Positions 1 to 64,000 of a DNA stretch of 64,000 nt are shown here, one piece after another. Made by a program: the position numbers and the translations under genes. This stretch comes from Phytophthora colocasiae (Eukaryota > Oomycota > Peronosporomycetes > Peronosporales > Peronosporaceae): NCBI GenBank assembly GCA_018806915.1, contig JAGKQI010000030.1, positions 218,501 to 282,500 on the forward strand, written 5' to 3'. The notes under the pieces are model-generated. The model saw only the letters and a program-made list of their open reading frames with translations, was not told where the DNA came from and made no database searches. Numbering within the stretch: position 1 is the stretch's first letter; each line of letters opens with the position of its first letter.

Positions 1-2266
1 GGCGTGTGACAGTACACTAACGATCCAAACATTCGGATGTGATGAATATCCGGCTTGGCACCGTACATCATCTCGTATGGAGTCCGCCCTCCGCCTTTGC
101 AGAAAACTCGGTTCTTGATGTAGACTGCCGTCTGCAATGCATGCATCCAAAATGATCTCGGTAGCCCCGAGTCGTGCATCATTGTCTTTACCATACCAAT
201 TAAAGTCTGGTGTGTGCGCTCTACAAGATTTAGTTGGGATGACTTTGGACCAACCTTGGTGTGGACAATGCCCTTCTTGGCATACCACCGCTCGATGGTG
301 TTGTTGCAGAACTCTGCACCCTTGTCCGTTAGCACTTGCTTCACCGGTCCGACAACCTCATCGTGCTCATCACTGGACTCTCTGCGTTCCACCGCCGAGT
401 GACTACAGTGTCAAATCTGCGTCCGTGTTGCCGCTCAGCCCACGCGATGTACTGCTTCATGTATCCGTTAACCTCGTCTTCAGACTTAGACTTGAGCAGA
501 TACGTAGTCACGAAACGCGAAAATCCGTCCATCACGACTAACACTGCACTGTACTGCGTGCCATCGTGTAGCCCAGGAATCAGTAAGTCGGCGAAAATCA
601 TGTCGTTCACCTTCGCAATATTCCGTTCGAGACTCTTCTTGAATGTCTTGCGTCTCTGCTTGCCGAAATGACAGTCAGCGCAATCCATCTTGCCACGCTT
701 CTTCAGCATGATGCCCTTGGCCATTCCACGATCGACCATCAGGCGAATATATTCTGGGCAGGTGTGCCCTAGACGCGCGTGCCACACATCGATGTCCTCG
801 ACTCCGTCTGTCACCGCAAAATTTGCCACTACTTGTCTCTTCACAACAGTGGTCTTCCTGTCGACTTTGTTGCCACCAAAGTTGTGCGCGGTAAAAACCC
901 ACAGTCGATGTTCATGCACAGCACGAAGCACTTCGATGCCATCGAACATCATACCAAACATCGAGGTTTCCTGGTCCCACGACATCTTGAAGCCATGCTC
1001 CAGTGCTTGTCCAGGTGAGAAGAGGTTACATCCAGCTTTTGGTACGTGTAGCACGTCTTCGAGGTACACGAGAACCATCTCTTCATATATCACTGTAGCG
1101 AGCACAATGGTACCAAAACCCTCAGCCTTGGCGTCAGCACCGTCTGCGAATCCCGAGATACTTGGGTTCCAGTCGCTGTCCTTCATGCTGTTCAGCACCG
1201 TGAAGTATTCCTTGCACGCCACGATGTGCACGTTGGTTCCGCTGTCGAAATACCAACGGCCTGCGTCGTAATCCTTTGCGACTTTCTTGACAACTTCGCC
1301 CACAACCACGTCACACTTGTTCCCGCAGCTTTCGTCGTCGTCGTCCTTCTGCTCTGATGCGATCATCTTCGTGGGTTTCTCCCTCGAGCGTGCCATCTTC
1401 GTGCTTGCCTTCTTCTCCGCACTTGGTTTCTCTTCCAAGTCGGGACAATCGCTCTTGTAGTGACCCATGTCACCACAGTTGAAGCACTTGATGTCGGCCT
1501 TCGACTTCTTCTTTGATCCATCACCAGATGCCTTGCCCTTCGGGCCTCCTGAAGCGTTGCCTTGCTTCTTCTTTCTGCCTTGGTTGCTGCCAAAGGCGTT
1601 CTTCTCCCAGTCCTTGCTGCGCGTCTCAGCCGTGAGTATCAATTCTCGCACAAGATCTGGTGTGTATTTGCTCATGTTGGAGCTAAATAACACTTTTCTA
1701 CGAAGTTCGTTGTAGCAAACCTGCTGCGGCAGGCTGCGCAGCAACATGTCTACCATCTGGAGGTCACTCAACGGAGATCCAAGCTCCTTCAGCTCGTTCT
1801 TGATCCGAAACATCGTGTACAAGTGTCCACGAACGTCTCCGTTGGCGCGCAGATGAGTCCGGTGCAGCTCACCTTGTAAGCGATACACTTTCTGCGCCTT
1901 GGTGGCATCATTCTTCTTGCCTTCGTAGATATTGCAGAGCTCAGCCCACATGTCTGTTCCAGACTCCTTGTCTATCAGGTGCTGGACGAGTCTCTTCGTC
2001 AGCGAACCCATGATCAACATCTGGATCTTCGCTTGCTTCTTGGTGTGTTCATCCTTCTTGTCTTCACTCCAGTTTGCGTCGGTCTTGATCTTGCCTTCTG
2101 CTATGTCCAGCAGCAAGCTCTTCTGGAACACGATTTTCATGCTTTTCTTGTAGAACAGCCAGTTCTCGCCGTCCCAGTTGACTGGATTGCCGGAAGAGTT
2201 GATCCGGAACGTCTTGCCCGTCTTGCTCTTGCGACGATCGTCATCGGAGTCAGACGCGGATGACAT
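1..2266 (-). mobile_element. Ty1/copia gag-pol fragment, frameshifted, runs off the left edge
   Basis: Reading leftwards from an ATG at 2266, this encodes a copia Gag followed by the start of Pol. Visible in order are the Gag helical region, a CCHC zinc knuckle (CFNCGDMGHYKSDC, about residue 260), an aspartic protease site (YFDSGTNVH, about residue 340), the GAG-pre-integrase zinc motif (HARLGH, then CADCHFGKQ, about residues 490-530) and the first integrase aspartate (FADLLIP, about residue 555). The frame breaks near 390-400. A second frame then continues to base 1 with the remaining catalytic residues (LTDKGAEF and LVERTHQT). Reverse transcriptase lies beyond the window edge. The reading frame extends upstream of 2266 only through non-ATG codons, so I take 2266 as the start. 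The family assignment is secure; the break disables the integrase unless it is a sequencing error. Confidence 0.9.
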
Positions 2267-2299
2267 CTTGTCGTTGTAGTGCAGTTCACCAACGTGTAG

Positions 2300-3000
2300 C
2301 GCAGCTACCCTCGCTCGGCAACCGAGCACCGGTGGAACTATTTACGGGGCTACCATGTCCGTCACCTCTAGCAGAGTTCTACCACCCCGACACCAAAAAA
2401 CTTGTCACGCTGCCGACCAACTCGGCAGCGATTGACAAGCACCTAGCTGAGTTGCGTAGGAGTTTGTGTGCAATGCACATGCCTATTGCGGACCAACGTG
2501 TCAAGCAACGCCTCCTTAACAAAAAATAGGAACGGGGGGGGGAGAACGTAGTCAACTTTGACGTAGGTGACTACGTCCTACGCTCACGTGTAGATGAGAA
2601 AAAGGGCAACAAGCTCCTCGTCACATGGCAAGGTCCCTACAAAGTGGTCAGGGCAGACTCTCACTCCTTTAGAATCCGTCACTTAGTGACAGGAGATGAG
2701 TTTGGCGTACATGGATCACGTTTAAAGTTCTATGCTGACAGTCAGCTAGATGTTACTGAGGAAATCCTAGAGCATGTGGCTTCCCAAGGGATCATATTGG
2801 CTATCGATGAGCTCAAACAGCATCGATGGAATGTCTCAATCAAAGACTACGAAGTTCTAGTTGGCTGGAAAGGCCTAGAGTCTGTAGAAGATTCGTGGGA
2901 ACCTCTGACTTCTCTAGCTAAAGAAGTCGGTGTTCTACTAGGGCGATACGTTGCTAAGCAAGATGCTAAGCTGCGCAAGTACTGGAAGGACCTCCAGTAA
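2300..3000 (+). mobile_element. Ty3/gypsy pol remnant: integrase C-terminus plus chromodomain
   Basis: This plus-strand fragment starts abruptly next to the copia gag start. It reads as the end of a gypsy integrase (LGNRAPVELFTGL), then a TAG stop at 2527-2529, then a second stretch with the integrase C-terminal motif (GPYKVVRADSHSFRIRHL). It ends with a chromodomain (ILAIDELKQ ... YEVLVGWKGLESVEDSWEP) at about 2800-2960 and a stop at 3000. Chromodomains at the end of Pol direct integration to marked chromatin in chromoviruses. No protease or RT is left, and no LTR is obvious downstream. It is an old fragment, and the copia piece on its left seems to have truncated it. Confidence 0.8.
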
Positions 3001-3524
3001 AAAAAAACAATAAAAAAGCTTCAGTAGTTTTTTCAAAATTCAACTTTTTCTCTAATTGCCCAGAGCGCACATACTACCATGTAGTAGACATTGAATTAAT
3101 ATAATGTCCAAAGTTAGAGATCAATCCATGCCATATTGAAGCCAAAACAATTCGGTATAATCAACTTCAACACGTTGCACCTGTTACACTTGTTACACAG
3201 TCGGGCACATGGATACATGTGATCATCACTCACTACAACCAGGTACATAAATCCAACAATTTCAGTAGTTGTGCTTTACCTCAAGTATAACTGGACTAGG
3301 CTTGGAGGGGCAGTGTAGTGCAGCCAAGGCATGCATGCATCCATACAGCCAGCACCAGCTACACTTGCAGGAAGATGATAACGCAAATAGTGTTGACATC
3401 GATTAGCATTTCGACAATGGTGATTGCATAACGACATTCGTGTTGACACGCGTCGTGTCCAACCAAATGGACCAAGGGCGCACTCGTAGAATACTGTAGG
3501 AAGTAGAGTATTCCTGTCACTTTG
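3001..3524. other. Intergenic stretch, nothing recognised
   Basis: The sequence is AT-rich after the chromodomain stop and then mixed. Short ORFs here lack recognisable domains. It may include the remains of the gypsy 3' LTR, but I cannot define its ends. Confidence 0.5.
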
Positions 3525-3758
3525 CTATTTACTTGCAATACACCAAGGCAACCTTCCTGGGAGCTCCGCCAGCTCCCCCATCTTGTGTGTTTCTCGTTTC
3601 CGCGATACACCACATGGACGTACGGGTGTTGTGCGAGCACTCGGCAGCTTGATTGCGCTGCAGTTGTACGTGCTTGGGCATTTGCCCTTGGTGTTGGGGC
3701 TGCATGGGTCGAGTGTTGCAGGGGCGACGACAAGAGCGAGGAGATAAGTGAAACGCAT
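3525..3758 (-). CDS. Possible small secreted cysteine-rich protein
   Basis: A 77-codon ORF begins with an ATG at 3758. The first 15 residues (MRFTYLLALVVAPAT) look like a signal peptide: one basic residue, a hydrophobic core, then small residues at a plausible cleavage site. The remainder is cysteine-rich (DPCSPNTKGKCPSTYNC, then RPCG and PWC), five cysteines in all, as in many oomycete secreted proteins. The C-terminal third looks less structured and might really be an intron. I do not recognise the family. It lies just downstream of the CRN gene on the same strand, which fits an effector-rich neighbourhood, but the ORF is short and could be chance. Confidence 0.3.
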   Translation of the reverse strand: MRFTYLLALVVAPATLDPCSPNTKGKCPSTYNCSAIKLPSARTTPVRPCGVSRKRETHKMGELAELPGRLPWCIASK

Positions 3759-3963
3759 CGTTATTACTGAAGTTTAGCGGTTGTGCTGTAAGAGGCAACA
3801 TGTAAAGTGAGTTGGCTGCTTGGCGCATGTCCTTTTCGACACCTTGACGACGCACGAGGAGGTTTTCCAGTGTTGTGAGTCTTGACATCTTTACTACGTA
3901 GTAGTGAATTGCAACTGGCGACTTGTGGGTGCTGGTCCAAAATTTTGAACCAACATTTAATAT

Positions 3964-5689
3964 CTAGAAGTGCTCCTCAAGGGTGGCAAGCGCATCCTTC
4001 GCCGTCAAATCCGGCGTATCTACCGCCGATAGAAGCATCGCTTGCATAGTCTTCTGATCGTAGGATAACTCGAAGGGAAGCTCCTCCATCAGGTGACCAA
4101 GCTGACGCAAGTCGTGCTGGAATCGTAGTTTGTGACCATTACACTGATGGTTCCACCGAATAATCGTTGTGTTGGGTTGGCGTGACTCATCCATGTCGAT
4201 CAACACCCAATAACTAAATCCAGAGGTCGCCACCAGCACGATGTTACGCCAACGAATATCACCGTGGCAGTACCCGCACCCGTGCCAATACTTCAACGCT
4301 GTCAGCATGTGTCGCAACCACTCGCTCAGCTCATCGATTGTTGGAAGTCGCACATAACCAATCGGAGACAGTTCCACGACCAAACGGCCGTCTCGCTTCT
4401 TCGACAACTTTTCCACGGTCTGCAAATGTGTCACGGGGCTACTTTCGTCTAATCCTTGCAGAGTCTCGTATACGCTTTTGAGTCGCTCAACGTCCATTTC
4501 ACCACCGCTCTGTGTACATTTGATCGTCCGTTCGATATAACCATCCAGCAACACGATCTTCCGCTTCTCGTTCTCATCGGGTACAAATGGCTCGAGATCA
4601 CACGCATACGATCGCTTCGTCAACTTGGCCATCTGGTGGAGCAACAACGCCAAATTGTAAAACACCTTCAGCGCACCAGCTTTATCCTCGAAGATGCTGA
4701 AGCTGAGTATCTCAGTTGCGCGACACGGTCCGTCGGATCTTTCGATTGCGACCACTTGCAGATCATCCCCGGAAGTAGCGTAACCCAAGATGTACTGGAG
4801 ATCTCCATAAAACATCACGTTCCACCGGCGCATCTTGAAGTCAACTCCCCACGTGCCGTAGATATTTGCACTAAAGAACTCTTTTCTTCTCCACGCAACA
4901 GGACGAGTCCCTTGTATAGGAGGATATAGTCCGGTCGCTTTCGTAGAATGGTAGTTCCTGTTCTATCGGCGAGATTTCTGCATCCTCGAAACCTGAAGCC
5001 CTTTGCGCGGCACAGGAGTTCGGAATCCGGAGCAATGCATCATAGTACTCTTGCCATGAATTCTCCGACGCTTTTGCTTCAGGTGGAGAGCTACACAAAT
5101 GCAGAAAATTGTCCATCAACAGCGTGAGATCCGGGCATGCAAGGAGTGGACTATCCGGATTGAAGACACCATTGGCAACCGCTAAATCGCGCAGCGTCAG
5201 CTTGAACGGCAATGGCTTCTGGAGGAGCTCTACCAGCTGGTGTGGAGCAGGCAAGACCTCCAGTTGCAACTCCGAGTGCTCCCATAGCTCCGCGAGGGAC
5301 GTGTTATGCTCAACTCTCTGTCGCTTCACATCGAACTTGTCAGGTGGGAGTTCCACTAGCAAGTGAATCTCTTTGCGCCCCGGCTTAAAGTTCTCGCCAA
5401 GGTAGTCTTCGCCAAGAATCCAGTTTGGAATCATCTCTGCATAATCACTGTCCTCTTGTCGTCCTTGTTTCAAAAAAGGCTTGAGTGTGAGGTCGCTCTT
5501 GAGCCACGCGCCGTTCTTCCGCGCCAAATACAGCGTCAAGTCGCTTGCGGCAAACTGATATCGCTCACCGTATCGTTTCTTCGCGAAGATAGCCTCCTGC
5601 AGCGCGCTCACTTTCGCATCGAGCGCGATCTTCACGGGAAACACAGTACCTTCGCTATACACCGCGCACTCCAGCTCGACTTCCGCCAT
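3964..5689 (-). pseudogene. Crinkler (CRN) family effector gene with kinase-like C-terminus, frameshifted
   Basis: The ATG at 5689 opens a typical CRN N-terminus without a classical signal peptide. It shows the LFLAK-like motif as LTLYLARK (about residues 45-55), a DWL-type linker, and the HVLVxxP boundary as IHLLVELPP (about residue 108). A second frame from 4833 to 3964 carries a kinase-like domain with the catalytic loop HGDIRWRNIVL and the metal-binding segment VLIDMDESRQ, as in CRN C-termini with protein-kinase similarity. Between these blocks the reading frame changes twice, near 4945 and near 4836, with one short stretch coding in the third frame. CRNs act inside host plant cells, often in the nucleus. 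As the sequence stands this copy would give a truncated protein. Upstream of the ATG is an AT-rich stretch. Confidence 0.8.
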
Positions 5690-6131
5690 CTGAAAGTTCG
5701 CAACTGAGAAGCAACAAACATTCACGCAACACCGCCCATTTTTAGCCAATCATATCATATCCAATATATTTTATTTCTGACATATATTTTCCTCAATATA
5801 AAGATTAAAAACACAAATAATAACAATGTGCAACCAGCGAACCACCCCAAGGCGAACCAACAATGCGGCTCAAAGACTGCACTATCTATCCCTGCGTGAG
5901 ATTAACACTACAACGTGGTGCTCGGGGCTTTCAAAGCACATGCAACATAAAGTAAAGCTGAAACTCAACGTATAAAAGTCTCAACAGTACAACTTTGAAA
6001 AGAAAATGCTTCAAGTATGCTTACCAATCTTTGTGTACTTCCGAATGCACGAAACAGTAAGGTACTTCAGTAGTAATTTAAAATTCAGAGTTATTCGCGG
6101 CACTGCGCCGCACTTTGTTTAATTCAGTAAG
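5690..6131. promoter_or_regulatory. Intergenic AT-rich region upstream of the CRN gene
   Basis: About 440 bases separate the CRN start codon from the stop of the M96-like gene upstream on the same strand. The 5750-5830 part is very AT-rich and is presumably the CRN promoter. No ORF or repeat is recognised. Confidence 0.4.
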
Positions 6132-6712
6132 TTATCCTCGTTGTTGAATAAGCTGTTGGGCTTCATCCACCAGCATGGCCTCCACTAGCTCCTGCGTCGC
6201 AGTAATGCTGGCAACCATGACACTGAGCACGAACTCTGTAAATGCTCCTGCTGTCGTTATGTCTAGCACATGCCCTTTTGTCATTTGGGGCGATATCAGG
6301 CAGCATATTTGAAGCAGCGTGGCGGACGTATCTTGTTCTAAGAGCGTAGGTCGCTTGACTACTACGTAGCCTTTTGTCGATAAAGGCAAAATTGGTGTAC
6401 GCTGAATTTTGTAGGTCAACCGCCTCTGCTTTGGAAACCCATACAACAACCTGTCGATCATCCTCCATATTGCAACGAATTGCTTGCTTCACGCGGAAGT
6501 CGGCAAAGGTTGATTTCCCTGCGAACTTCATTGCAACCTCTTCAATGACAGTGTCTGAGCACAAATCCTTCTTGAATTACAGCACACATGGATGGAATTA
6601 GCACTCGGCAAACAACAACACTAAATGCAATACGCAGTACCTGCTTGTAAAGATTTTCACGGGGATGTTCAACACCTCGATAATGATTCCATGTCGCTGC
6701 GGCAGTGGTGTC
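6132..6712 (-). pseudogene. M96 mating-specific-like gene, 3' half (separated from the 5' half by a copia insertion)
   Basis: Reading left from 6712, the coding sequence resumes at the target site (TTAAATWNHYRGVEHPREN). It passes a 70 nt intron and continues with a START-like C-terminal region (VAMKFAGKSTFADFRVKQA, then EDDRQVVVWVSKAEAV). The frame shifts near 6370 and the tail continues in another frame (GYVVVKRPTLLEQD through LVEAMLVDEAQ) to a stop at 6132. The wording resembles the large oomycete 'M96 mating-specific protein' family, whose biochemical role is unclear. The 5' half lies at 13429-14239 on the same strand, and the reading frame matches across the 5-base duplication GTGTC. Confidence 0.65.
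6571..6640 (-). other. Spliceosomal intron in the M96-like gene
   Basis: On the minus strand the interval starts GTACTG and ends TTCAAG, is 70 nt long, and contains no in-frame continuation. The flanking exons read NLYKQ and KDLCSDTV and join in phase. Size and borders fit oomycete introns. Confidence 0.6.
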
Positions 6713-6991
6713 TGTTGAGGTTAGGGCTCGTTCATAGGGACCACCTCTACACCGTGTCTTCTATAAACTAATAATGAAGAGACACGGTACTTTTGACTCT
6801 AATAAATTATGTACTAAAATGTCTGTGACATCAGTACGATGAATGGTAGAGGCAATTCTAGACTACGTTTCTGAATGCCGCATACTATTTTCTAGTGAGT
6901 AGCTATCTACTTTCTTAAACATTAATCTTACTTCTTCTTTTTCTCTCTTCTACCCTACTTCCTTCAAGCTGCGCCCAAGTTCCCCGCTACA
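6713..6991 (+). repeat. 5' LTR of the copia element
   Basis: This 279 bp direct repeat matches 13150-13428 almost perfectly, starts TG and ends CA. A TATA-like AT-rich segment (AATAAATTATG) lies in its middle part. Confidence 0.95.
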
Positions 6992-7003
6992 GGTTATGAG
7001 CCC
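6992..7003 (+). promoter_or_regulatory. Primer-binding site matching the tRNA-iMet anticodon loop
   Basis: GGTTATGAGCCC follows the LTR with no gap. It is complementary to the anticodon stem-loop of an initiator tRNA-Met (GGGCTCATAACC), not to a tRNA 3' end. Drosophila copia is known to prime from a tRNA-iMet half molecule in the same way. The ATG of gag (6996) lies inside this site. Confidence 0.75.
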
Positions 7004-9113
7004 TCAGCAAGCCTCAAGTGACGACTTCCCCCGACTCTCTGGTGCTAAGAATTTTGACGTCTGGAAGGCCCGAGTCAGTGCATCGCTCGATGGCAAGCAT
7101 CTGCTCGGTTTCGTCACCAAGAAGGATTACAATGGGGTCAGTGAAGACGAAGATGAAGACTCCGACGACGACCTGGCTGAGTCCGACGACGACGAAGCTG
7201 CCTCCAAGCCAAGTTCTCCGGCTGACATCGACTCGGATGAGGTCGTCTTCGAGGACAGCTCGGATGAGCTGCAGCCCAGCGACGGCGACGACACTCCGCC
7301 ATCAAAGAAAACCAAGCGCGCTGATCTTCCCATCGTTCGCCCGTTTGCTGAGCGCGACGCCAGCCGGGATCGCAAACAAGTCAAGCGACGCAAGCCTACC
7401 CCGCCGTCTGCTCGACACCTTCGTCGTATGGAAGCGCAAACCAAGGCTTTCCTGATGAAGACGATGGATGATACTCATATCCGTCTTGTCAAGAACCTGA
7501 CAACGGCCTTCGACATCTTTCAGGCCATCTGTACCAAGTACGAGGGTGCAGCCTTTCATGGCGACCCCTACTTCATCCAGCATTTCCTTATGGAGATCAA
7601 GTACGAAGAAGGCGGTGATCTGACCAGCTTCTTCCTTGAGCTGGAAAACGCGATGAAAGCCGCGTCTGAAGCGACCGAGTCTCCCTTGACCGATGGACAG
7701 AAGTCATTATACCTGTTCCACTCGATGCCAAAGACTTGGAAGGATGATCTCCGAGTTTGGAAGGGTGTGCGGAAGTATATCCCGTATGATGAACTCAAGA
7801 TGAGTATTGAGACCAAGGTTCGCGAGATCCAAGCTCAAGAACGTTACAGCCGCATCAAAGGGACACCTGAGAGTCAAGCAACTCAGGCTGAACGGGCTCT
7901 CATTGCTCCTTCTCAGGATTCCGCGTTGGCCGCTCAAGCATCTGTCCCAGTTGATGTCTGCAGCTACTGTCAGAAACCACGTCACAACATCCGTCAGTGC
8001 CGTACTCTGCAGAAGGACTTACGTGATGGATGTGTCAAGGCAGGCACTGTTCTTCCTGCCAACTTCGAGTTACGAGGTCCCAACAACTACCGGTCGCATC
8101 CTTACAACAACAACAACCAAGGGCGATCTGGACGTGGAGGTGGATCATGGCACCAAAATGGTCGCGGCGGTCGTGGTGGTGGACGTGGCCGCGGTAACTA
8201 CGGTGGAAATCGCAACAACGGCAACAACAACGGCAACAACAACAACGGCAACAACAACAACAAATCCTCTCGTCGCGATGAAGGTGGATACGATCAGTCA
8301 CGTCGCAAAGAGACCCTGATTGCAGTTGTGTCGAATGTACAAACGGCTGCATCCGCTATCAGTCTCACGGCGCAACCTAGCCAGGACTTTGATTTCAGCT
8401 GGACGATTGACTCAGGTTGCAGCAGCCACGTCACGCAACATGTGGAATGGTTCAAGACTAAAACACCTGCAAGCGGAGGCATCACTGTCGGTGGAAAATC
8501 GCAAGTCCCCATCGAAGCTATTGGTACTGTAGAGCTCCAGATCACGGACTACAAAGGCCAACTGCGGACGCTCACGCTTCACGATGTCCTCCTTGCGCCG
8601 AAACTGCAGTACAACCTGCTGTCAGTCGCTGCCGCTGTCGACGATGACTTCCGTTTTGGCTTTAAACGTACTATGTGTACTGTCCAAACAAATCACCGCT
8701 TCTCGATCAAGGCGATGAAATCCGCGACATCGAAGCTCTACCAATTCGAAGCCTCTCCACTGCCGAAGGCCGAAGCTCACGTGGCTACCACAGGTAAGCC
8801 GACTCGACTCATGCTACTACACAAACGTCTTGGTCATCCTAACATCCGTGTTTTACAGGCACTCACTAAAGACCAAGCTCTTCATGGACTGGATGCACCA
8901 GCTGTAGTTAGACCAGATTCTTTCTTTTGCACAGCATGTACTTACGCGAAGTCACACCGCGCTCCTTTTCCATCCAATAGACATGTTGAACGCTCTACTA
9001 GCCCCTTACATAAAGTTCACTCTGATATTTGTGGCCCTCTTCCCGTCCCTAGCCTTGGCGGCTGCCGCTACTTCGTCGTATTCATTGACGACTTCAGTCG
9101 CTACATCCGATGA
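6996..9113 (+). CDS. Copia Gag, protease and start of integrase
   Basis: This 705-residue ORF begins at the ATG inside the primer-binding site. An acidic low-complexity region (residues 45-120) is followed by the Gag helical region, a CCHC knuckle (CSYCQKPRHNIRQC, about 322-336), a Gly/Asn-rich stretch (about 364-425) coded by a CAA repeat, and the protease site WTIDSGCSSH (about 468). The GAG-pre-integrase motif (HKRLGHPN ... CTACTYAK) sits at about 607-650 and the first integrase aspartate (HSDICGPL) at about 675. The ORF stops inside the integrase core at a TGA that overlaps the start of the next ORF (ATGA). Gag forms virus-like particles in the cytoplasm, and protease processes the polyprotein. 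Confidence 0.93.
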   Translation: MSPQQASSDDFPRLSGAKNFDVWKARVSASLDGKHLLGFVTKKDYNGVSEDEDEDSDDDLAESDDDEAASKPSSPADIDSDEVVFEDSSDELQPSDGDDTPPSKKTKRADLPIVRPFAERDASRDRKQVKRRKPTPPSARHLRRMEAQTKAFLMKTMDDTHIRLVKNLTTAFDIFQAICTKYEGAAFHGDPYFIQHFLMEIKYEEGGDLTSFFLELENAMKAASEATESPLTDGQKSLYLFHSMPKTWKDDLRVWKGVRKYIPYDELKMSIETKVREIQAQERYSRIKGTPESQATQAERALIAPSQDSALAAQASVPVDVCSYCQKPRHNIRQCRTLQKDLRDGCVKAGTVLPANFELRGPNNYRSHPYNNNNQGRSGRGGGSWHQNGRGGRGGGRGRGNYGGNRNNGNNNGNNNNGNNNNKSSRRDEGGYDQSRRKETLIAVVSNVQTAASAISLTAQPSQDFDFSWTIDSGCSSHVTQHVEWFKTKTPASGGITVGGKSQVPIEAIGTVELQITDYKGQLRTLTLHDVLLAPKLQYNLLSVAAAVDDDFRFGFKRTMCTVQTNHRFSIKAMKSATSKLYQFEASPLPKAEAHVATTGKPTRLMLLHKRLGHPNIRVLQALTKDQALHGLDAPAVVRPDSFFCTACTYAKSHRAPFPSNRHVERSTSPLHKVHSDICGPLPVPSLGGCRYFVVFIDDFSRYIR

Positions 9114-11722
9114 AGGCACGTAGTGAACTCTACTCATGCTACAAAGACTTTCGCATGAAAGCTTTGAATATATTCCGAAGTGATGTTCATACTCTTGAAT
9201 ATCTCTTGCCACCGCCGGATGTGGACATCCAGGCCTTGCAGGCTGACAACGCTAAAGAGTACGAGAAACTGGGACGCGTTATTTTTTCTAAGTATGGAAC
9301 GCACGCTCAATTTACCAATGCTTATACACCACAACAGAATGGTGTTGCGGAACGCCGCATGCGCACAATCATGGAACGTGTACGAGCGCTACTGTTAGAT
9401 GCCTCGCTCCCCAAACCACTCTGGGCAGAATGTGTTACACATGTTACGACACTCCTCAACATGACACCAAGCGCTAACACACAGGATTGCACACCGTTTG
9501 AGTTGTGGTACAATCGAAAGCCGACTGTTCAATATCTGAAAGTGTTTGGCTGTGCTGCGTATGTCCATATCAACGACATCTACAGGGACAAACTTGATCC
9601 CCGTGCCAAACTGTGTATCTATCTCGGAATTCCCGAGCACAAGAAAGGATATCGACTCATGGATGTCAAAACCCATGGTGTCGTTTACAGTCGTGATGTG
9701 GTTTTCAATGAGATTGACTTTCCGACTATTGAAAATATTGAGGTAACGTCGGGACCGCTCCAGCTACCGGATCACCTAACCGAAGCGCCTATTATTGCTG
9801 ACGAACTTCCAGCATTTGTTCCATCGGAAACACAAGCCTATCTATCCCAGCCTGAATCTCCAGGTAACTCAGTTGTAGAACCACAATCTGCATCTACTTC
9901 CGCTTCGAACCAGCTTCCTTCTCTTGGGGAGGCTCTGGAACGTGGCGTCTTGACATACTCTTTTGTTACGGAGACGCCGTCACAACCGTCGACCACAAGT
10001 GTAAAACGCCCACGGTATGACGAAGAAATCGATCTAGGCGCGTTAAACTCCCTTGAAGACATCCAGGAAGTAGAGGAACGCACTTGTCTTGTTCTTAGCC
10101 TACTTGCAATTCGTCATGTGCCGGAACCAAAAACGTACCATGCGGCGATGCGCTCGTCTTACGCAAATAAGTGGCACGCAGCTGCTGACTCGGAATACCA
10201 GTCCCTAATGACCAACCACACGTGGATCCTGGTACCTCCTCCCAATAACCGCAAAGTACTCCAAAACCGGTGGGTCTTTGTTGTTAAATACACTGGCTCA
10301 GGAGAAATCGATCGCTTTAAAGCTCGGTTGGTTATCAAAGGCTTCTTACAGCAATATGGCGTTGATTACGATGAGATATTTGCCCCCGTCATCCGTATGG
10401 AAGTCCTACGCCTGCTACTAACGATTGCAGCTCTTCTTGACTTTGAAATTCACCAGATGGATGTCAAGACAGCGTTTCTCAACGGAACCCTTGACGAGGA
10501 AATATATATGAAACAACCAGAAGGGTTTGTAGTTCCTGGTAAGGAAGGCCTCGTTTGTAAACTTCTCAAAAGTCTTTACGGTCTAAAACAGGCACCTCGT
10601 ATCTGGTATCAAACCTTGTCCGCTTTCTTGGAAAGCCTTGGATTCCACAAACTGATTAAAGATCGATGTGTTTTCATGGCAACACTCAAAGGCGAGACAT
10701 GTTACGTAGCAGTCTATGTTGATGACTTACTGATCATTGCACCAACTGTCAACCTCGTATGTCAGATCAAATCTGCCTTGAACAAAAGATTCTCCATGAC
10801 AGATTTAGGGGAGGTGAAGTACATTCTCGGCTGGTCAATCGAACGAAACCGCGAAGCCCGAACGATATTTATCCACCAACGCAAGTATGCACGCACAGTG
10901 TTAGATCGCTTTAAAAACCTTGTAACATATCCAGTGGCAACTCCATCAGACCGTAATGCCAAACTTACAACTCGAATGCAACCAAAGACACAACTTGAAA
11001 AAGAGCAAATGGAAGGTATTCCCTACCGTGAAGTTGTAGGTAGTGTCATGTATCTCATGGTTGGCACAAGACCCGATCTAGCATTCTACATGCGCGATGT
11101 CAGCCAATTCCTTGCTAACCCTGGGCAGGAACATTGGAAAGCAGTGATTAGAGGGCTTAAGTATCTCTCAGGTACAGACGACCTTGGTCTCTTACTGGGA
11201 GGGTCAAAGTTGGTCAATGCAGAAAACTTTGCAGACCACCTCACGGCGTACACTGATTCAGACTATGCCAATTGCCCTGACACAAGACGCTCTGTTGGTG
11301 GCTACATCACTATGGTAGACCAAAGCCCAATCTCCTGGCTTTCGAGGAAGCACCACACAGTTGTGCTCTCGACAACAGAAGCAGAATACATTGCACTATG
11401 TCACTGCATGCAGGAGTTAATTTTTCTTAAGCTACTGCTCAAAGAACTTGGTTTCTTAACCTCAAAAGCAGTCAAGATTCAAGAAGACAATCAAAGCTGT
11501 ATTAAGATCTCGAATAATCCGGAATTACACGGGAGATCAAAGCATATTGATATTCGATATCATTTTGTACAAGAGAAGGTTGAGCGACATGAATTTAGTA
11601 TTGTATACTGCAACACCAAAGCGATGGTAGCAGACATTTTTACTAAAGCGCTTGATAAGCACCAATTTCGAGACTTAAGAAACAAGTTAGGTATGCACTC
11701 TCTAGCTAAACTTAACAGTTAA
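9110..11722 (+). CDS. Copia rest of integrase, reverse transcriptase and RNase H
   Basis: This 870-residue ORF overlaps the previous one by four bases. It supplies the second and third integrase catalytic residues (LQADNAKEY, about 43, and NGVAERRMRT, about 78). RT follows with MDVKTAFLNG (about 450) and the catalytic YVDDLL (about 536). RNase H has TDSDYANC (about 715), STTEAEYIAL (about 755) and EDNQSCIKIS (about 794), then the usual SKHIDIRYHFV. All core RT and RNase H motifs are intact. Because the integrase catalytic core is divided between the two ORFs, a frameshift (mutational, erroneous or programmed) is more likely than two separate proteins. Confidence 0.93.
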   Translation: MKARSELYSCYKDFRMKALNIFRSDVHTLEYLLPPPDVDIQALQADNAKEYEKLGRVIFSKYGTHAQFTNAYTPQQNGVAERRMRTIMERVRALLLDASLPKPLWAECVTHVTTLLNMTPSANTQDCTPFELWYNRKPTVQYLKVFGCAAYVHINDIYRDKLDPRAKLCIYLGIPEHKKGYRLMDVKTHGVVYSRDVVFNEIDFPTIENIEVTSGPLQLPDHLTEAPIIADELPAFVPSETQAYLSQPESPGNSVVEPQSASTSASNQLPSLGEALERGVLTYSFVTETPSQPSTTSVKRPRYDEEIDLGALNSLEDIQEVEERTCLVLSLLAIRHVPEPKTYHAAMRSSYANKWHAAADSEYQSLMTNHTWILVPPPNNRKVLQNRWVFVVKYTGSGEIDRFKARLVIKGFLQQYGVDYDEIFAPVIRMEVLRLLLTIAALLDFEIHQMDVKTAFLNGTLDEEIYMKQPEGFVVPGKEGLVCKLLKSLYGLKQAPRIWYQTLSAFLESLGFHKLIKDRCVFMATLKGETCYVAVYVDDLLIIAPTVNLVCQIKSALNKRFSMTDLGEVKYILGWSIERNREARTIFIHQRKYARTVLDRFKNLVTYPVATPSDRNAKLTTRMQPKTQLEKEQMEGIPYREVVGSVMYLMVGTRPDLAFYMRDVSQFLANPGQEHWKAVIRGLKYLSGTDDLGLLLGGSKLVNAENFADHLTAYTDSDYANCPDTRRSVGGYITMVDQSPISWLSRKHHTVVLSTTEAEYIALCHCMQELIFLKLLLKELGFLTSKAVKIQEDNQSCIKISNNPELHGRSKHIDIRYHFVQEKVERHEFSIVYCNTKAMVADIFTKALDKHQFRDLRNKLGMHSLAKLNS

Positions 11723-12077
11723 GCCTACTTTATAATACACGATAAATTTCATCATTCATATATTACTTCACAACTTATAAAGAGTCACGTAATAACATGA
11801 GTTTTTTTCCCTTTAAGAGCTTTAACAGTGAAAGGTTTTCTCATTTACTTACGGTAAGGTTTTATACTCAAAGAGTTTTCCCTGGCACACAGCCGCCAAA
11901 TTTGCATTTACTTTTACACAAAACCAAAACGTGAAGAAACAAGAATGAAAATATATTTAGAACTTAATCAAAAAGTACAACCGCTGACGAACTGGACAAA
12001 GTCGTTTCTGCGACCTCCATTGACCTACTTGTCGACAATTAAAATCCGTCCTCAACAAGCGTTAATACGGACACTTC
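11723..12077 (+). other. Untranslated 3' region of the copia element
   Basis: The sequence is AT-rich after the pol stop. I see no coding signal and no obvious structure here. Confidence 0.5.
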
Positions 12078-12615
12078 TTACGTCGACGCTGTCGCTCGGT
12101 TATGGACCCTTTTGGCGAAAGGTGGCCGGTGGTCGACGGGATTGAATGCTGCGTCGAAATTCGGCACTGTAAATGCCGTAGTCGTTGACTCGGTGTATGT
12201 AGATTGATTTGTAGCAGATGAAAAACCTGCTCCGAGGTCGAAATAGAGCCTGTAGTTGTCTCCGTAACCGTAGCCATTCTTGATGTACCAGTTGGATTGA
12301 AACTTGTAAAAGTTGCCTTTGAAATATATTCCATAGTTGCTACAGTCCTTACGGGCAACCTGTGCTGAACGATGCATGATCTCTGAAGCTGGCGTTTAAT
12401 AACTGAGCCCCAGACCAATCTGCACGGTCACCACAGTCACCAGTACGGTACAGTAGGTTGTACGAAGTGCCGAGCTCTGGAAATGCTGCACAGGGTCGAA
12501 TGGCTCTCTTCCTTACGCTGGCGATGCTCTTCAGACGCAGGAGACGCTGGACTGCCCCCAGGAGCTTATGTACTTGACTTGGAAACGCTGTGCACGCTGA
12601 GGAAGGGCTGTGCAC
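12078..12615 (-). CDS. Antisense ORF of unknown function inside the copia element
   Basis: On the strand opposite to pol, two overlapping frames look like one protein with a break near 12370. The upstream part (12615 leftwards) contains RTGDCGDRADWSGAQLLNAS. The downstream part continues MHRSAQVARKDCSNYGIYF, then an aromatic and Gly/Tyr-rich segment (KNGYGYGDNYRLYFDLGAG). I do not recognise the family. It could be a captured host-gene piece or an antisense ORF of the element. It fills the long gap between pol and the 3' LTR, where extra ORFs of LTR elements are usually found. A 20 bp direct duplication (GTGCACGCTGAGGAAGGGCT) lies at its 5' end near 12592-12631. Confidence 0.35.
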
Positions 12616-13149
12616 GCTGAGGAAGGGCTGTGATGCTTTGGAGTGAGATGAATTGAAAATGAGCTCTACATTCTTTCATAACATAGCACCTAACTGCAGA
12701 GAGCACGTGGAGACCTGATGGCACCTTTTTAACATGCGTTTCTTAAACGCTTGGCCTCTGTAGATGTAGTAGCCTACGTTGCCACGCACGTGCAGATAAG
12801 ACAACCACATGTATTATATAACTTCAACAATTGTACCCTCATAATTTGTGACTGTCAAAACTAATTCGTTTTGAACATTTGGCTCACTTTCTACTCTGCC
12901 ACCTGCTGCACAGGTGGCCAAATGACGATTTGGACTCTGCCTTGCCAGAAAACTGCCCTGGCGAGTAGAGTCCAAATCCGGTCTCCGTTTGGCCGTAGGG
13001 CCTCTAGGAGCTTCAAAAACGAAAAATACTTGATTTCGTGTAGCCATTTTGTGAATTGACTGAACACTTTCAACAGGGTTTTAACAGACCAATCAAAACA
13101 CGTGTATTTTATTATCCAATGATGTTCCCTGATGTCGATCCAGGGAGGC
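12616..13149 (+). other. Copia 3' untranslated region with a hairpin and polypurine tract
   Basis: A stem-loop has outer arms GATTTGGACTCT (12927-12938) and AGAGTCCAAATC (12967-12978), with a nested inner stem TTGCCAG/CTGGCGA. A purine run AGGGAGG at 13142-13148 abuts the 3' LTR and is the likely plus-strand primer. The short ORFs here show no domain. Confidence 0.5.
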
Positions 13150-13428
13150 TGTTGAGGTTAGGGCTCGTTCATAGGGACCACCTCTACACCGTGTCTTCTA
13201 TAAACTAATAATGAAGAGACACGGTACTTTTGACTCTAATAAATTATGTACTAAAATGTCTGTGACATCAGTACGATGAATGGTAGAGGCAATTCTAGAC
13301 TACGTTTCTGAATGCCGCATACTATTTTCTAGTGAGTAGCTATCTACTTTCTTAAACATTAATCTTACTTCTTCTTTTTCTCTCTTCTACCCTACTTCCT
13401 TCAAGCTGCGCCCAAGTTCCCCGCAACA
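13150..13428 (+). repeat. 3' LTR of the copia element
   Basis: This is a 279 bp repeat of 6713-6991, with one visible substitution near the end (CCGCAACA against CCGCTACA). It is followed by the target-site copy GTGTC. Confidence 0.95.
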
Positions 13429-14239
13429 GTGTCGAAGTCGAATGGCAACAACCTGGTAGCGAAGATTTCGAGGTACATGCCACTTGCGCCTTCTCGTATC
13501 CTCGCATTGGTGCTCGGAGTTTCCAAACTATTTAAATCAAATACAACGTCAAGCTCCTCGAAAGCTGTGTCCAATCCGCGTAGAATTGACTCGACTGTGT
13601 CTGTTTCCAATGCAAAGTCTGGACCGTGATCCTGCGTTGTTGTACCGCCTAAGAGGCCATCGGAAAGCGCTTGACTACTGAGTTGCCTCCGGATTCGTTT
13701 TCCCAGCTGGGCCTCCATGCTTCGAGCGAGGCTGGCTTGAGTATCTAGAACCATTCGCAATCGCATATTCTCACGCTCAGCCTTCTCACGCCATCGCTGC
13801 TGCCGTTTTGTCAAATGCCAGATAGGTGGGGCTTCGGAAGTTGTAGATGGTGAGACTGGAAACCCGTACGCTTGTCTTGAAAATGCCAGTGTTGGGGCGG
13901 GCGCCGAAGATATCGGCACGGGCACCATATTGTCGAGGTGCTGCGTGCGAAGTGCACGCAGTTCTTCCTCCATCTGATGCACCTTATTGCGCAGTGCCTC
14001 GATCTCTTCGTAGCGGTCATTGCGCGCACGGCGTTGGGCATTCCCTCGGGACGGCCGGTTAGCTTCGCCGACAGCGATCGGTTGGAGTTCTCCAGCATGT
14101 CCGACAGCTCGGCGTTTTCCTGATGGGTCCACGTCTGGGCATCAGAAATGCCGTTATCGTGGAGCAGCTGCGAAATCGACAGCTCCGCATTCTCCTGCTG
14201 CGTTGCTGCCGAGGTTGAGCCTGTCCTAGCCTTCGACAT
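13429..14239 (-). pseudogene. M96 mating-specific-like gene, 5' half
   Basis: An ATG at 14239 opens MSKARTGSTSAATQQENAEL. The frame changes near 14050 and then continues with a basic, coiled-coil-like segment (RYEEIEALRNKVHQMEEELR), a second helical block (KRQQRWREKAERENMRLRMV) and the start of the START-like region (SGMYLEIFATRLLPFDFDT). It stops at the copia insertion. An N-terminal basic/coiled-coil region followed by a START-like domain is the usual layout of M96-like proteins. One frameshift, a 6.7 kb insertion and a second frameshift in the 3' half make the gene non-functional as sequenced. Confidence 0.65.
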
Positions 14240-14513
14240 GGGCTTGGCGCTTGAGTGCCCTTACTAAGGGCCCCTTAGCGAATTCGAAAGTGGCGAATGT
14301 ACGTATTGAACCTCTGTAAAGTAAATTTATTCTGCCACCGTGACAATAAATACCTCGCAAGCAAAGGCAAAACCAAAGCTGTAGATACCTTTTAGATAAC
14401 AGCCTCTTTAACCTGATACTATCTGTAAATACATTAATATTAGCTGTTAAATGACTGCTGACGACCTGCAAAGTACTACAGTACAGCTAGGGATGGGTTG
14501 CGAAAATCGATTC
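14240..14513. promoter_or_regulatory. Upstream region of the M96-like gene
   Basis: About 270 bases lie between the M96-like start codon and a copia LTR that begins at 14514. No ORF of interest is visible. The copia fragment would separate the gene from any upstream promoter elements. Confidence 0.4.
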
Positions 14514-15140
14514 TGTTGACGTAACCTCTCAACATACTGTTTACCTACCTTTGACATTTGATAACTGGCTCTCATAGAGCCTTCTAAAGCCACTAGTTCA
14601 CAATGACTGGTAAGCAGCTAGCCAACTTTCTTAAGCATATCAATCTAACTCACTTCGTCTTTTGACGGCAACTACACACTATTTCTTCTCCTCACCTTCT
14701 TCTTCACGACCTACGCTACTCACCAGAGGTTATGAGCCCAAAACAAGCCTCAAGCGACGACTTCCCACGTCTCATCGGTGCCGAGAACTTCGACGTGTGG
14801 AAGGCTCGCGTGTGCTCAGCACTCGATGGCAAGCACCTGCTCGGCTACGTGAAGCAACTCGACTACGATGCTGTGTCAGAGGAAGAGAGTGAAGACAGCA
14901 CTAGCGACGTGTCCGACGACGACGACCCTCCTGCCAAGGCCACCAAGGACGGTGAAGTCGACTCTGACGCTGGGGACTTCGAAGAGAGCGATGACGAGCT
15001 AAAGCCGCCCTCGGACTCTGATGATGATTCGGGAGCCAGCTCAGATGGATCGATCAAACGCAAGGATCTTCCAGCCGTCCGACCGTTCAACTCCCGTGAA
15101 GCTCGCTGAGCACGTAAGCATGTCGCGAAGTCAGTGCAAC
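14514..15140 (+). mobile_element. Copia fragment: 5' LTR and start of gag
   Basis: A likely LTR runs from TGTTGACG (14514) to about 14726. GGTTATGAGCCC at 14729-14740 is the same primer-binding site as in the complete copia element. The gag ORF (14732-15109, 125 codons) closely parallels the start of the complete element's Gag (SSDDFPRL, NFDVWKARV, LDGKHLLG) and includes the acidic region, then stops. The similarity ends near 15140, so the rest of the element is missing. Confidence 0.8.
14732..15109 (+). CDS. Truncated copia Gag N-terminus
   Basis: This 125-codon ORF starts inside the primer-binding site and matches the N-terminal Gag of the 6996 ORF. Residues 45-115 are highly acidic (repeated D, E and S). 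It lacks the Gag core and zinc knuckle, so it is a remnant. Confidence 0.75.
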   Translation: MSPKQASSDDFPRLIGAENFDVWKARVCSALDGKHLLGYVKQLDYDAVSEEESEDSTSDVSDDDDPPAKATKDGEVDSDAGDFEESDDELKPPSDSDDDSGASSDGSIKRKDLPAVRPFNSREAR

Positions 15141-17145
15141 TTTTACCGCGGTGCAGGGGCGTACAGTGAACCTTGAAGTGCGACTACTGATGTAATACCA
15201 GAGTCGCACAGCAAGGTGGGCGTGTGTTACCTTGTGCTGTCCTCGTAGGTTCGTTGTCTTGGTAATGAGACCCTCGCCGGGGTCGTGAGAGTTTATGTGA
15301 GAGTGAGGGTTCCTTGCGTAGACCGTCGGATGTCCTTCTGGCCCTCACAGGAGCGCTTGAGAGTCGAACGTTTTCTGGTGAACACTTGTGTACGCCGGAG
15401 ATTTCTGAAGACAAAAGAGAAATTAATACAATGGGAAGTCCTGTCACTAGACTTCCGAGATAACCGCAATATAGAGTTCCGATATACAAATATGTAGCTG
15501 CTCTTATTCTTTCCTGGCCCTTGAGCAGTGGGCTAGTTCTCTAGGTCAACTAGGGAATGTTCACCAGACACCTGGTCTGTCTGGTAATCCCGTAACTTCG
15601 CGCACCACCCTCTAATATATAGAGGGAAAATAAACCAATACACTATCAGTTATATAACAGTCTACCGAGCGTCTTGAGAGCGACTGTCTAGCTCCCAAAA
15701 CCTGTCCAAACGTACAATATGAAATGGGCTACCGTTAGAGACAAGACAAACGACCCAACTAGGAAATGGAATAGGTGGGTCCTCTCAGGTCTCTACGTTA
15801 CGCTGATCTCCACCTAAAGAGGCTTGATAGGTGAGAGATCACACGACTCAAAGCTTTGTCGTGGCCTAATACTTACAAGAAGCAGCAGGCAGATGAACTC
15901 GTCGCAACAAAGCAAATCGGACTTGTTGGTGACAGGGTAAATTGAACTCTGGTTACATATCTCGTATCTCTCTGTCTTCTATCTTCCATACTCTCATAAA
16001 CACTTGGTCTCAGTATAACTCAGGAACTTTCACTTGGGCTCACTATGGTAGTCGGTACAGCGGATCTTGTTGAGTCGACACTTAATGATGTCATAACAGG
16101 GATGAGCAGGTTGCGTTTCACTTGATTGCGTGAGGTCGTGTTGGATACACTTGGTTTCAGTATGGGGTGGACTTCAGAGTGTCAGAGTCTGGTATCCTGT
16201 TCATCAGGGTCTGAAATCATGTGCGTCGGAGACATGTTCATCGGAACCATGTACTCCGCAATCATGTACATCAGAGTCGTAATACCAGAGTCGTGACACT
16301 TGGGTCTGATCATCGGAGTCTTGTACATCGGAGTCTGTTCATCGGAAACTGGCAATGTCTGGAATATTGCTTATATAAGCCGGACACATCAGACTTGTGT
16401 TACCAGAATCATGTTCGTCAGACTCATGTACATCGGACTCATATCGGACTTCATGTACGTCGGACTCATGTACGTCAGACTTCATGGTGTGATATCAGAG
16501 TTTCCATGCGTGATACCAGAAATCCATGAGTGTTTTCAGGGAGCGGAGCACGTATGCTGCAACGCACGAAGTCCAGTTGGGATATGCACGGGGTGCGCTA
16601 CGTCCGGTGCGCGATACTTGGTATCTTGTGGGTATAACTGTATTCCTTGAACCATCATCGTCACACAGGACGGCAACGGGATGAGGTCTCTCAGAGATAC
16701 ATTCTTCTAAGAGGCTTTCTGCCAACCTTTAGGCACTCATCGTCGGGGAAAGTCCGGTGATCAGACTGAGTGTTATTGTCTCTCGGAGTTTGTGCACTTT
16801 TCCGAGGAACACTTCTGATCTCTTGGGCCCCTTTGCAGTACAGGTGAAGGTTAATATATATAGCGGTTTTCTTCCACAGATCCATTATTGTCGCACGGGA
16901 CATAACCTCGTCCCACATCTCCCTTTTTCCCACAATCCAGTGTTTATTCAATCACATCACAGCGTAACGTCCATATCCACTCGAAAAATCGTAATTAGCA
17001 ACGTGTCAGTTGCTCCTGTGCATAACGGTTTTGCAGGGAGATTTCAATGCAGAGTTTTTTGCGCCGTTCTTGTACTGCACATCACCCAATTCTACCCAAT
17101 CACTGAACTCGTTCTGACCACGTGTCATGCGAAAGGGCTTGAACC
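15141..17145. other. Two kilobases without a recognisable gene
   Basis: No ORF here has a domain I recognise. An LTR-like stretch around 15515-15720 has a TATA-like TAATATATAGAGGG at 15613, but its partner repeat is not in the window. The region may contain the lost 5' part of the copia remnant that follows. A minisatellite occupies 16219-16500. Confidence 0.5.
16219..16500 (+). repeat. Degenerate 15-bp minisatellite
   Basis: Imperfect units of about 15 bases with consensus near CATGTACATCGGACT recur about a dozen times, with spacer insertions. Examples are CATGTTCATCGGAAC, CATGTACATCAGAGT and CATGTACGTCGGACT. A unit of 15 keeps frames open and explains the spurious ORFs here. Confidence 0.6.
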
Positions 17146-20100
17146 ATGATATATTGTACTGATTTTCCGGTATACGTTAATTCATATATTAAACATAACG
17201 GAGAATCCGGAATTCCGATCGGATTAAACTCAAGGATCGCTGGATCTGCCTTGGGGCGGACAGTTGCGGGAGAGCGACGCAGTGATATCCGCAGAGGGCG
17301 GTATGAGCATGATGCCACTTCAGCGAGTCTCGCTGAGAGTGGAAGTGATGGCTGTGACATAGCTAGTAACCGTGGAGCGACGAAGAAGAAGACCGTGTAC
17401 GCACCCGACATGTGGGTCTTCGACTCCGCAGCCAATCGACACCTAGTTGGTGACAAGCGCTACTTCGTCGAGTATCGCAGTCTCACGGCAGCAGAGCGAA
17501 AGGAGGCTACTGTACAAGGATACAATGGAAAGTCTTCACCGGAGGGAGTACGAGCTATCGACTTGTGGGTGGAAGTGAACAGAGGTCACGTCGCGCTCCG
17601 ACTCGAACAAGTCTACTACTCGCCCAAGCGACCGAATCTGATGTCGCAGCCTGTTGCAAGAAGCCAAGGATTCAAGGTCGAGTACGATGACGAGACGGCC
17701 ACGTACACACTGTCGAAGAACAACGCTACGGCTTTACAAACGCAGCTGGACAAGCCATGCGGTCTGTGGCTTTACTGCCAAGAACGAATTCCTATCTGGA
17801 AACCGTAGTCCACTGGTTTTAGAGGCTATGGTGAACTTTGCACTGCGAGACGGCGTAGCTGATCTCCAGTGTTGGCACGATCGACTCGGTCATCTGTGCC
17901 TACAGCACATCAAGAAGATGGCGGACGAAGGACTCGTCGAAGGCATGATGATACGCCGACGCCAGTTCGACATGTGCGAAGCTTGCCAGCTCGGGAAGAG
18001 CCGTGCGAAGCCGGCGCAGAAGTACCTGGACCGTGGTGTTACGGAGAAGAATCAACTCGTATTTGCCGACTTGTTGTTTCCGCCTTTGAACTACAACTGC
18101 ACAAGATTCAAGTCGATACTGGTGATCATGGACGCCCATACCCTATACATCACAGCGTATCCACTGAAGAACAAGAATGGGCAAGAAATCAACGCACTGA
18201 TCCGTCGATACGTCGTCTGGGCTGAGCGACAGTGTCCTGGATGCAAGGTGCAGCAAGTGTTCACAGACTGTGGTGGGGAGTTCACGAATGGAGAGATCAC
18301 CGCCTGGTATCAGAGTCACGGGATTGCGCACTCAACGACGCCACCCAACACATCGCGGCTCAACATGGTTGAGCGAAGTCACCAGACGCTGTGCGGGATG
18401 ATGAAAACAATGCTGAAAGAGTCGGGGCTACCGACCTCGTTCTGGGTGGACGCGTTACACACCTCAAGAATCGGTCTTACTCGGCTCCAATCGGCAACAC
18501 ACCATACGAGGCGACGAGGAGCCGTAAGCCGGACATACACCATGTGAGGAAGTTCGGCGCGCTTGCTTACATGCACAAGAAGGTGGGTCCGGCACGTCAC
18601 AAATTCGCTGACAACTGCCGCGTGGGATTTACGCTGGGATACCGTGAAGGCATGCTGGGGTGCAAGATGTACTTCCCTAGGGAAGGCACCGTCCTATTTG
18701 GAGGGCAAGTCACCGTGAACGAGCAAGTCATGTACAAGGACCGATATGAAGCAGATTATGAAGACAACGTTCGCGAGTGGGCAATCGCTGCATATCCGGA
18801 CCTAACAAGCACAGGACACCAGGATTACGGCCTGCCGGTCGTAGGAGGGCGAGAGCATGAAGCTGAAGAACCCCATGATGCGATAGAGATCATATCGAAG
18901 AAGTTGAAGAAGATCGCCCTGATGTCCATTATGAAAGTAGTCGCCCTGATGTGCATGGAGGAAGCTGGATCAACCGTCAACCCCCGATACTAAGTGACGA
19001 GATGGTGTTCACACAGCCGCAGCCTGAATCAGAACCAGAACCAGCGCACCAAGAGGTTGATGAGCTTGTGGACGTCGCCGACGCTGACGCCAACGTCGAC
19101 GAGGCCGACGAGGCCGACACTGAAGAAGTCATGGAAAAAGATCAAGCTGAACACGACCAAGAAGACGATGTCGGAGATGATGAATCTCTTCACGGAGCTA
19201 TGGATGACACTATTGATGATGTACCTGATGACATTTAGGTAAAAAATACTGGGGATATTGAGCAGCAGAGTGATGACGATCACGTCGTTGACAAAGCAGA
19301 TGACGTTACGGAAGTCGAAGAAACCGAATATGACCCACCAGTACTCACTGGTCATCGCCGTGTACGCGAAGACGAGGAATCGGTCATTAGCGGAGAGGCA
19401 GAACTGAAGCGAACCAGAACGGGATAGCTGAAGATGACGAGGAGGATGCACGTGAGGAGTTCTACGTGTATGCCGCCATCGCAGCAGTTTCCATGATGGA
19501 AGAAAAACCCAAGCATCGACTTTGGCACGAGTCGGAGGTGAGCTTACCACGCACGTTCAAGGAAGCAATGTCGTCACCGCAACAGAAGGAGTGGTGGGCC
19601 GGCATGGAACGTGAACTCGCAGCGGAAGAGAAGGACGTCTTGGAGCTGGTCCCCGAAATCAAGATGCCTAAAGGGACAGATCAAGACGGACAATAGTGGA
19701 AATGTACTACGCTTTTGCCCCCGATTGTGCGCTCGAGGTGATAAGCAGGAGCCCGGAGTTGATTTCCTGGTGATGGAAACCTTCTCCCCAGTCGCACGGA
19801 TGGCATCGTTTCGGCTGTTCGTGGCGCTATGCATCCGGCTGGGGCTGGATCCATTCTCCTGTGATATCAATACGGCATATTTAAACGCAAAGTTGAAGAT
19901 CGAACACTTTATTCGCCGCATTGCTGGTTTCCCGCCACGGAAAGGCTGGGTGTACAAGGTGCAGCATGCAATTTACGGCTTGCACCAAAGCGGACGTGAG
20001 TGGTACGACGAGCTGAATGAGTGGTTGCCACAAAAAGAATGGCGCCGCTGCACGACGGAACCGTGTCTGTACGTCTACACCAAGGACGACGTCGTCGCAA

Positions 20101-21126
20101 TCTTGCTAGTCTACGTTGACGATTTGATTTGTGGAACAAACATCGAGACCTGGAAGGCGGATTTCTTCGAGGCGCTCAATGCCAAGTATGGCATCAAGGA
20201 CCAGGGACGTCTGCAGAACTACTTAGGCATTCAGATTGAGATTTACTGGACGGAAGATGGAGTATTCCTGCACCAGACCAAGTATGCCAAGGACGTGCTT
20301 AACCGATTTGGATTTGGAGATGCTCGAGGCTGTCGGTCACCGATGTACCCGAACATCAAGTTGGCCGTTGCTCCAAGTGATGAGCGTGAAAAGGAGGTCG
20401 GGATCGACTACCGCGCCGCGATCGGATCACTAATGTATATCGCAACTAGCACAAGACCGGACTTGGCGTATCCAGTGGGTTATCTAAACCGCTTTGTTGG
20501 AAATCCGACCATCCAACACGGCGGAACCCTGAAGCGAGTTCTACGTTACCTGGTTGCAACCGTGGATCACGGTGTGTTTTTCAGCCAGCCTACTGGAAAG
20601 CGACCAACGCAGTACAAGGTCATCACGGTAGATGGCTACTGCGGCTCAGACTGGGGGAACTGTCCCGACACCAGGAAGAGCGTCACAGGCTATGTGATGA
20701 AAGTTGCCGGTGGACCAGTGGCATGGGCTGCACGCAGACAGGGTGTCGTCGCTCAAAGCACGGTGGAGGCCGAGTACGTCGCGTCTTGCGAGGCCTGCAT
20801 AGAGGGAAAGTCACTGACAAACATTATAACCGAGGTGCTACCAGATTTCGGAGTGGAGTTCAAGATTGGAGTGGATAACCAAGCTGTCATCGCGTTGGCA
20901 TCGAACCCGACTCATCGAACTCCGATTTCACTATGTTCGGGAGCAAGTCAAGCAGAAAGCAGTCAAGATTTGGAAGATAATTGGTGAGCTGAACCCTGCT
21001 GATCTGCTGACGAAGCCCCTAAGTTTCCCAAGACTCGCGAAGTTGAAGGCTCTGCCGCGAGGAACGCCGCACCAGTTATGGCGGAATGTTGAAGAACCAA
21101 ATGGATCTTGCTGGCTCAAGTGGTGA
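17146..21126 (+). mobile_element. Degenerate Ty1/copia pol (gag missing), many breaks
   Basis: Pieces in several frames add up to a copia Pol. They are the protease-like WVFDSAANRHLVGDKRYF (about 17410), the GAG-pre-integrase motif (HDRLGHLC ... CEACQLGKSR, 17875-18000), and the integrase residues FADLLFP (18063), FTDCGGEF (18260) and NMVERSHQT (18365). Then come an acidic linker (18990-19240), RT with DINTAYLNA (19865) and YVDDLI (20113), and RNase H with GSDWGNCPDTRKS (20645) and STVEAEYVAS (20758). The last frame ends at 21126. Frames change near 17800, 18450, 18990, 19240, 19690 and 20930. The protease has DSA where DSG is usual. The Gag region is absent, so the element is 5'-truncated. 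Confidence 0.85.
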
Positions 21127-21170
21127 GGAGTAAGTCCCGAGATGCATTGCACACGTCCTCGGAGGGCGGG

Positions 21171-21434
21171 TGTTAAGTTGAGGCTCAACGTGGAGCGCTG
21201 GACAAACCTCTCACTGGCGCAGACCTGAGAAGCTGTACTGCAACCTGGGGAAAACTCAACGATGGACGAAAACCCCCGTGTGAGCTTAGTTCGTGGCTGC
21301 TGCATTCGAATCTGCAGTAGCATGCACTTGTGGGTGCTCGGAAAGCCGAGCAAGTTTAACGTTAATTCATTCAGTCAGAAATTTACTCCAAGGAGCTCAA
21401 GCACACTACAAAGTCAACAAATTGCTTTCTCAAC
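21171..21434 (+). repeat. Probable 3' LTR of the degenerate copia element
   Basis: A purine run (GGAGGGCGGG, 21161-21170) is followed at once by TGTTAAGTTGAGGC, the typical PPT-LTR junction, 44 bases after the last pol stop. The right end (about 21434, ...CTCAACA) is a guess, because no second copy is in the window. Confidence 0.5.
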
Positions 21435-21889
21435 ACGCGTACATTAGCGCTAATAACGACATTCTACTACGGTGAACAGGTTTGCTTCTCTAAGGTTTTC
21501 CTGAATAGCCAAAATAACAATGAAAACAAGAAATTTGCATAACCACGCCAACACCGGCAAGAAAATGACAAAGCTGACAACGGAAGTCAAAGAAAAAAGG
21601 TCATACATATCAAAACAAGCTACCGCTTGTAAATATTCATGTTCGCACAGGACTGTTATATACAGCCACCTGTGGTGCATCAAATTCTACCCGAAAGATA
21701 TAGCATCATACACATTCTTCGATGTGGGAGGCTGTTGAAGTTACCATCTCTGATGTGATGACACCTATCTAGGGGAATAATATTGCCTACCCGGGCAGGG
21801 CCGGGGGGTATTCGAAGTTTGAAATTCGTAAAAATTCGTAAAAAGATCGATTGCAAAATAGCTATTCCAAGCTAACAAACGCGACCCTA
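21435..21889. other. Non-coding stretch with a second copia PPT-LTR-like junction
   Basis: GATGTGGGAGGC followed by TGTTGAAGTTACC (LTR-like from 21733) resembles the 3' end of the complete copia element (GGGAGGC, then TGTTGAGGTTA). It is probably another LTR fragment of the same group. Nothing else is recognised. Confidence 0.4.
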
Positions 21890-22811
21890 TCATGTCCAAC
21901 TCAAAGAACATCCCCACGGTCTAGTTTTGGTCAGCTGGACTATCAATGCCATCAGTTCTTGTCGGTGTTGGCGGACATCTTCACGGTCAGCTCTAACGCG
22001 CTGCTCTCTCTCCACCTCTCCCATTTTGTTGCACCTGTAATTGCAATTGAAAGATTTGGTGGTAGAGGCGGACGAGCTGAGGAATAGTACCGCCATTCCG
22101 GTATCGTGCACGACATTACCGGCTTGTAAATAGCTGGCCTCCTGCTGTTCGCGCGGCAGATCATGCACGATTGGGCGCGAGACTGAAGTATCAGCTCCCA
22201 CGGGGGACCTCAGATTGGTACCCTCGCTTTCCGACGACAGATCCGCTTGTAGTTGCTCTTGGGTCGCACGAACTGGACCGTGTGAGCGCACATGCTCAAC
22301 AGGTTCACGAGCCGCGTGTGGCATCTCTGTACTTTATACAGAAGGTAAACTCGCAGGCGGCACTTCTTGATTAATTCCTCGTAGAATGTCTCTTGGTGCT
22401 TGCAGCTCTTCAGCTCGCCCCTCACCTCCAATAGATATTTCCCTCCCTTGAATTCGTAACTTCAAACTCTTGGCAACATCTCGCAGTGTTTGATTCGATA
22501 TACGTGAAAACAACATGGCGAATTTTCGGTGTAGCTACTAGCAGCACTCCAAGAACGCTCCTTGCGCGTGTTGTACTCCACCGCGACGGCTCTCCATTTT
22601 CCACAGTGTTAGTAGGTAGCTTCTCGTGAATGATGCAAAGCAGAAGCTCCTGCTCTTGTTTGCTGTGGTTTCGATATCCTTGAGTTCTTCCCATGCGGAT
22701 CACGTTGTCTTCACTCCAGTGCAGATTGCAAAATGAGTGGGTAGGAGAGAAGCCAGTGGCGACGGCTAGATGAGACAGAGATCTGATAAGGGTATATCTG
22801 ACATTTGTCAC
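21890..22811 (-). pseudogene. Decayed unidentified gene (SANT-like N-terminus, charged coiled-coil C-terminus)
   Basis: Fragments in different frames read in order from right to left. They are GRTQGYRNHSKQEQELLLCI (about 22695), which resembles the N-terminus of a repeated oomycete family with a SANT/Myb-like segment, then a Lys/Arg-rich middle (KHQETFYEELIKKCRLRVY). The end is a charged helical tail (EREQRVRADREDVRQHRQEL) at 21940-22030. No continuous ORF exists. I have no firm family name, and the function is unknown. Confidence 0.35.
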
Positions 22812-23029
22812 AACGTTATTTTGGAAAACGTATCGCTAACATTTAACAAAAAAATGTTGCACCTCCAACATTTATTAAACAAATGTTGAACCTCCGATAT
22901 TGTTCAAGGAAATATAGCGCTACAACTTGTAGATAACTGAATTTTTCATGACAGTCATATATTCAAACGCCTGCATGCAAACACTAGTGTGGACAGTATC
23001 ACTGGTCCGGATACTCAGCCAATGCAGAA
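22812..23029. repeat. AT-rich spacer with a two-copy direct repeat
   Basis: Two imperfect copies of about 29 bases (ACATTTAACAAAAAAATGTT followed by GCACCTCCA; ACATTTATTAAACAAATGTT followed by GAACCTCCG) lie in tandem at about 22840-22898. Each contains an ACATTT...AAATGT inverted repeat. Confidence 0.5.
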
Positions 23030-24018
23030 CTACACCATTTCGCAGTCAGCAGCTTCTCCTTCGGCAAAGGTGGCTCCCACTTCACTATCCGTGTCTGTGT
23101 CCATGCCAGGTGCAACGAGTCCTCCCAACGCTGCGGTTTCATCAATGTCATCGACGGTCAAGGGGGATAGATCGTCCTCTTCAGTGCTCGAAAACTGACT
23201 CATTGCATCCAGCATCTCAAAACTCATGCTCGTTCCATCAAAGTCAAACTGTAGTGCACCATCAATATTGCAGACAACTGACGTGGTGGCGAATTCCGCT
23301 TCAGTTTCGGAGCCCGTTCCAGTCGCAACCAGCACTTCTAGCTCCATAGGAGCTAACCCAGCGTCTCCAGTTTCGGTGACGCTGGATCCATCTTGGCGGG
23401 TTGGCTCATTTACATGAATCGACAGCATCAAACGTCGCAAATTGCTGACTGCCCACTCTGGATCATCCGCGTGTGCTTCGATCACAGGTGAGCGGGGAGC
23501 CTGCTGTTGGTTCCGGCGCGGCGTGTTCAGCAAGAAGTTGTGAGTGCGGTGCACGTGTCGGAGTAGCGACCTCAAATTCATGGCTTCGAATGAGCATCCC
23601 CACACATAGCAAGGAAGGTCGTTGCTCCTGTCACCTCCATCGTCATACAAAGGCACGATGCGAGCATAGTTCCGCGAGGTCAAGTTTGGAACGATGCCGA
23701 GGAATGCGTGGGCGCACAAATTGTTCCACTGGTATCCAGCACGACTGTGAATGAAGTCACCTCGAAGAAACAGCATATCGCCCTTTCGTAGCTCAATGAC
23801 GTTTCTGTTGGACTCGAACGCGAATTCATGGTTCCAGCCAAATCCGTACACTACAGTGTTGTCTTGAGTTGCAATGATGAGAGATCCCGGCAAGCACGTT
23901 GAGTCCATCGGGTTTTCAACCGATCGGGATAACGTGAAGTTTTGGTGGATAGGTTGATCAGGTGCTTGCCCACGCGACTTCAGGAACTGCCAACGCGGCA
24001 CATCCACGTCCGGAAAGA
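23030..24018 (-). pseudogene. 2OG-oxygenase-like paralogue lacking its N-terminus, with C2H2 finger
   Basis: The frame opens just after a TGA with TFFPDVDVPRW, matching TFFPDSTPAD in the neighbouring gene, so the first 90-100 residues of the homologous protein are missing. No ATG is present at this point. Parallel blocks are VVYGFGWNHEFAFES and KGDMLFLRGDFIHSRAGY, the second holding the distal His of the double-stranded beta-helix. The first metal ligand pair reads HQN instead of HxD, which argues against catalysis. A C2H2-type motif follows (CYVWGCSFEAMNLRSLLRHV, then HRTH), and then an acidic Ser/Thr-rich tail of about 130 residues. It is probably the truncated product of a tandem duplication. 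Confidence 0.5.
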
Positions 24019-24048
24019 ATGTTCAATAGTATGACCGGAGCATTGCAG

Positions 24049-24888
24049 TCAAAACGATAGCTGTGATGGTCGGCATTTCGGCCAGAAGTCGAAGCATGTG
24101 TGGGCTTGATCGGTCTGCGACGCAGTCAAAAAATCCAATCCACATTTGCTCACGTAGCAAGCACGCTCTGCTTTCTCTTCAATCGGAATCTTCTTGGGCA
24201 CCATCCGAATCAAGTCAATAGCATTCTGCTTTCGGTATCTGCGCTTAGCATGCTCCGGCTCCAGAAAAAAATGCAATCGAGTGTTATTCTTGACGTACGC
24301 ACCGCCGCAGTGAATTGTGTCCGCACGCATGATCAACACGTCCCCCTTGTCGAAAGTGACTTTTTCCTCATCTGCTTCCAAAGCTACCTGCCTGTTCCAG
24401 CCGTACGAGATGATGTGGCTATCGTCCTCCAGCCCCAATAGCACGGATGCTGGCAAACCGCTATACTGAAACAGGTCCTGGTTTGACGAGATCCGCCCGA
24501 AATCCCTGTGAACGGCCTGCCTTTCACCACCTGCAAACGACCTGATAAACGTGAAGTCTGCCGGTGTGGAGTCCGGAAAAAATGTTTGACAGCCTTCACT
24601 GATCAAGTCATACAAAGCGCTCGCCTTGGCCTCCGGTACTTTAGCAGTCTGTCGCTTGCTATCCATCTTGTTCCCCAGCCCAAACAAGCGGTTCCAGCTA
24701 CTCGCGTCCAGTCCGTTAGCCGTCTCCAGCAGAGCGTCGCACACCTCAGGCTCGACGTATCGGAATTGCCGAATATAACCTTTCGAGTTTAAGCGGTGCT
24801 GCTGCGGAAGAACGTTCGGGAACAGCTGCAGTGGCGAGTCTGATTCCATTGTTGCCTGCACTTCCTGCTCCAGCCCCGCCAACTCCAT
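24049..24888 (-). CDS. 2-oxoglutarate/Fe(II) oxygenase-like protein with Cys/His tail
   Basis: I choose the ATG at 24888 (MELAGLEQEVQATMES); the open frame upstream has only non-ATG starts. The 279-residue protein shows a jelly-roll layout: FTFIRSFAGGERQAVHRDFG with an HxD ligand pair (HRD), then the paired strands SHIISYGWNRQVALEA, then FDKGDVLIMRADTIHCGGAY with the distal His. A later Arg (NNTRLHFFL) sits where 2-oxoglutarate-binding Arg residues occur. The C-terminus is Cys-rich (CYVSKCGLDF ... HTCFDFWPKC), perhaps a zinc site. The substrate is unknown. It is the intact member of a tandem pair, 30 bases upstream of the truncated copy on the same strand. Oxygenase function is inferred from motifs only. 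Confidence 0.5.
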   Translation of the reverse strand: MELAGLEQEVQATMESDSPLQLFPNVLPQQHRLNSKGYIRQFRYVEPEVCDALLETANGLDASSWNRLFGLGNKMDSKRQTAKVPEAKASALYDLISEGCQTFFPDSTPADFTFIRSFAGGERQAVHRDFGRISSNQDLFQYSGLPASVLLGLEDDSHIISYGWNRQVALEADEEKVTFDKGDVLIMRADTIHCGGAYVKNNTRLHFFLEPEHAKRRYRKQNAIDLIRMVPKKIPIEEKAERACYVSKCGLDFLTASQTDQAHTCFDFWPKCRPSQLSF

Positions 24889-24936
24889 CACGGTAGCCAG
24901 CAAAACGAAAAGTGATATCGTACGTGATTGTCGCAC

Positions 24937-25269
24937 TTCAACTAGTGTGGTTCACACAACTATGTGGTCAACACAGCTATGTGGTCCACTCCACCTAACT
25001 GCGTGAGGTTACCGACTTCCCTTTGTCTAAGGCGCACCCTATCTTCGGGTGATGAGCAGGTCTCCAAAAAGTTGATCTTCGGAGATGAGCAGTCAAAACC
25101 GTGGTATCGATTAGCAGAATGCCTACGCAAAGATTCACTGTATCGGTATCGGAGTCGATTTCGCCGATCTGTTCGTCCAGAACGTGCAAGCCAGCAAGCT
25201 AGGTAGCTCGTTCGCATTGCAGTCTCGGTCTTTGTGAGCTTGGACGTTGTAGCTTGTAGCAACTTCAGT
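24937..25269. other. Intergenic, decayed continuation of the transposase-like fragment
   Basis: The minus strand continues the neighbouring fragment out of frame (GEIIDWVNDLRQEGVPVSAL near 25290-25340, then broken frames to about 25000). No intact ORF is present. Confidence 0.35.
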
Positions 25270-25709
25270 GACTTTTAGGCTAAGCATGAGCGCCGAAACT
25301 GGAACGCCTTCTTGCCTCAGGTCGTTGACCCAGTCGATGATCTCGCCTTCAGCATCTTTACTCCTGTTCCTACCAAACGCTCTCTCTTTCGCAGCATGCC
25401 CTTGGTAGTTGCACAGGCCTGTTCTAGCTTAGTCGCCTTCTTCTTCCATTTACTTAAAAGCTTGCGACGGTTGATGTATTCCGCTGGGTGTAAATTAGGC
25501 CAGAATTCCTTGATTGTCTGCCTGGCGTTGTCAGTACTGCGATAACGCTTAGCTGCACTTAGCTTAATCGCGTTCGTGAACGCCTCTCTCGTTCTCGTGC
25601 TTTCCGTTCTACCGCCATCTTCACGGAGACGTGGGCGCCCGACAGGCTTGTGCTTCTCCTGGAGCGGCTCTGCTGTTGTTGCGCGGGCTTCGGCTTCACC
25701 TCCGGCCAT
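25270..25709 (-). pseudogene. N-terminal fragment of a transposase-like protein (HTH region)
   Basis: An ATG at 25709 starts MAGGEAEARATTAEPLQEKH. A Lys/Arg-rich helical part follows (NAIKLSAAKRYRSTDNARQT, EFWPNLHPAEYINRRKLLSK). After a frame change near 25330 comes WVNDLRQEGVPVSALML, a segment typical of the HTH region of pogo/CENP-B-like transposases in oomycetes. No DDE domain follows. Element E1 begins 187 bases upstream of its start codon. Confidence 0.4.
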
Positions 25710-25895
25710 GCGGGCTGAATCTTGAATGTCTTGAATGGCAGCACGCCACAAAATAGAAGCGCCAAGTTCAATGTCGCCTTTGACAGAGGTAGTGATTCGT
25801 ATCGCTATGATTGGTTGAAACCATGTGTCGCCTGTATGCGGTGACGCCTTAGACAAAGGGAAGTCGGTACAGGACAGCTGTGCGTCGACACAAGC

Positions 25896-26211
25896 TGTGA
25901 CGGGGGTCACACAGCACTTCACACAGAGGAAGGCTTGGAGTATACAAACTCCTAGTGAACGGCAGTTCACTCGGTCCCCAAAGACTTGGGGAGACTAACT
26001 AAAGATTAGGTAGATTTAAGACTGAATATATTATAGATACTTGTTAGCTTGGCCTGCAATACAAACTAAAAGATATCTATAGTGTAACCTATATAGAAGG
26101 TGATAGGTGGCTGCGGAGCCACCTGCCACGTGTCACCATGATGTGTGACACACCAAATGTATCCACTTCGGAAGAGTGACTAAAGTCACTCTTCAATGTA
26201 ACCCTGTTACA
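25896..26211 (-). repeat. E1 3' LTR
   Basis: This is a 316 bp direct repeat of 42198-42513. It carries many stem-loops, for example GAAGAGTGAC/GTCACTCTTC, CCCC(AA)/(TT)GGGG and GGTGGCT/AGCCACC. Confidence 0.95.
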
Positions 26212-26393
26212 TCCTCCCCCACTTAGATTCGACTCTCGTCCAATCAGAGAAGAGAGAAAATCCCTTTCACATTTCTCTCTTCAATGTCGAAATCGATCGA
26301 CCTGCCGACAGCTCTAGTCGCTGCGGCTTCTGCTCTCACAGAGCACAGGGCGCACTGCCAACGCGTACCAGGCTTCCTTGGAAGCCCAGCAAC

Positions 26394-27241
26394 ATGTCTG
26401 CAAAGGGTGCAAACCCAGACGCGCAAGCGTCTTCACGGAAGAAGGCTGCAAAGCCAACTTCCAAGCCAGCCAAGCCTCGCGGCAAGGCTTCGGCACTTCA
26501 TGAGGCCACCGATGTGGCCTCCAGGGCTCTTAGCTCGCCAGCAGCACTGCTGCGATGGCTAGCCCTAGCCAAAGGCGCAGTAGGTCTCCGTCCCTACCGC
26601 CTGATACTCGACCGAATCCTCGGTTCGAGTATAGGGACCATAGTCCCGGTTTCTGGAGTCCTTCCCAACAGGAAGCGACTCTTGTCAGCTACTCGGGTGA
26701 CGAGAGCGACAACGATGACGCCGAGGGCAAGCCTGCGGCTGGTGCTCCGACCACGGAGGAGCACCATGGAGACAAGGACACCGCGTCCAAGTCTCCCGAT
26801 AACACCAGCGGCCGTGGTGGCGACACTACGCCACCTGTCAGACATCTGACACTTGCTGAAGGGCGCGAACGCGCCCGGGCCATTCTGGCAGAGGAGAAGG
26901 TGCCCAGCACCAACTCCAAGAAGCGTCATGCTTCACAGTCTCCTTGTCAAGACATGACAAGGAGAAGGGAGCTCGAACAGATCTTCGGCCCCGACGACGT
27001 CGACGATGACGCCGATGATGAGGAGGGGCTCATCCGCGAGCCCCAAGAGATCACTAACGATCTCGATGAGCAGCAAGAGCTCTTTCAGGCTGCTCAACAG
27101 CCAATGCGCACCGCACCAACGGTCGCACGTGAGTCTCATCAGATGAGGACTCTGCCCACCAGCGGGGATACTACCCGCCCGAGCAAGGCTCGGGAGCTGC
27201 TGCGTATCTCGAGCAGCTCCAGGACCCACGTCCTCTCATAG
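26394..27241 (+). CDS. E1 antisense ORF, N-terminal part
   Basis: This plus-strand coding stretch lies between the 3' LTR and the pol end and runs opposite to pol. It starts at ATG 26394 (MSAKGANPDAQASSRKKAAK), a Lys/Ala/Pro-rich basic tail. It then moves to a second frame near 26555 (SPSQRRSRSPSLPPDTRPNP), followed by a Ser/Asp/Glu-rich disordered region and a conserved-looking block (RRRELEQIFGPDDVDDDADD). The stop is at 27239-27241. Together with the next ORF it looks like one protein split by small indels. The function is unknown, and no database family comes to mind. A comparable ORF sits at the same place in E2. Confidence 0.5.
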
Positions 27242-27273
27242 GGGGCCACTCCAAAGGCGCCTATGAGCGGGCC

Positions 27274-28677
27274 TTGGTTCAGAAAGAACCTCTCTTTCAA
27301 GACAACCTCTCTGTTGCCAGGTGCGTGCTTCTAGCACAGCACCGAATTCCTCTCAAGGAATTCACCTCGCTTCGCAAGAAGCCTGAGACTAAGGGTGGTC
27401 TCAAGCCCACATGGGGTTACCCATGGGTTCTCCCAGAGAACACTGCGTCGTGGGTCGACGCTGAGGACCTCTTTTGGCAATGGGTCCGGTTGACAGTCAA
27501 GTCAACCCAGGAGTACCACAAACTCCGTGACGAAGATCACCTGGAGGACATCCTCCGCCTCCGGGCCCTTCGTGTCCAGTTTGTCCACCTTGTATGCAAA
27601 CGTCAGCTCCATCATCAGATGGAGCGACTGAGAACTGAGTCTCAGTCCAGCGCTCACAATGAGCGCGGGTATGGAACACATACACCTGTGTTCCAACCCC
27701 GTTCAGCGGCTAAGAAGCCGCGGACTACTTACGAGGCTGCCGACGTGCCTCTTCCCAGCACGCGACAGCCTTCGGGCAGTCAACCTGGAGCCGCTCAATC
27801 GGCTCCCAGGTACTCTGCGACGCAGGGTACCCGCGCCACTTCACTCGGAGCTGGCGCTTCCCACCGCGACGCCGCTCCTGGAGAACCCGCTCCACATGGT
27901 AGTGGCGTTCTCCGTTCCGGTCAAGCAAGGCCGGAGGAGGCCTCGCCCGACTGCTCTTTCGAGCCGTCCCCGACGTTGGGGACTCAGAGGCCTTCGACTG
28001 GGCCTCTTGACCGACTTGTTGCTCAGCAACAGGAGGAGATCCGCCTCCTCCGAGCGCGTGTCCTCGCGCTTGAGGTCGCTCTTGGTCTTGGTGTTGGCGG
28101 CCAGGCTGCCTCTGCAGTCGGCCAACCTGGTGTCGTGCGCCTACAGGAAGACCTGCGTCTCGCGATGCAGGGTCTTCATGGTCGTGTAGACGGTAGTGCC
28201 TCTTCGCGGGCACTTGACTCCCTTCGTCAAGAGGTCTACGACCTTCAGGCGACGATGTCTCGCCGGGAGTCGCAACCGTACGCGTACTCCCCGTCATCGC
28301 GCGACTCGCGCCTAGGGGCCTACTCGCTTGGCCCCTCGGTGTATCCACACCGCTCGTACCTTCCACCGGGGTACGGCTTCGCCCCTGGGAGTCACCAAAC
28401 TCCCTATTACCTGGGGCGTTCTGCGCCTGACGCTAACCTCGCGTCGAGGAGGTTCACTCTCCTCCTCGCGGCCGCCTGCAACCTCTTGAGGGGCCGCATG
28501 ACCCTGAGGGTCATGGTACCGCTTCAGACGACCCACATAAAACGTCGGGTGGGTCGTCATCGACTTAGGCAAGTCGATCGTGTAGGCAGCGCCGTGCCTA
28601 CTCAGGACCTTAAAGGGTCCAATGAAGCGATGCTTCAACTTGTTGCTCACCGTGGAGCTAACAGTGTTAAGAGGTAG
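27274..28677 (+). CDS. E1 antisense ORF, C-terminal part with coiled coil
   Basis: This 467-codon plus-strand ORF starts with an alpha-helical domain (ENTASWVDAEDLFWQWVRLT ... LRLRALRVQFVHLVCKRQL), then a Pro/Ser/Ala-rich linker. A coiled coil lies at about 28004-28250 (LVAQQQEEIRLLRARVLALE, then SLRQEVYDLQATMS), followed by a Tyr/Pro-rich tail. It overlaps on the opposite strand the E1 chromodomain (27728-27904) and integrase C-terminus (to 29409). Each strand's structured part faces a low-complexity part of the other strand's product, as expected of true overlapping genes. The last part of the ORF (after about 28430) runs antisense to conserved integrase and is probably non-functional read-through. 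Confidence 0.5.
   Translation: MVQKEPLFQDNLSVARCVLLAQHRIPLKEFTSLRKKPETKGGLKPTWGYPWVLPENTASWVDAEDLFWQWVRLTVKSTQEYHKLRDEDHLEDILRLRALRVQFVHLVCKRQLHHQMERLRTESQSSAHNERGYGTHTPVFQPRSAAKKPRTTYEAADVPLPSTRQPSGSQPGAAQSAPRYSATQGTRATSLGAGASHRDAAPGEPAPHGSGVLRSGQARPEEASPDCSFEPSPTLGTQRPSTGPLDRLVAQQQEEIRLLRARVLALEVALGLGVGGQAASAVGQPGVVRLQEDLRLAMQGLHGRVDGSASSRALDSLRQEVYDLQATMSRRESQPYAYSPSSRDSRLGAYSLGPSVYPHRSYLPPGYGFAPGSHQTPYYLGRSAPDANLASRRFTLLLAAACNLLRGRMTLRVMVPLQTTHIKRRVGRHRLRQVDRVGSAVPTQDLKGSNEAMLQLVAHRGANSVKR
27725..28366 (-). CDS. E1 pol C-terminus: linker and chromodomain
   Basis: In a frame shifted from the integrase ORF, a low-complexity linker leads to a well-formed chromodomain (HYHVERVLQERRRGGKRQLR, then VKWRGYPASQSTWEPIERLQ) ending at 27725. 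Chromodomains of this type bind modified histone tails and guide integration. The frame change from the integrase lies near 28350. The whole piece is overlapped by the antisense ORF on the plus strand. Confidence 0.75.
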   Translation of the reverse strand: MEGTSGVDTPRGQASRPLGASRAMTGSTRTVATPGETSSPEGRRPLDEGSQVPAKRHYRLHDHEDPASRDAGLPVGARHQVGRLQRQPGRQHQDQERPQARGHALGGGGSPPVAEQQVGQEAQSKASESPTSGTARKSSRARPPPALLDRNGERHYHVERVLQERRRGGKRQLRVKWRGYPASQSTWEPIERLQVDCPKAVACWEEARRQPRK

Positions 28678-29409
28678 GTTCCTAGTGTGGAGTAGCACTA
28701 AGGCCCCCACATTAAATACACTTAAGTTTCCACTCCCATGCTGGTCTGAGTACTCCTTTTGCTTGTCCTGTGCGAGTGCCATTGCATCTCGCACCCGGCT
28801 GATCACATTCAGCCTGTTGCCGACAAATGTCGACAACTTCTTCCGCAGTGCGGCTGGTTCCACACCGGAAACCTGGGAGGAAAGCTCTTTCCGAGCCTCT
28901 CCCCCACTTACTCTCGAAGCCGCGGTGCCCCCACCCAGTGTGAGCGGCACCAGGGGGTTCCGAAGCCCGTTCAAGTAGAACGGCGTGAACCCCGTTGACG
29001 CGTGTACCGCGTTGTTGAGTGCAAACTCAACCATAGGCAGCTGCGCTGACCAAGAGCGCGGCGCCTCAGCGCAAACACTGCGCAGCACGTCCTCAACCAC
29101 TCGGTTGACGCGCTCAGTCTGACCATCGGTCTGCGGATGGTCCGCTGTTGACATCGTCAACCGTGTTCCTAGCAATTGGAACAGCGTTTTCCAAAACGCA
29201 GCGGTAAACCGCGGGTCGCGGTCAGAGACAACAGTCTCAGGCAACCCGTGATAGCGGAATACGCTATCAAGGAACAACTTCGCAGTTTGTTCCCCGGTAA
29301 TGGTCTCAGAGACCGGAGCAAGATGCACCATCTTGCTCAACCGGCATACAAACACCACAATGCCGGTGTTCTTCTGGTCATCGGCCGGAAGGCCGAAGGC
29401 CGAAGACAA
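28312..29409 (-). CDS. E1 integrase core and C-terminal domain
   Basis: The ORF has the integrase residues VSDRDPRF (second Asp) and DGQTERVNRV (catalytic Glu) with normal spacing, then FALNNAVHASTGFTPFYLNG and the GPFKVLSRHGAAYTIDL C-terminal fold. The first Asp (SLDFVFGL) is in the neighbouring frame that ends at 29378. The frame changes near 29385 and again near 28350. Confidence 0.88.
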   Translation of the reverse strand: MSSAFGLPADDQKNTGIVVFVCRLSKMVHLAPVSETITGEQTAKLFLDSVFRYHGLPETVVSDRDPRFTAAFWKTLFQLLGTRLTMSTADHPQTDGQTERVNRVVEDVLRSVCAEAPRSWSAQLPMVEFALNNAVHASTGFTPFYLNGLRNPLVPLTLGGGTAASRVSGGEARKELSSQVSGVEPAALRKKLSTFVGNRLNVISRVRDAMALAQDKQKEYSDQHGSGNLSVFNVGALVLLHTRNLPLNTVSSTVSNKLKHRFIGPFKVLSRHGAAYTIDLPKSMTTHPTFYVGRLKRYHDPQGHAAPQEVAGGREEESEPPRREVSVRRRTPQVIGSLVTPRGEAVPRWKVRAVWIHRGAKRVGP

Positions 29410-30310
29410 AGTCGAGACTCATCGACTTCCAGCAGTCCAGTGGGGCTGGCAGGCTCTGCAGCGGAGCCGACGCGTGCCCCGCAGGCTTCACGCGCTGACA
29501 TGTTTCACATGTCTTGATGTACTTGGCCACCCACTTGTACATGTGGGCCCACCAAAACATCAGAGAGACCCCATGATAGGTCTTCTCTCGGCCCAAGTAG
29601 CCACTCGAAGGCACATCGTGTGCCTCGTGAAGTATATCATACTTCAGATCCTCGTCGTTCGGAACAACGACCCGCGGAGGATCCCCGGGCTCCACCCGAT
29701 AGTGGAGCAGGCCATCGGCGCACTCATAGCGGTGAAGCCGTGCCCGCTGTCGAGGCGTAAGCCATTCGACCTTGGCATCCGTGCCAGCGGACAAATACCG
29801 CACAATATGGGCGAGGGTGTCATCGTCCCGATACGCCAAGCGTATTCGATCGTAAAGATCCGTCGTGGCCCGACTAATATGAGCGAACTCATAGTCGGGC
29901 CTGCGCGACAAAGCGTCGGCAAGCGTGTTGAGCTTGCCAGGCTTGTATTCAGCGCGGAAGTTATACTCCGCGAAGAATGACAGCCAACGCGCCATCCGCT
30001 GCGATAAGTGCGGCGTATGGATGGCTGTCCGCAAGGACGCGTGGTCCGTATAGACCACAAAGGGCCTTGAGCCCAGAAGATGCACCCTGAACTTGACAAG
30101 GACATACTTCATCGACAAGAGTTCCTTGTCGTGAACGGGATAATTCCGTTCGGCAGCCTTCAGCTGCCTGGACTGGAACGAGATCACCCTATCTCGTCCC
30201 TCATCGTCCTGTTGCAATAGCGCACAGCCAATTGCATAGTCGGAAGCGTCACAGACAACGCTAAACGACTTGGCATCGTCCGGCAACGCCAGGACGGGCG
30301 CGCATTGCAA
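29378..30310 (-). CDS. E1 RNase H and integrase zinc-binding domain
   Basis: RNase H has VCDASDYAIGCAL, the Glu in DKELLSMKY, and YTDHASLRT, all intact. It is followed by NFRAEYKPGKLNTLADALSR. The integrase HHCC region follows (HEAHDVPSSGYLGREKTYHG ... CETCQRVKP) and the first catalytic Asp (SLDFVFGL). The frame joins RT near 30330 after one shift. Confidence 0.88.
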   Translation of the reverse strand: MQCAPVLALPDDAKSFSVVCDASDYAIGCALLQQDDEGRDRVISFQSRQLKAAERNYPVHDKELLSMKYVLVKFRVHLLGSRPFVVYTDHASLRTAIHTPHLSQRMARWLSFFAEYNFRAEYKPGKLNTLADALSRRPDYEFAHISRATTDLYDRIRLAYRDDDTLAHIVRYLSAGTDAKVEWLTPRQRARLHRYECADGLLHYRVEPGDPPRVVVPNDEDLKYDILHEAHDVPSSGYLGREKTYHGVSLMFWWAHMYKWVAKYIKTCETCQRVKPAGHASAPLQSLPAPLDCWKSMSLDFVFGLRPSGR

Positions 30311-30326
30311 GCTCGCCTTGATGCTG

Positions 30327-32120
30327 TCAAAAGTCCTGGTGCTGGCGCTCCCAGCACCACTCGGCCTCCTTCTTCAGAAGGTCCGACGAAGGCTTTGCGA
30401 GTCCCGCATAGCCAGCACTGTACTTGTGCAAGTAGTTGGCTAAGCTTAACCACTTCCTCAGGTCCTTCTGTGACCGAGGAACAGGCCATGCCGCAATGGC
30501 TTTGACCTTGTCAGGATCCGCTCGGACCCCGACGCTGCTGACGAAGCAGCCGAGGACCTTAATCTCCTCAGCTGCGAAGACGCACTTGTCGATGTTGGCA
30601 TAGAGCTTGTTAGCTCTCATGACCTCAAACACTCGACGGAGGTGCTCTCGATGCACCTCTATAGCCGTCTTGCCTCCCTCGGCACGGCTATGGACGAATA
30701 TATCGTCAAAGTACGTCTGCGTGAACGCACGCAAAGGTCTAAACAACTGTGTGACCAAGCGATTGAAGGTCGCTGGTGCGTTGGATAGACCTTGTGGCAT
30801 TACCAGCCACTCCCAGAGCATACCGCTCGGCGTGCTCACGGCCGTGAGCGGGATATCACACTCCCGCATCAGGATCTGGTAGTATCCATCCACCAGATCC
30901 AGCGCGCTATACAGCGTGCAGCCGGCCATGTTGTTCAACAACACATCCTTGCGAGGGATCGGCGTCTGTGCTGGCACAGTCGCGCTGTTCAGCTTGTTGT
31001 AAGCATGAACCAGACGCCACTTCCCGTTCGGCTTGCGAACGCAGAAGGTTGGCGTCGAGTGCGGGGACTTCGATTCCCGCACCATTCCCGCTTTCGCCTT
31101 AGCGGCGAAGAACGCGTCAATGACGTCGCTCTGCTCTCGGGGCAGGGGCCATTGACGCGTGACACAATACTTTGTGCCTGGCACGAGATTGATCTCGTGC
31201 CTGATCGTTCGGTCTGGTGGGAGCTTTGAGGGTGGGTCCTTAGACACCACGTCCTCAAACTCCTTCACTAAAGGATACAACGGATCCTTCGGATTCTTCA
31301 TAATCTCGGAGCCCGTGCGCGACGCACGCTGCTTCCGGAACTCCTCCAGGACGTCTTCGTCCATCACTGAGGAGGAGTTCAACTCCTCTGGAGTGGGCTC
31401 CGGCCTAAGGAGAACCATCTCCGATATCTCCCCGGCCTTCAACTCGGCCAGGAAGTCCTCCATCGCGACTTCCTCGAGGTTCAATAGCTCTGATACCTCA
31501 GGCAGGGGTGCCAACTCGATGGCCCCCGCCTTCACGCGATGCCCGGTCACGCCGTCGAAGCATTCTTCGACCGGCTGTGACCTAGGAGCCTTTAGCTCCT
31601 GTCCCAAGTCCTCGTGGACTTCTTCGGGATGGTATTCTACCAACTCCGGCTTACGACCATGGCGTGGGGTTAGCTTACCCACGCCCGGTGATGCCACTAC
31701 GATGGCATCACGAGCCCTCTTGGCTCCGTGCGGAACTGCGTTACCCGCATCGGAAGCACCCTTGGTGTCTTCCTGATCAGTTATGGTCTGAGCGACCTTG
31801 CGTCGAACTACTTCTCGTACGCCTGGCGATGCCACTACTTCGGCATCGCGAGCCATCTTGGCTTCCTGCGGAACTCTTGCATCCGCTTGTGGACCTAAGC
31901 TACCCACCTGGTTAGTGCTCTCGGGCACTACCACAGTCGCAGCCTGTACGTCGCTGCGACTTCGTGCGTGGGGGCCTGCTGTTGTTTCAGACCCACACGT
32001 AGGGCAAGGGCCTCCGCCCGTTGCCCCGGCCATCCATGGCCCACGATCACTTCTCGTGTGGGGCGATGTAGCACCGACTACACCAGCCCCCAAATACTCC
32101 TCGGACGCTGCCGCGTTCTG
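30327..32120 (-). CDS. E1 reverse transcriptase with long N-terminal linker
   Basis: The frame is open from the E2 junction at 32120. A linker of about 260 residues precedes RT, which has HEINLVPGTKYCVTRQWPLP, FCVRKPNGKWRLVHAYNKLN, YSALDLVDGYYQI, MPQGLSNAPATFNRLV and the catalytic TYFDDIFVHS, all intact. The ORF stops at 30327 just before RNase H. Its codon phase at 32118-32120 equals that of the protease ORF on the other side of E2, so the two were one frame before E2 inserted. Confidence 0.9.
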   Translation of the reverse strand, partial: QNAAASEEYLGAGVVGATSPHTRSDRGPWMAGATGGGPCPTCGSETTAGPHARSRSDVQAATVVVPESTNQVGSLGPQADARVPQEAKMARDAEVVASPGVREVVRRKVAQTITDQEDTKGASDAGNAVPHGAKRARDAIVVASPGVGKLTPRHGRKPELVEYHPEEVHEDLGQELKAPRSQPVEECFDGVTGHRVKAGAIELAPLPEVSELLNLEEVAMEDFLAELKAGEISEMVLLRPEPTPEELNSSSVMDEDVLEEFRKQRASRTGSEIMKNPKDPLYPLVKEFEDVVSKDPPSKLPPDRTIRHEINLVPGTKYCVTRQWPLPREQSDVIDAFFAAKAKAGMVRESKSPHSTPTFCVRKPNGKWRLVHAYNKLNSATVPAQTPIPRKDVLLNNMAGCTLYSALDLVDGYYQILMRECDIPLTAVSTPSGMLWEWLVMPQGLSNAPATFNRLVTQLFRPLRAFTQTYFDDIFVHSRAEGGKTAIEVHREHLRRVFEVMRANKLYANIDKCVFAAEEIKVLGCFVSSVGVRADPDKVKAIAAWPVPRSQKDLRKWLSLANYLHKYSAGYAGLAKPSSDLLKKEAEWCWERQHQDF

Positions 32121-32580
32121 TGTAATGGGTCTACCTAGACCTATTAGGTGGCGTACACGTGCGCTTACGTGTATGAGGAAGCGTGCAATTAGAATAGACT
32201 TAATTTAAGTATACTTATTTAAATAAGTATACTTAAATCAAATATAACTAAATTAAACTGCAAAATACCGTAAAATGAGAACTGTTATTGAATTTGGCAT
32301 AAGCCAATTATGGACCTCCTAAAACTGTTTGTTATCTATTTCTAAAGGGTCTGCCAACGTGTGGTTGGCAGAAACTCTGCTCAGTGATTGGTAGAAATCC
32401 GTTACTTTCTACCAATAATATGCACAAATGCACACGAACCATCCAATAATGTGGTTCGCCCATGTATCCATTGGTGTGTACAGCACACCAAGGTCTGAGG
32501 CCCATTTCCAACCTCTAACAGTTAACCTAACTGTTAGAGTTACAAGTGGTACAACCACTTGTACGTGTAACCCCGTTACA
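32121..32580 (-). repeat. E2 3' LTR
   Basis: This 460 bp repeat of 40087-40546 is packed with inverted repeats, among them ACAAGTGGT/ACCACTTGT (32542-32562) and CTCTAACAGT/ACTGTTAGAG (32513-32539). Confidence 0.95.
32203..32238. repeat. 36 bp perfect palindrome in the E2 LTR
   Basis: The half-site ATTTAAGTATACTTATTT is followed directly by its reverse complement. The same palindrome occurs in the other LTR at 40169-40204. It is AT-only apart from its C/G steps and could extrude as a cruciform or bind a dimeric protein. Confidence 0.85.
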
Positions 32581-32681
32581 CCATCCCCCCGTTAAGATTC
32601 GACGTATCGGTCTCGATACGTCAATCAACAGAACTTGACAAGACCGTCAAGTTCCCAAGAGAAATCCGAGTTCATTTCGCA

Positions 32682-34220
32682 ATGGACTCGCCAACGCCCA
32701 CGTCTCCGTCCGCTACTGCGGACGCGCAAGCCTCACCTGCTGCCTCTGCAGCAGGAACAACGACCTCAGCAGTTCTCACTAGCACTGCTGCTTCCAGCGG
32801 TCCGACAGAGAAGATCTCTGTCACCAAGTACCATGCTCTCCATAAGGAGAAGCATGAGAAGAAGAAGAAGTCTTCTTCTCTAGCAGAGATTAAGAATCCT
32901 GCTGTCCCTCTCAAAGAACTCTTTGGAGAGGATCCTTGACTACGAGGAGGATGTCGAGGAGGGGGAGGTTGATGTCAAGGCTCCCGCTCCCGTGTCTTCG
33001 TCTAAAGACACGTCAGACCCACCCGTGGGATCTCGACGACCTCGTGATGAGGCCTCGGACGCTTCAAGCTCGAAGCGTCCGCGCAGTGATGATGAAGCGT
33101 CCCCCATGTCGAGGGCGCTCACTGCCCCGCGCACTGATCCGCCAGTGCGCACACCATGGATGCCTACTGAGGCAGAAATCCATGACCGGTTCGGTGCTAG
33201 TTCACCACCGAACCCGATACTGTTGTACTCATGCAACAGTATCAACGACGACGACGTCGCCGCTAAGGTTGTCTTTGAGTCCGAGGCTCAAAGACGCGAC
33301 TACTATATCGGACTCTTTCACGAGCTCCGATACTATGCAGCGAAGAAGACTTCGCGCAAGAGCAAAGTGCCAGAGTGGCAGGCACTTTGTCAGTCGTGGA
33401 ACGCCTTTGTTGAAAACTTTAACAAAGGCCCGAAGGCATTTCGCGAGCGCGTTGCTGCGGCTCGCGATCGCTACTACACTTACACTACGCGTGGTAAGTG
33501 TGAGCGCCTCCATGATCAGTCCATGGAAGCGGGGATCCCATGTGCCGTTCCCTTTGGCACACCCTGTCCGTGTTGCCCACCCTTGGCAACACGCCTTACC
33601 GAACGTGATCTTCTGGGGTACACGGTCGTCCGTGTACCCGATCACATCAAGGAGCTTCGTGGTCGTCTCGAGCCACGCGGAGCTCCGAGTGCTGTGGCTG
33701 ACCGCAGCACTCCTCGTGCAGGGTTTACCCCCTGCAAGTTATGGTGGGCTTCGTACGCCCTCACCATTTCCGGAACGTCCTCCATCAGGACGTTCCGCGG
33801 CTCCCATGTATCTCGATGGGGGAGGAAATCCTCTCCAACGAATACGAAAACGAACCCCTTGAGAGTTCGTTCTCTTATGAGCCACGATCCGCTCAACAAT
33901 CCAGCGGATCGCTCCACGCGCGTCGCGCAACGGCGGCGGAGGGGGCGGGAACACTCCCTCCGTATGGTCACCGCTATGACCATGACGATCGTGCCCTGCA
34001 CGATCGAGTTGCTGCGCTGGAGCAGACACAGAGCGCTGAGATAGCGGCTCTGAAGCAGGAGGTTCGTGTCCTCCGTGCTGAGGTCTGTGAGGCAGCTCAG
34101 ACTGCCTCGAACCTCTCGTCCGGTCTTGGGACGAGAGTGAGCCGGTTGGTCGACCGTGTCGACGGTCTCGAGAAGGCCTTCCAGGCCTCTCGCACTCCTC
34201 AGTCGGACTACCAACCCTAG
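32682..34220 (+). CDS. E2 antisense ORF (three frames), coiled-coil C-terminus
   Basis: ATG 32682 opens a Ser/Thr/Ala-rich N-terminus (MDSPTPTSPSATADAQ). The frame changes near 32930, and the frame from 32923 holds an acidic region, a short RRPRDEASD stretch and a helical domain (EAQRRDYYIGLFHELRYYAA, KVPEWQALCQSWNAFVENFN, FRERVAAARDRYYTYT). Near 33735-33870 the frame changes again. The last part (to a stop at 34220) ends in a coiled coil (LHDRVAALEQTQSAEIAALK, RVSRLVDRVDGLEKAFQA; 33985-34190). The order of basic/disordered N-terminus, helical domain, linker and coiled coil is the same as in E1. The end overlaps the minus-strand chromodomain region of E2. Function unknown. Confidence 0.5.
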
Positions 34221-35646
34221 GTAGTCCGTGCTGTACGTACGGCTTCAACCGCCCGACGTAGAAGGTCGGGTGGAGCTCCATGCTGGACGGTATGTCCAGC
34301 CGGTACGCGTTACCGTGCCGTTCAAGTACTTTGAACGGCCCAATGAATCTTGGAGCAAGCTTGCTTGCTCCAAAATCAGACACTGCATGTTTAGGTAGGT
34401 TTTGCGTAGCTAACAAAACCAATGAACCCAATTTGAATTCATTTATGTTGCCCCTACCAACATTATCAGCTGTGATAGCATCCTGGACAAACCGTATGAC
34501 GGCTTGTCTTCGCTGGACAAAGTCTAGCGCACTCGAGCTGACTCCTATCAGCTTGTCGCCTTTGTCAGCAGCAGGCCCTGCCTGCTTGCTATCATCTCTC
34601 ATGTCTGTGCCAGGCACAGACATCGCGCGCTCGTTCCTGCTAGAACGAGACGTCGCACGCGTCACCGCAGCTGATAGTGTGCTGCTATCAGTTGCATTCT
34701 GCGGTTGTTCGGACGCAACCGTAGATCCTCCCCCACTTAAGGAGGAAACTACCCCACCGAGCATGCTCGGCAATCGTGGATGCCTCATGGCATTCACGTA
34801 GAACGGTGTATGCCCTGTCGAGGCATGCACCGAGTTGTTGATGGCAAACTCTGCCATCGGCAAGCACTCGCTCCAGTGCGGGAACGAGTGAGCGTAGCTC
34901 TTCAACGTGTCACCCAGTACACGGTTGACACGTTCGGTCTGTCCGTCCGTCTGCGGATGATCCTCAGTCGACATTGATAACTGTGAACCAAGAAGTGTAA
35001 ACACTTCTTGCCAGAACCGCGCTGTGAAGCGTGGATCACGGTCCGACACAATGTCGAGCGGCATGCCATGGTGTTTGAACACCATGTCAACAAACAGTCG
35101 CGCAGTCTGCGCGGCTGTAACAGTAGCCGGGACGGCAGCAAGATGAACCATCTTGCTGAATCGGTCCACAAAGACAACGATGCCCGTCCTCCGCTTGCTG
35201 TCAGGCGGAAGACCAAAGACAAAGTCCATGGACATGGACTGCCAACACTCCGACGGAGTCGGTAGTGATTGAAGAGGAGCCTGCGAGAACTGCGCAGGCT
35301 TCACGCGTTGACAAACCTCGCAAGCACGTACGTACTTGCGCACCCACTTGTACTGGTGGTGCCAGTAGAAGTCACGCGTGAGAAGAGTGTATGTCTTCTC
35401 ACGACCCGGATGCCCTGCCGTGGGGGCATCGTGATACTCGAACATGATCCTCAACCGGAGGTCATGATCATTCGGAACGACAATGCGATCCGCATTGTCG
35501 TCTACTGCACTGTACAACAGTAGGCCTTCGTGTACACGATAGCGGTGTACACGAGCTCGAAGATGAGGGGATTTGCTTCCGACGTGCCACGTCGGAAGGT
35601 GCTGCGAGGAACTCCAGCAGCCCCTTCGCGTCTGCATCCCTTGCAT
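33690..35646 (-). CDS. E2 integrase and chromodomain
   Basis: The ORF from 35646 contains the HHCC zinc domain (EYHDAPTAGHPGREKTY ... CEVCQRVKP) and the core residues SMDFVFGL, VSDRDPRF and DGQTERVNRV, all present. An insertion rich in Ser and Thr follows, then GPFKVLERHGNAYRLDI, a long disordered linker, and a chromodomain start (WIVERIVAHKRTNSQGVRFR, IRWRGF). Near 33810 the frame shifts and the chromodomain continues as HRDTWEPRNVLMEDVPEMV. The frame also differs from the RNase H ORF, changing near 35570. Confidence 0.88.
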
Positions 35647-37645
35647 ACGCGTTCTTCACGTCGTCAATCAACGTTGACGACGGCACACTTGTCCTCACGA
35701 CGCCAACTGCGTTGGCGTCGACCGTCTCCGCGTAGTCAGGTCGACGCGATAACGCGTCGGCCACTACATTGAGTCTTCCGGGTTTGTACTCTACCCGGAA
35801 GTTGTACTCCGCGAAGAAGGACAACCATCTCGCCATACGTTGCGAGATATGCGGCGATTTAATCGCCGTACGCAATGATGCGTGGTCTGTATAGACCACG
35901 AACGGTCTACTCCCAAGTAGATACACTCGGAACTTTGCGAGTGCATACTTCATGGCAAGGAGCTCCTTGTCATGTACGGGATAGTTACGCTCAGCTGGCT
36001 TCAGCTGACGCGATTGATAGTAGACTACACGATCACGCCCTTCGTGATCGTGTTGCATCAATGCACATCCGATTGTAAAGTCGGATGCATCGCACACTAC
36101 GTAGAATGGACGATCTTGGTCCGCCACGGCCAAGATCGGCGCTTCAGTCAAGCCCTGCTTGACTGCACCGAATGCCTCCTCGCACTCGGTCGTCCAAATC
36201 CACTCAGCTTCTTTCTTAAGAAGCTGTGACAACGGGCGAATCTTGCCCGCATAGTTCTCCACGTACTTGCACAAGTACGTGGCAAGCCCAAGGAACTGTC
36301 TCAGTTCCTTCACATTGGATGGCGTGGGCCATTCATTGATCACTCTGACCTTCTCTGGGTCAGGGCGCACGCCGTCTTTCCCCACGAGACACCCCAGCAC
36401 GGGTATCTCGCTCTTACCGAAGATTCACTTCTTCAGGTTCGCATAGAGCTTATGTTTCCTCATAAGCTCTAGCAGCTTCCGGAGATGCACCTTGTGCATC
36501 TCAATGTCCGTCTTCCCGTTCACAGCCCGGCTGTGGACGAACACGTCGTTGAAGTAGCTCGGTGCGAAGTCGCGCACCGAGCGCAATTGATGTGTCACGC
36601 ATCTATTGAACGTCGCAGGGGCGTTCTTAAGCCCCTGTGGCATGACGAGCCACTCCCAAAGCATACCGCTTGGAGTGCTTACCGCTGTGAGAGGGATGTC
36701 CCTCTCACGCATGAGGATCTGATAGAATCCATCACGCAGATCTAGAGCACTGAAGATAGTGCTCAAGGCCATCGAATCGATGATAACATCTTTTCGCGGT
36801 ATCGGCGTCTGCGCCGGTATCGTCGCATCGTTCAACTTGTTGTACGCATGAACGATGCGCCAGCCGCCCTGTGGTTTCTTAACACAGAACGTTGGGGCAC
36901 TGTCCGGGGACTTTGACTCCCGCACTTGACCTGCAAGACGACTACTTTCAAAGAAGTCGTCGATCGCTTGAACTTGTTCACGCGGCAGTGGCCACTGCCG
37001 TGTAACACAGTACTTCGTGCCCGGCACGAGATCAATCTCGTGCTGTACGCCCTTGTCCTTCGGAAGCTCCGAAGGAATCTCGTCCGGGAGTACATCCTTG
37101 TACTCCCGCAGAATCTCGTAATAGGGACTCGACTTCAACGAGTCCCAACTCTGCTCCTCGAAGCGTTGCTTCTTGGTCTTCGCACTGAGGGGGACGCCCT
37201 CAGTGATGCCATCGACGACGAGCTGCTTCAGCTCCTCGGCCTCGCGATCCACTCTCTCGATATCCGAGAGAATGCAAATTTGTTCGATGCGTCCATCGTA
37301 CAAGTCCCGCGCGAAGCGCTTCCAACTCATCGTTGGAAGTGCGGTCAACGCCGACGCACACGTCGGCGGATTCTCCAACCGCATCCTCTGGTACTGTAAC
37401 CCAGTACCAGTACGTGTCAAGACGTTCAACGTCTCGACACTCGGTGTCTGCCCTGCAGATACACCCTTCTCAGTCACGGACTGAGACTCACACAGCTCAC
37501 TGAGCTGGTGCCGCGCGCTCTGATACTGTACCGCAGTATCAGTTCGTGTCAAGACGTCCAACGCCTTGACACTCGGTGTCTGCACCGCAGACCCCCCCCC
37601 ACAGTCATGGACTGGGACTCGCAAAGCTCCCTGAGCTTGCACCAC
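35468..37645 (-). pseudogene. E2 reverse transcriptase and RNase H with stop and active-site change
   Basis: Two ORFs in the same frame (37645-36425 and 36400-35468) are separated by a single TGA at 36427-36425, where the sequence reads ANLKK-stop-IFGKSE and E1 has a Cys. RT motifs are otherwise regular (FSALDLRDGFYQI, MPQGLKNAPATFNR). However, the catalytic box reads SYFNDVFVHS, with Asn replacing the first Asp of the YxDD motif, which should abolish polymerisation. RNase H is intact (VCDASDFTIGCAL, DKELLAMKY, YTDHASLRT). This copy is therefore dead although its LTRs are identical. Confidence 0.88.
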
Positions 37646-38025
37646 GAAGGTCTGCCATGGAGCTCAGCTCCAGGCGCTCCACGTCCAAGGCATCCCACCT
37701 TGGACAGGACTTTATCGCCATCGTCAGCGGATTCCTTCCGCTGACTCGCACATTCAAGCACTGCTTGTGTGCCGCTCATCGCGTGCAGCACCGCTGCACG
37801 TGCGCACGCAGGTTTTTCTGGTGCTGGGCGTTTGCAACCGCCAGCACCTCCTGCCGCACCGTCGGTTCCCTGAACCGCTGCGCCTCCATCCGCTCCTACG
37901 GATGGAGCAACTTCACCCGCTACTACGGATGAAGCAACCGCATCGTCGACTCCCGGAGTCGACGTGCTCTCGCTAGCTTCCTGCGCTAGCGAGTGTTCGC
38001 TTGTACACGTATCGTCAGCTCCCAA
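37549..38025 (-). other. E2 linker between protease and RT, frame-disrupted
   Basis: An Ala/Gly/Ser-rich stretch (ASESTSTPGVDDAVASSVVA) lies between the gag-protease stop and the RT ORF, in a third frame. It corresponds to the long linker before RT in E1 and holds no catalytic motif. Confidence 0.55.
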
Positions 38026-38240
38026 GCTGACGCACGATCGCTAGTTCCCGGAACTAGCAGCGAATGTTCGCCTGTACACGCATCATCAGCTCCCGGAGCT
38101 GATGTACGATCGCTAGTTCCCAGAACTAGCAGCGACGCGCCAGTGGCGTCAGCTCCCAGAGCTGACGCACGCCTTTCGGTTCCCCGAATTTTATTTATTT
38201 CGTCAACTCCCGGAGTTGACGCGACGTCGTCGGCGCGACC
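37940..38240. repeat. Tandem array of imperfect hairpin units in the E2 gag-pro tail
   Basis: Units of roughly 50-70 bases alternate the hairpins CTAGTTCCCGGAACTAG-type and TCAGCTCCCGGAGCTGA-type. On the minus strand they encode repeated peptides such as TSDRTSAPGADDACTGEHS and LLVPGTSDRASA. The array lies just before the stop of the gag-protease ORF. Confidence 0.7.
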
Positions 38241-40037
38241 CTTGGGGGCTTGAAGTACCTCCACGGATACCGGTAATACCGGTATTTTACCTTCTCTCAG
38301 GTGAATCGCATTCACCTGACCATCACTCATGTGACAAACATCATTCAGATGTTTACGCGTCAGGTGATTCACATTCACCTGACCATCACTCATGTGACCG
38401 CGACCCTTCGGCTCAGATTTCTGAGTCGACACACATTTTCTCCCAACGACTCTCGGAGTCGTTGATGGTCGCCGGCGGCGATCGGCGGCAGCGGCGGCCG
38501 CTGCTGCCTCAACTGGGGATTCACATGCACCGGCCGGTGCATGTGCAGCACTGACAGGGCCATCACTCTTTGTCGCGCATGTGTTGTTGAAGCGTACGAT
38601 CGTACGCTTCTCCCAGTTGATCACCGGGTCATGCCGTGCAAGCCACGGCATGCCTAATACCAAGTCGAACTTATCGTCTAGATCCAAGACGATAAGGTCT
38701 TCTACAAACGTCCTTCGTTTGTAAGAGAAGCGCACACGGACCACGCGCTTCCCACTCCTTACGGTGGCACCTGTTGCCAACCGCACCTCCAACACGCCGC
38801 GAGGCGTGTCGGTCTCTTCGAAGTCAAACCTTCGAAGACTTCCCTGTCGAACAAAGTTGTTCGACGCGCCCGAGTCGACTAGGGCACGAAGAGAGTTCGC
38901 TCTCTTCGACATCACGTTCAGGATGACAAGGTTTGGCTTGTCATCTTGCAGCTTACAGCGAGAAACCTTCTCGCTGGGGGCAGCAGTCCTCATCGTCGCG
39001 TGTCCAAGCTCGACACGCGAGACTGCATCACCAGTAGGACGCCCCGTGCCTACTGGTCCTTGGCGTTTTTTTGAACGCCCGCCCGCTGTGCACTCGCGTG
39101 CATAGTGACCGATGTTACTACACTTGTAACATCGAACCTTGCTGTTCCTACGCTGCTGTTGACCAGCAGTCGTAGCACCCGAGAGGTCCATAGGTTCCGG
39201 AACTCCCGTCTTCACAACAGGACGCGCCGGCTTCGGCGCGTTCGCATGGAGTTTAGCTTGACGCCGGCTAAACCCCTCTTGCATTGCAAGGCTGATCGCC
39301 TCCTCGAGAGTATTCGGATACTCTCGAAAGAGATACGTCTTGACGGGACCATCTCTTAGTCCCTTCATGAACGTGACGACCTTGGTCGCCTCGTCGATCG
39401 GGTTGGCCACTATGTTCGATACCAAGTATCGAGCACGCTGGGCAAAGGTGTGAACATCATCCTTGCCCTGTTGCAGATCGAGAAACTCTGCTCTCGATCT
39501 GAACTCGTTCTTCGGAGGCTCAAACGCAAGCTTGAGTTCCTCCTTGAACACCTCGTACGTACTGAAGCACGTAGGATCCGAGAGTCGGCGCCCATAGGCC
39601 CAACTCCTCGCACGTCCGCCAAGACATGACATGGCGAACGCGACCTTCGACATCGGATCGACGATACGTCGAGCCGCAACGGCTGTGTCGAGTTCGACAA
39701 GCCACCGAAGGAGGGTCTCGTCCCCCTTCCCCGTGTAGGTACTCACGTGGAGTTTCAACGACCCCACGCGTGGCTTAGGGGAAGCCACCGAGGCAGCAAC
39801 ATCTCGTTGCTCCTTAACAATGTACCCCAGAGCAACACCGTGTTGCTCTGTCGGCGATAGCGTACGAAGCATCGTAGCTACCGCTGCCTCTCCAATGACT
39901 CGCGAGAGTCTTTGGAGAGCCTCCCACTCTGGATCAGACAGGTGGGCGCAGTCCGTGCGCGTCACGGACATTTGAGGGGTCCCAGCGGATCCCTCATCCA
40001 TTGGGGAGTTCTCTACCCCGCGTTCGTATGACTCCAT
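37986..40037 (-). CDS. E2 Gag-protease
   Basis: This 683-residue ORF starts at ATG 40037. The retrotransposon Gag domain (about residues 80-240, e.g. GRARSWAYGR, KGLRDGPVKTYLFREYP) is followed by a CCHC knuckle (CYKCSNIGHYAREC, about 299). The conserved GPVGTGRPTGD and the aspartic protease (LRALVDSGASNNFVRQG, about 385; LVLGMPWLARHDP about 80 residues later) complete it. Gag and protease are one frame here, whereas E1 has a shift at the equivalent GPVGAGRPTG. The C-terminal 100 residues are repetitive. Confidence 0.9.
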   Translation of the reverse strand: MESYERGVENSPMDEGSAGTPQMSVTRTDCAHLSDPEWEALQRLSRVIGEAAVATMLRTLSPTEQHGVALGYIVKEQRDVAASVASPKPRVGSLKLHVSTYTGKGDETLLRWLVELDTAVAARRIVDPMSKVAFAMSCLGGRARSWAYGRRLSDPTCFSTYEVFKEELKLAFEPPKNEFRSRAEFLDLQQGKDDVHTFAQRARYLVSNIVANPIDEATKVVTFMKGLRDGPVKTYLFREYPNTLEEAISLAMQEGFSRRQAKLHANAPKPARPVVKTGVPEPMDLSGATTAGQQQRRNSKVRCYKCSNIGHYARECTAGGRSKKRQGPVGTGRPTGDAVSRVELGHATMRTAAPSEKVSRCKLQDDKPNLVILNVMSKRANSLRALVDSGASNNFVRQGSLRRFDFEETDTPRGVLEVRLATGATVRSGKRVVRVRFSYKRRTFVEDLIVLDLDDKFDLVLGMPWLARHDPVINWEKRTIVRFNNTCATKSDGPVSAAHAPAGACESPVEAAAAAAAADRRRRPSTTPRVVGRKCVSTQKSEPKGRGHMSDGQVNVNHLTRKHLNDVCHMSDGQVNAIHLREGKIPVLPVSVEVLQAPKGRADDVASTPGVDEINKIRGTERRASALGADATGASLLVLGTSDRTSAPGADDACTGEHSLLVPGTSDRASAWELTIRVQANTR

Positions 40038-40086
40038 ACCAACAAACAGCAGTCGGTCGTGGGACGGACTACAAAGTGCTACCAGG

Positions 40087-40546
40087 TGTAATGGGTCTAC
40101 CTAGACCTATTAGGTGGCGTACACGTGCGCTTACGTGTATGAGGAAGCGTGCAATTAGAATAGACTTAATTTAAGTATACTTATTTAAATAAGTATACTT
40201 AAATCAAATATAACTAAATTAAACTGCAAAATACCGTAAAATGAGAACTGTTATTGAATTTGGCATAAGCCAATTATGGACCTCCTAAAACTGTTTGTTA
40301 TCTATTTCTAAAGGGTCTGCCAACGTGTGGTTGGCAGAAACTCTGCTCAGTGATTGGTAGAAATCCGTTACTTTCTACCAATAATATGCACAAATGCACA
40401 CGAACCATCCAATAATGTGGTTCGCCCATGTATCCATTGGTGTGTACAGCACACCAAGGTCTGAGGCCCATTTCCAACCTCTAACAGTTAACCTAACTGT
40501 TAGAGTTACAAGTGGTACAACCACTTGTACGTGTAACCCCGTTACA
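40087..40546 (-). repeat. E2 5' LTR
   Basis: This is a 460 bp repeat of 32121-32580. Its inner edge is followed (minus strand) by a two-base spacer and the primer-binding site TGGTAGCACTTTGTAG at 40084-40069. Confidence 0.95.
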
Positions 40547-40653
40547 TCCTGGCGGTTCCAGCGAACGCCCTTAGTCCTGACAGAGGTGGGAACATGACTC
40601 ACCAAAGCTCTGTCAGAGACTGCAGGCCGGCTAGCCCCAATGGCTTTGCCGCG

Positions 40654-41113
40654 TCAATCGATCCAGGGCTCGTGCTTCTCAAGCCACGGCATCCCTAGGA
40701 TCAAGTCGTACTTGTCCATCTCGAGGACAATGAACGACTCCACGCTGTCGAAGTCCTCAAACTTTATAGCCAGGTCCACCTGGACCTTTGGTACTTCCAC
40801 CACCGTACCATCGGCTAGTCGTACGGCGACTAGCCCACTTCCCTCGCTCTCACGTAGAGCGTCCTCAAACTTGCCGCGGTTACTCGCGACAGTTTGTCGG
40901 CGAGCAAAGTTCTTGCTCGCCCCAGAGTCTATCAAGACTCTAAAGGGGTTGTTAAACCCCCGTACACTCGCGTGTACCACCACCAGCCCACCGCTGCCCT
41001 TCTCCGCTTTGAGAGTCCCAAGACTCTCTGGGGCTAAGTCTCCACTGCGTGTGCCTCCCGCACCACCCGCATGGGGACTTAGTGTTTCCCCAGTAGGGCG
41101 CCCCGCCCCTACT
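40654..41113 (-). pseudogene. E1 protease region, split from RT by E2
   Basis: The frame runs from GPVGAGRPTGETLSPH, one base out of the gag frame, through FRVLIDSGASKNFARRQ (protease active site) to LGMPWLEKHEPWID and a TGA at 40656-40654 where a Trp codon is expected. Beyond the stop the same frame stays open to the E2 insertion at 40551. The protease is therefore cut by a nonsense codon near its end and then by E2. Confidence 0.85.
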
Positions 41114-42113
41114 GGTCCCCGGAGTTCCCCTGACTCTTGGGCGCCGGCTTCTTCCAGCGGCCCTTAGAGCCCTGGGGCTTGGAAGACCTCTTCCATTGTC
41201 CCCCAGAGGGGCAGACACGTGCGAAGTGTCCGAAACGCCCGCACTCGAAACATCGGATGCGTTTCTGCTCGGCGAGCCCCAAGTCCATAGGGGCTGGTCC
41301 CGAGCCTGCTCCATTCCCAGGAGCACTGGCCGACGCCGTCGTCGGCCCGCTGTGGCCTTGCCACGCGGAGGCAGGAGTCTGAGCCTGTGTATGGCTGTAC
41401 TCCTCCTGGAGCGCGACTTGAATCGCCTCCTCCATCGTGTTGGCCTGCACGCGGAACAGTTGCGTGCGGGCCGGGCATACTCTTAAGCCGTCCATGAACA
41501 CAGTTACTTGGATGTGTTCAGGTAGGGGGTTCCCTACCAGAAATGCCGCGAGAACGCGCATCTCTTGGATGTACTCGTGCAGGTCACGTTTCCCTTGCTT
41601 GCAGGCTAGGAAGCATGACCGCTGGCGATACTCATAGTTCGCCGGGAGGAATGCGGCCCGAAGCTGTTCGCACAGCTGGGCCCAGGATGTAAAACATCCA
41701 GGCGACGTCGCTTCGCGCGTGTACGCCCATGTCTTCGCTCGACCCCCGAGGTTAGACAGCGCGAAAGCGACCCGAAGTCGCTCCACCGAGATGAGAGCCG
41801 CCTCCATGGCGAGCTCAACTTCTCGGATCCAGAAGTGAAGGTTTTCACCTTCTTTCCCTTCATAGGGAAGAACCTTGAGTCTTAAAGGCTTGGGTTGAAC
41901 CGACCTCGGTTCAACCACAGGAGCCTCAAAGGTTCCTCGAACGTGCTCAATGAGCCCACGTTCGTACATGTCGAACGCCGCCACGCGTTCGACCTGCTCG
42001 GCCGGCGTCGCCGCCGCCAAGCTTCGGAAGGCATCCATCCCAAAGATGCCCGCCATCTTCCGGACCGACTCAAACTGAGAGTCGGTCAAGTGAGGAAACT
42101 CACTTCGATCCAT
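41109..42113 (-). CDS. E1 Gag
   Basis: ATG 42113 starts MDRSEFPHLTDSQFESVRKM. The Gag domain spans about residues 90-250 (FALSNLGGRAKTWAYTREAT, LHEYIQEMRVLAAFLVGNPL, FMDGLRVCPARTQLFRVQ), then a Pro/Ala linker and a CCHC knuckle (CFECGRFGHFARVC, about 300). It stops at 41109 with the pol frame beginning in the -1 phase. The homologous region of E2 has no shift, so this is either programmed frameshifting or a one-base indel. Confidence 0.9.
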   Translation of the reverse strand: MDRSEFPHLTDSQFESVRKMAGIFGMDAFRSLAAATPAEQVERVAAFDMYERGLIEHVRGTFEAPVVEPRSVQPKPLRLKVLPYEGKEGENLHFWIREVELAMEAALISVERLRVAFALSNLGGRAKTWAYTREATSPGCFTSWAQLCEQLRAAFLPANYEYRQRSCFLACKQGKRDLHEYIQEMRVLAAFLVGNPLPEHIQVTVFMDGLRVCPARTQLFRVQANTMEEAIQVALQEEYSHTQAQTPASAWQGHSGPTTASASAPGNGAGSGPAPMDLGLAEQKRIRCFECGRFGHFARVCPSGGQWKRSSKPQGSKGRWKKPAPKSQGNSGDQ

Positions 42114-42180
42114 GGTGGCCAACTACTTCTGGCCACAGAGGATTCAGGTAATCAATCTACCCGCGTAGGCGTAGGATTGA

Positions 42181-42195
42181 CTACAAGTGCTACCA
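42181..42195 (-). promoter_or_regulatory. E1 primer-binding site
   Basis: On the minus strand, two bases after the 5' LTR, TGGTAGCACTTGTAG begins with the TGG complement of a tRNA CCA end. E2 (40084-40069) and E3 (45738-45749) have nearly the same site with the same two-base spacer, so all three probably prime from the same tRNA. Confidence 0.7.
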
Positions 42196-42197
42196 AG

Positions 42198-42513
42198 TGT
42201 GACGGGGGTCACACAGCACTTCACACAGAGGAAGGCTTGGAGTATACAAACTCCTAGTGAACGGCAGTTCACTCGGTCCCCAAAGACTTGGGGAGACTAA
42301 CTAAAGATTAGGTAGATTTAAGACTGAATATATTATAGATACTTGTTAGCTTGGCCTGCAATACAAACTAAAAGATATCTATAGTGTAACCTATATAGAA
42401 GGTGATAGGTGGCTGCGGAGCCACCTGCCACGTGTCACCATGATGTGTGACACACCAAATGTATCCACTTCGGAAGAGTGACTAAAGTCACTCTTCAATG
42501 TAACCCCGTTACA
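42198..42513 (-). repeat. E1 5' LTR
   Basis: This is a 316 bp repeat of 25896-26211. Confidence 0.95.
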
Positions 42514-42726
42514 CCAACCCTGCTTTCAGAAATGAATCTCCTTCGTCTTCGAATGGACATCAAGCTCGAGGCTTCTGCTAATCAAGTTAAGGATTCTAAA
42601 CAGAGTGGAGAGGATTGAGCCCCGTAAAACGACGAAATAATTTTTGTTTTTTATCAATCAATTAATCTTATATTTTATCCAATCAATATAGAATAGTCTA
42701 GATGAATGTCTCGCTTTTAAAAAAAG
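42514..42726. other. AT-rich spacer upstream of the RAP1-like gene
   Basis: The first 115 bases read on the plus strand as a possible C-terminal coding remnant (EMNLLRLRMDIKLEASANQV, then a stop at 42618). The rest is AT-rich and probably promoter for the gene starting at 42727. E1 truncates whatever lay to the left. Confidence 0.35.
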
Positions 42727-43239
42727 ATGGACGACTACGAGGCCCTCTTTACTGCTGCGCTGCCCGCTACAGCCAAACGGCAGCCATACACTTTAATCGA
42801 CGATGCGAGAATGTTGTTCTTTGCTCAAGATAAAACAAAAGAGAACGGAGAAGTACCCCGTACACAATAGTGGTAGTCAAAGTTGGATACAATAGCTCTT
42901 TCCAAGAGTTGAGCTCACAGACTATCTGCCAATCAACGCTCACGTACTTTGACTACCTTTGCAAGTTCTTGGAGCCTTGGACTCACGACTGTTCATCAAG
43001 ATCCAAAGGTGCCCACGCTAAGCAGGAAGAAGGTGCTCTTGTCAGGACTGCTCCTCGCATGGGGGAATCACCTCCGTCTCAGTGCGGACAGCGAGGCGTC
43101 GAGTGATGACGAGTCAAGTGACGAAGACATAGACATAAGCTACTCGTCGCTGTATCTGGTGCTGGATTCTCGATGCTACGTCACGCGCTGACGGCGCGTA
43201 GAGCGCCCACCTTCGCGAATACACTACTATCTTAGTCGG

Positions 43240-43770
43240 ATGCCCGACGACGATTTTAGGCTCCACTTCCGCATGCCCAGGCTTTATTTTCATGCTGTGT
43301 GCCGGGCGGTTGCTAATTCTCCGGAGCTCCAGAGTGTGGATGGTAAGCTACAAAAAGCAAGCGTTGAGGTCCATGTGATGGCTCTTCTTAAGATACTCGG
43401 ATCGCTGGACGGTCAAGGTCGCTCTGCTGACTTTCTCTCTGTCGGAGGGCACACTCCAGAGGCGTTGCTAGCTAAACGTGTCGTGGGGGCATTGATGCGA
43501 TTAAAATCGGATGTAATCTGTTGGCCTGGATTGCGAGAGCGTCGTGAGATCGTAGAGAGGATTAAGCAGGTGTCTGAGCTGCCGAATTGTATCGGCCTCA
43601 TTGACGGCACTTTGTTTCCTTTATCCCAGCAGCCTGAGGACCATGGTGAAGATTTCTTCTCGCAAAAGAGTTCCTACGCTATCAACGCACTAATTGTCTC
43701 TTGCAATCCAAGAGATCTCTTGGAAGAAAAAAGCTCGGGTGAGATCTCTTGGATTGCAAGAGATTTTTGA
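43240..43770 (+). pseudogene. PIF/Harbinger-like transposase, N-terminal half
   Basis: The frame includes LHFRMPRLYFHAVCRAV and KRVVGALMRLKSDVICWPGL. It also includes the first catalytic Asp in CIGLIDGTLFPLSQQPED, then YAINALIVSCN. The rest of the DDE domain is absent. The last 25 residues are coded by a foldback sequence. Upstream frames from 42949 (LLLAWGNHLRLSADSEASSD) probably belong to the same protein. Confidence 0.7.
43698..43762. repeat. Perfect 22 bp inverted repeat (foldback)
   Basis: Arms at 43698-43719 and 43741-43762 are exact reverse complements with a 21 nt loop. The left arm contains CTCTTGCAATCCAAGAG. It sits where the transposase coding sequence breaks off, so it may mark the deletion junction or a small foldback insertion. 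Confidence 0.8.
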
Positions 43771-44194
43771 CTAATGAGAGGACATAGGGTGCCTTTTCAG
43801 CTCTTGGAAAGAGCTCTTGTATCCAACTTTGACTACCACTAATGGAGAAGCGCTGGAAAACGTGGCGTTACTCGGCGTCCACCAGGCAGTATGGATACCC
43901 ATTACAGGAAAAAATTAAAGCATCTAACAGTACGTGAGAAGGAAAACGTGTTGGTGGAAGCAGCAGTAAGTGTTTGTATTGTTGTTGTGCACATGTATTC
44001 TTGTATCTTCTTGACAGAGGTTTTAATTCTCTTCAGGCAATGATCCGCCAGAACACGTGCTTACACGACGTAGAAGTATTACCCAACGCCAGTATTACCC
44101 TGGAAATACATGGTAACGACTTTATTTTGAAACTCTATTGGTTTACAGGGAGCTCAAGCGATTTACGAGGAGGAGAGATCAGTACGGTATTGCA

Positions 44195-44505
44195 CATAAT
44201 TTAACATGGCATCTGTATCTAACTCGACTTGTGAAGGATCAAGTTGTTGCTACTGGCCCGACAGATCAAGTAAATGCCTCAGTTGGAAGGGATGTAGACA
44301 GTTACATGGAGAATGACACGGTACGTTTCATGATATTTGCAACGGCATCGTTACTTGTTCATAATTTAACATGGCATCTGTATCTAACTCGACTTGTGAA
44401 GGATCAAGTTGTTGCTACTGGCCCGACAGATCAAGTAAATGCCTCAGTTGGAAGGGATGAAGACAGTTACATGGAGAATGACACGGTACGTTTCATGATA
44501 TTTGC
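44195..44505 (+). repeat. 165 bp tandem duplication inside the RAP1-like gene
   Basis: 146 bases at 44195-44340 recur at 44360-44505 with one visible substitution (GATGTAGAC against GATGAAGAC). The 19 bases between are unique. The 165 bp period is 55 codons, so the frame is kept (HNLTWHLYLTRLVKDQVVAT is encoded twice), and the 5' splice site ACG|GTACGT is duplicated too. Confidence 0.9.
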
Positions 44506-44852
44506 TAGCATTTTGATGAAGCGCTAACGATGTGTCTAATAATCAATAGGATCAAACGGAAGACAACTTGTCTCGAGTGTGTCTAGCAACCGACCATGAT
44601 GCGCTAGCTACTGCACACGCGTTGTATTATTACAACGGGTGTGTTGATAAGGCCATTGCGTTTTTAAGAGGTGGCCTACCAAATGGTATGTGGTGTGAGG
44701 AGGACGATGCAATCGTATCAAGCGCTTTTAACACGGGCACAGCTACCATGGAGGCCATTGCATCTGCTCGGCAGCAAGGGAATTTTAGTGAAATGCTTGG
44801 CACCCACGACAATGATTCGATTTTTGAGAGAATTAACTTCTTAAACAATTGA

Positions 44853-45244
44853 TTCATCTTGACTAGCAATTGCTAATTAATTGCCTTACAATGTATAAAA
44901 TCCTCGAATCGTGCACCTGAGGAACTGCATGTATTTGAAGCAGAGTCTAGACTGGGAATTTTGCGCCCAGAAGAATCCATCTCATCAAATGGTCGGGGTC
45001 ACGTTTTGGGGTTTTACCTGGTGTAATTCGCACGTTGAGTTTAATGTAGACGTGCTGGCCGTATGAAGGAAGCCTACACAACTGGTCCCAGATCAGAATG
45101 ACATTGTGAGCCCGCTTCTCCTGTTAGATTGCTCCCGAGATTTATCTGCTCTTGTGATCGGACGTTTAAAAGCCTCACGATAGGCTTCTTCGGCCTGAGT
45201 CGATCCACAGCTGCATCTATCACTCGATTCTTTCTCTTCTGCTT
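44853..45244. other. Intergenic, nothing recognised
   Basis: The stretch lies between the stop of the RAP1-like gene and a gypsy LTR. No ORF or repeat is supported. Confidence 0.5.
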
Positions 45245-45735
45245 TGTAACGACGCACCAGCGTCATGCTGGTACGTCGGCTTGGCCAATGCGCGGCCAAG
45301 TAGCCACGTGCCTGGCTGGGAGCAAACATGTTTGCTCCCGAGGTTGTAGTTCATCTTCAACTACAACGATCATCACTCTTTTTATATTGTGTTTATTATA
45401 CTTAACGGTTCGGCTCACCGGTCCGGTTCACCTGAACCGCTAATGGTGCCAAACCTATCCATACTCAAGATTCGCTACAAGGACGATAAGGAATCTTCAA
45501 TACTTAGTTTAAGAACTGGACTAGCTAGTCAAGAGAGTAGTGAACCAGGATTCTTAGACCTCTAACCAATTCAATCTCACTTTCCATTTTACCTTCTTCG
45601 GAGTAAGTTACTACTACTCCTCAAGCATCGCCTCGGGTTTCAACCCTCGCCTCCCTCAAGACCTTCGCGCCACAGCTCCGGCTGTTCTTCCTCTGCGCTC
45701 TCACTAGTCGTAACTTTCGCTAGTCGATCGTTACA
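45245..45735 (+). repeat. E3 5' LTR (single copy in the window)
   Basis: The ends TGTAAC and GTTACA match the LTR termini of E1 and E2, and the primer-binding site follows after two bases. The right end is therefore firm; the left end rests on the TGTAAC motif alone. Confidence 0.75.
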
Positions 45736-45955
45736 TCTGGTAGCACTTGTTTTCGTCCGGGAGGGGCCTTCTCTACGCACGACACCTGGAAAGACGCTCG
45801 TTGAGCGTGTGTCGTCTCTACACAGTCGTCTCTACCCCGGCTGTTCTGTCGCTGTTCGCCGTCATCGCTGATTGCGTGAGCCTGAGTCTAGCGTCTGGTC
45901 TATTAATTTAGCGCCGGATCTGCTCAGTGCCTGCACCCCTCGTCGCTGTCCGTGT

Positions 45956-46285
45956 ATGCCCAAGCGAAAGGAGCGTGAATACCCGTTCCGCCACTCCATT
46001 TCGGAGCTTTTCGACAAATCCGAGCATCAGCAGTCTGCCGCATCTCTCCGCAGTAACTTCGGCTTTGGAATCGACCGACTTTTCCGCTTTGTCAAGGCGC
46101 TCAGAAATCTGATTCCTGACGCTTCTGACCACCGTGCACGGAACGTACTGCACCGTCTTTCGGAACGTTTGGTCGACCCACTTCTGAGTGTGACAGACCT
46201 TCTTGGCATCTACTTAGATCGCAAGATCCTGCGCTACGTCACTGATCGCACAGAACGTGCTCAGAAACGTCGCCGCCTGGAATAA
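45956..46285 (+). CDS. E3 small ORF 1, unknown
   Basis: Starting at ATG 45956 (MPKRKEREYPFRHSISELFD), this 109-residue basic, helical protein ends in AQKRRRLE. No known domain is recognised. It lies between the primer-binding site and gag, and a similar-sized ORF follows after four bases. Confidence 0.5.
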   Translation: MPKRKEREYPFRHSISELFDKSEHQQSAASLRSNFGFGIDRLFRFVKALRNLIPDASDHRARNVLHRLSERLVDPLLSVTDLLGIYLDRKILRYVTDRTERAQKRRRLE

Positions 46286-46289
46286 TTGC

Positions 46290-46580
46290 ATGGTCAAACG
46301 ATCTTTTGACTTCGCCTTTCTCGACGACGAAGACGCGCACATCCTCGCGGAAGATCAAGTCAACAACCTTTGCCGCATCTTCCGTGCAAATCTACGCGAA
46401 TTGGAGAACGCTCAAGTCAACTTTTTCGACCCCGTTCTGAGCGCTCTCAGAGAATCAAGTTTAAGACACCAGCTGGACACTATCGATCACGCTCTTAGTG
46501 AGCTGTTGACTGCTGTCAAGCAAGAAGTCTTGAGACTTAAGGAGACCGAAATTTCGACTAAAAAACGCCGATTTGAATAA
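46290..46580 (+). CDS. E3 small ORF 2, unknown
   Basis: This 96-residue ORF (MVKRSFDFAFLDDEDAHILA) ends STKKRRFE, echoing the KRRRLE end of ORF 1. Both are amphipathic-helical with a basic C-terminus and may be diverged duplicates. No function is assigned. Confidence 0.5.
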   Translation: MVKRSFDFAFLDDEDAHILAEDQVNNLCRIFRANLRELENAQVNFFDPVLSALRESSLRHQLDTIDHALSELLTAVKQEVLRLKETEISTKKRRFE

Positions 46581-46602
46581 CTGAACCTTTTCTTTAACAC
46601 TT

Positions 46603-47637
46603 ATGACTTCTTTAAATCCTCAAGGGTAGTCCTCTGAGACCATCACTCAGAAACTTATGGAAATGGTCGATAAGCAACAACAGCTGCTTGAAGCCATGTC
46701 CAAACGTGAAGTCAAAGTGGAAGGAATTCGCTTACCACAATTCTATGGCAAGATGGGTGAATCCGTGGATTTGTACTTCGAACAACTTGCTCAGTACTTT
46801 GAAGCGAAGAATATTGATTGGAAGAATGATGACCAAAGTTCCCGAATTTTGGCAATTACAACTGCGAACTTTAAAGGAAACGCTGCCGCTTGGTACAAGC
46901 TGAACAAGCGTGATATCAAGGACATGCAAGACCTTATCGCCAAACTGACTGATGAATTTGTGCCTCCGGATTTGCAAGAGCGCCTGCGTGATCAACTGTA
47001 CGCGCTCAAGCAGAAGAATTGTCCCAACCTGGAGGAATATATATCTCGTTTCCGTGAAGCAATCATGCAAGTCACAGAGATGAGTGAGTTGGACAAGATC
47101 ACATACTTTACGCGTGGACTTGTTAGTCCAACACGTGAAGAAGTTCAATACCGCCGCTGTACTACCGTGTCACAGGCAATGAAAATTGCATTGGAATATG
47201 ATCGATCACATCACATACGTGGGAAGAACTATCGTCCCCCGTTACCGTCTCACGATCGATCCCATTCCTCTTCCAACGGTAACCAGCATCAACAACAGTC
47301 TACACCCACACGAGGACAAGACAATGAACCAGAACCAATGGAAATCGATTCTGGAAGTACTCGAAGTCGCCGTCAATCCTCTTCTAGCAAGAGATGTCGC
47401 TATTGCAAGAAGACTGGCCATGTCATTGAGCAATGTTATAAGCTAAAGAACAAAGAGAAACATGCTCGTCGCAATCGCCACGAGCAGTCTTCTGCTAACT
47501 TCAGCGCCGGTTCGACTGCTGCTTTTTGCTCACTCTGGAAAGCAATACGAGTTTCTTGGATCCCTAGGTCGTCGATCTTATACGTTGACAGATCCCTAGG
47601 AAGGGTCTCATGCTGCTTGCAATGGATTGCGCATTAA
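46603..47637 (+). pseudogene. E3 Gag with early in-frame stop
   Basis: An ATG at 46603 (MTSLNPQG) meets a TAG at 46627-46629 and then stays open from 46630, with later ATGs at 46657 and 46663. The Gag domain (IRLPQFYGKMGESVDLYFEQ, AAAWYKLNKRDIKDM, LEEYISRFREAIMQVTEM) is followed by a CCHC knuckle (CRYCKKTGHVIEQC, about 47393-47434). The last 30 residues are unrelated read-through. Whether the TAG is a mutation or the real start is the downstream ATG cannot be told here. Confidence 0.8.
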
Positions 47638-48189
47638 ACGTATCTAAGCGGAGATGTCCGGAGTTCTTCGTGCGTGGCTGCGTGCGTCGTGGCGGCTTGG
47701 CTGGCGGCTGGGTGTGAGAGAGGTTAGAGAGAGGTGTGTTGTGGGATAGACCCGTCAAAGCCTGGCGGATGCCGTGAAGCACCCGTCGGAAGGCTTGGGC
47801 TAGCATCATGCTGGCTCAAGTTTCCCGGGAGGGCGTCACCCCAACCCGACAAGGAGAGGATCGGAAAATTCTGGCAAAAATCCACAATATCATGCATCAA
47901 TTGAAAATAGCGTGCTGTATTAAAATACAGACTTCCCCGGCAAAGGGAGAATGGTGGGACCAATAAAAAATCCAACTCAACAAGTTGGAACAGAATTCGC
48001 ATTCGGCCACATTTACTAAATTACGTTAGGTTCTAGTAGGACATAAATCGACGCACAGACATTTGGTCTTGAAATGATACCTCCAACCTAACTTAGCTCA
48101 GTACACCATGAAAACAGCTGATGCAAATCACATGCTAGGCCCCAGAGCTTCCTGGCCATCGTTGGAGCGTTCACTACCGTATTTGTCAG
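47638..48189. other. Unassigned stretch between E3 and a pogo-like transposase
   Basis: A GC-rich part (47640-47870) with alternating GT-rich runs is followed by AT-rich sequence. Minus-strand ORFs show no domain I recognise. It may be LTR or untranslated sequence of another element. Confidence 0.4.
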
Positions 48190-48915
48190 ATCGAGTAGGA
48201 CACTCGGATCAAGTGGGAAAGCCACTATGTAGGGGTGACACCCCCTCTCTATACCATAGAACCTATCAAAATCAAACATGCATTTATTGAGGTTTATGAA
48301 GTTACTCCTCATCAGGAAGAACAGCATTCTCTGATCGGGGAAGCACATGCGTTCGGAATCTACCAGAAGCATCTCGAGGTCCAATAGGAATATATCCTGC
48401 CTTTTGAAAGCCTCCAATTATCGTTTCAGCGGAGATCATCTCCCACGCCTCGCCAATCATCTTCGACAGTAGAAGGAGACGCTCACTAGCATTTGACGCA
48501 AAGGGTTGTCGATGTGCCAGCGTCGATAAAGATCCCTGCGTAGTGTAACAACGACGAAGTTAAAAAGCTTTAAAAAAACACGTACTGAACGATGCTTTTA
48601 AACGAATGCATAACGCTCGCATCCATCGGCTGACTGAGGCCGGTAATCCCTGGAGGAATGTACTGGACCTCAGTACAGCACTCCTCAAGAGAGGCTTTTA
48701 CGCTGTCTATCTTGTGGATTTTTAAGCTGTCCAGCAGCAGCATGCGGCAGCCTTGTGTTGAAGGCGTCCAAACCTAGTCACACACACCAATTTTAGTTTG
48801 AAAGGTACTAAATAAAAGAGATTAAATACAAACCTCGTTGATCTACTTTAGCATCGTAGCATGGTCACAAAGGCCTTTGCTTGGGTCGTATGGACGACAC
48901 CAGGATGGCCCCAGC
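48190..48915 (-). pseudogene. pogo-like (DDE_1) transposase, C-terminal half with two introns
   Basis: Reading left from 48915: an exon with VVHTTQAKAF and KxINE, an intron 48833-48774 (GTTTGT...ACTAG), then VWTPSTQGCRMLLLDSLKIH with the second catalytic Asp. PGITGLSQPMDASVMHSFKS follows with the third acidic residue (Asp). After an intron 48585-48536 (GTACGT...CGCAG) comes a C-terminal helical part (ASERLLLLSKMIGEAWEMIS, AETIIGGFQKAGYIP). Stops and small shifts are present. It encodes the catalytic core end of a cut-and-paste transposase of the Tc1/mariner-pogo superfamily. Confidence 0.7.
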
Positions 48916-49043
48916 GTCGACTAATACTGAAAATCCTGCGTTTATTATGCTTACTTTTAACAGCTTACAGCTCTGCTCCGTGGCTGTCTCCGCCCCGAAC
49001 AAGTACTTTGCTCCGTCCTCATCGCCCAGAAGGCAATACAGTA

Positions 49044-50480
49044 TGTGGTGGAGCGGATCTGGCCAAAATCTGGTTGAGGCCGATCGCGATCGCCACTTGC
49101 GCCCAGACACCGACTAACGGAGGGGGTCCCCCGATGATCCGTGATCTTGTTGCGTGTAGTGTTCACCTTGTGTACCCGTCGGTAGGCGGGTTACGCTCTT
49201 CCAGGTAACTACTGAAGATGTCTTGGGACGAGAAGAAGGTCTTGGGTGACGCAGGGGTTTGAGGCGGCGTGGAAGTTCTTCACTCCACCTCGGGGTACTT
49301 GATCCCGGTCGTAGGCGAGTTCTCGAGCCTTGATCCGGGTGCCTGGTTCTTGATCCAGGTCTTCCAATAGTCCAATGTTCGGGATTCAGTCCCTTCCTTT
49401 CGTTGTTTTCCGCTTCCGATAGCGGGGTCTTGAGGGCGAGATTCGACGGGATCCTTAGGCTAAACAACCAATTCCTTCCGATCCGATGTATGCACTTAAA
49501 GGATAGTTCACTAGATAGGGCAAAGCTGGCCAATATATTATCCAGACTTAACCGCTATACTAGGTCACGTATCCTTACCTTCTTGACGCTTGTAGGGCCA
49601 ATGTAGTTCCCGGTTCCAGGCGTAGCGAAGACACTTGAGTGGTTCAGGGCAAATTCGAGTCTGTTTATGGTTATTCCTATGCCTACTAATCCCATCCTGA
49701 TTTACTATCCTACGATCACATGACACTGGCTACATAGCTGATCCCTAGCTTGGTTCCCCTAACCCTGATCTTGAGCCGATTCCGTACTTAACCGAAGCTT
49801 GATCTCGTACTTAACCGAAGCTTGATCTCGCACTTAACCGAAGCTTGATCTCGCACTTAACCGGAGCTTGATCTCGCACTTAACCGAAGCTTGATCTCGC
49901 ACTTAATCGGGACTTGATCTCGCACTTAACCGGAGCTTGATCTCGTACTTAATCGGGACTTGATCACTGCCTGATCCCGCTTGGTGATCCTTCATAGAAT
50001 CCGGATCAGGCCACAAGAAGAGTCTGCGCCGCGCCTGGGGTTGACCTTGATCCGGAGCTGATCTCGTACTTATACGGGAGAGGATCATTGCGCGATCTTG
50101 CGTGATCTCGCTTCGTCGCCGCCCGGGAAGTTGGATCGTGCTGTTAGAGGCTTCGGGGCACCAGGGTAAGCTGATCATGCTCGCTTGGGGACCCGTCATC
50201 GTTGATCGCGCGAGAACATCCTTGATTTCCCCATTCTTCCTCCGGCAGGATTCGGATCACCCACGAACACCACGGCAGGATTCGGATCACCCACGAACAC
50301 CGCTCCACCTGCTTCTTCGCCGGTGTCTCCATTGCCTGTTCCCGGCGGGACCCATCGTACCTTCGTGTGATTCGACCCAGATCTGGCGATCACCGGTCCC
50401 CCCTGTCGCTCGTTCCGACTCTATTCGGGTTCGTGGCTGACATCGCCTCTCCGGGAAAAAATTTCGTCCGCTTCACCACA
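49044..50480 (-). repeat. E4 3' LTR
   Basis: This 1437 bp repeat of 61664-63104 contains an internal 23-bp tandem repeat and the duplicated segment GGATTCGGATCACCCACGAA near 50250-50300. Confidence 0.95.
49786..49970. repeat. 23-bp tandem repeats in the E4 LTR
   Basis: About eight imperfect units of CTTGATCTCGCACTTAACCG plus AAG or GAG follow each other. Every unit has one GATC. The same array is at about 62406-62590 in the other LTR. Confidence 0.85.
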
Positions 50481-50583
50481 TCCGCCCCCAGCACGTAAGT
50501 TGAGCTGCCGCAGCTCACTTCGGGTTTATTTCCACATTCACCACCTGGAACACAAGTCGTTCAAGCGCCACCACTCTCTCGAA

Positions 50584-52776
50584 ATGTCCGATCCGCCTTC
50601 CTCGCCCCCCTTGACGCCGAGGACGCCCTCGAGCGAGCACTCGCTCCGATCCGCCCGATCCACGGCCTCCCGCTTCTCAACCCCCGGGGTAAACCCTGAG
50701 CTGGTCACCTTGCAAGCGAGGCTGGCCCATAGCCAACGGATGCGCGAGACCTTGAGCCGCGATCGGGACCACCTGGACGACACCGTTCGCCGGTTGCGAT
50801 CCGACATGGAGGATATGGAGCGCTTCCGGGACGACCAAGCGGAGGAGATTTTGCGGCTGAACGCCGAAATCGTTCATCTGCGATCGGGAACCGGAGATGC
50901 TATCGGTGGGGACGCGATCGCCGCCTTGCAGGATCAGCGGGCCCAGCACGACGCCGAACGACGGGAGTCTGAGCAGCGACTGGCCCGGATCCAGACGCGG
51001 CTAGACTCTGCGCTCGAGGATCTCGACTTCCGGCTGGCCGAACTTCGCATAGCCAGGGAGACGGAGATTGAACTCCGGGATGAGCTTCAGGATCGCGAAC
51101 GGGAGCTCGCCGCCGTGCGTCATGACCTGACACTCACTCAGCGTAGCCTTGAGCGCTGGCAGAGGAACGATTCCTCCCAAGGCCCACAAGCGGCTATGGC
51201 CATGCCTGCTGATCAGACTCGCCCGACGGCAGAGGAAGCTCGGTTAAGGTTGGAGTTAACGCGGACCCAAGCGGAGTTGCTCGCCGCTCGAGCCGAAGTC
51301 GCGTATCTGGAACGCGAGGCAGAGGATCACCAGGTTGAACTGGCTCGGGCACACCTCGCCTTGGAGGACGTATCCGCCCCGGATTCTTGCGCTCCGCCTC
51401 TGGGTGCAACCGCCGATGCCGCCGCCGTATCCAGCCTGGAGCAAGATCTGGCAGACGCCTTGGGAAATCTGGAAATAATCCAGCACGACCGGGACCAGCT
51501 CTCCGTCCAGCATCGTGCCGCCATTGCCGAGCGGGATCAGGCCGTCGCAGACCTGGATCAGGCCCGCCTCGACCGGGATCAGGCAATGCAAGATCTCAAT
51601 CGAGTAACGGCAGACCGTGATCGAATCCAGGTCGACCTGGACGATGCCACCCAAGATCGTTTGTCTGCCCTCGCAGACCTTGACGTGGCTCGTTCCGCCC
51701 GGGATGCGGCGACACAAGAGCTCGACCAACTCCAGCGACAGAACGCGGAGCTTCGACAGGCTCACCAAGAGCTGGACGCTGATTATGCCGAAGCCGAGCA
51801 ACAGCTGCACCACGCCGAGGATTCCTCTGCTCGGTTGTCCTCGTGGATCGCGGATCGACGGGCGGCTCGTGCCACCAAAAGATCTCGAAGCGCCTCCGCT
51901 TCCCCGGCCGTTCCTCCTTCCTCACGCAAGCGTCCGGCTCGGAGCACCTCAGCTCCCCGTGATCTAAAACCTGCAGCTACCGAAGCTCCCGGGTCAACCC
52001 AGCCTGTCACACCCACGGTAGTCCCGACCCCGGCAGGATCAACGGCGAGTCCGCTGGATCTGTTGGCGGATCAAGCTTCTGGGCAAGCCGGAGGGGAGGA
52101 AACCGACACTCTAGCCCCTGATCCGACCCCAGCGCCTACGGATCAGTCCGGATCACTTCCCGCCGAGGGTGGTTCGCCGGATGAGGACGAGGAAGACTCC
52201 GACTACGATCCCCAGCACCCATTCTCGTCGCCGTCCGAAGAGGACGGAAGTCCAGAACCCAGCAATGGAACTAGTTCTGAAGCCGAATCGGAACGCTCCA
52301 ACGAGGCGAAGGACTCCGAGGATGATGATATTTTACACATGAGCCGCCAACGATCTATCTCGACGCACCGGCGCGAGTCTGGTCAGGTTCCGAGATCCGG
52401 ACCTTCTGGCACCCGTGGATCGGGGTCTCCGGACGGCTCAAGCCCATCTCCAGATGGATCAGGCCCGCCGTCTCCAGGATCACCTCCGGGTTCCCCGTCG
52501 CCGCCGCCACCTCCTTCCGGCGGTTCCTCGCCCCCCGGGCTCCGACCACCCCTGTTCCCGGTCGCCTCTTTCATTCCAGGGTACGATCGGCAGCGTACCT
52601 TCGCGGCTGCTGACATCGTGCCGTGGGATCCGCAGGTGATCGGGCAGTATTCGATCGTGGGTCTGATCGCCAGTTCTCTGGGCAAACGGTTGTTGATCCC
52701 TTCGGGTTGGCTGTTCCTTCCCAGATACAGGCTGGGCCTGCACCGACCCCCCGCACCGAATACCTCCACGAGTTGA
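50584..52776 (+). CDS. E4 antisense ORF, coiled-coil and disordered part
   Basis: Starting at ATG 50584 (MSDPPSSPPLTPRTPSSEHS), this plus-strand ORF of about 730 residues lies between the end of pol and the 3' LTR. Residues about 60-430 form a long coiled coil with leucine-heptad spacing (LSRDRDHLDDTVRRLRSDME; LARIQTRLDSALEDLDFRLA). Residues 440-680 are Pro/Ser/Asp/Glu-rich. Near 52700 the frame changes to that of the next ORF, which carries the C-terminal domain. No family is recognised. By position and coiled-coil content it parallels the antisense ORFs of E1 and E2. Plant Tat-lineage gypsy elements are known to have antisense ORFs at this place. Confidence 0.6.
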   Translation: MSDPPSSPPLTPRTPSSEHSLRSARSTASRFSTPGVNPELVTLQARLAHSQRMRETLSRDRDHLDDTVRRLRSDMEDMERFRDDQAEEILRLNAEIVHLRSGTGDAIGGDAIAALQDQRAQHDAERRESEQRLARIQTRLDSALEDLDFRLAELRIARETEIELRDELQDRERELAAVRHDLTLTQRSLERWQRNDSSQGPQAAMAMPADQTRPTAEEARLRLELTRTQAELLAARAEVAYLEREAEDHQVELARAHLALEDVSAPDSCAPPLGATADAAAVSSLEQDLADALGNLEIIQHDRDQLSVQHRAAIAERDQAVADLDQARLDRDQAMQDLNRVTADRDRIQVDLDDATQDRLSALADLDVARSARDAATQELDQLQRQNAELRQAHQELDADYAEAEQQLHHAEDSSARLSSWIADRRAARATKRSRSASASPAVPPSSRKRPARSTSAPRDLKPAATEAPGSTQPVTPTVVPTPAGSTASPLDLLADQASGQAGGEETDTLAPDPTPAPTDQSGSLPAEGGSPDEDEEDSDYDPQHPFSSPSEEDGSPEPSNGTSSEAESERSNEAKDSEDDDILHMSRQRSISTHRRESGQVPRSGPSGTRGSGSPDGSSPSPDGSGPPSPGSPPGSPSPPPPPSGGSSPPGLRPPLFPVASFIPGYDRQRTFAAADIVPWDPQVIGQYSIVGLIASSLGKRLLIPSGWLFLPRYRLGLHRPPAPNTSTS

Positions 52777-53378
52777 TCACGGGCGTGAACGTGCTTGATC
52801 TGCTGGCTCTGGAGCCGTGGAACGACTTCGCGAACCCGGGTCCCCTTACGTTCGACCTCGATCTGCATGAGAGGGAGGGAACACCCCTCGCGGCCGTGGC
52901 CGCCACCTATCGCGTTCTGGAGGAACGGCACCGTCAAGCATTTTGGGAGGCCACCCACAATCTCGAGATCACCTCTGCCATGCAGGATGCGGATCTTGAA
53001 CTGCAGCGGTATTACGTTGCTCGCAAGGCCCGGCGGAGTCGGGCTGGGTCTGCTTGGCGCCGATTCCTCGCCTCCTTCCCCGCCATAATGCGCGATCAGT
53101 GGTTCGATCTCGACATCCTGCTGGATCCGTTCTTCCTTCACCTCCCCATTCCGTCGGTGGATGTGGTTCGTTGGTATCCCGGCGTGGTCTCTCGGCGTGC
53201 CAACCTGGCGGATCCCAACGCGAACGTCCCAGAGCCGGCGAACCTGATCGAGGCTCTGGAGGAGTGTGACGAGGCGGATCCGTGGCGTAACCAGTATCGG
53301 CAAGACCCGGTCAACCATCCCGCTACCAGGATTCCCCGACTTATCGGCAAGTTCAATCCTCCTCCCGCTTCTCCGTAA
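52623..53378 (+). CDS. E4 antisense ORF, C-terminal domain
   Basis: The genuine part probably starts about 52700 (QAGPAPTPRTEYLHELITGV) as the frame-shifted continuation of the previous ORF. It is a compact, hydrophobic-patterned domain (VLDLLALEPWNDFANPGPLT, LAAVAATYRVLEERHRQAFW, WFDLDILLDPFFLHLPIPSV, DVVRWYPGVVSRRANLAD) with a stop at 53378. It is not recognised, but the even distribution of Trp, Phe and Leu suggests a folded domain and a real gene. Confidence 0.55.
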   Translation: MGSAGDRAVFDRGSDRQFSGQTVVDPFGLAVPSQIQAGPAPTPRTEYLHELITGVNVLDLLALEPWNDFANPGPLTFDLDLHEREGTPLAAVAATYRVLEERHRQAFWEATHNLEITSAMQDADLELQRYYVARKARRSRAGSAWRRFLASFPAIMRDQWFDLDILLDPFFLHLPIPSVDVVRWYPGVVSRRANLADPNANVPEPANLIEALEECDEADPWRNQYRQDPVNHPATRIPRLIGKFNPPPASP

Positions 53379-53723
53379 ATCGTGCCACTTCGATCACCTG
53401 CTCGAGGCTTCCCCCCGAGCCCGGATTCGGAACCCCATCCAGGGCCGTTCTGCATTCTTCCATCTCCATTCGTAACTCCCATAATCTCCACTCGTAATTC
53501 TCGTATTCTCCATTCCCACAGTCATTCCATCGTACTCCATCATTTTGAGAATGTGATCCCCTTTCATCTCCATCTCGACATCCCGGATCACCATCTTCCA
53601 GCGTCAAATTCCCTACGTACATGCACACACACAAATGTAAAACTCTCGCTCTGATCTGGATTCTCCTCCACATCAGCTTCCTCGATCACGGCGAAGCAAC
53701 CCTGTCACCTCGCCTGACTCTCC
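53379..53723. other. Spacer between convergent E4 ORFs
   Basis: About 345 bases lie between the stop of the antisense ORF and the stop of pol. Runs of CATTC, CTCCAT and similar pyrimidine-rich motifs dominate. It probably contains transcription ends for both strands. Confidence 0.5.
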
Positions 53724-54506
53724 TTACACCTCTTCATGTGACTGCATCACGCCGAATCGGTTCCGATTAGCGTGGTCACGTAGGAACGTGCTCAGTATGG
53801 CCCCACAGTTAAGATCAGCTTCGTCGACCCACGTTGGCTCATCATAACCGACCCAGTGCACCAGAAATTCACGATAGATCCGGCCGTAGCGAGTTCGTTT
53901 CCCACTTCGCATGTCCGAGATCCGTTCAACTTCGTACTCATCGATATCCAGATCCGGGACCCAACTGTCTTCCGGAAGGAGGATCTCATCGAAATCGAGC
54001 CGATCTGCTTCATCCACCGTCAACTCGATCCGCGGTCGATCCGGGAAATCCCGTACCAGCTTTAGCTTAGAAACATGGACCACCGGGAAGATATGGTAAT
54101 CAGATCCCGCGATCTCCAGCTTGATCGTGAATTCATTGAGCTTCTCTGCAACACGGAACGGGCCGTGCCAGAGGTGAGCGAGTTTACGTGCATACCCTTC
54201 CTTCACACGATCTAGGTATAGCCAAACACGTGATCCAGCTTCGATCTGATGCGGATCGACGTCCTCATTGTGTCGATCAGCTCGGTCCGCAATCGCCTCT
54301 CGCAGCCTAGCGTTGACCTGTTCTCTCGACTGCTGGTAGTATCTCTGAACGCGATATCTCCATCGTCTTGGATCGCGGTCATGGCGCCTGGTCGACCCGA
54401 TCGGGATCGTCGCTTCCAACGTCGATCTCGGGTCCCATCCGTGTACCAAATAGTGAGGGGTATCTCCCCGGACCCGATCGTGAGCCGTGTTAATGGCGAA
54501 AGTCAA
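53724..54506 (-). CDS. E4 integrase C-terminus with chromodomain-like end
   Basis: The frame runs from LTFAINTAHDRVRGDTPHYL (end of the integrase core) through GSRVWLYLDRVKEGYARKLA and GPFRVAEKLNEFTIKLEIAG. It reaches a chromodomain-like segment (YEVERISDMRSGKRTRYGRI, then FLVHWVGYDEPTWVDEADL) and stops at 53724. It follows the catalytic core after a TAG and a one-base shift near 54520-54550. Confidence 0.85.
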   Translation of the reverse strand: MTFAINTAHDRVRGDTPHYLVHGWDPRSTLEATIPIGSTRRHDRDPRRWRYRVQRYYQQSREQVNARLREAIADRADRHNEDVDPHQIEAGSRVWLYLDRVKEGYARKLAHLWHGPFRVAEKLNEFTIKLEIAGSDYHIFPVVHVSKLKLVRDFPDRPRIELTVDEADRLDFDEILLPEDSWVPDLDIDEYEVERISDMRSGKRTRYGRIYREFLVHWVGYDEPTWVDEADLNCGAILSTFLRDHANRNRFGVMQSHEEV

Positions 54507-54550
54507 TCTCTCCGCATATTCATCCCAGTCCTTTGATCGAGATCTTGAAC

Positions 54551-55930
54551 CTACATCTTGCTTGCCCTAGTGGCCGTTTGCACCATCCGTTCCGCAGTCC
54601 CATTGGCCTGTGGTCGGTAGGCCATCGTCGCCCGTTGTCGTTGCCCCAGGATCCTATTAAACGATCTGAAGAAGTCGGACATGAAGCCCGGCTCTCGATC
54701 GTGCCTGATCATCTCGCTAGCGCCAAATCTGCGGAACACGCATTCTTCATAAGATTCCGCGACGGTCTGGGCCGATCGGGAGGAACTAGCCTTTGCGATC
54801 ACATATCCCGTGAACAGATCCACCCAGATCAGCAGTTCAGTATTGCCTTTGTTGGATCTGGGCAGAGAGGGTATGTGATCCATCGCTATGATCTGGAATG
54901 GGTATGTAGCTTGAAGATTCCCAGGTGACTCGCCTCGGATCGTGGGTCTCCCCTTTCCGGTCTCACAGTCTACACACTCGCCTACGTATCGTTGCACACT
55001 CCGATATAATCCCCTCCAGTGGAAATGATCTCGGATCCGCTGATAAGTGCGTCCGATCCCTTGATGCCCCCCTTCCAGAGTCGTATGGTAGTGGTGGAGG
55101 ACATCCTGCTGTAGCGTTTCTGGAACCACGAGTCTCATCAGACGGTCGCGATCACCTCTTGATCTCGGCCCTGGTGGGCAATAAAACAACAGATCCTGTT
55201 CATCTACCTCGTACTCGGAAGCGATCTTGGCGTAGGATCCAGCCTCGGCTCGAGTAAGATCCGCGATCTGCCCAGCCAGGTACTTCTTTAGTCCGGCGAT
55301 CCAGACCTCCTCGTCCTGGGCTCGCCTGATCCGATCCACTCGCATCTCCCGGATCAGTTCCTCTCGCAGGACGGCGGCATCGGGTCGTGCTCGGGCTGCA
55401 CCCGTGGCTACGGCCGACACTTGCACCGTTCGATCTTCAACTCGAGGGATCAACACCTCATCAAGCCGATTCAGGGTGACCAGATCGCACCGATCGGCTT
55501 CATCGTGGACCTCGATCCCGCTTCCTCGCTGCAGCGCGGCGCTCGCCAAGCTGTCTGCGCTCCCATTCCAGTCTCTCTTCACATGGACTAGCTCATGACC
55601 TCCCCAATTCCGCAAGTGATCTAGCACCTTCTGTTTCAGTAACGTCAATCCTGGCGCCTTGCAGTCGATCTCGCCCCGGACTTGTCGGATCACTAGGTTC
55701 GAATCGCCACAAATGACCAAACGGCGGCGTTCTAACTGTGCGATCATGCCAAGACCTAGCAAGAGCCCACGGTATTCCGCTTCATTGACAGTAAGACTCT
55801 CCGCATAGTCTGATCTAGCTTTGATCACTTTCCACTCCGGCAAACTCCACACGATCGCGCTGAAAGCGCCTCCTCCTCGTTTCACGCGTGCCGAGCCGTC
55901 GAAACTTACTACCCATAGCTCCTCGCCTGG
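54551..55930 (-). CDS. E4 second (archaeal-type) RNase H and integrase core
   Basis: From about 55930 the frame reads ELWVVSFDGSARVKRGGGAF, with the first RNase H Asp upstream of the first Met-like codon. NEAEYRGLLLGLGMIA (Glu), VICGDSNLVIRQVRGEID (Asp) and NGSADSLASAAL (Asp) follow, giving a complete catalytic set of archaeal/plant Tat type. The integrase zinc domain (HHYHTTLEGGHQGIGRTY ... CVDCETGKG) and core (IAMDHIPSLP, RHDREPGFMSDFF, QANGTAERMVQT) come next. This extra RNase H after the gypsy-type one is known from plant Tat elements and from some oomycete gypsy elements. Confidence 0.85.
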   Translation of the reverse strand, partial: PGEELWVVSFDGSARVKRGGGAFSAIVWSLPEWKVIKARSDYAESLTVNEAEYRGLLLGLGMIAQLERRRLVICGDSNLVIRQVRGEIDCKAPGLTLLKQKVLDHLRNWGGHELVHVKRDWNGSADSLASAALQRGSGIEVHDEADRCDLVTLNRLDEVLIPRVEDRTVQVSAVATGAARARPDAAVLREELIREMRVDRIRRAQDEEVWIAGLKKYLAGQIADLTRAEAGSYAKIASEYEVDEQDLLFYCPPGPRSRGDRDRLMRLVVPETLQQDVLHHYHTTLEGGHQGIGRTYQRIRDHFHWRGLYRSVQRYVGECVDCETGKGRPTIRGESPGNLQATYPFQIIAMDHIPSLPRSNKGNTELLIWVDLFTGYVIAKASSSRSAQTVAESYEECVFRRFGASEMIRHDREPGFMSDFFRSFNRILGQRQRATMAYRPQANGTAERMVQTATRASKM

Positions 55931-55932
55931 AT

Positions 55933-58900
55933 CTACGGTGGAATCGGCATCTGGATCTTACGCCTTGGTTCCTTCTGTGGCGCGATCGCGATCAGGGCTT
56001 CGTCGATCTCCGATCTAGGCGTTATATTAGCTGCGATCGCCCCCAGTATCTCATCCTCTCCCTTCGTACACTTCGTGATCTCGAGTGTCCATGGGGACAG
56101 GAGAGCAGACCATTGTCCCAGACGCCCTTGAAGGCCGGCAGACTTGAACAGCCAGGCAAGCGTGGAGTGTCTGGTTAGGACCTTGATCCGACGTCCCACC
56201 AACAGGGTGTAGTGTAGATCCAGGATCCGAAGTAGAGCCAACACCTCCTTTTCGGCAACATTATAGTTTAACTCGTTCGTCTTCAAGGTTCGGCTGGCAA
56301 ACGCGACCGGGTGGTAGACCTGGTCGTGTTTCTGCATTAGTGCGGCGGAAATCGCCCAGTCACTGGCATACACGATCACCACGGGTAACTTTGTCATGTC
56401 GAAGTGACGAAGGATCGGGGTCGACGCGATCTTGGTTTTCAAGGCTGTAAACGCCCTGTGTGCCCTACCCCACCTTTCGTCGCCAGCTCTTTGGGCCAGA
56501 TTGGCTCCGACCTTGCTTGAATAGGGGGGAGGCGTCGCCCCCAAGTTAAGATCCGGCGTACTATTCCCCTCTTGAGTCAAGGTGTCGGGTGATCCATCCT
56601 GATTCGACTTAAGCGCAACGGGATCTCGATTGATCGGGTCCGTACTATCCATGATCTTCCGAAGATCTGGTCGCTTCTTCAGTTCTGCGAACTCCACTTC
56701 ACGTAGTTCATATAGGACCGATGCATAGATCGCATAATCCTCGATGAACCGACTATAGTAACTCAAACTTCCCAGGAACGATTGCATGGATCGGAGCGAC
56801 CCAGGGAATGGCAGATCCGTCAGAGACTTCAGGTCTTTCGGGTTTGCCTCCAATCCGTCGATCGACACTTTGTGTCCGAGATATTCCACCTTATCCATGC
56901 CCCAGAAGCTCTTCGCCACACTGATCGAGAGATTCCACTTATCACAGGCCTCCAATAGGTCTTCCACCCGATCGCACATTTGATCCCATGTTCCAGCCGT
57001 GATCAAGATATCGTCGATGTAAGATCTCCGTCCTAGAACCGACGGGCGACCAGGATCTTCCGGGACCCCTGATTTAAACACATCTGTAGAGTCTTTCGTA
57101 TTCCCTGACTGGGAGATCTTCAAAAATCCATATAGGGCGTTGTCCACAAGACGTTGATAGATTTGAGGGGCGTTCTTCAGCCCGAACGGCATGCGATTCC
57201 ACTCGAAGAGGCCGAACGGGGTGATGAAAGCTGAGATCGCGCGAGCTCGATCGGTCATTGATACGACCCAGAATCCACTCGCCATGTCTAATGAACAGTA
57301 CCACAGAACCTTGTCAAGATCTTCTAACAGGTCATTGATCAGAGGCATTGGGTAGATCATCAGCCTCGTGAGACCGTTCACCAGCCGATAATCGATACAT
57401 AGTCGGATGTCTACACCGTTCTTCTTGATGATCACCACGATCGGCGATGCCCATGGCGAGGTCGATGGCCGGATAATCTTGGCAGCTAGGAGGCCTTTGA
57501 TGAGATCCGATACTTTCTCGCGGAACTGTGGCGCCACCTTTCGGACTCGTTGTGCGATCGGTTTTGCATCACCCACGTCGATATCGCATATAACACCCTT
57601 GGCCGCTGGAGGAAGTGCGTTTCCCTTTCCGATCAGGAGATGTCGCTTCTTCCAAATAATCTGTCGAAGTTTCTCGATCTCCTCCGGGGTAGCCGATCCC
57701 GGATTTCCTACTTGCAGATCTTCGATCTTGACTTCTTCAGTGGTGGAGATCTGGATTTCTGGTACTACTGCGAGGTTATCGGCTAGATCTTCGGCCGAAA
57801 AATCGCCACTTTCGTGTAAGTGGGTCTGATCAGCGTTCTCGATCCCTTCAGGAGATGTCGGATCCGGTTCATCCGTTGATTGATCACGCAGCCTATCGTC
57901 CTTGGCTGTCAAGATCGGGGTGTCTTTAACCATGGGGACGGCGTCGGCGTCGGATACATGTTGGATCTCGATTTGAAAATCTGGTTTTTCTGTTTTTACC
58001 TCGATTTCCTCTTCACATGTCCGATCTGTCCGACCTGGGGCCTGATCTGGCAAGCTCTCATTCGTCTCAGTCTCACCATTCGTCTCAGTCTCACCGCCCC
58101 CAGCTTCGCCACTCGGGGCCTTGTCGGAACTGATCGTGATCGGTGGGGAATCCATGGGATCCGGTTGGGGATCGATGAATGCGACCTTGACTTCGGCCGT
58201 ATCGGTCGGTGATCGCGGTTCCAATGTCGATATTGGTGCAGGATCAGGATCGGTCTTGATTGCCCCACCTCGACGGAGTATAGATCGCGGCGTAACGTAG
58301 GTCGGCCGTTCGACCGACGGTAAGGGGATCTCTACGGTTTCCTGAGGTTCCGGTCTTGCGTCCACTGTCGCTTCTAGAGCTAGATTCTGCCACTCCATGT
58401 AACGCCGGGACCCGACCGACACAAACCCGGGGTAGCGAGGAACTTTTTCTTGATCAAGTACCATCCCGACATGTAATCTGTGATCCAGTCGTAAAATCTT
58501 CTCGCTCAAATTCGTGATCACTAAGTACCGAGTTCGGCCGGGTCCATTTACCACGGTGGGTACCCATCGGTCGCCTCTGGTCACCCATAATTTCTCCGTC
58601 GCCGATAATTTCACTCTCGATGCGGTCTCTTCAGATCCCCCAACTGGGATATGTAGATCTTCCTCCAATTTCACTGATCTCACCTTCTCCCCGTATAATC
58701 TTTTGCGACCACTAAGTAGTATCCCCACTTCATTAGGTAAGCACATCGATCCCTCTGCCAGATCCATCCGGACCCCAGCCGGGATCATGAAATCCATACC
58801 CAGGATCGCATCTTGTCCGGATAGATCTCCGATCCAAATATCGAAAAAGTAGACCAAATATCCCGCAAGTGTGATCTTGATCCTCGTTCTTCCCTCGGTG

Positions 58901-59430
58901 GTGTACACATTATCGCCGATCCCAACACACTCCTGTCTCTGACTAGTGTCAAAGTGGCACCCAACCTTACGAGCAAAGGTGGTATCCAAGATGGATACCT
59001 CGGCGCCAGTGTCCAGGAGCAAGATCGCTCTTTCCTGATTGATCTTGCCTGAGATCTTGGCTTGGCGGAACCATTTTCCTGGTGCGTGGTATTTCCAATA
59101 CCCCCTGGATTCTCCTTCCTTGAGATCCAAAGCCACTTCCGCACCAGATCGCGAGAACTCATCGATCCGGGGAAGACTCGCGATCTTAGCAGTATACGAA
59201 TGCAACTTACGTGTATTACCGCGCAGATCCGAATTCTCCCTATCTTGATCTCTCGATTCCTTGTTCACATATGCATAGATGCAGTACTCAGAACGCTCGG
59301 CTCGTACCGGTTTCCAAACCGGCGAGCGTCCTAGTTTAACATCTTTTCCACCTTCTCGGGGAACAATCCGGCATGTCGGGTCGGGTCGTACCACTTGCGG
59401 ATCTGGTTGTAGAATTCTTCCATGGGGCAT
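55933..59430 (-). CDS. E4 protease, reverse transcriptase and degenerate gypsy RNase H
   Basis: This 1165-codon ORF overlaps the gag end by 100 bases. The protease active site is ILLLDTGAEVSILD (about 59020). After a long Pro/Glu/Asp-rich linker, RT shows PWASPIVVIIKKNGVDIRLC, CSLDMASGFWVVSM, MPFGLKNAPQIYQRLV and the catalytic RRSYIDDILI (about 57015). A 25-30 residue insertion lies just before the YIDD box. The following gypsy RNase H has VIVYASDWAISAALMQ where DAS is expected, and VLTRHSTLAWL where TDH is expected, so two catalytic aspartates are lost while EKEVLALL stays. The frame changes near 55950 to the second RNase H. Confidence 0.9.
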   Translation of the reverse strand: MPHGRILQPDPQVVRPDPTCRIVPREGGKDVKLGRSPVWKPVRAERSEYCIYAYVNKESRDQDRENSDLRGNTRKLHSYTAKIASLPRIDEFSRSGAEVALDLKEGESRGYWKYHAPGKWFRQAKISGKINQERAILLLDTGAEVSILDTTFARKVGCHFDTSQRQECVGIGDNVYTTEGRTRIKITLAGYLVYFFDIWIGDLSGQDAILGMDFMIPAGVRMDLAEGSMCLPNEVGILLSGRKRLYGEKVRSVKLEEDLHIPVGGSEETASRVKLSATEKLWVTRGDRWVPTVVNGPGRTRYLVITNLSEKILRLDHRLHVGMVLDQEKVPRYPGFVSVGSRRYMEWQNLALEATVDARPEPQETVEIPLPSVERPTYVTPRSILRRGGAIKTDPDPAPISTLEPRSPTDTAEVKVAFIDPQPDPMDSPPITISSDKAPSGEAGGGETETNGETETNESLPDQAPGRTDRTCEEEIEVKTEKPDFQIEIQHVSDADAVPMVKDTPILTAKDDRLRDQSTDEPDPTSPEGIENADQTHLHESGDFSAEDLADNLAVVPEIQISTTEEVKIEDLQVGNPGSATPEEIEKLRQIIWKKRHLLIGKGNALPPAAKGVICDIDVGDAKPIAQRVRKVAPQFREKVSDLIKGLLAAKIIRPSTSPWASPIVVIIKKNGVDIRLCIDYRLVNGLTRLMIYPMPLINDLLEDLDKVLWYCSLDMASGFWVVSMTDRARAISAFITPFGLFEWNRMPFGLKNAPQIYQRLVDNALYGFLKISQSGNTKDSTDVFKSGVPEDPGRPSVLGRRSYIDDILITAGTWDQMCDRVEDLLEACDKWNLSISVAKSFWGMDKVEYLGHKVSIDGLEANPKDLKSLTDLPFPGSLRSMQSFLGSLSYYSRFIEDYAIYASVLYELREVEFAELKKRPDLRKIMDSTDPINRDPVALKSNQDGSPDTLTQEGNSTPDLNLGATPPPYSSKVGANLAQRAGDERWGRAHRAFTALKTKIASTPILRHFDMTKLPVVIVYASDWAISAALMQKHDQVYHPVAFASRTLKTNELNYNVAEKEVLALLRILDLHYTLLVGRRIKVLTRHSTLAWLFKSAGLQGRLGQWSALLSPWTLEITKCTKGEDEILGAIAANITPRSEIDEALIAIAPQKEPRRKIQMPIPP

Positions 59431-60278
59431 TCTCCAGCTTCATGGATCTCCCCACAACCACGGCAGGTATACAGACAGCGATCTGTTGGGTGACCTCTCT
59501 TCCCGCACTTTTCGCAGGTTAGACGTCTCCAGCAGTCCAGATCCGTATGCTTCCGCGATCCACAGTGTGAACAGCGACCTCGATCGTGGTCCGACGTACC
59601 CCTGCGATCCGCGATCCGGCCTCGATCTTGCGTGTTCACCTGCGATCGCGACTGATCCTGTTGGTGGGGGACGCCCCCAGTGCCGATCTGCTTGTCTTCC
59701 GACGCAGCAAGATATATTCTCCGGAGATCGCCTTCAGAATCGGACCCGTCCGATCCGGATATTTCCTCCGATTCCGAGCTCGGATCCTGGGTTTGGATCG
59801 CCCGTACCACCGCCCGGGTGGGTGCCGCCGGGGCACTGGCCGGTGCCTTTTGTCTGTACTTCGATCCGAACGCAGATTTACGCTGTTCGCTTTTCGCCCG
59901 TTCCCGGGCACGAAGTACTTCCTCAAGTTCATCGACGTCATTCAGCCGGAGTAGGGTCAGCCGATCAGCTAACTCCGGATCTCCCAATGTCTCGATATAG
60001 TGATCTACATGTTCCCGGCGGGCCTTAGGGCTCCCATCCTTGATCTTCAGTCTAGCACGTAAAGCCGCCACGTTGAGCCGGTAGAGATAGTCAAGGGAGT
60101 CTCCTCCGATCGCTTGCGAGCGTGATAGTATTGCCACGCGACCGACATACCCAACCCACAATACTGGGTCTGGAAACTGTCCAACAGATCTGCCCACTTG
60201 GTTTTCGTCGTTCGACTGAGCTGCCTGTACCACCAGTTCTTTGCCGGTCCCACCATCAGATCTGCAAATGTGAGGCAT
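59331..60278 (-). CDS. E4 Gag C-terminus with three zinc knuckles
   Basis: In the frame that follows the first gag part (shift near 60110), a helical segment (LDYLYRLNVAALRARLKIKD) leads to an acidic/Ser region. Three successive knuckles follow: CSHCGSRKHTDLDC, CEKCGKRGHPTDRC and CRGCGEIHEAGEC (59420-59580). The stop is at 59331. Three knuckles are more than the one usual for gypsy Gag proteins in this window. Confidence 0.85.
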   Translation of the reverse strand: MPHICRSDGGTGKELVVQAAQSNDENQVGRSVGQFPDPVLWVGYVGRVAILSRSQAIGGDSLDYLYRLNVAALRARLKIKDGSPKARREHVDHYIETLGDPELADRLTLLRLNDVDELEEVLRARERAKSEQRKSAFGSKYRQKAPASAPAAPTRAVVRAIQTQDPSSESEEISGSDGSDSEGDLRRIYLAASEDKQIGTGGVPHQQDQSRSQVNTQDRGRIADRRGTSDHDRGRCSHCGSRKHTDLDCWRRLTCEKCGKRGHPTDRCLYTCRGCGEIHEAGECPMEEFYNQIRKWYDPTRHAGLFPEKVEKMLN

Positions 60279-61663
60279 TTCTCTTCTTCCGTAGCCTGAT
60301 CGCGCTGAAATGCTGACTTGACTTTACTGATCCAGGCCCGAGCGCGATCTTCGTCCAGATCTTTACCCGCAAAATCTTTCAGATCCGAGATCGCTGAGAT
60401 CCGGACCCGCTGGATCATCGACGATCCTCCTTGACCGATTGCCGCGGATGCGATCACTGCTCGGCTCGACATCTGTCCACCAGAACTTGGTATGCCCATA
60501 TCGTCCGGATCGTATTCCCATGCATTCGGATCCGAGGCCGTGACGGACTCCATTTCAACATCCAACTCCCCTTTGATCGGCGATCGGGGTGTCGCGAGAT
60601 TCCGTTCTTTTAAGAAACGATCCATCGCCATTTGAAAGTAATCGTCCAACTTGTTGCTCGATCCAGTGGAATTAGTCGTCGGCGCGGTCTGGTCCGTCCG
60701 GATCCGGCGATTTTCTTGCTGATCGGGCATCTTGACCTTCAGCTTTGCGGCCACCGATCGCGTATCCTGTTTCTTCACACGCGATTTCAGGAACTTGGCG
60801 CCGGAGGGCCCTAACGACATGCGTTGCAACCCTCTCGGGCTATCTGAGTCTGGTTCCGAGGTCGCTGACGCGTAGCATGACGACCCAGTCTGATAGCCTG
60901 GGTCGGGCGTCAGTAGGCGCTCGCCGACCAAGATCTTGAGGGAGTCGAATAGATCATGGGTCGCAGATTGAATCGCTTGCAGTTCCAAGTCAAATAGAGA
61001 GTTTGGGTCGAACTCTCCAGCCACCAAACCAGCTTCTTGGAGCAGATCAAGTAGGATCTTCACCGCGTTCAGGCGGTCAGAGCTAATCCGGGGCTTCGAC
61101 ACTGGGCCGGTGAGGTTACCGATCTGGCGGACTTGTATGATCGTAAGAACAGGATCATTAAGCAAGGTCTCGCTTAGCCTCTTCCTGTAGTAGGCATGTT
61201 CGATCGCGTCCTTGGTGATCGTTGATCCTGGGTTGATCACATCCTCTGGCTCTGAGTCTGGAGCCTTCAATTTCGTCCGGGTGCTCTTGATCTTCTTTTT
61301 CTTGGTCGATCTTGAGGCACCAGTGGTCTTGGTGAGCAGATTAGGTTTCAGCTTTGCTGATTCCTTATCGCTCGTGTGCGGATCTCGATTCTCATCGAGA
61401 TCCGCAATGGCCCTCGACGGGGCCTTGGGAGGAATTCGAGGTTTTTCTTCGAGATCTGGATTGCGATCCAGGTCTGCCTCGTGCCTGTCAGTAGAGATCC
61501 TCCCAGAACTCTGCTGATCTGTGGATCTTTCCGTTTTAAGCAGTGCCTCCGTCGATCCAACCTTCGTAGGCACTTCTTCCCCTTGTTCTTCTTTAATCTT
61601 GACATCTTCTTGGGACTCACGGTGATATCCGAAGTCACCAGAAGATCCGGGCACGCGCACCAT
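60047..61663 (-). CDS. E4 Gag N-terminal and core part
   Basis: The start codon ATG (61663-61661) abuts the LTR (MVRVPGSSGDFGYHRESQED). A long charged N-terminal region of about 400 residues precedes the Gag core (FAGKDLDEDRARAWISKVKS, TFADLMVGPAKNWWYRQL, WADLLDSFQTQYCGLG). The frame then breaks near 60110. An open extension into the LTR has only non-ATG starts. The start codon overlaps the primer-binding site. Confidence 0.85.
   Translation of the reverse strand: MVRVPGSSGDFGYHRESQEDVKIKEEQGEEVPTKVGSTEALLKTERSTDQQSSGRISTDRHEADLDRNPDLEEKPRIPPKAPSRAIADLDENRDPHTSDKESAKLKPNLLTKTTGASRSTKKKKIKSTRTKLKAPDSEPEDVINPGSTITKDAIEHAYYRKRLSETLLNDPVLTIIQVRQIGNLTGPVSKPRISSDRLNAVKILLDLLQEAGLVAGEFDPNSLFDLELQAIQSATHDLFDSLKILVGERLLTPDPGYQTGSSCYASATSEPDSDSPRGLQRMSLGPSGAKFLKSRVKKQDTRSVAAKLKVKMPDQQENRRIRTDQTAPTTNSTGSSNKLDDYFQMAMDRFLKERNLATPRSPIKGELDVEMESVTASDPNAWEYDPDDMGIPSSGGQMSSRAVIASAAIGQGGSSMIQRVRISAISDLKDFAGKDLDEDRARAWISKVKSAFQRDQATEEEKCLTFADLMVGPAKNWWYRQLSRTTKTKWADLLDSFQTQYCGLGMSVAWQYYHARKRSEETPLTISTGSTWRLYVLD
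61645..61662 (-). promoter_or_regulatory. E4 primer-binding site
   Basis: One base inside the 5' LTR, the minus strand reads TGGTGCGCGTGCCCGGAT. Its complement, ATCCGGGCACGCGCACCA, has the layout of a tRNA 3' end: T-loop end, five T-stem bases starting with C, seven acceptor bases, one discriminator and CCA. This differs from the E1/E2/E3 site, so E4 uses another tRNA. Confidence 0.75.
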
Positions 61664-63104
61664 TGTGGTGGAGCGGATCTGGCCAAAATCTGGTTGAGGC
61701 CGATCGCGATCGCCACTTGCGCCCAGACACCGACTAACGGAGGGGGTCCCCCGATGATCCGTGATCTTGTTGCGTGTAGTGTTCACCTTGTGTACCCGTC
61801 GGTAGGCGGGTTACGCTCTTCCAGGTAACTACTGAAGATGTCTTGGGACGAGAAGAAGGTCTTGGGTGACGCAGGGGTTTGAGGCGGCGTGGAAGTTCTT
61901 CACTCCACCTCGGGGTACTTGATCCCGGTCGTAGGCGAGTTCTCGAGCCTTGATCCGGGTGCCTGGTTCTTGATCCAGGTCTTCCAATAGTCCAATGTTC
62001 GGGATTCAGTCCCTTCCTTTCGTTGTTTTCCGCTTCCGATAGCGGGGGTCTTGAGGGGGCGAGATTCGACGGGATCCTTAGGCTAAACAACCAATTCCTT
62101 CCGATCCGATGTATGCACTTAAAGGATAGTTCACTAGATAGGGCAAAGCTGGCCAATATATTATCCAGACTTAACCGCTATACTAGGTCACGTATCCTTA
62201 CCTTCTTGACGCTTGTAGGGCCAATGTAGTTCCCGGTTCCAGGCGTAGCGAAGACACTTGAGTGGTTCAGGGCAAATTCGAGTCTGTTTATGGTTATTCC
62301 TATGCCTACTAATCCCATCCTGATTTACTATCCTACGATCACATGACACTGGCTACATAGCTGATCCCTAGCTTGGTTCCCCTAACCCTGATCTTGAGCC
62401 GATTCCGTACTTAACCGAAGCTTGATCTCGTACTTAACCGAAGCTTGATCTCGCACTTAACCGAAGCTTGATCTCGCACTTAACCGGAGCTTGATCTCGC
62501 ACTTAACCGAAGCTTGATCTCGCACTTAATCGGGACTTGATCTCGCACTTAACCGGAGCTTGATCTCGTACTTAATCGGGACTTGATCACTGCCTGATCC
62601 CGCTTGGTGATCCTTCATAGAATCCGGATCAGGCCACAAGAAGAGTCTGCGCCGCGCCTGGGGTTGACCTTGATCCGGAGCTGATCTCGTACTTATACGG
62701 GAGAGGATCATTGCGCGATCTTGCGTGATCTCGCTTCGTCGCCGCCCGGGGAAGTTGGATCGTGCTGTTAGAGGCTTCGGGGCACCAGGGTAAGCTGATC
62801 ATGCTCGCTTGGGGACCCGTCATCGTTGATCGCGCGAGAACATCCTTGATTTCCCCATTCTTCCTCCGGCAGGATTCGGATCACCCACGAACACCACGGC
62901 AGGATTCGGATCACCCACGAACACCGCTCCACCTGCTTCTTCGCCGGTGTCTCCATTGCCTGTTCCCGGCGGGACCCATCGTACCTTCGTGTGATTCGAC
63001 CCAGATCTGGCGATCACCGGTCCCCCCTGTCGCTCGTTCCGACTCTATTCGGGTTCGTGGCTGACATCGCCTCTCCGGGAAAAATTTTCGTCCGCTTCAC
63101 CACA
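61664..63104 (-). repeat. E4 5' LTR
   Basis: This 1441 bp repeat of 49044-50480 is longer by about four bases in G runs (near 62045, 62057 and 62748). Confidence 0.95.
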
Positions 63105-63108
63105 AGTA

Positions 63109-63800
63109 CGTCTTGTTTCCTGAGCTTGAAGCCGAGTACGTGTTGACTTTATTGTTTCAATGCTGCTGAATTGTACTAATGTTATTTACTACAGGTTAAT
63201 AAAATGGATAACGCTGATGAGAAAGACACGAGGACTGTGTGTCACTACGAAGTGCATTGTGCTGATGATTGGCAAGTTCGACGCTGCCTTCTCAGCAGCC
63301 AGAACGAATGTTGCACTACTATCTTGGTGCACACGCTTTTTAAAGCGAAACAGATTTTCTGTTAGGCGCATCACTCACAAAGGTAGAAAACTGCGGGAGA
63401 ACATGCAGGTACTTAAATTACATTTATTGATCATAAGTAATTATCAACTAAAACTTGTTTTAGGAAATTGCAGACTCATTTTCTAGGTCGATCAACTTTG
63501 CTGTTGAAGAGGATGGAATCTTTCCACTGTCTTACAGAAAGCAAGACCGGTATGGCAACCTCTTCAACATGGATGGCTTGGGGATTGATAAACCGGGCCG
63601 TTTAACAATCGATTTTAAAGGAGCAAAGACAGTAGACGTGGTACAAGGGATGGAGGAGAATGGGTCTCGCTGTAGCGTCTTCATGTGCGCTTCAGCCACA
63701 GGCATGAAGCTCCCAGTCTTTATTGTGTTTGCGGGCGTGCCTGGAGGGCCAGTATATCAAGAAGTTTCGAGCCCCAGCTTGCAAAAAAACCTGTGAGGTT
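63109..63800 (+). pseudogene. pogo-like transposase, N-terminal half (second copy), split by E4
   Basis: Plus-strand pieces read YVLFPELEAEYVL at the E4 target site (continuing from AQKAIQ left of 49043). An HTH part follows (RTNVALLSWCTRFLKRNRFS, VRRITHKGRKLRENMQ), then an intron 63411-63461 (GTACTT...TTTTAG). The start of the DDE domain comes next (INFAVEEDGIFPLS, TVDVVQGMEENGSRCSVFMC, LPVFIVFAGVPGGPVY). The frame is lost after about 63800. Its direction is opposite to the pogo piece at 48190-48915, so these are two copies lying head to head. Confidence 0.65.
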
Positions 63801-64000
63801 TTTTTATGACTTGAAAATGGTCATTAACCCCCCCCCCCGCTCTCAAGCCTATTTTGACCCCCTGGCAAGTCTTTAACATGTTGTATAATACTACATGTTA
63901 AGGACAGTCTAATCTTGATTTTTGTATTGCCTGTGATAAGTACGAGTGTAAAGTCTGTACTGCGGGAAGGCAACCTGATCGGTCAAGGTTGCTTGCACAT
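63801..64000. other. Window end, no gene recognised
   Basis: A run of about a dozen C residues near 63830 and AT-rich sequence follow. The transposase similarity cannot be traced further. Confidence 0.4.

What the first reader, a model, noticed from the sequence alone, without database searches (positions are those of the whole stretch)
25896..42513. Two nested gypsy elements built almost entirely from serial short hairpins
Both E1 and E2, in LTRs, gag, pol and antisense ORFs, contain short inverted repeats (arms 5-11, loops 3-8) one after another, about every 20-30 bases. Checked examples: 27606-27625, 27626-27647, 27650-27666, 27673-27694 and 27707-27720 (five in 115 bases); 29302-29314, 29316-29338 and 29341-29366; 35827-35848, 35853-35867, 35881-35900, 35906-35921 and 35924-35943, the last set across conserved RNase H code. 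One is GAATTCCTCTCAAGGAATTC (27344-27363). The copia elements, the CRN gene and E4 do not show this. Conserved proteins are kept, so synonymous choice seems shaped by pairing. Possible causes are RNA folding for packaging, protection from or feeding of RNA silencing, or repeated template switching that perfects quasi-palindromes.
Basis: partly seen in the sequence, partly recalled or inferred. Interest (0 to 1): 0.92.

Follow-up and report, generated by a model that had tools for sequence, protein, structure and literature searches.

The report
Retrotransposons studded with serial short hairpins
One clade of LTR retrotransposons in an oomycete genome carries far more short perfect hairpins than chance or than neighbouring elements, silent sites inside the hairpin arms vary little between copies, and the pattern resembles the genome-wide RNA folding known from some RNA viruses.

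Summary
All 14 named inverted repeats exist. Counting arms of 6 or more and loops up to 8, E1 holds 16.5-16.8 and E2 19.0 hairpins/kb; the rest of the window 2.2-2.7. Seven of seven gag/pol frames exceed every synonymous shuffle; five of five control frames do not. It is a trait of one gypsy clade: strong in E1 and E2, weaker in sister families E3 and F4; 30 other gypsy loci have 0-1.8/kb. Predicted folding excess reaches 37-43% in E2; the highest value in one virus survey was 23.4%. Hairpins sit at different places in different families but are constrained within E2: third-codon-position variants shared by two or more of 30 copies are 10/461 in arms, 74/746 elsewhere. Best reading: selection for pairing at silent sites, like the ordered RNA structure (GORS) of RNA viruses. 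Which strand, and whether RNA, is unresolved. Template-switch signatures were sought and not robustly found. The purpose is inferred. No other species' DNA was tested.

The parts
25896..42513 (-). E1: Ty3/gypsy element (gag-pol on the minus strand) interrupted by E2
   Evidence: LTRs 99.4% identical; gag, RT, RNase H, integrase-type Pfam hits
25896..26211 (-). E1 LTR, downstream copy; 7 hairpins in the 321 bases counted (25891-26211)
42198..42513 (-). E1 LTR, upstream copy
32120..40546 (-). E2: Ty3/gypsy element nested in E1; 160 hairpins (19.0/kb)
   Evidence: 461-base LTRs 100% identical
32120..32580 (-). E2 LTR; 9 hairpins
40086..40546 (-). E2 LTR
37986..40037 (-). E2 gag and protease frame, 40 hairpins
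   Evidence: Retrotrans_gag, zf-CCHC, RVP_2
36425..37645 (-). E2 reverse transcriptase frame, 25 hairpins
   Evidence: RVT_1
35468..36400 (-). E2 RNase H frame, 20 hairpins
   Evidence: RT_RNaseH
33739..35646 (-). E2 integrase frame, 34 hairpins
   Evidence: Integrase_H2C2, rve, SH3_Tf2-1; Chromo below its cut-off
41109..42122 (-). E1 gag
   Evidence: Retrotrans_gag, Ty3_capsid, zf-CCHC
30327..32093 (-). E1 reverse transcriptase frame, 23 hairpins
   Evidence: RVT_1
29378..30310 (-). E1 RNase H frame, 16 hairpins
   Evidence: RT_RNaseH, Integrase_H2C2
28312..29409 (-). E1 integrase frame, 22 hairpins
   Evidence: SH3_Tf2-1; rve below its cut-off
26394..28692 (+). E1 antisense gene (frames 26555-27241 and 27274-28677): conserved protein family of unknown function, also hairpin-dense
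27606..27720 (.). five consecutive hairpins (arms 8, 8, 7, 8, 5)
27344..27363 (.). hairpin, arm 8, loop 4
35827..35943 (.). five consecutive hairpins across RNase H code (arms 7, 7, 8, 6, 6)

Best explanation
[quoted passage not shown] Shown: the excess, its limits to a clade among the families sampled, its presence in LTRs and in coding sequence of either strand, its turnover between families and its constraint within the E2 family. Inferred: that the selected molecule is RNA, either the sense genomic RNA alone or transcripts of both strands. Inferred and weaker (about 0.3): the benefit is shielding, i.e. local pairing hides the RNA from small-RNA guides and from sense-antisense duplex formation, while arms of at most 12 bp are too short for Dicer-like enzymes. 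Compaction for packaging is the main alternative benefit.
For: Excess over synonymous shuffles in hairpin counts (7 of 7 frames) and in folding energy (19-46%, z -6 to -22, 9 of 9 E1/E2 frames on both strands; copia and E4 1-5%, z -0.5 to -2.3). 30 of 30 E2 copies at 14.0-21.6/kb and 10 of 10 E1 pieces at 15.3-18.5/kb against 30 of 30 other gypsy loci at 0-1.8/kb. One group on the tree (100/98). Third-position variants shared by two or more E2 copies: 10/461 in arms, 74/746 outside, p=4e-8; private ones 44/461 and 122/746. With stems called in 5 copies and variants counted in the other 25: 0.0076 against 0.0456 per site. Shared arm variants keep a WC or G-U pair in 25/36, private in 39/125, p=7e-5; robust stems 15/16 against 30/90, p=6e-6. 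Shared G-U:A-C 14:2, private 39:37, p=0.011. First and second codon positions change no faster in arms than in spacers (E2 35/341 and 63/621; E1 17/285 and 61/627). Compensatory changes in F4. Serial unbranched stem-loops, non-homologous positions, short duplexes and lower diversity at paired sites are all described for GORS (PMC7642675 passages).
Against: Strand evidence conflicts: internal mismatches fixed in at least 20 of 30 E2 copies are G-U 6, A-C 6, other 5; the window copy of E2 has G-U 10, A-C 13, other 12; 15 E1 copies give shared G-U 0, A-C 2, WC 1, other 1; with arms of 8 or more the shared G-U excess is 4:1 against 23:14, p=0.64; against shared transitions at unpaired sites (46:45) it is not significant (15:7, p=0.16). 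Antisense folds at least as well as sense in most comparisons, as palindromes partly must. Over all codon positions the shared:private ratio of arms differs from spacers only weakly (36:125 against 103:244, p=0.09), since private variants are rarer in arms too; at first and second positions shared variants are 19/903 and 51/1514, p=0.08. E2 covariation is slight: 7 pairs with two WC types against 1-3 in slid controls, two of them across one-base loops; 4 against 0-3. In E3 versus L078 stems diverge more, not less (0.097 and 0.088 against 0.070; 4 hairpins each). F4's folding excess (5-6%) is hardly above copia's (4-5%). No expression, probing or small-RNA data; no other species' DNA.
Confidence: 0.55

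Rival explanations
1. Mutational origin: template switching by reverse transcriptase or replication repeatedly copies one arm onto the other, perfecting quasi-palindromes without benefit.
For: Arms are nearly all strict Watson-Crick, with no long-term wobble preference in E2; hairpins turn over between families; a compensated haplotype with two covarying pairs in one stem exists (9 and 6 copies). The mechanism is documented elsewhere (PMC8794818 abstract and passages; PMC8604942 abstract). Polarised changes lie more in the 3' arm: E2 38/204 against 15/190, p=0.0019; E1 22/167 against 9/168, p=0.015.
Against: Changes are not gathered in one arm: 8 of 13 hairpins against 6.0 expected, 1 of 6 against 1.9, and 12 of 38, 6 of 20, 5 of 17 against 10.2, 5.9, 5.5 with fewer outgroups. 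Arms do not evolve faster than other sites (E2 0.135 and 0.142, E1 0.093 and 0.138). The 3'-arm bias is reversed in one F4 copy (3/57 against 11/63), absent in two others and in E3, and absent in unpolarised counts (E2 against E1, E3, L074: 73:76, 90:92, 79:78). It does not predict the G-U excess of shared E2 variants.
Confidence: 0.2
2. Both strands are selected, as sense and antisense transcripts or as single-stranded cDNA or cruciform DNA, so that only strict Watson-Crick pairs serve.
For: Even fixed G-U and A-C mismatches; folding excess on both strands; a conserved antisense gene in E1.
Against: Shared E2 variants favour G-U on the sense strand. In the window the 30 antisense-gene homologues compared match only E1, not E2; E3 and F4 were not checked for the gene.
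Confidence: 0.2
3. Hairpins serve packaging or compaction of the genomic RNA in virus-like particles rather than evasion.
For: Structure covers LTRs, gag, pol and 3' regions alike.
Against: Untested; sister families have about a third of the density.
Confidence: 0.2
4. Composition, simple repeats or assembly artefact.
For: E1/E2 are somewhat richer in G+C (0.54-0.58 against 0.49-0.52 outside).
Against: Dinucleotide, synonymous and junction-preserving shuffles; like density in 30 E2 copies on many contigs.
Confidence: 0.01

Closest known systems
[quoted passage not shown] coronaviruses, HCV, pegivirus (PMC7642675 passages; PMC3950689 abstract)
   Same: Folding excess over shuffles along the coding genome; serial, largely unbranched stem-loops; positions poorly conserved between relatives; duplexes kept short; lower diversity at paired sites.
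   Different: An LTR retrotransposon copied through DNA; E2 excess 37-43% (my 250-base pieces, 6 shuffles) against values of 7-17.5% and a highest of 23.4% quoted there (350-base pieces); arms nearly all strict Watson-Crick; present in some gypsy families of one genome and absent in others.
Template-switch mutations that create or perfect hairpins (PMC8794818 abstract and passages; PMC8604942 abstract)
   Same: Perfect arms and short loops; coding sequence affected.
   Different: Reported as individual events; the one-arm clusters they predict were not found here.
miRNA-like structures in maize transposable elements (PMC10760457, abstract and opening)
   Same: Local secondary structure in retrotransposons, linked there to small RNAs.
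   Different: Those are pre-miRNA-like regions; here hairpins of 6-12 bp tile the whole element. Densities were not compared.
Gypsy LTR retrotransposons of Phytophthora, small-RNA targets in P. infestans (PMC3522703, passages)
   Same: E1 and E2 are gypsy elements of a host whose nearest proteins are Phytophthora.
   Different: No report of serial hairpins came up in my searches.

Membership tests
Ty3/gypsy LTR retrotransposon | paired LTRs | tested here: met
Ty3/gypsy LTR retrotransposon | gag, then RT - RNase H - integrase order | tested here: met
   the copies have frame breaks
GORS | folding excess over shuffles across the genome | tested here: met
   (E1, E2; weak in F4)
GORS | stem-loop positions poorly conserved between relatives | tested here: met
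   pairs kept 0.42-0.47 for the 32 E1 and 59 E2 hairpins (0.44-0.53 for 4 E3 hairpins), slid controls for E1 and E2 0.21-0.29; helices with at most one mismatch 5/27, 2/25, 2/49, 1/39
GORS | uninterrupted duplexes kept short (14 bp or less) | tested here: met
   perfect arms 6-12 in E2, 6-11 in E1
GORS | lower diversity at paired sites | tested here: met
   E2; E1 sample too small
GORS | pairing follows RNA rules (wobble tolerated on the sense strand) | tested here: inconclusive
   disagree
GORS | structure present in the real RNA; effect on host recognition | not testable with these tools
   no probing or expression data
Template-switch product | several changes of one event confined to one arm | tested here: not met
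   low numbers
Template-switch product | constant direction of copying between arms | tested here: inconclusive
   for; against

The most novel reading that the evidence does not exclude
A clade of LTR retrotransposons evolved whole-genome hairpin armour, the strongest coding-wide folding excess known to me for any replicating element, as a defence against its host's small-RNA surveillance, built at silent sites and rebuilt at new places in each family.
Probability: 0.3. Interest if true: 0.9.

Novelty: new variant of a known kind. Interest (0 to 1): 0.78.

Why it matters
It would extend pervasive ordered RNA structure from RNA viruses to genomic retroelements and give a natural contrast inside one genome: gypsy families with about 20, 7 and 1 hairpins per kb facing the same silencing machinery. 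That makes the open question of what pervasive structure is for directly testable, by comparing small-RNA yield, transcript level and copy age between families.

Tried and rejected
Rejected: chance, composition, assembly artefact. Directional arm copying: suggestive at polarised sites but not in pairwise counts, so not claimed. Wobble test in the window copy alone: mixed with decay after insertion, little use. Relatives in viral contigs: 13 stretches matched a pattern, none confirmed. F4 copies L079-L086 proved 98-100% identical to L074 or L075 and added little. L097, picked as a distant antisense-gene relative, proved a 94% E1 copy. Structure prediction of the antisense protein (collected) gave mean pLDDT 36.7 and pTM 0.19, too poor to search with; no solved relative by sequence. 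One search timed out and was repeated smaller. A random genome sample was planned and not obtained.
Full report
What is there. The region holds two nested Ty3/gypsy elements, both with gag-pol on the minus strand. E1 spans 25896-42513 (LTRs 99.4% identical) and is split by E2 at 32120-40546 (461-base LTRs, 100% identical). Gag, protease, RT, RNase H and integrase-type domains are recognised. The host looks like a Phytophthora, since the closest proteins are from that genus; the assembly (92.5 Mb, 105 contigs) is unnamed.

All 14 named repeats are perfect. Counting arms of at least 6 with loops up to 8, without overlap, E1 has 16.5 and 16.8/kb in its two parts, E2 19.0/kb, the rest of the window 2.2 and 2.7/kb; arms of 8 or more are 3.2 and 4.6/kb in E1, 11.5/kb in E2 and 0.2-0.4/kb outside. 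The 500 bases on each side of E1 hold 1 and 0 hairpins. In seven gag/pol frames the count exceeds all 200 synonymous and all 100 junction-preserving shuffles; in five control frames it does not. Three antisense frames (28, 9 and 13 hairpins against shuffle means 4.0, 2.1, 2.9) and the LTRs share it. Folding energy in nine E1/E2 frames exceeds synonymous shuffles by 19-46%, against 1-5% for copia and the other gypsy. In E2 perfect-arm lengths do not fall off geometrically: 6:43, 7:40, 8:26, 9:44, 10:22, 11:12, 12:2.

It is a clade trait among the families sampled. Thirty E2 copies (3.9-kb pieces; the search scored 40 places) have 14.0-21.6/kb; thirty loci of other gypsy families (the best scorers of 150 RNase H hits, so not a random sample) have 0-1.8, mean 0.79/kb. 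E1 relatives L061, L062, L064 and L097 have 18.2, 17.1, 15.8 and 14.3/kb and ten 0.9-kb pieces 15.3-18.5; L063, of which only part aligns, has 8.2. Family E3 (L065-L067) has 7.2-7.9 and its 93% relative L078 11.3; family F4 (L074-L076) 6.0-7.0, and eleven 1.3-kb pieces 3.8-6.9; L077, 94% like E2, 15.7. On a tree of the RNase H region the E1, E2, E3 and F4 rows form one group (100/98) apart from six hairpin-poor rows and the window's E4; several rows are short and F4_L074 has a long branch. Predicted folding excess (sense/antisense) follows: E2 36.5/42.7%, E1 23.4/31.3%, L077 25.4/36.5%, E3 13.0/11.9%, F4 5.6/5.1%, copia 4.9/3.7%, the window's E4 1.2/4.3%, three hairpin-poor gypsies -7.4 to 0.2%. 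F4 is thus hardly above background by this measure.

Turnover between families, constraint within. Hairpins called in E1 or E2 rarely exist in the other families: pairs kept 42-47%, slid controls 21-29%, helices with at most one mismatch 5 of 27, 2 of 25, 2 of 49 and 1 of 39; much of the excess over slid pairs is expected from unchanged bases. Between families double changes are near the expected number. Within families stems mostly diverge less than other sites (E2-L077 0.023 and 0.011 against 0.053-0.055; E1-L061 0.005 against 0.013), but stems were called in one of the two sequences, which biases this by up to about twofold, and E3-L078 goes the other way (4 hairpins). In F4 six non-independent comparisons sum to 18 double changes against 4.5 expected, 13 of them compensatory. 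The cleaner test is polymorphism among 30 E2 copies. At third codon positions, variants shared by at least two copies are 10/461 in arms and 74/746 elsewhere (p=4e-8); private variants are 44/461 and 122/746 (p=8e-4); at first and second positions shared variants are 19/903 and 51/1514 (p=0.08). Calling stems in 5 copies and counting, at sites uniform in those five, variants among the other 25 keeps the contrast, 0.0076 against 0.0456 (60 random splits). Over all positions, variants in 2-4 copies are 10 at 1466 arm sites, 56 at 1994 spacer sites and 19 at 439 loop sites; in five or more copies 26, 47 and 19. Shared arm variants keep a Watson-Crick or G-U pair in 25 of 36 cases, private ones in 39 of 125 (p=7e-5). 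Taking private variants as mostly decay after insertion (inference), pairing is kept through cycles of transposition.

RNA or DNA, which strand? Shared E2 variants favour G-U over A-C on the sense strand 14:2 against 39:37 in private ones (p=0.011; 11:1 against 30:26, p=0.02, with arms of 7; 4:1 against 23:14, p=0.64, with arms of 8). The direct contrast with shared transitions at unpaired sites (46:45) does not reach significance (15:7, p=0.16; 11:3, p=0.08). Mismatches flanking E1 stems are G-U 20, A-C 6, but in E2 39 and 40. Mismatches fixed in most E2 copies are G-U 6 and A-C 6 (10 and 17 with looser stems), and the small E1 sample gives 0 and 2. Sense-RNA selection, selection on RNAs of both strands, and a DNA-level process all remain. 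I put RNA first because the G-U excess appears where it should, in transmitted variants, and because the GORS parallel is close.

Template switching predicts several changes at once in one arm, and faster arms. Neither was seen. A 3'-arm bias of derived changes in E2 (p=0.0019) and E1 (p=0.015) was seen at sites where all outgroups agree (arm-flip p 0.005 and 0.018), but one F4 copy shows the opposite (p=0.05), E3 and two F4 copies show none, and unpolarised pairwise counts are even. I treat it as unconfirmed.

Likely function. GORS in viruses is associated with persistence and with poor recognition of the RNA by cell sensors (PMC3950689, abstract). In P. infestans small RNAs map along two abundant Gypsy elements in both orientations (PMC3522703, passages). 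A transcript folded about every 36 bases into arms of at most 12 bp would offer few open guide sites and no Dicer-length duplex; this is inference. E1 adds a possible reason: its 3' part carries a conserved antisense gene (101 homologues among 7997 scored, 31-71% identical, nearly all named ones Phytophthora), so sense and antisense RNAs could meet.

Novelty. Full-text searches for oomycete or Phytophthora retrotransposons with hairpins, palindromes or antisense frames, for GORS with retrotransposon, and for structured LTR retrotransposons listed no paper of this kind (listings); most subscription papers are not in that library.

Limits. One genome only; no expression data; no random genome sample; only 36 shared arm variants in E2; many tests were exploratory and uncorrected.

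Noticed in passing
26394-28692 (+): E1 carries, antisense to gag-pol, a conserved protein gene (relatives up to about 720 aa across Phytophthora, many labelled 'ATP-binding cassette superfamily' without any Pfam support in the four relatives scanned). 129 matches in the host genome, many in open frames of over 700 codons. AlphaFold model unusable.
   Followed up: partly
36425-37645 (-): In the aligned RT region this E2 copy reads YFNDVF where E1 reads YFDDIF, at the place of the usual RT catalytic motif (recalled); with the frame breaks this copy looks non-autonomous.
   Followed up: no
49044-50480 and 61664-63104: A 1.44-kb direct repeat, 99.65% identical (probable LTRs of the other gypsy element), with an internal array stepping by 23 bases.
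   Followed up: no
L031-L060: Hairpin-poor gypsy loci average 0.79/kb, below the 1.0-2.7 of shuffled window sequence over the elements, as if hairpins were avoided; shuffles of these loci themselves were not run.
   Followed up: no
37386-37637 and 37988-38135: Short tandem duplications (steps of about 132 and 71 bases) inside E2's gag-pol.
   Followed up: no
E1 stems: In E1 the 5' arms are richer in G than in C (0.36 and 0.24) although a hairpin's arm composition is the same on both strands; E2 shows no such skew (0.28 and 0.27).
   Followed up: no
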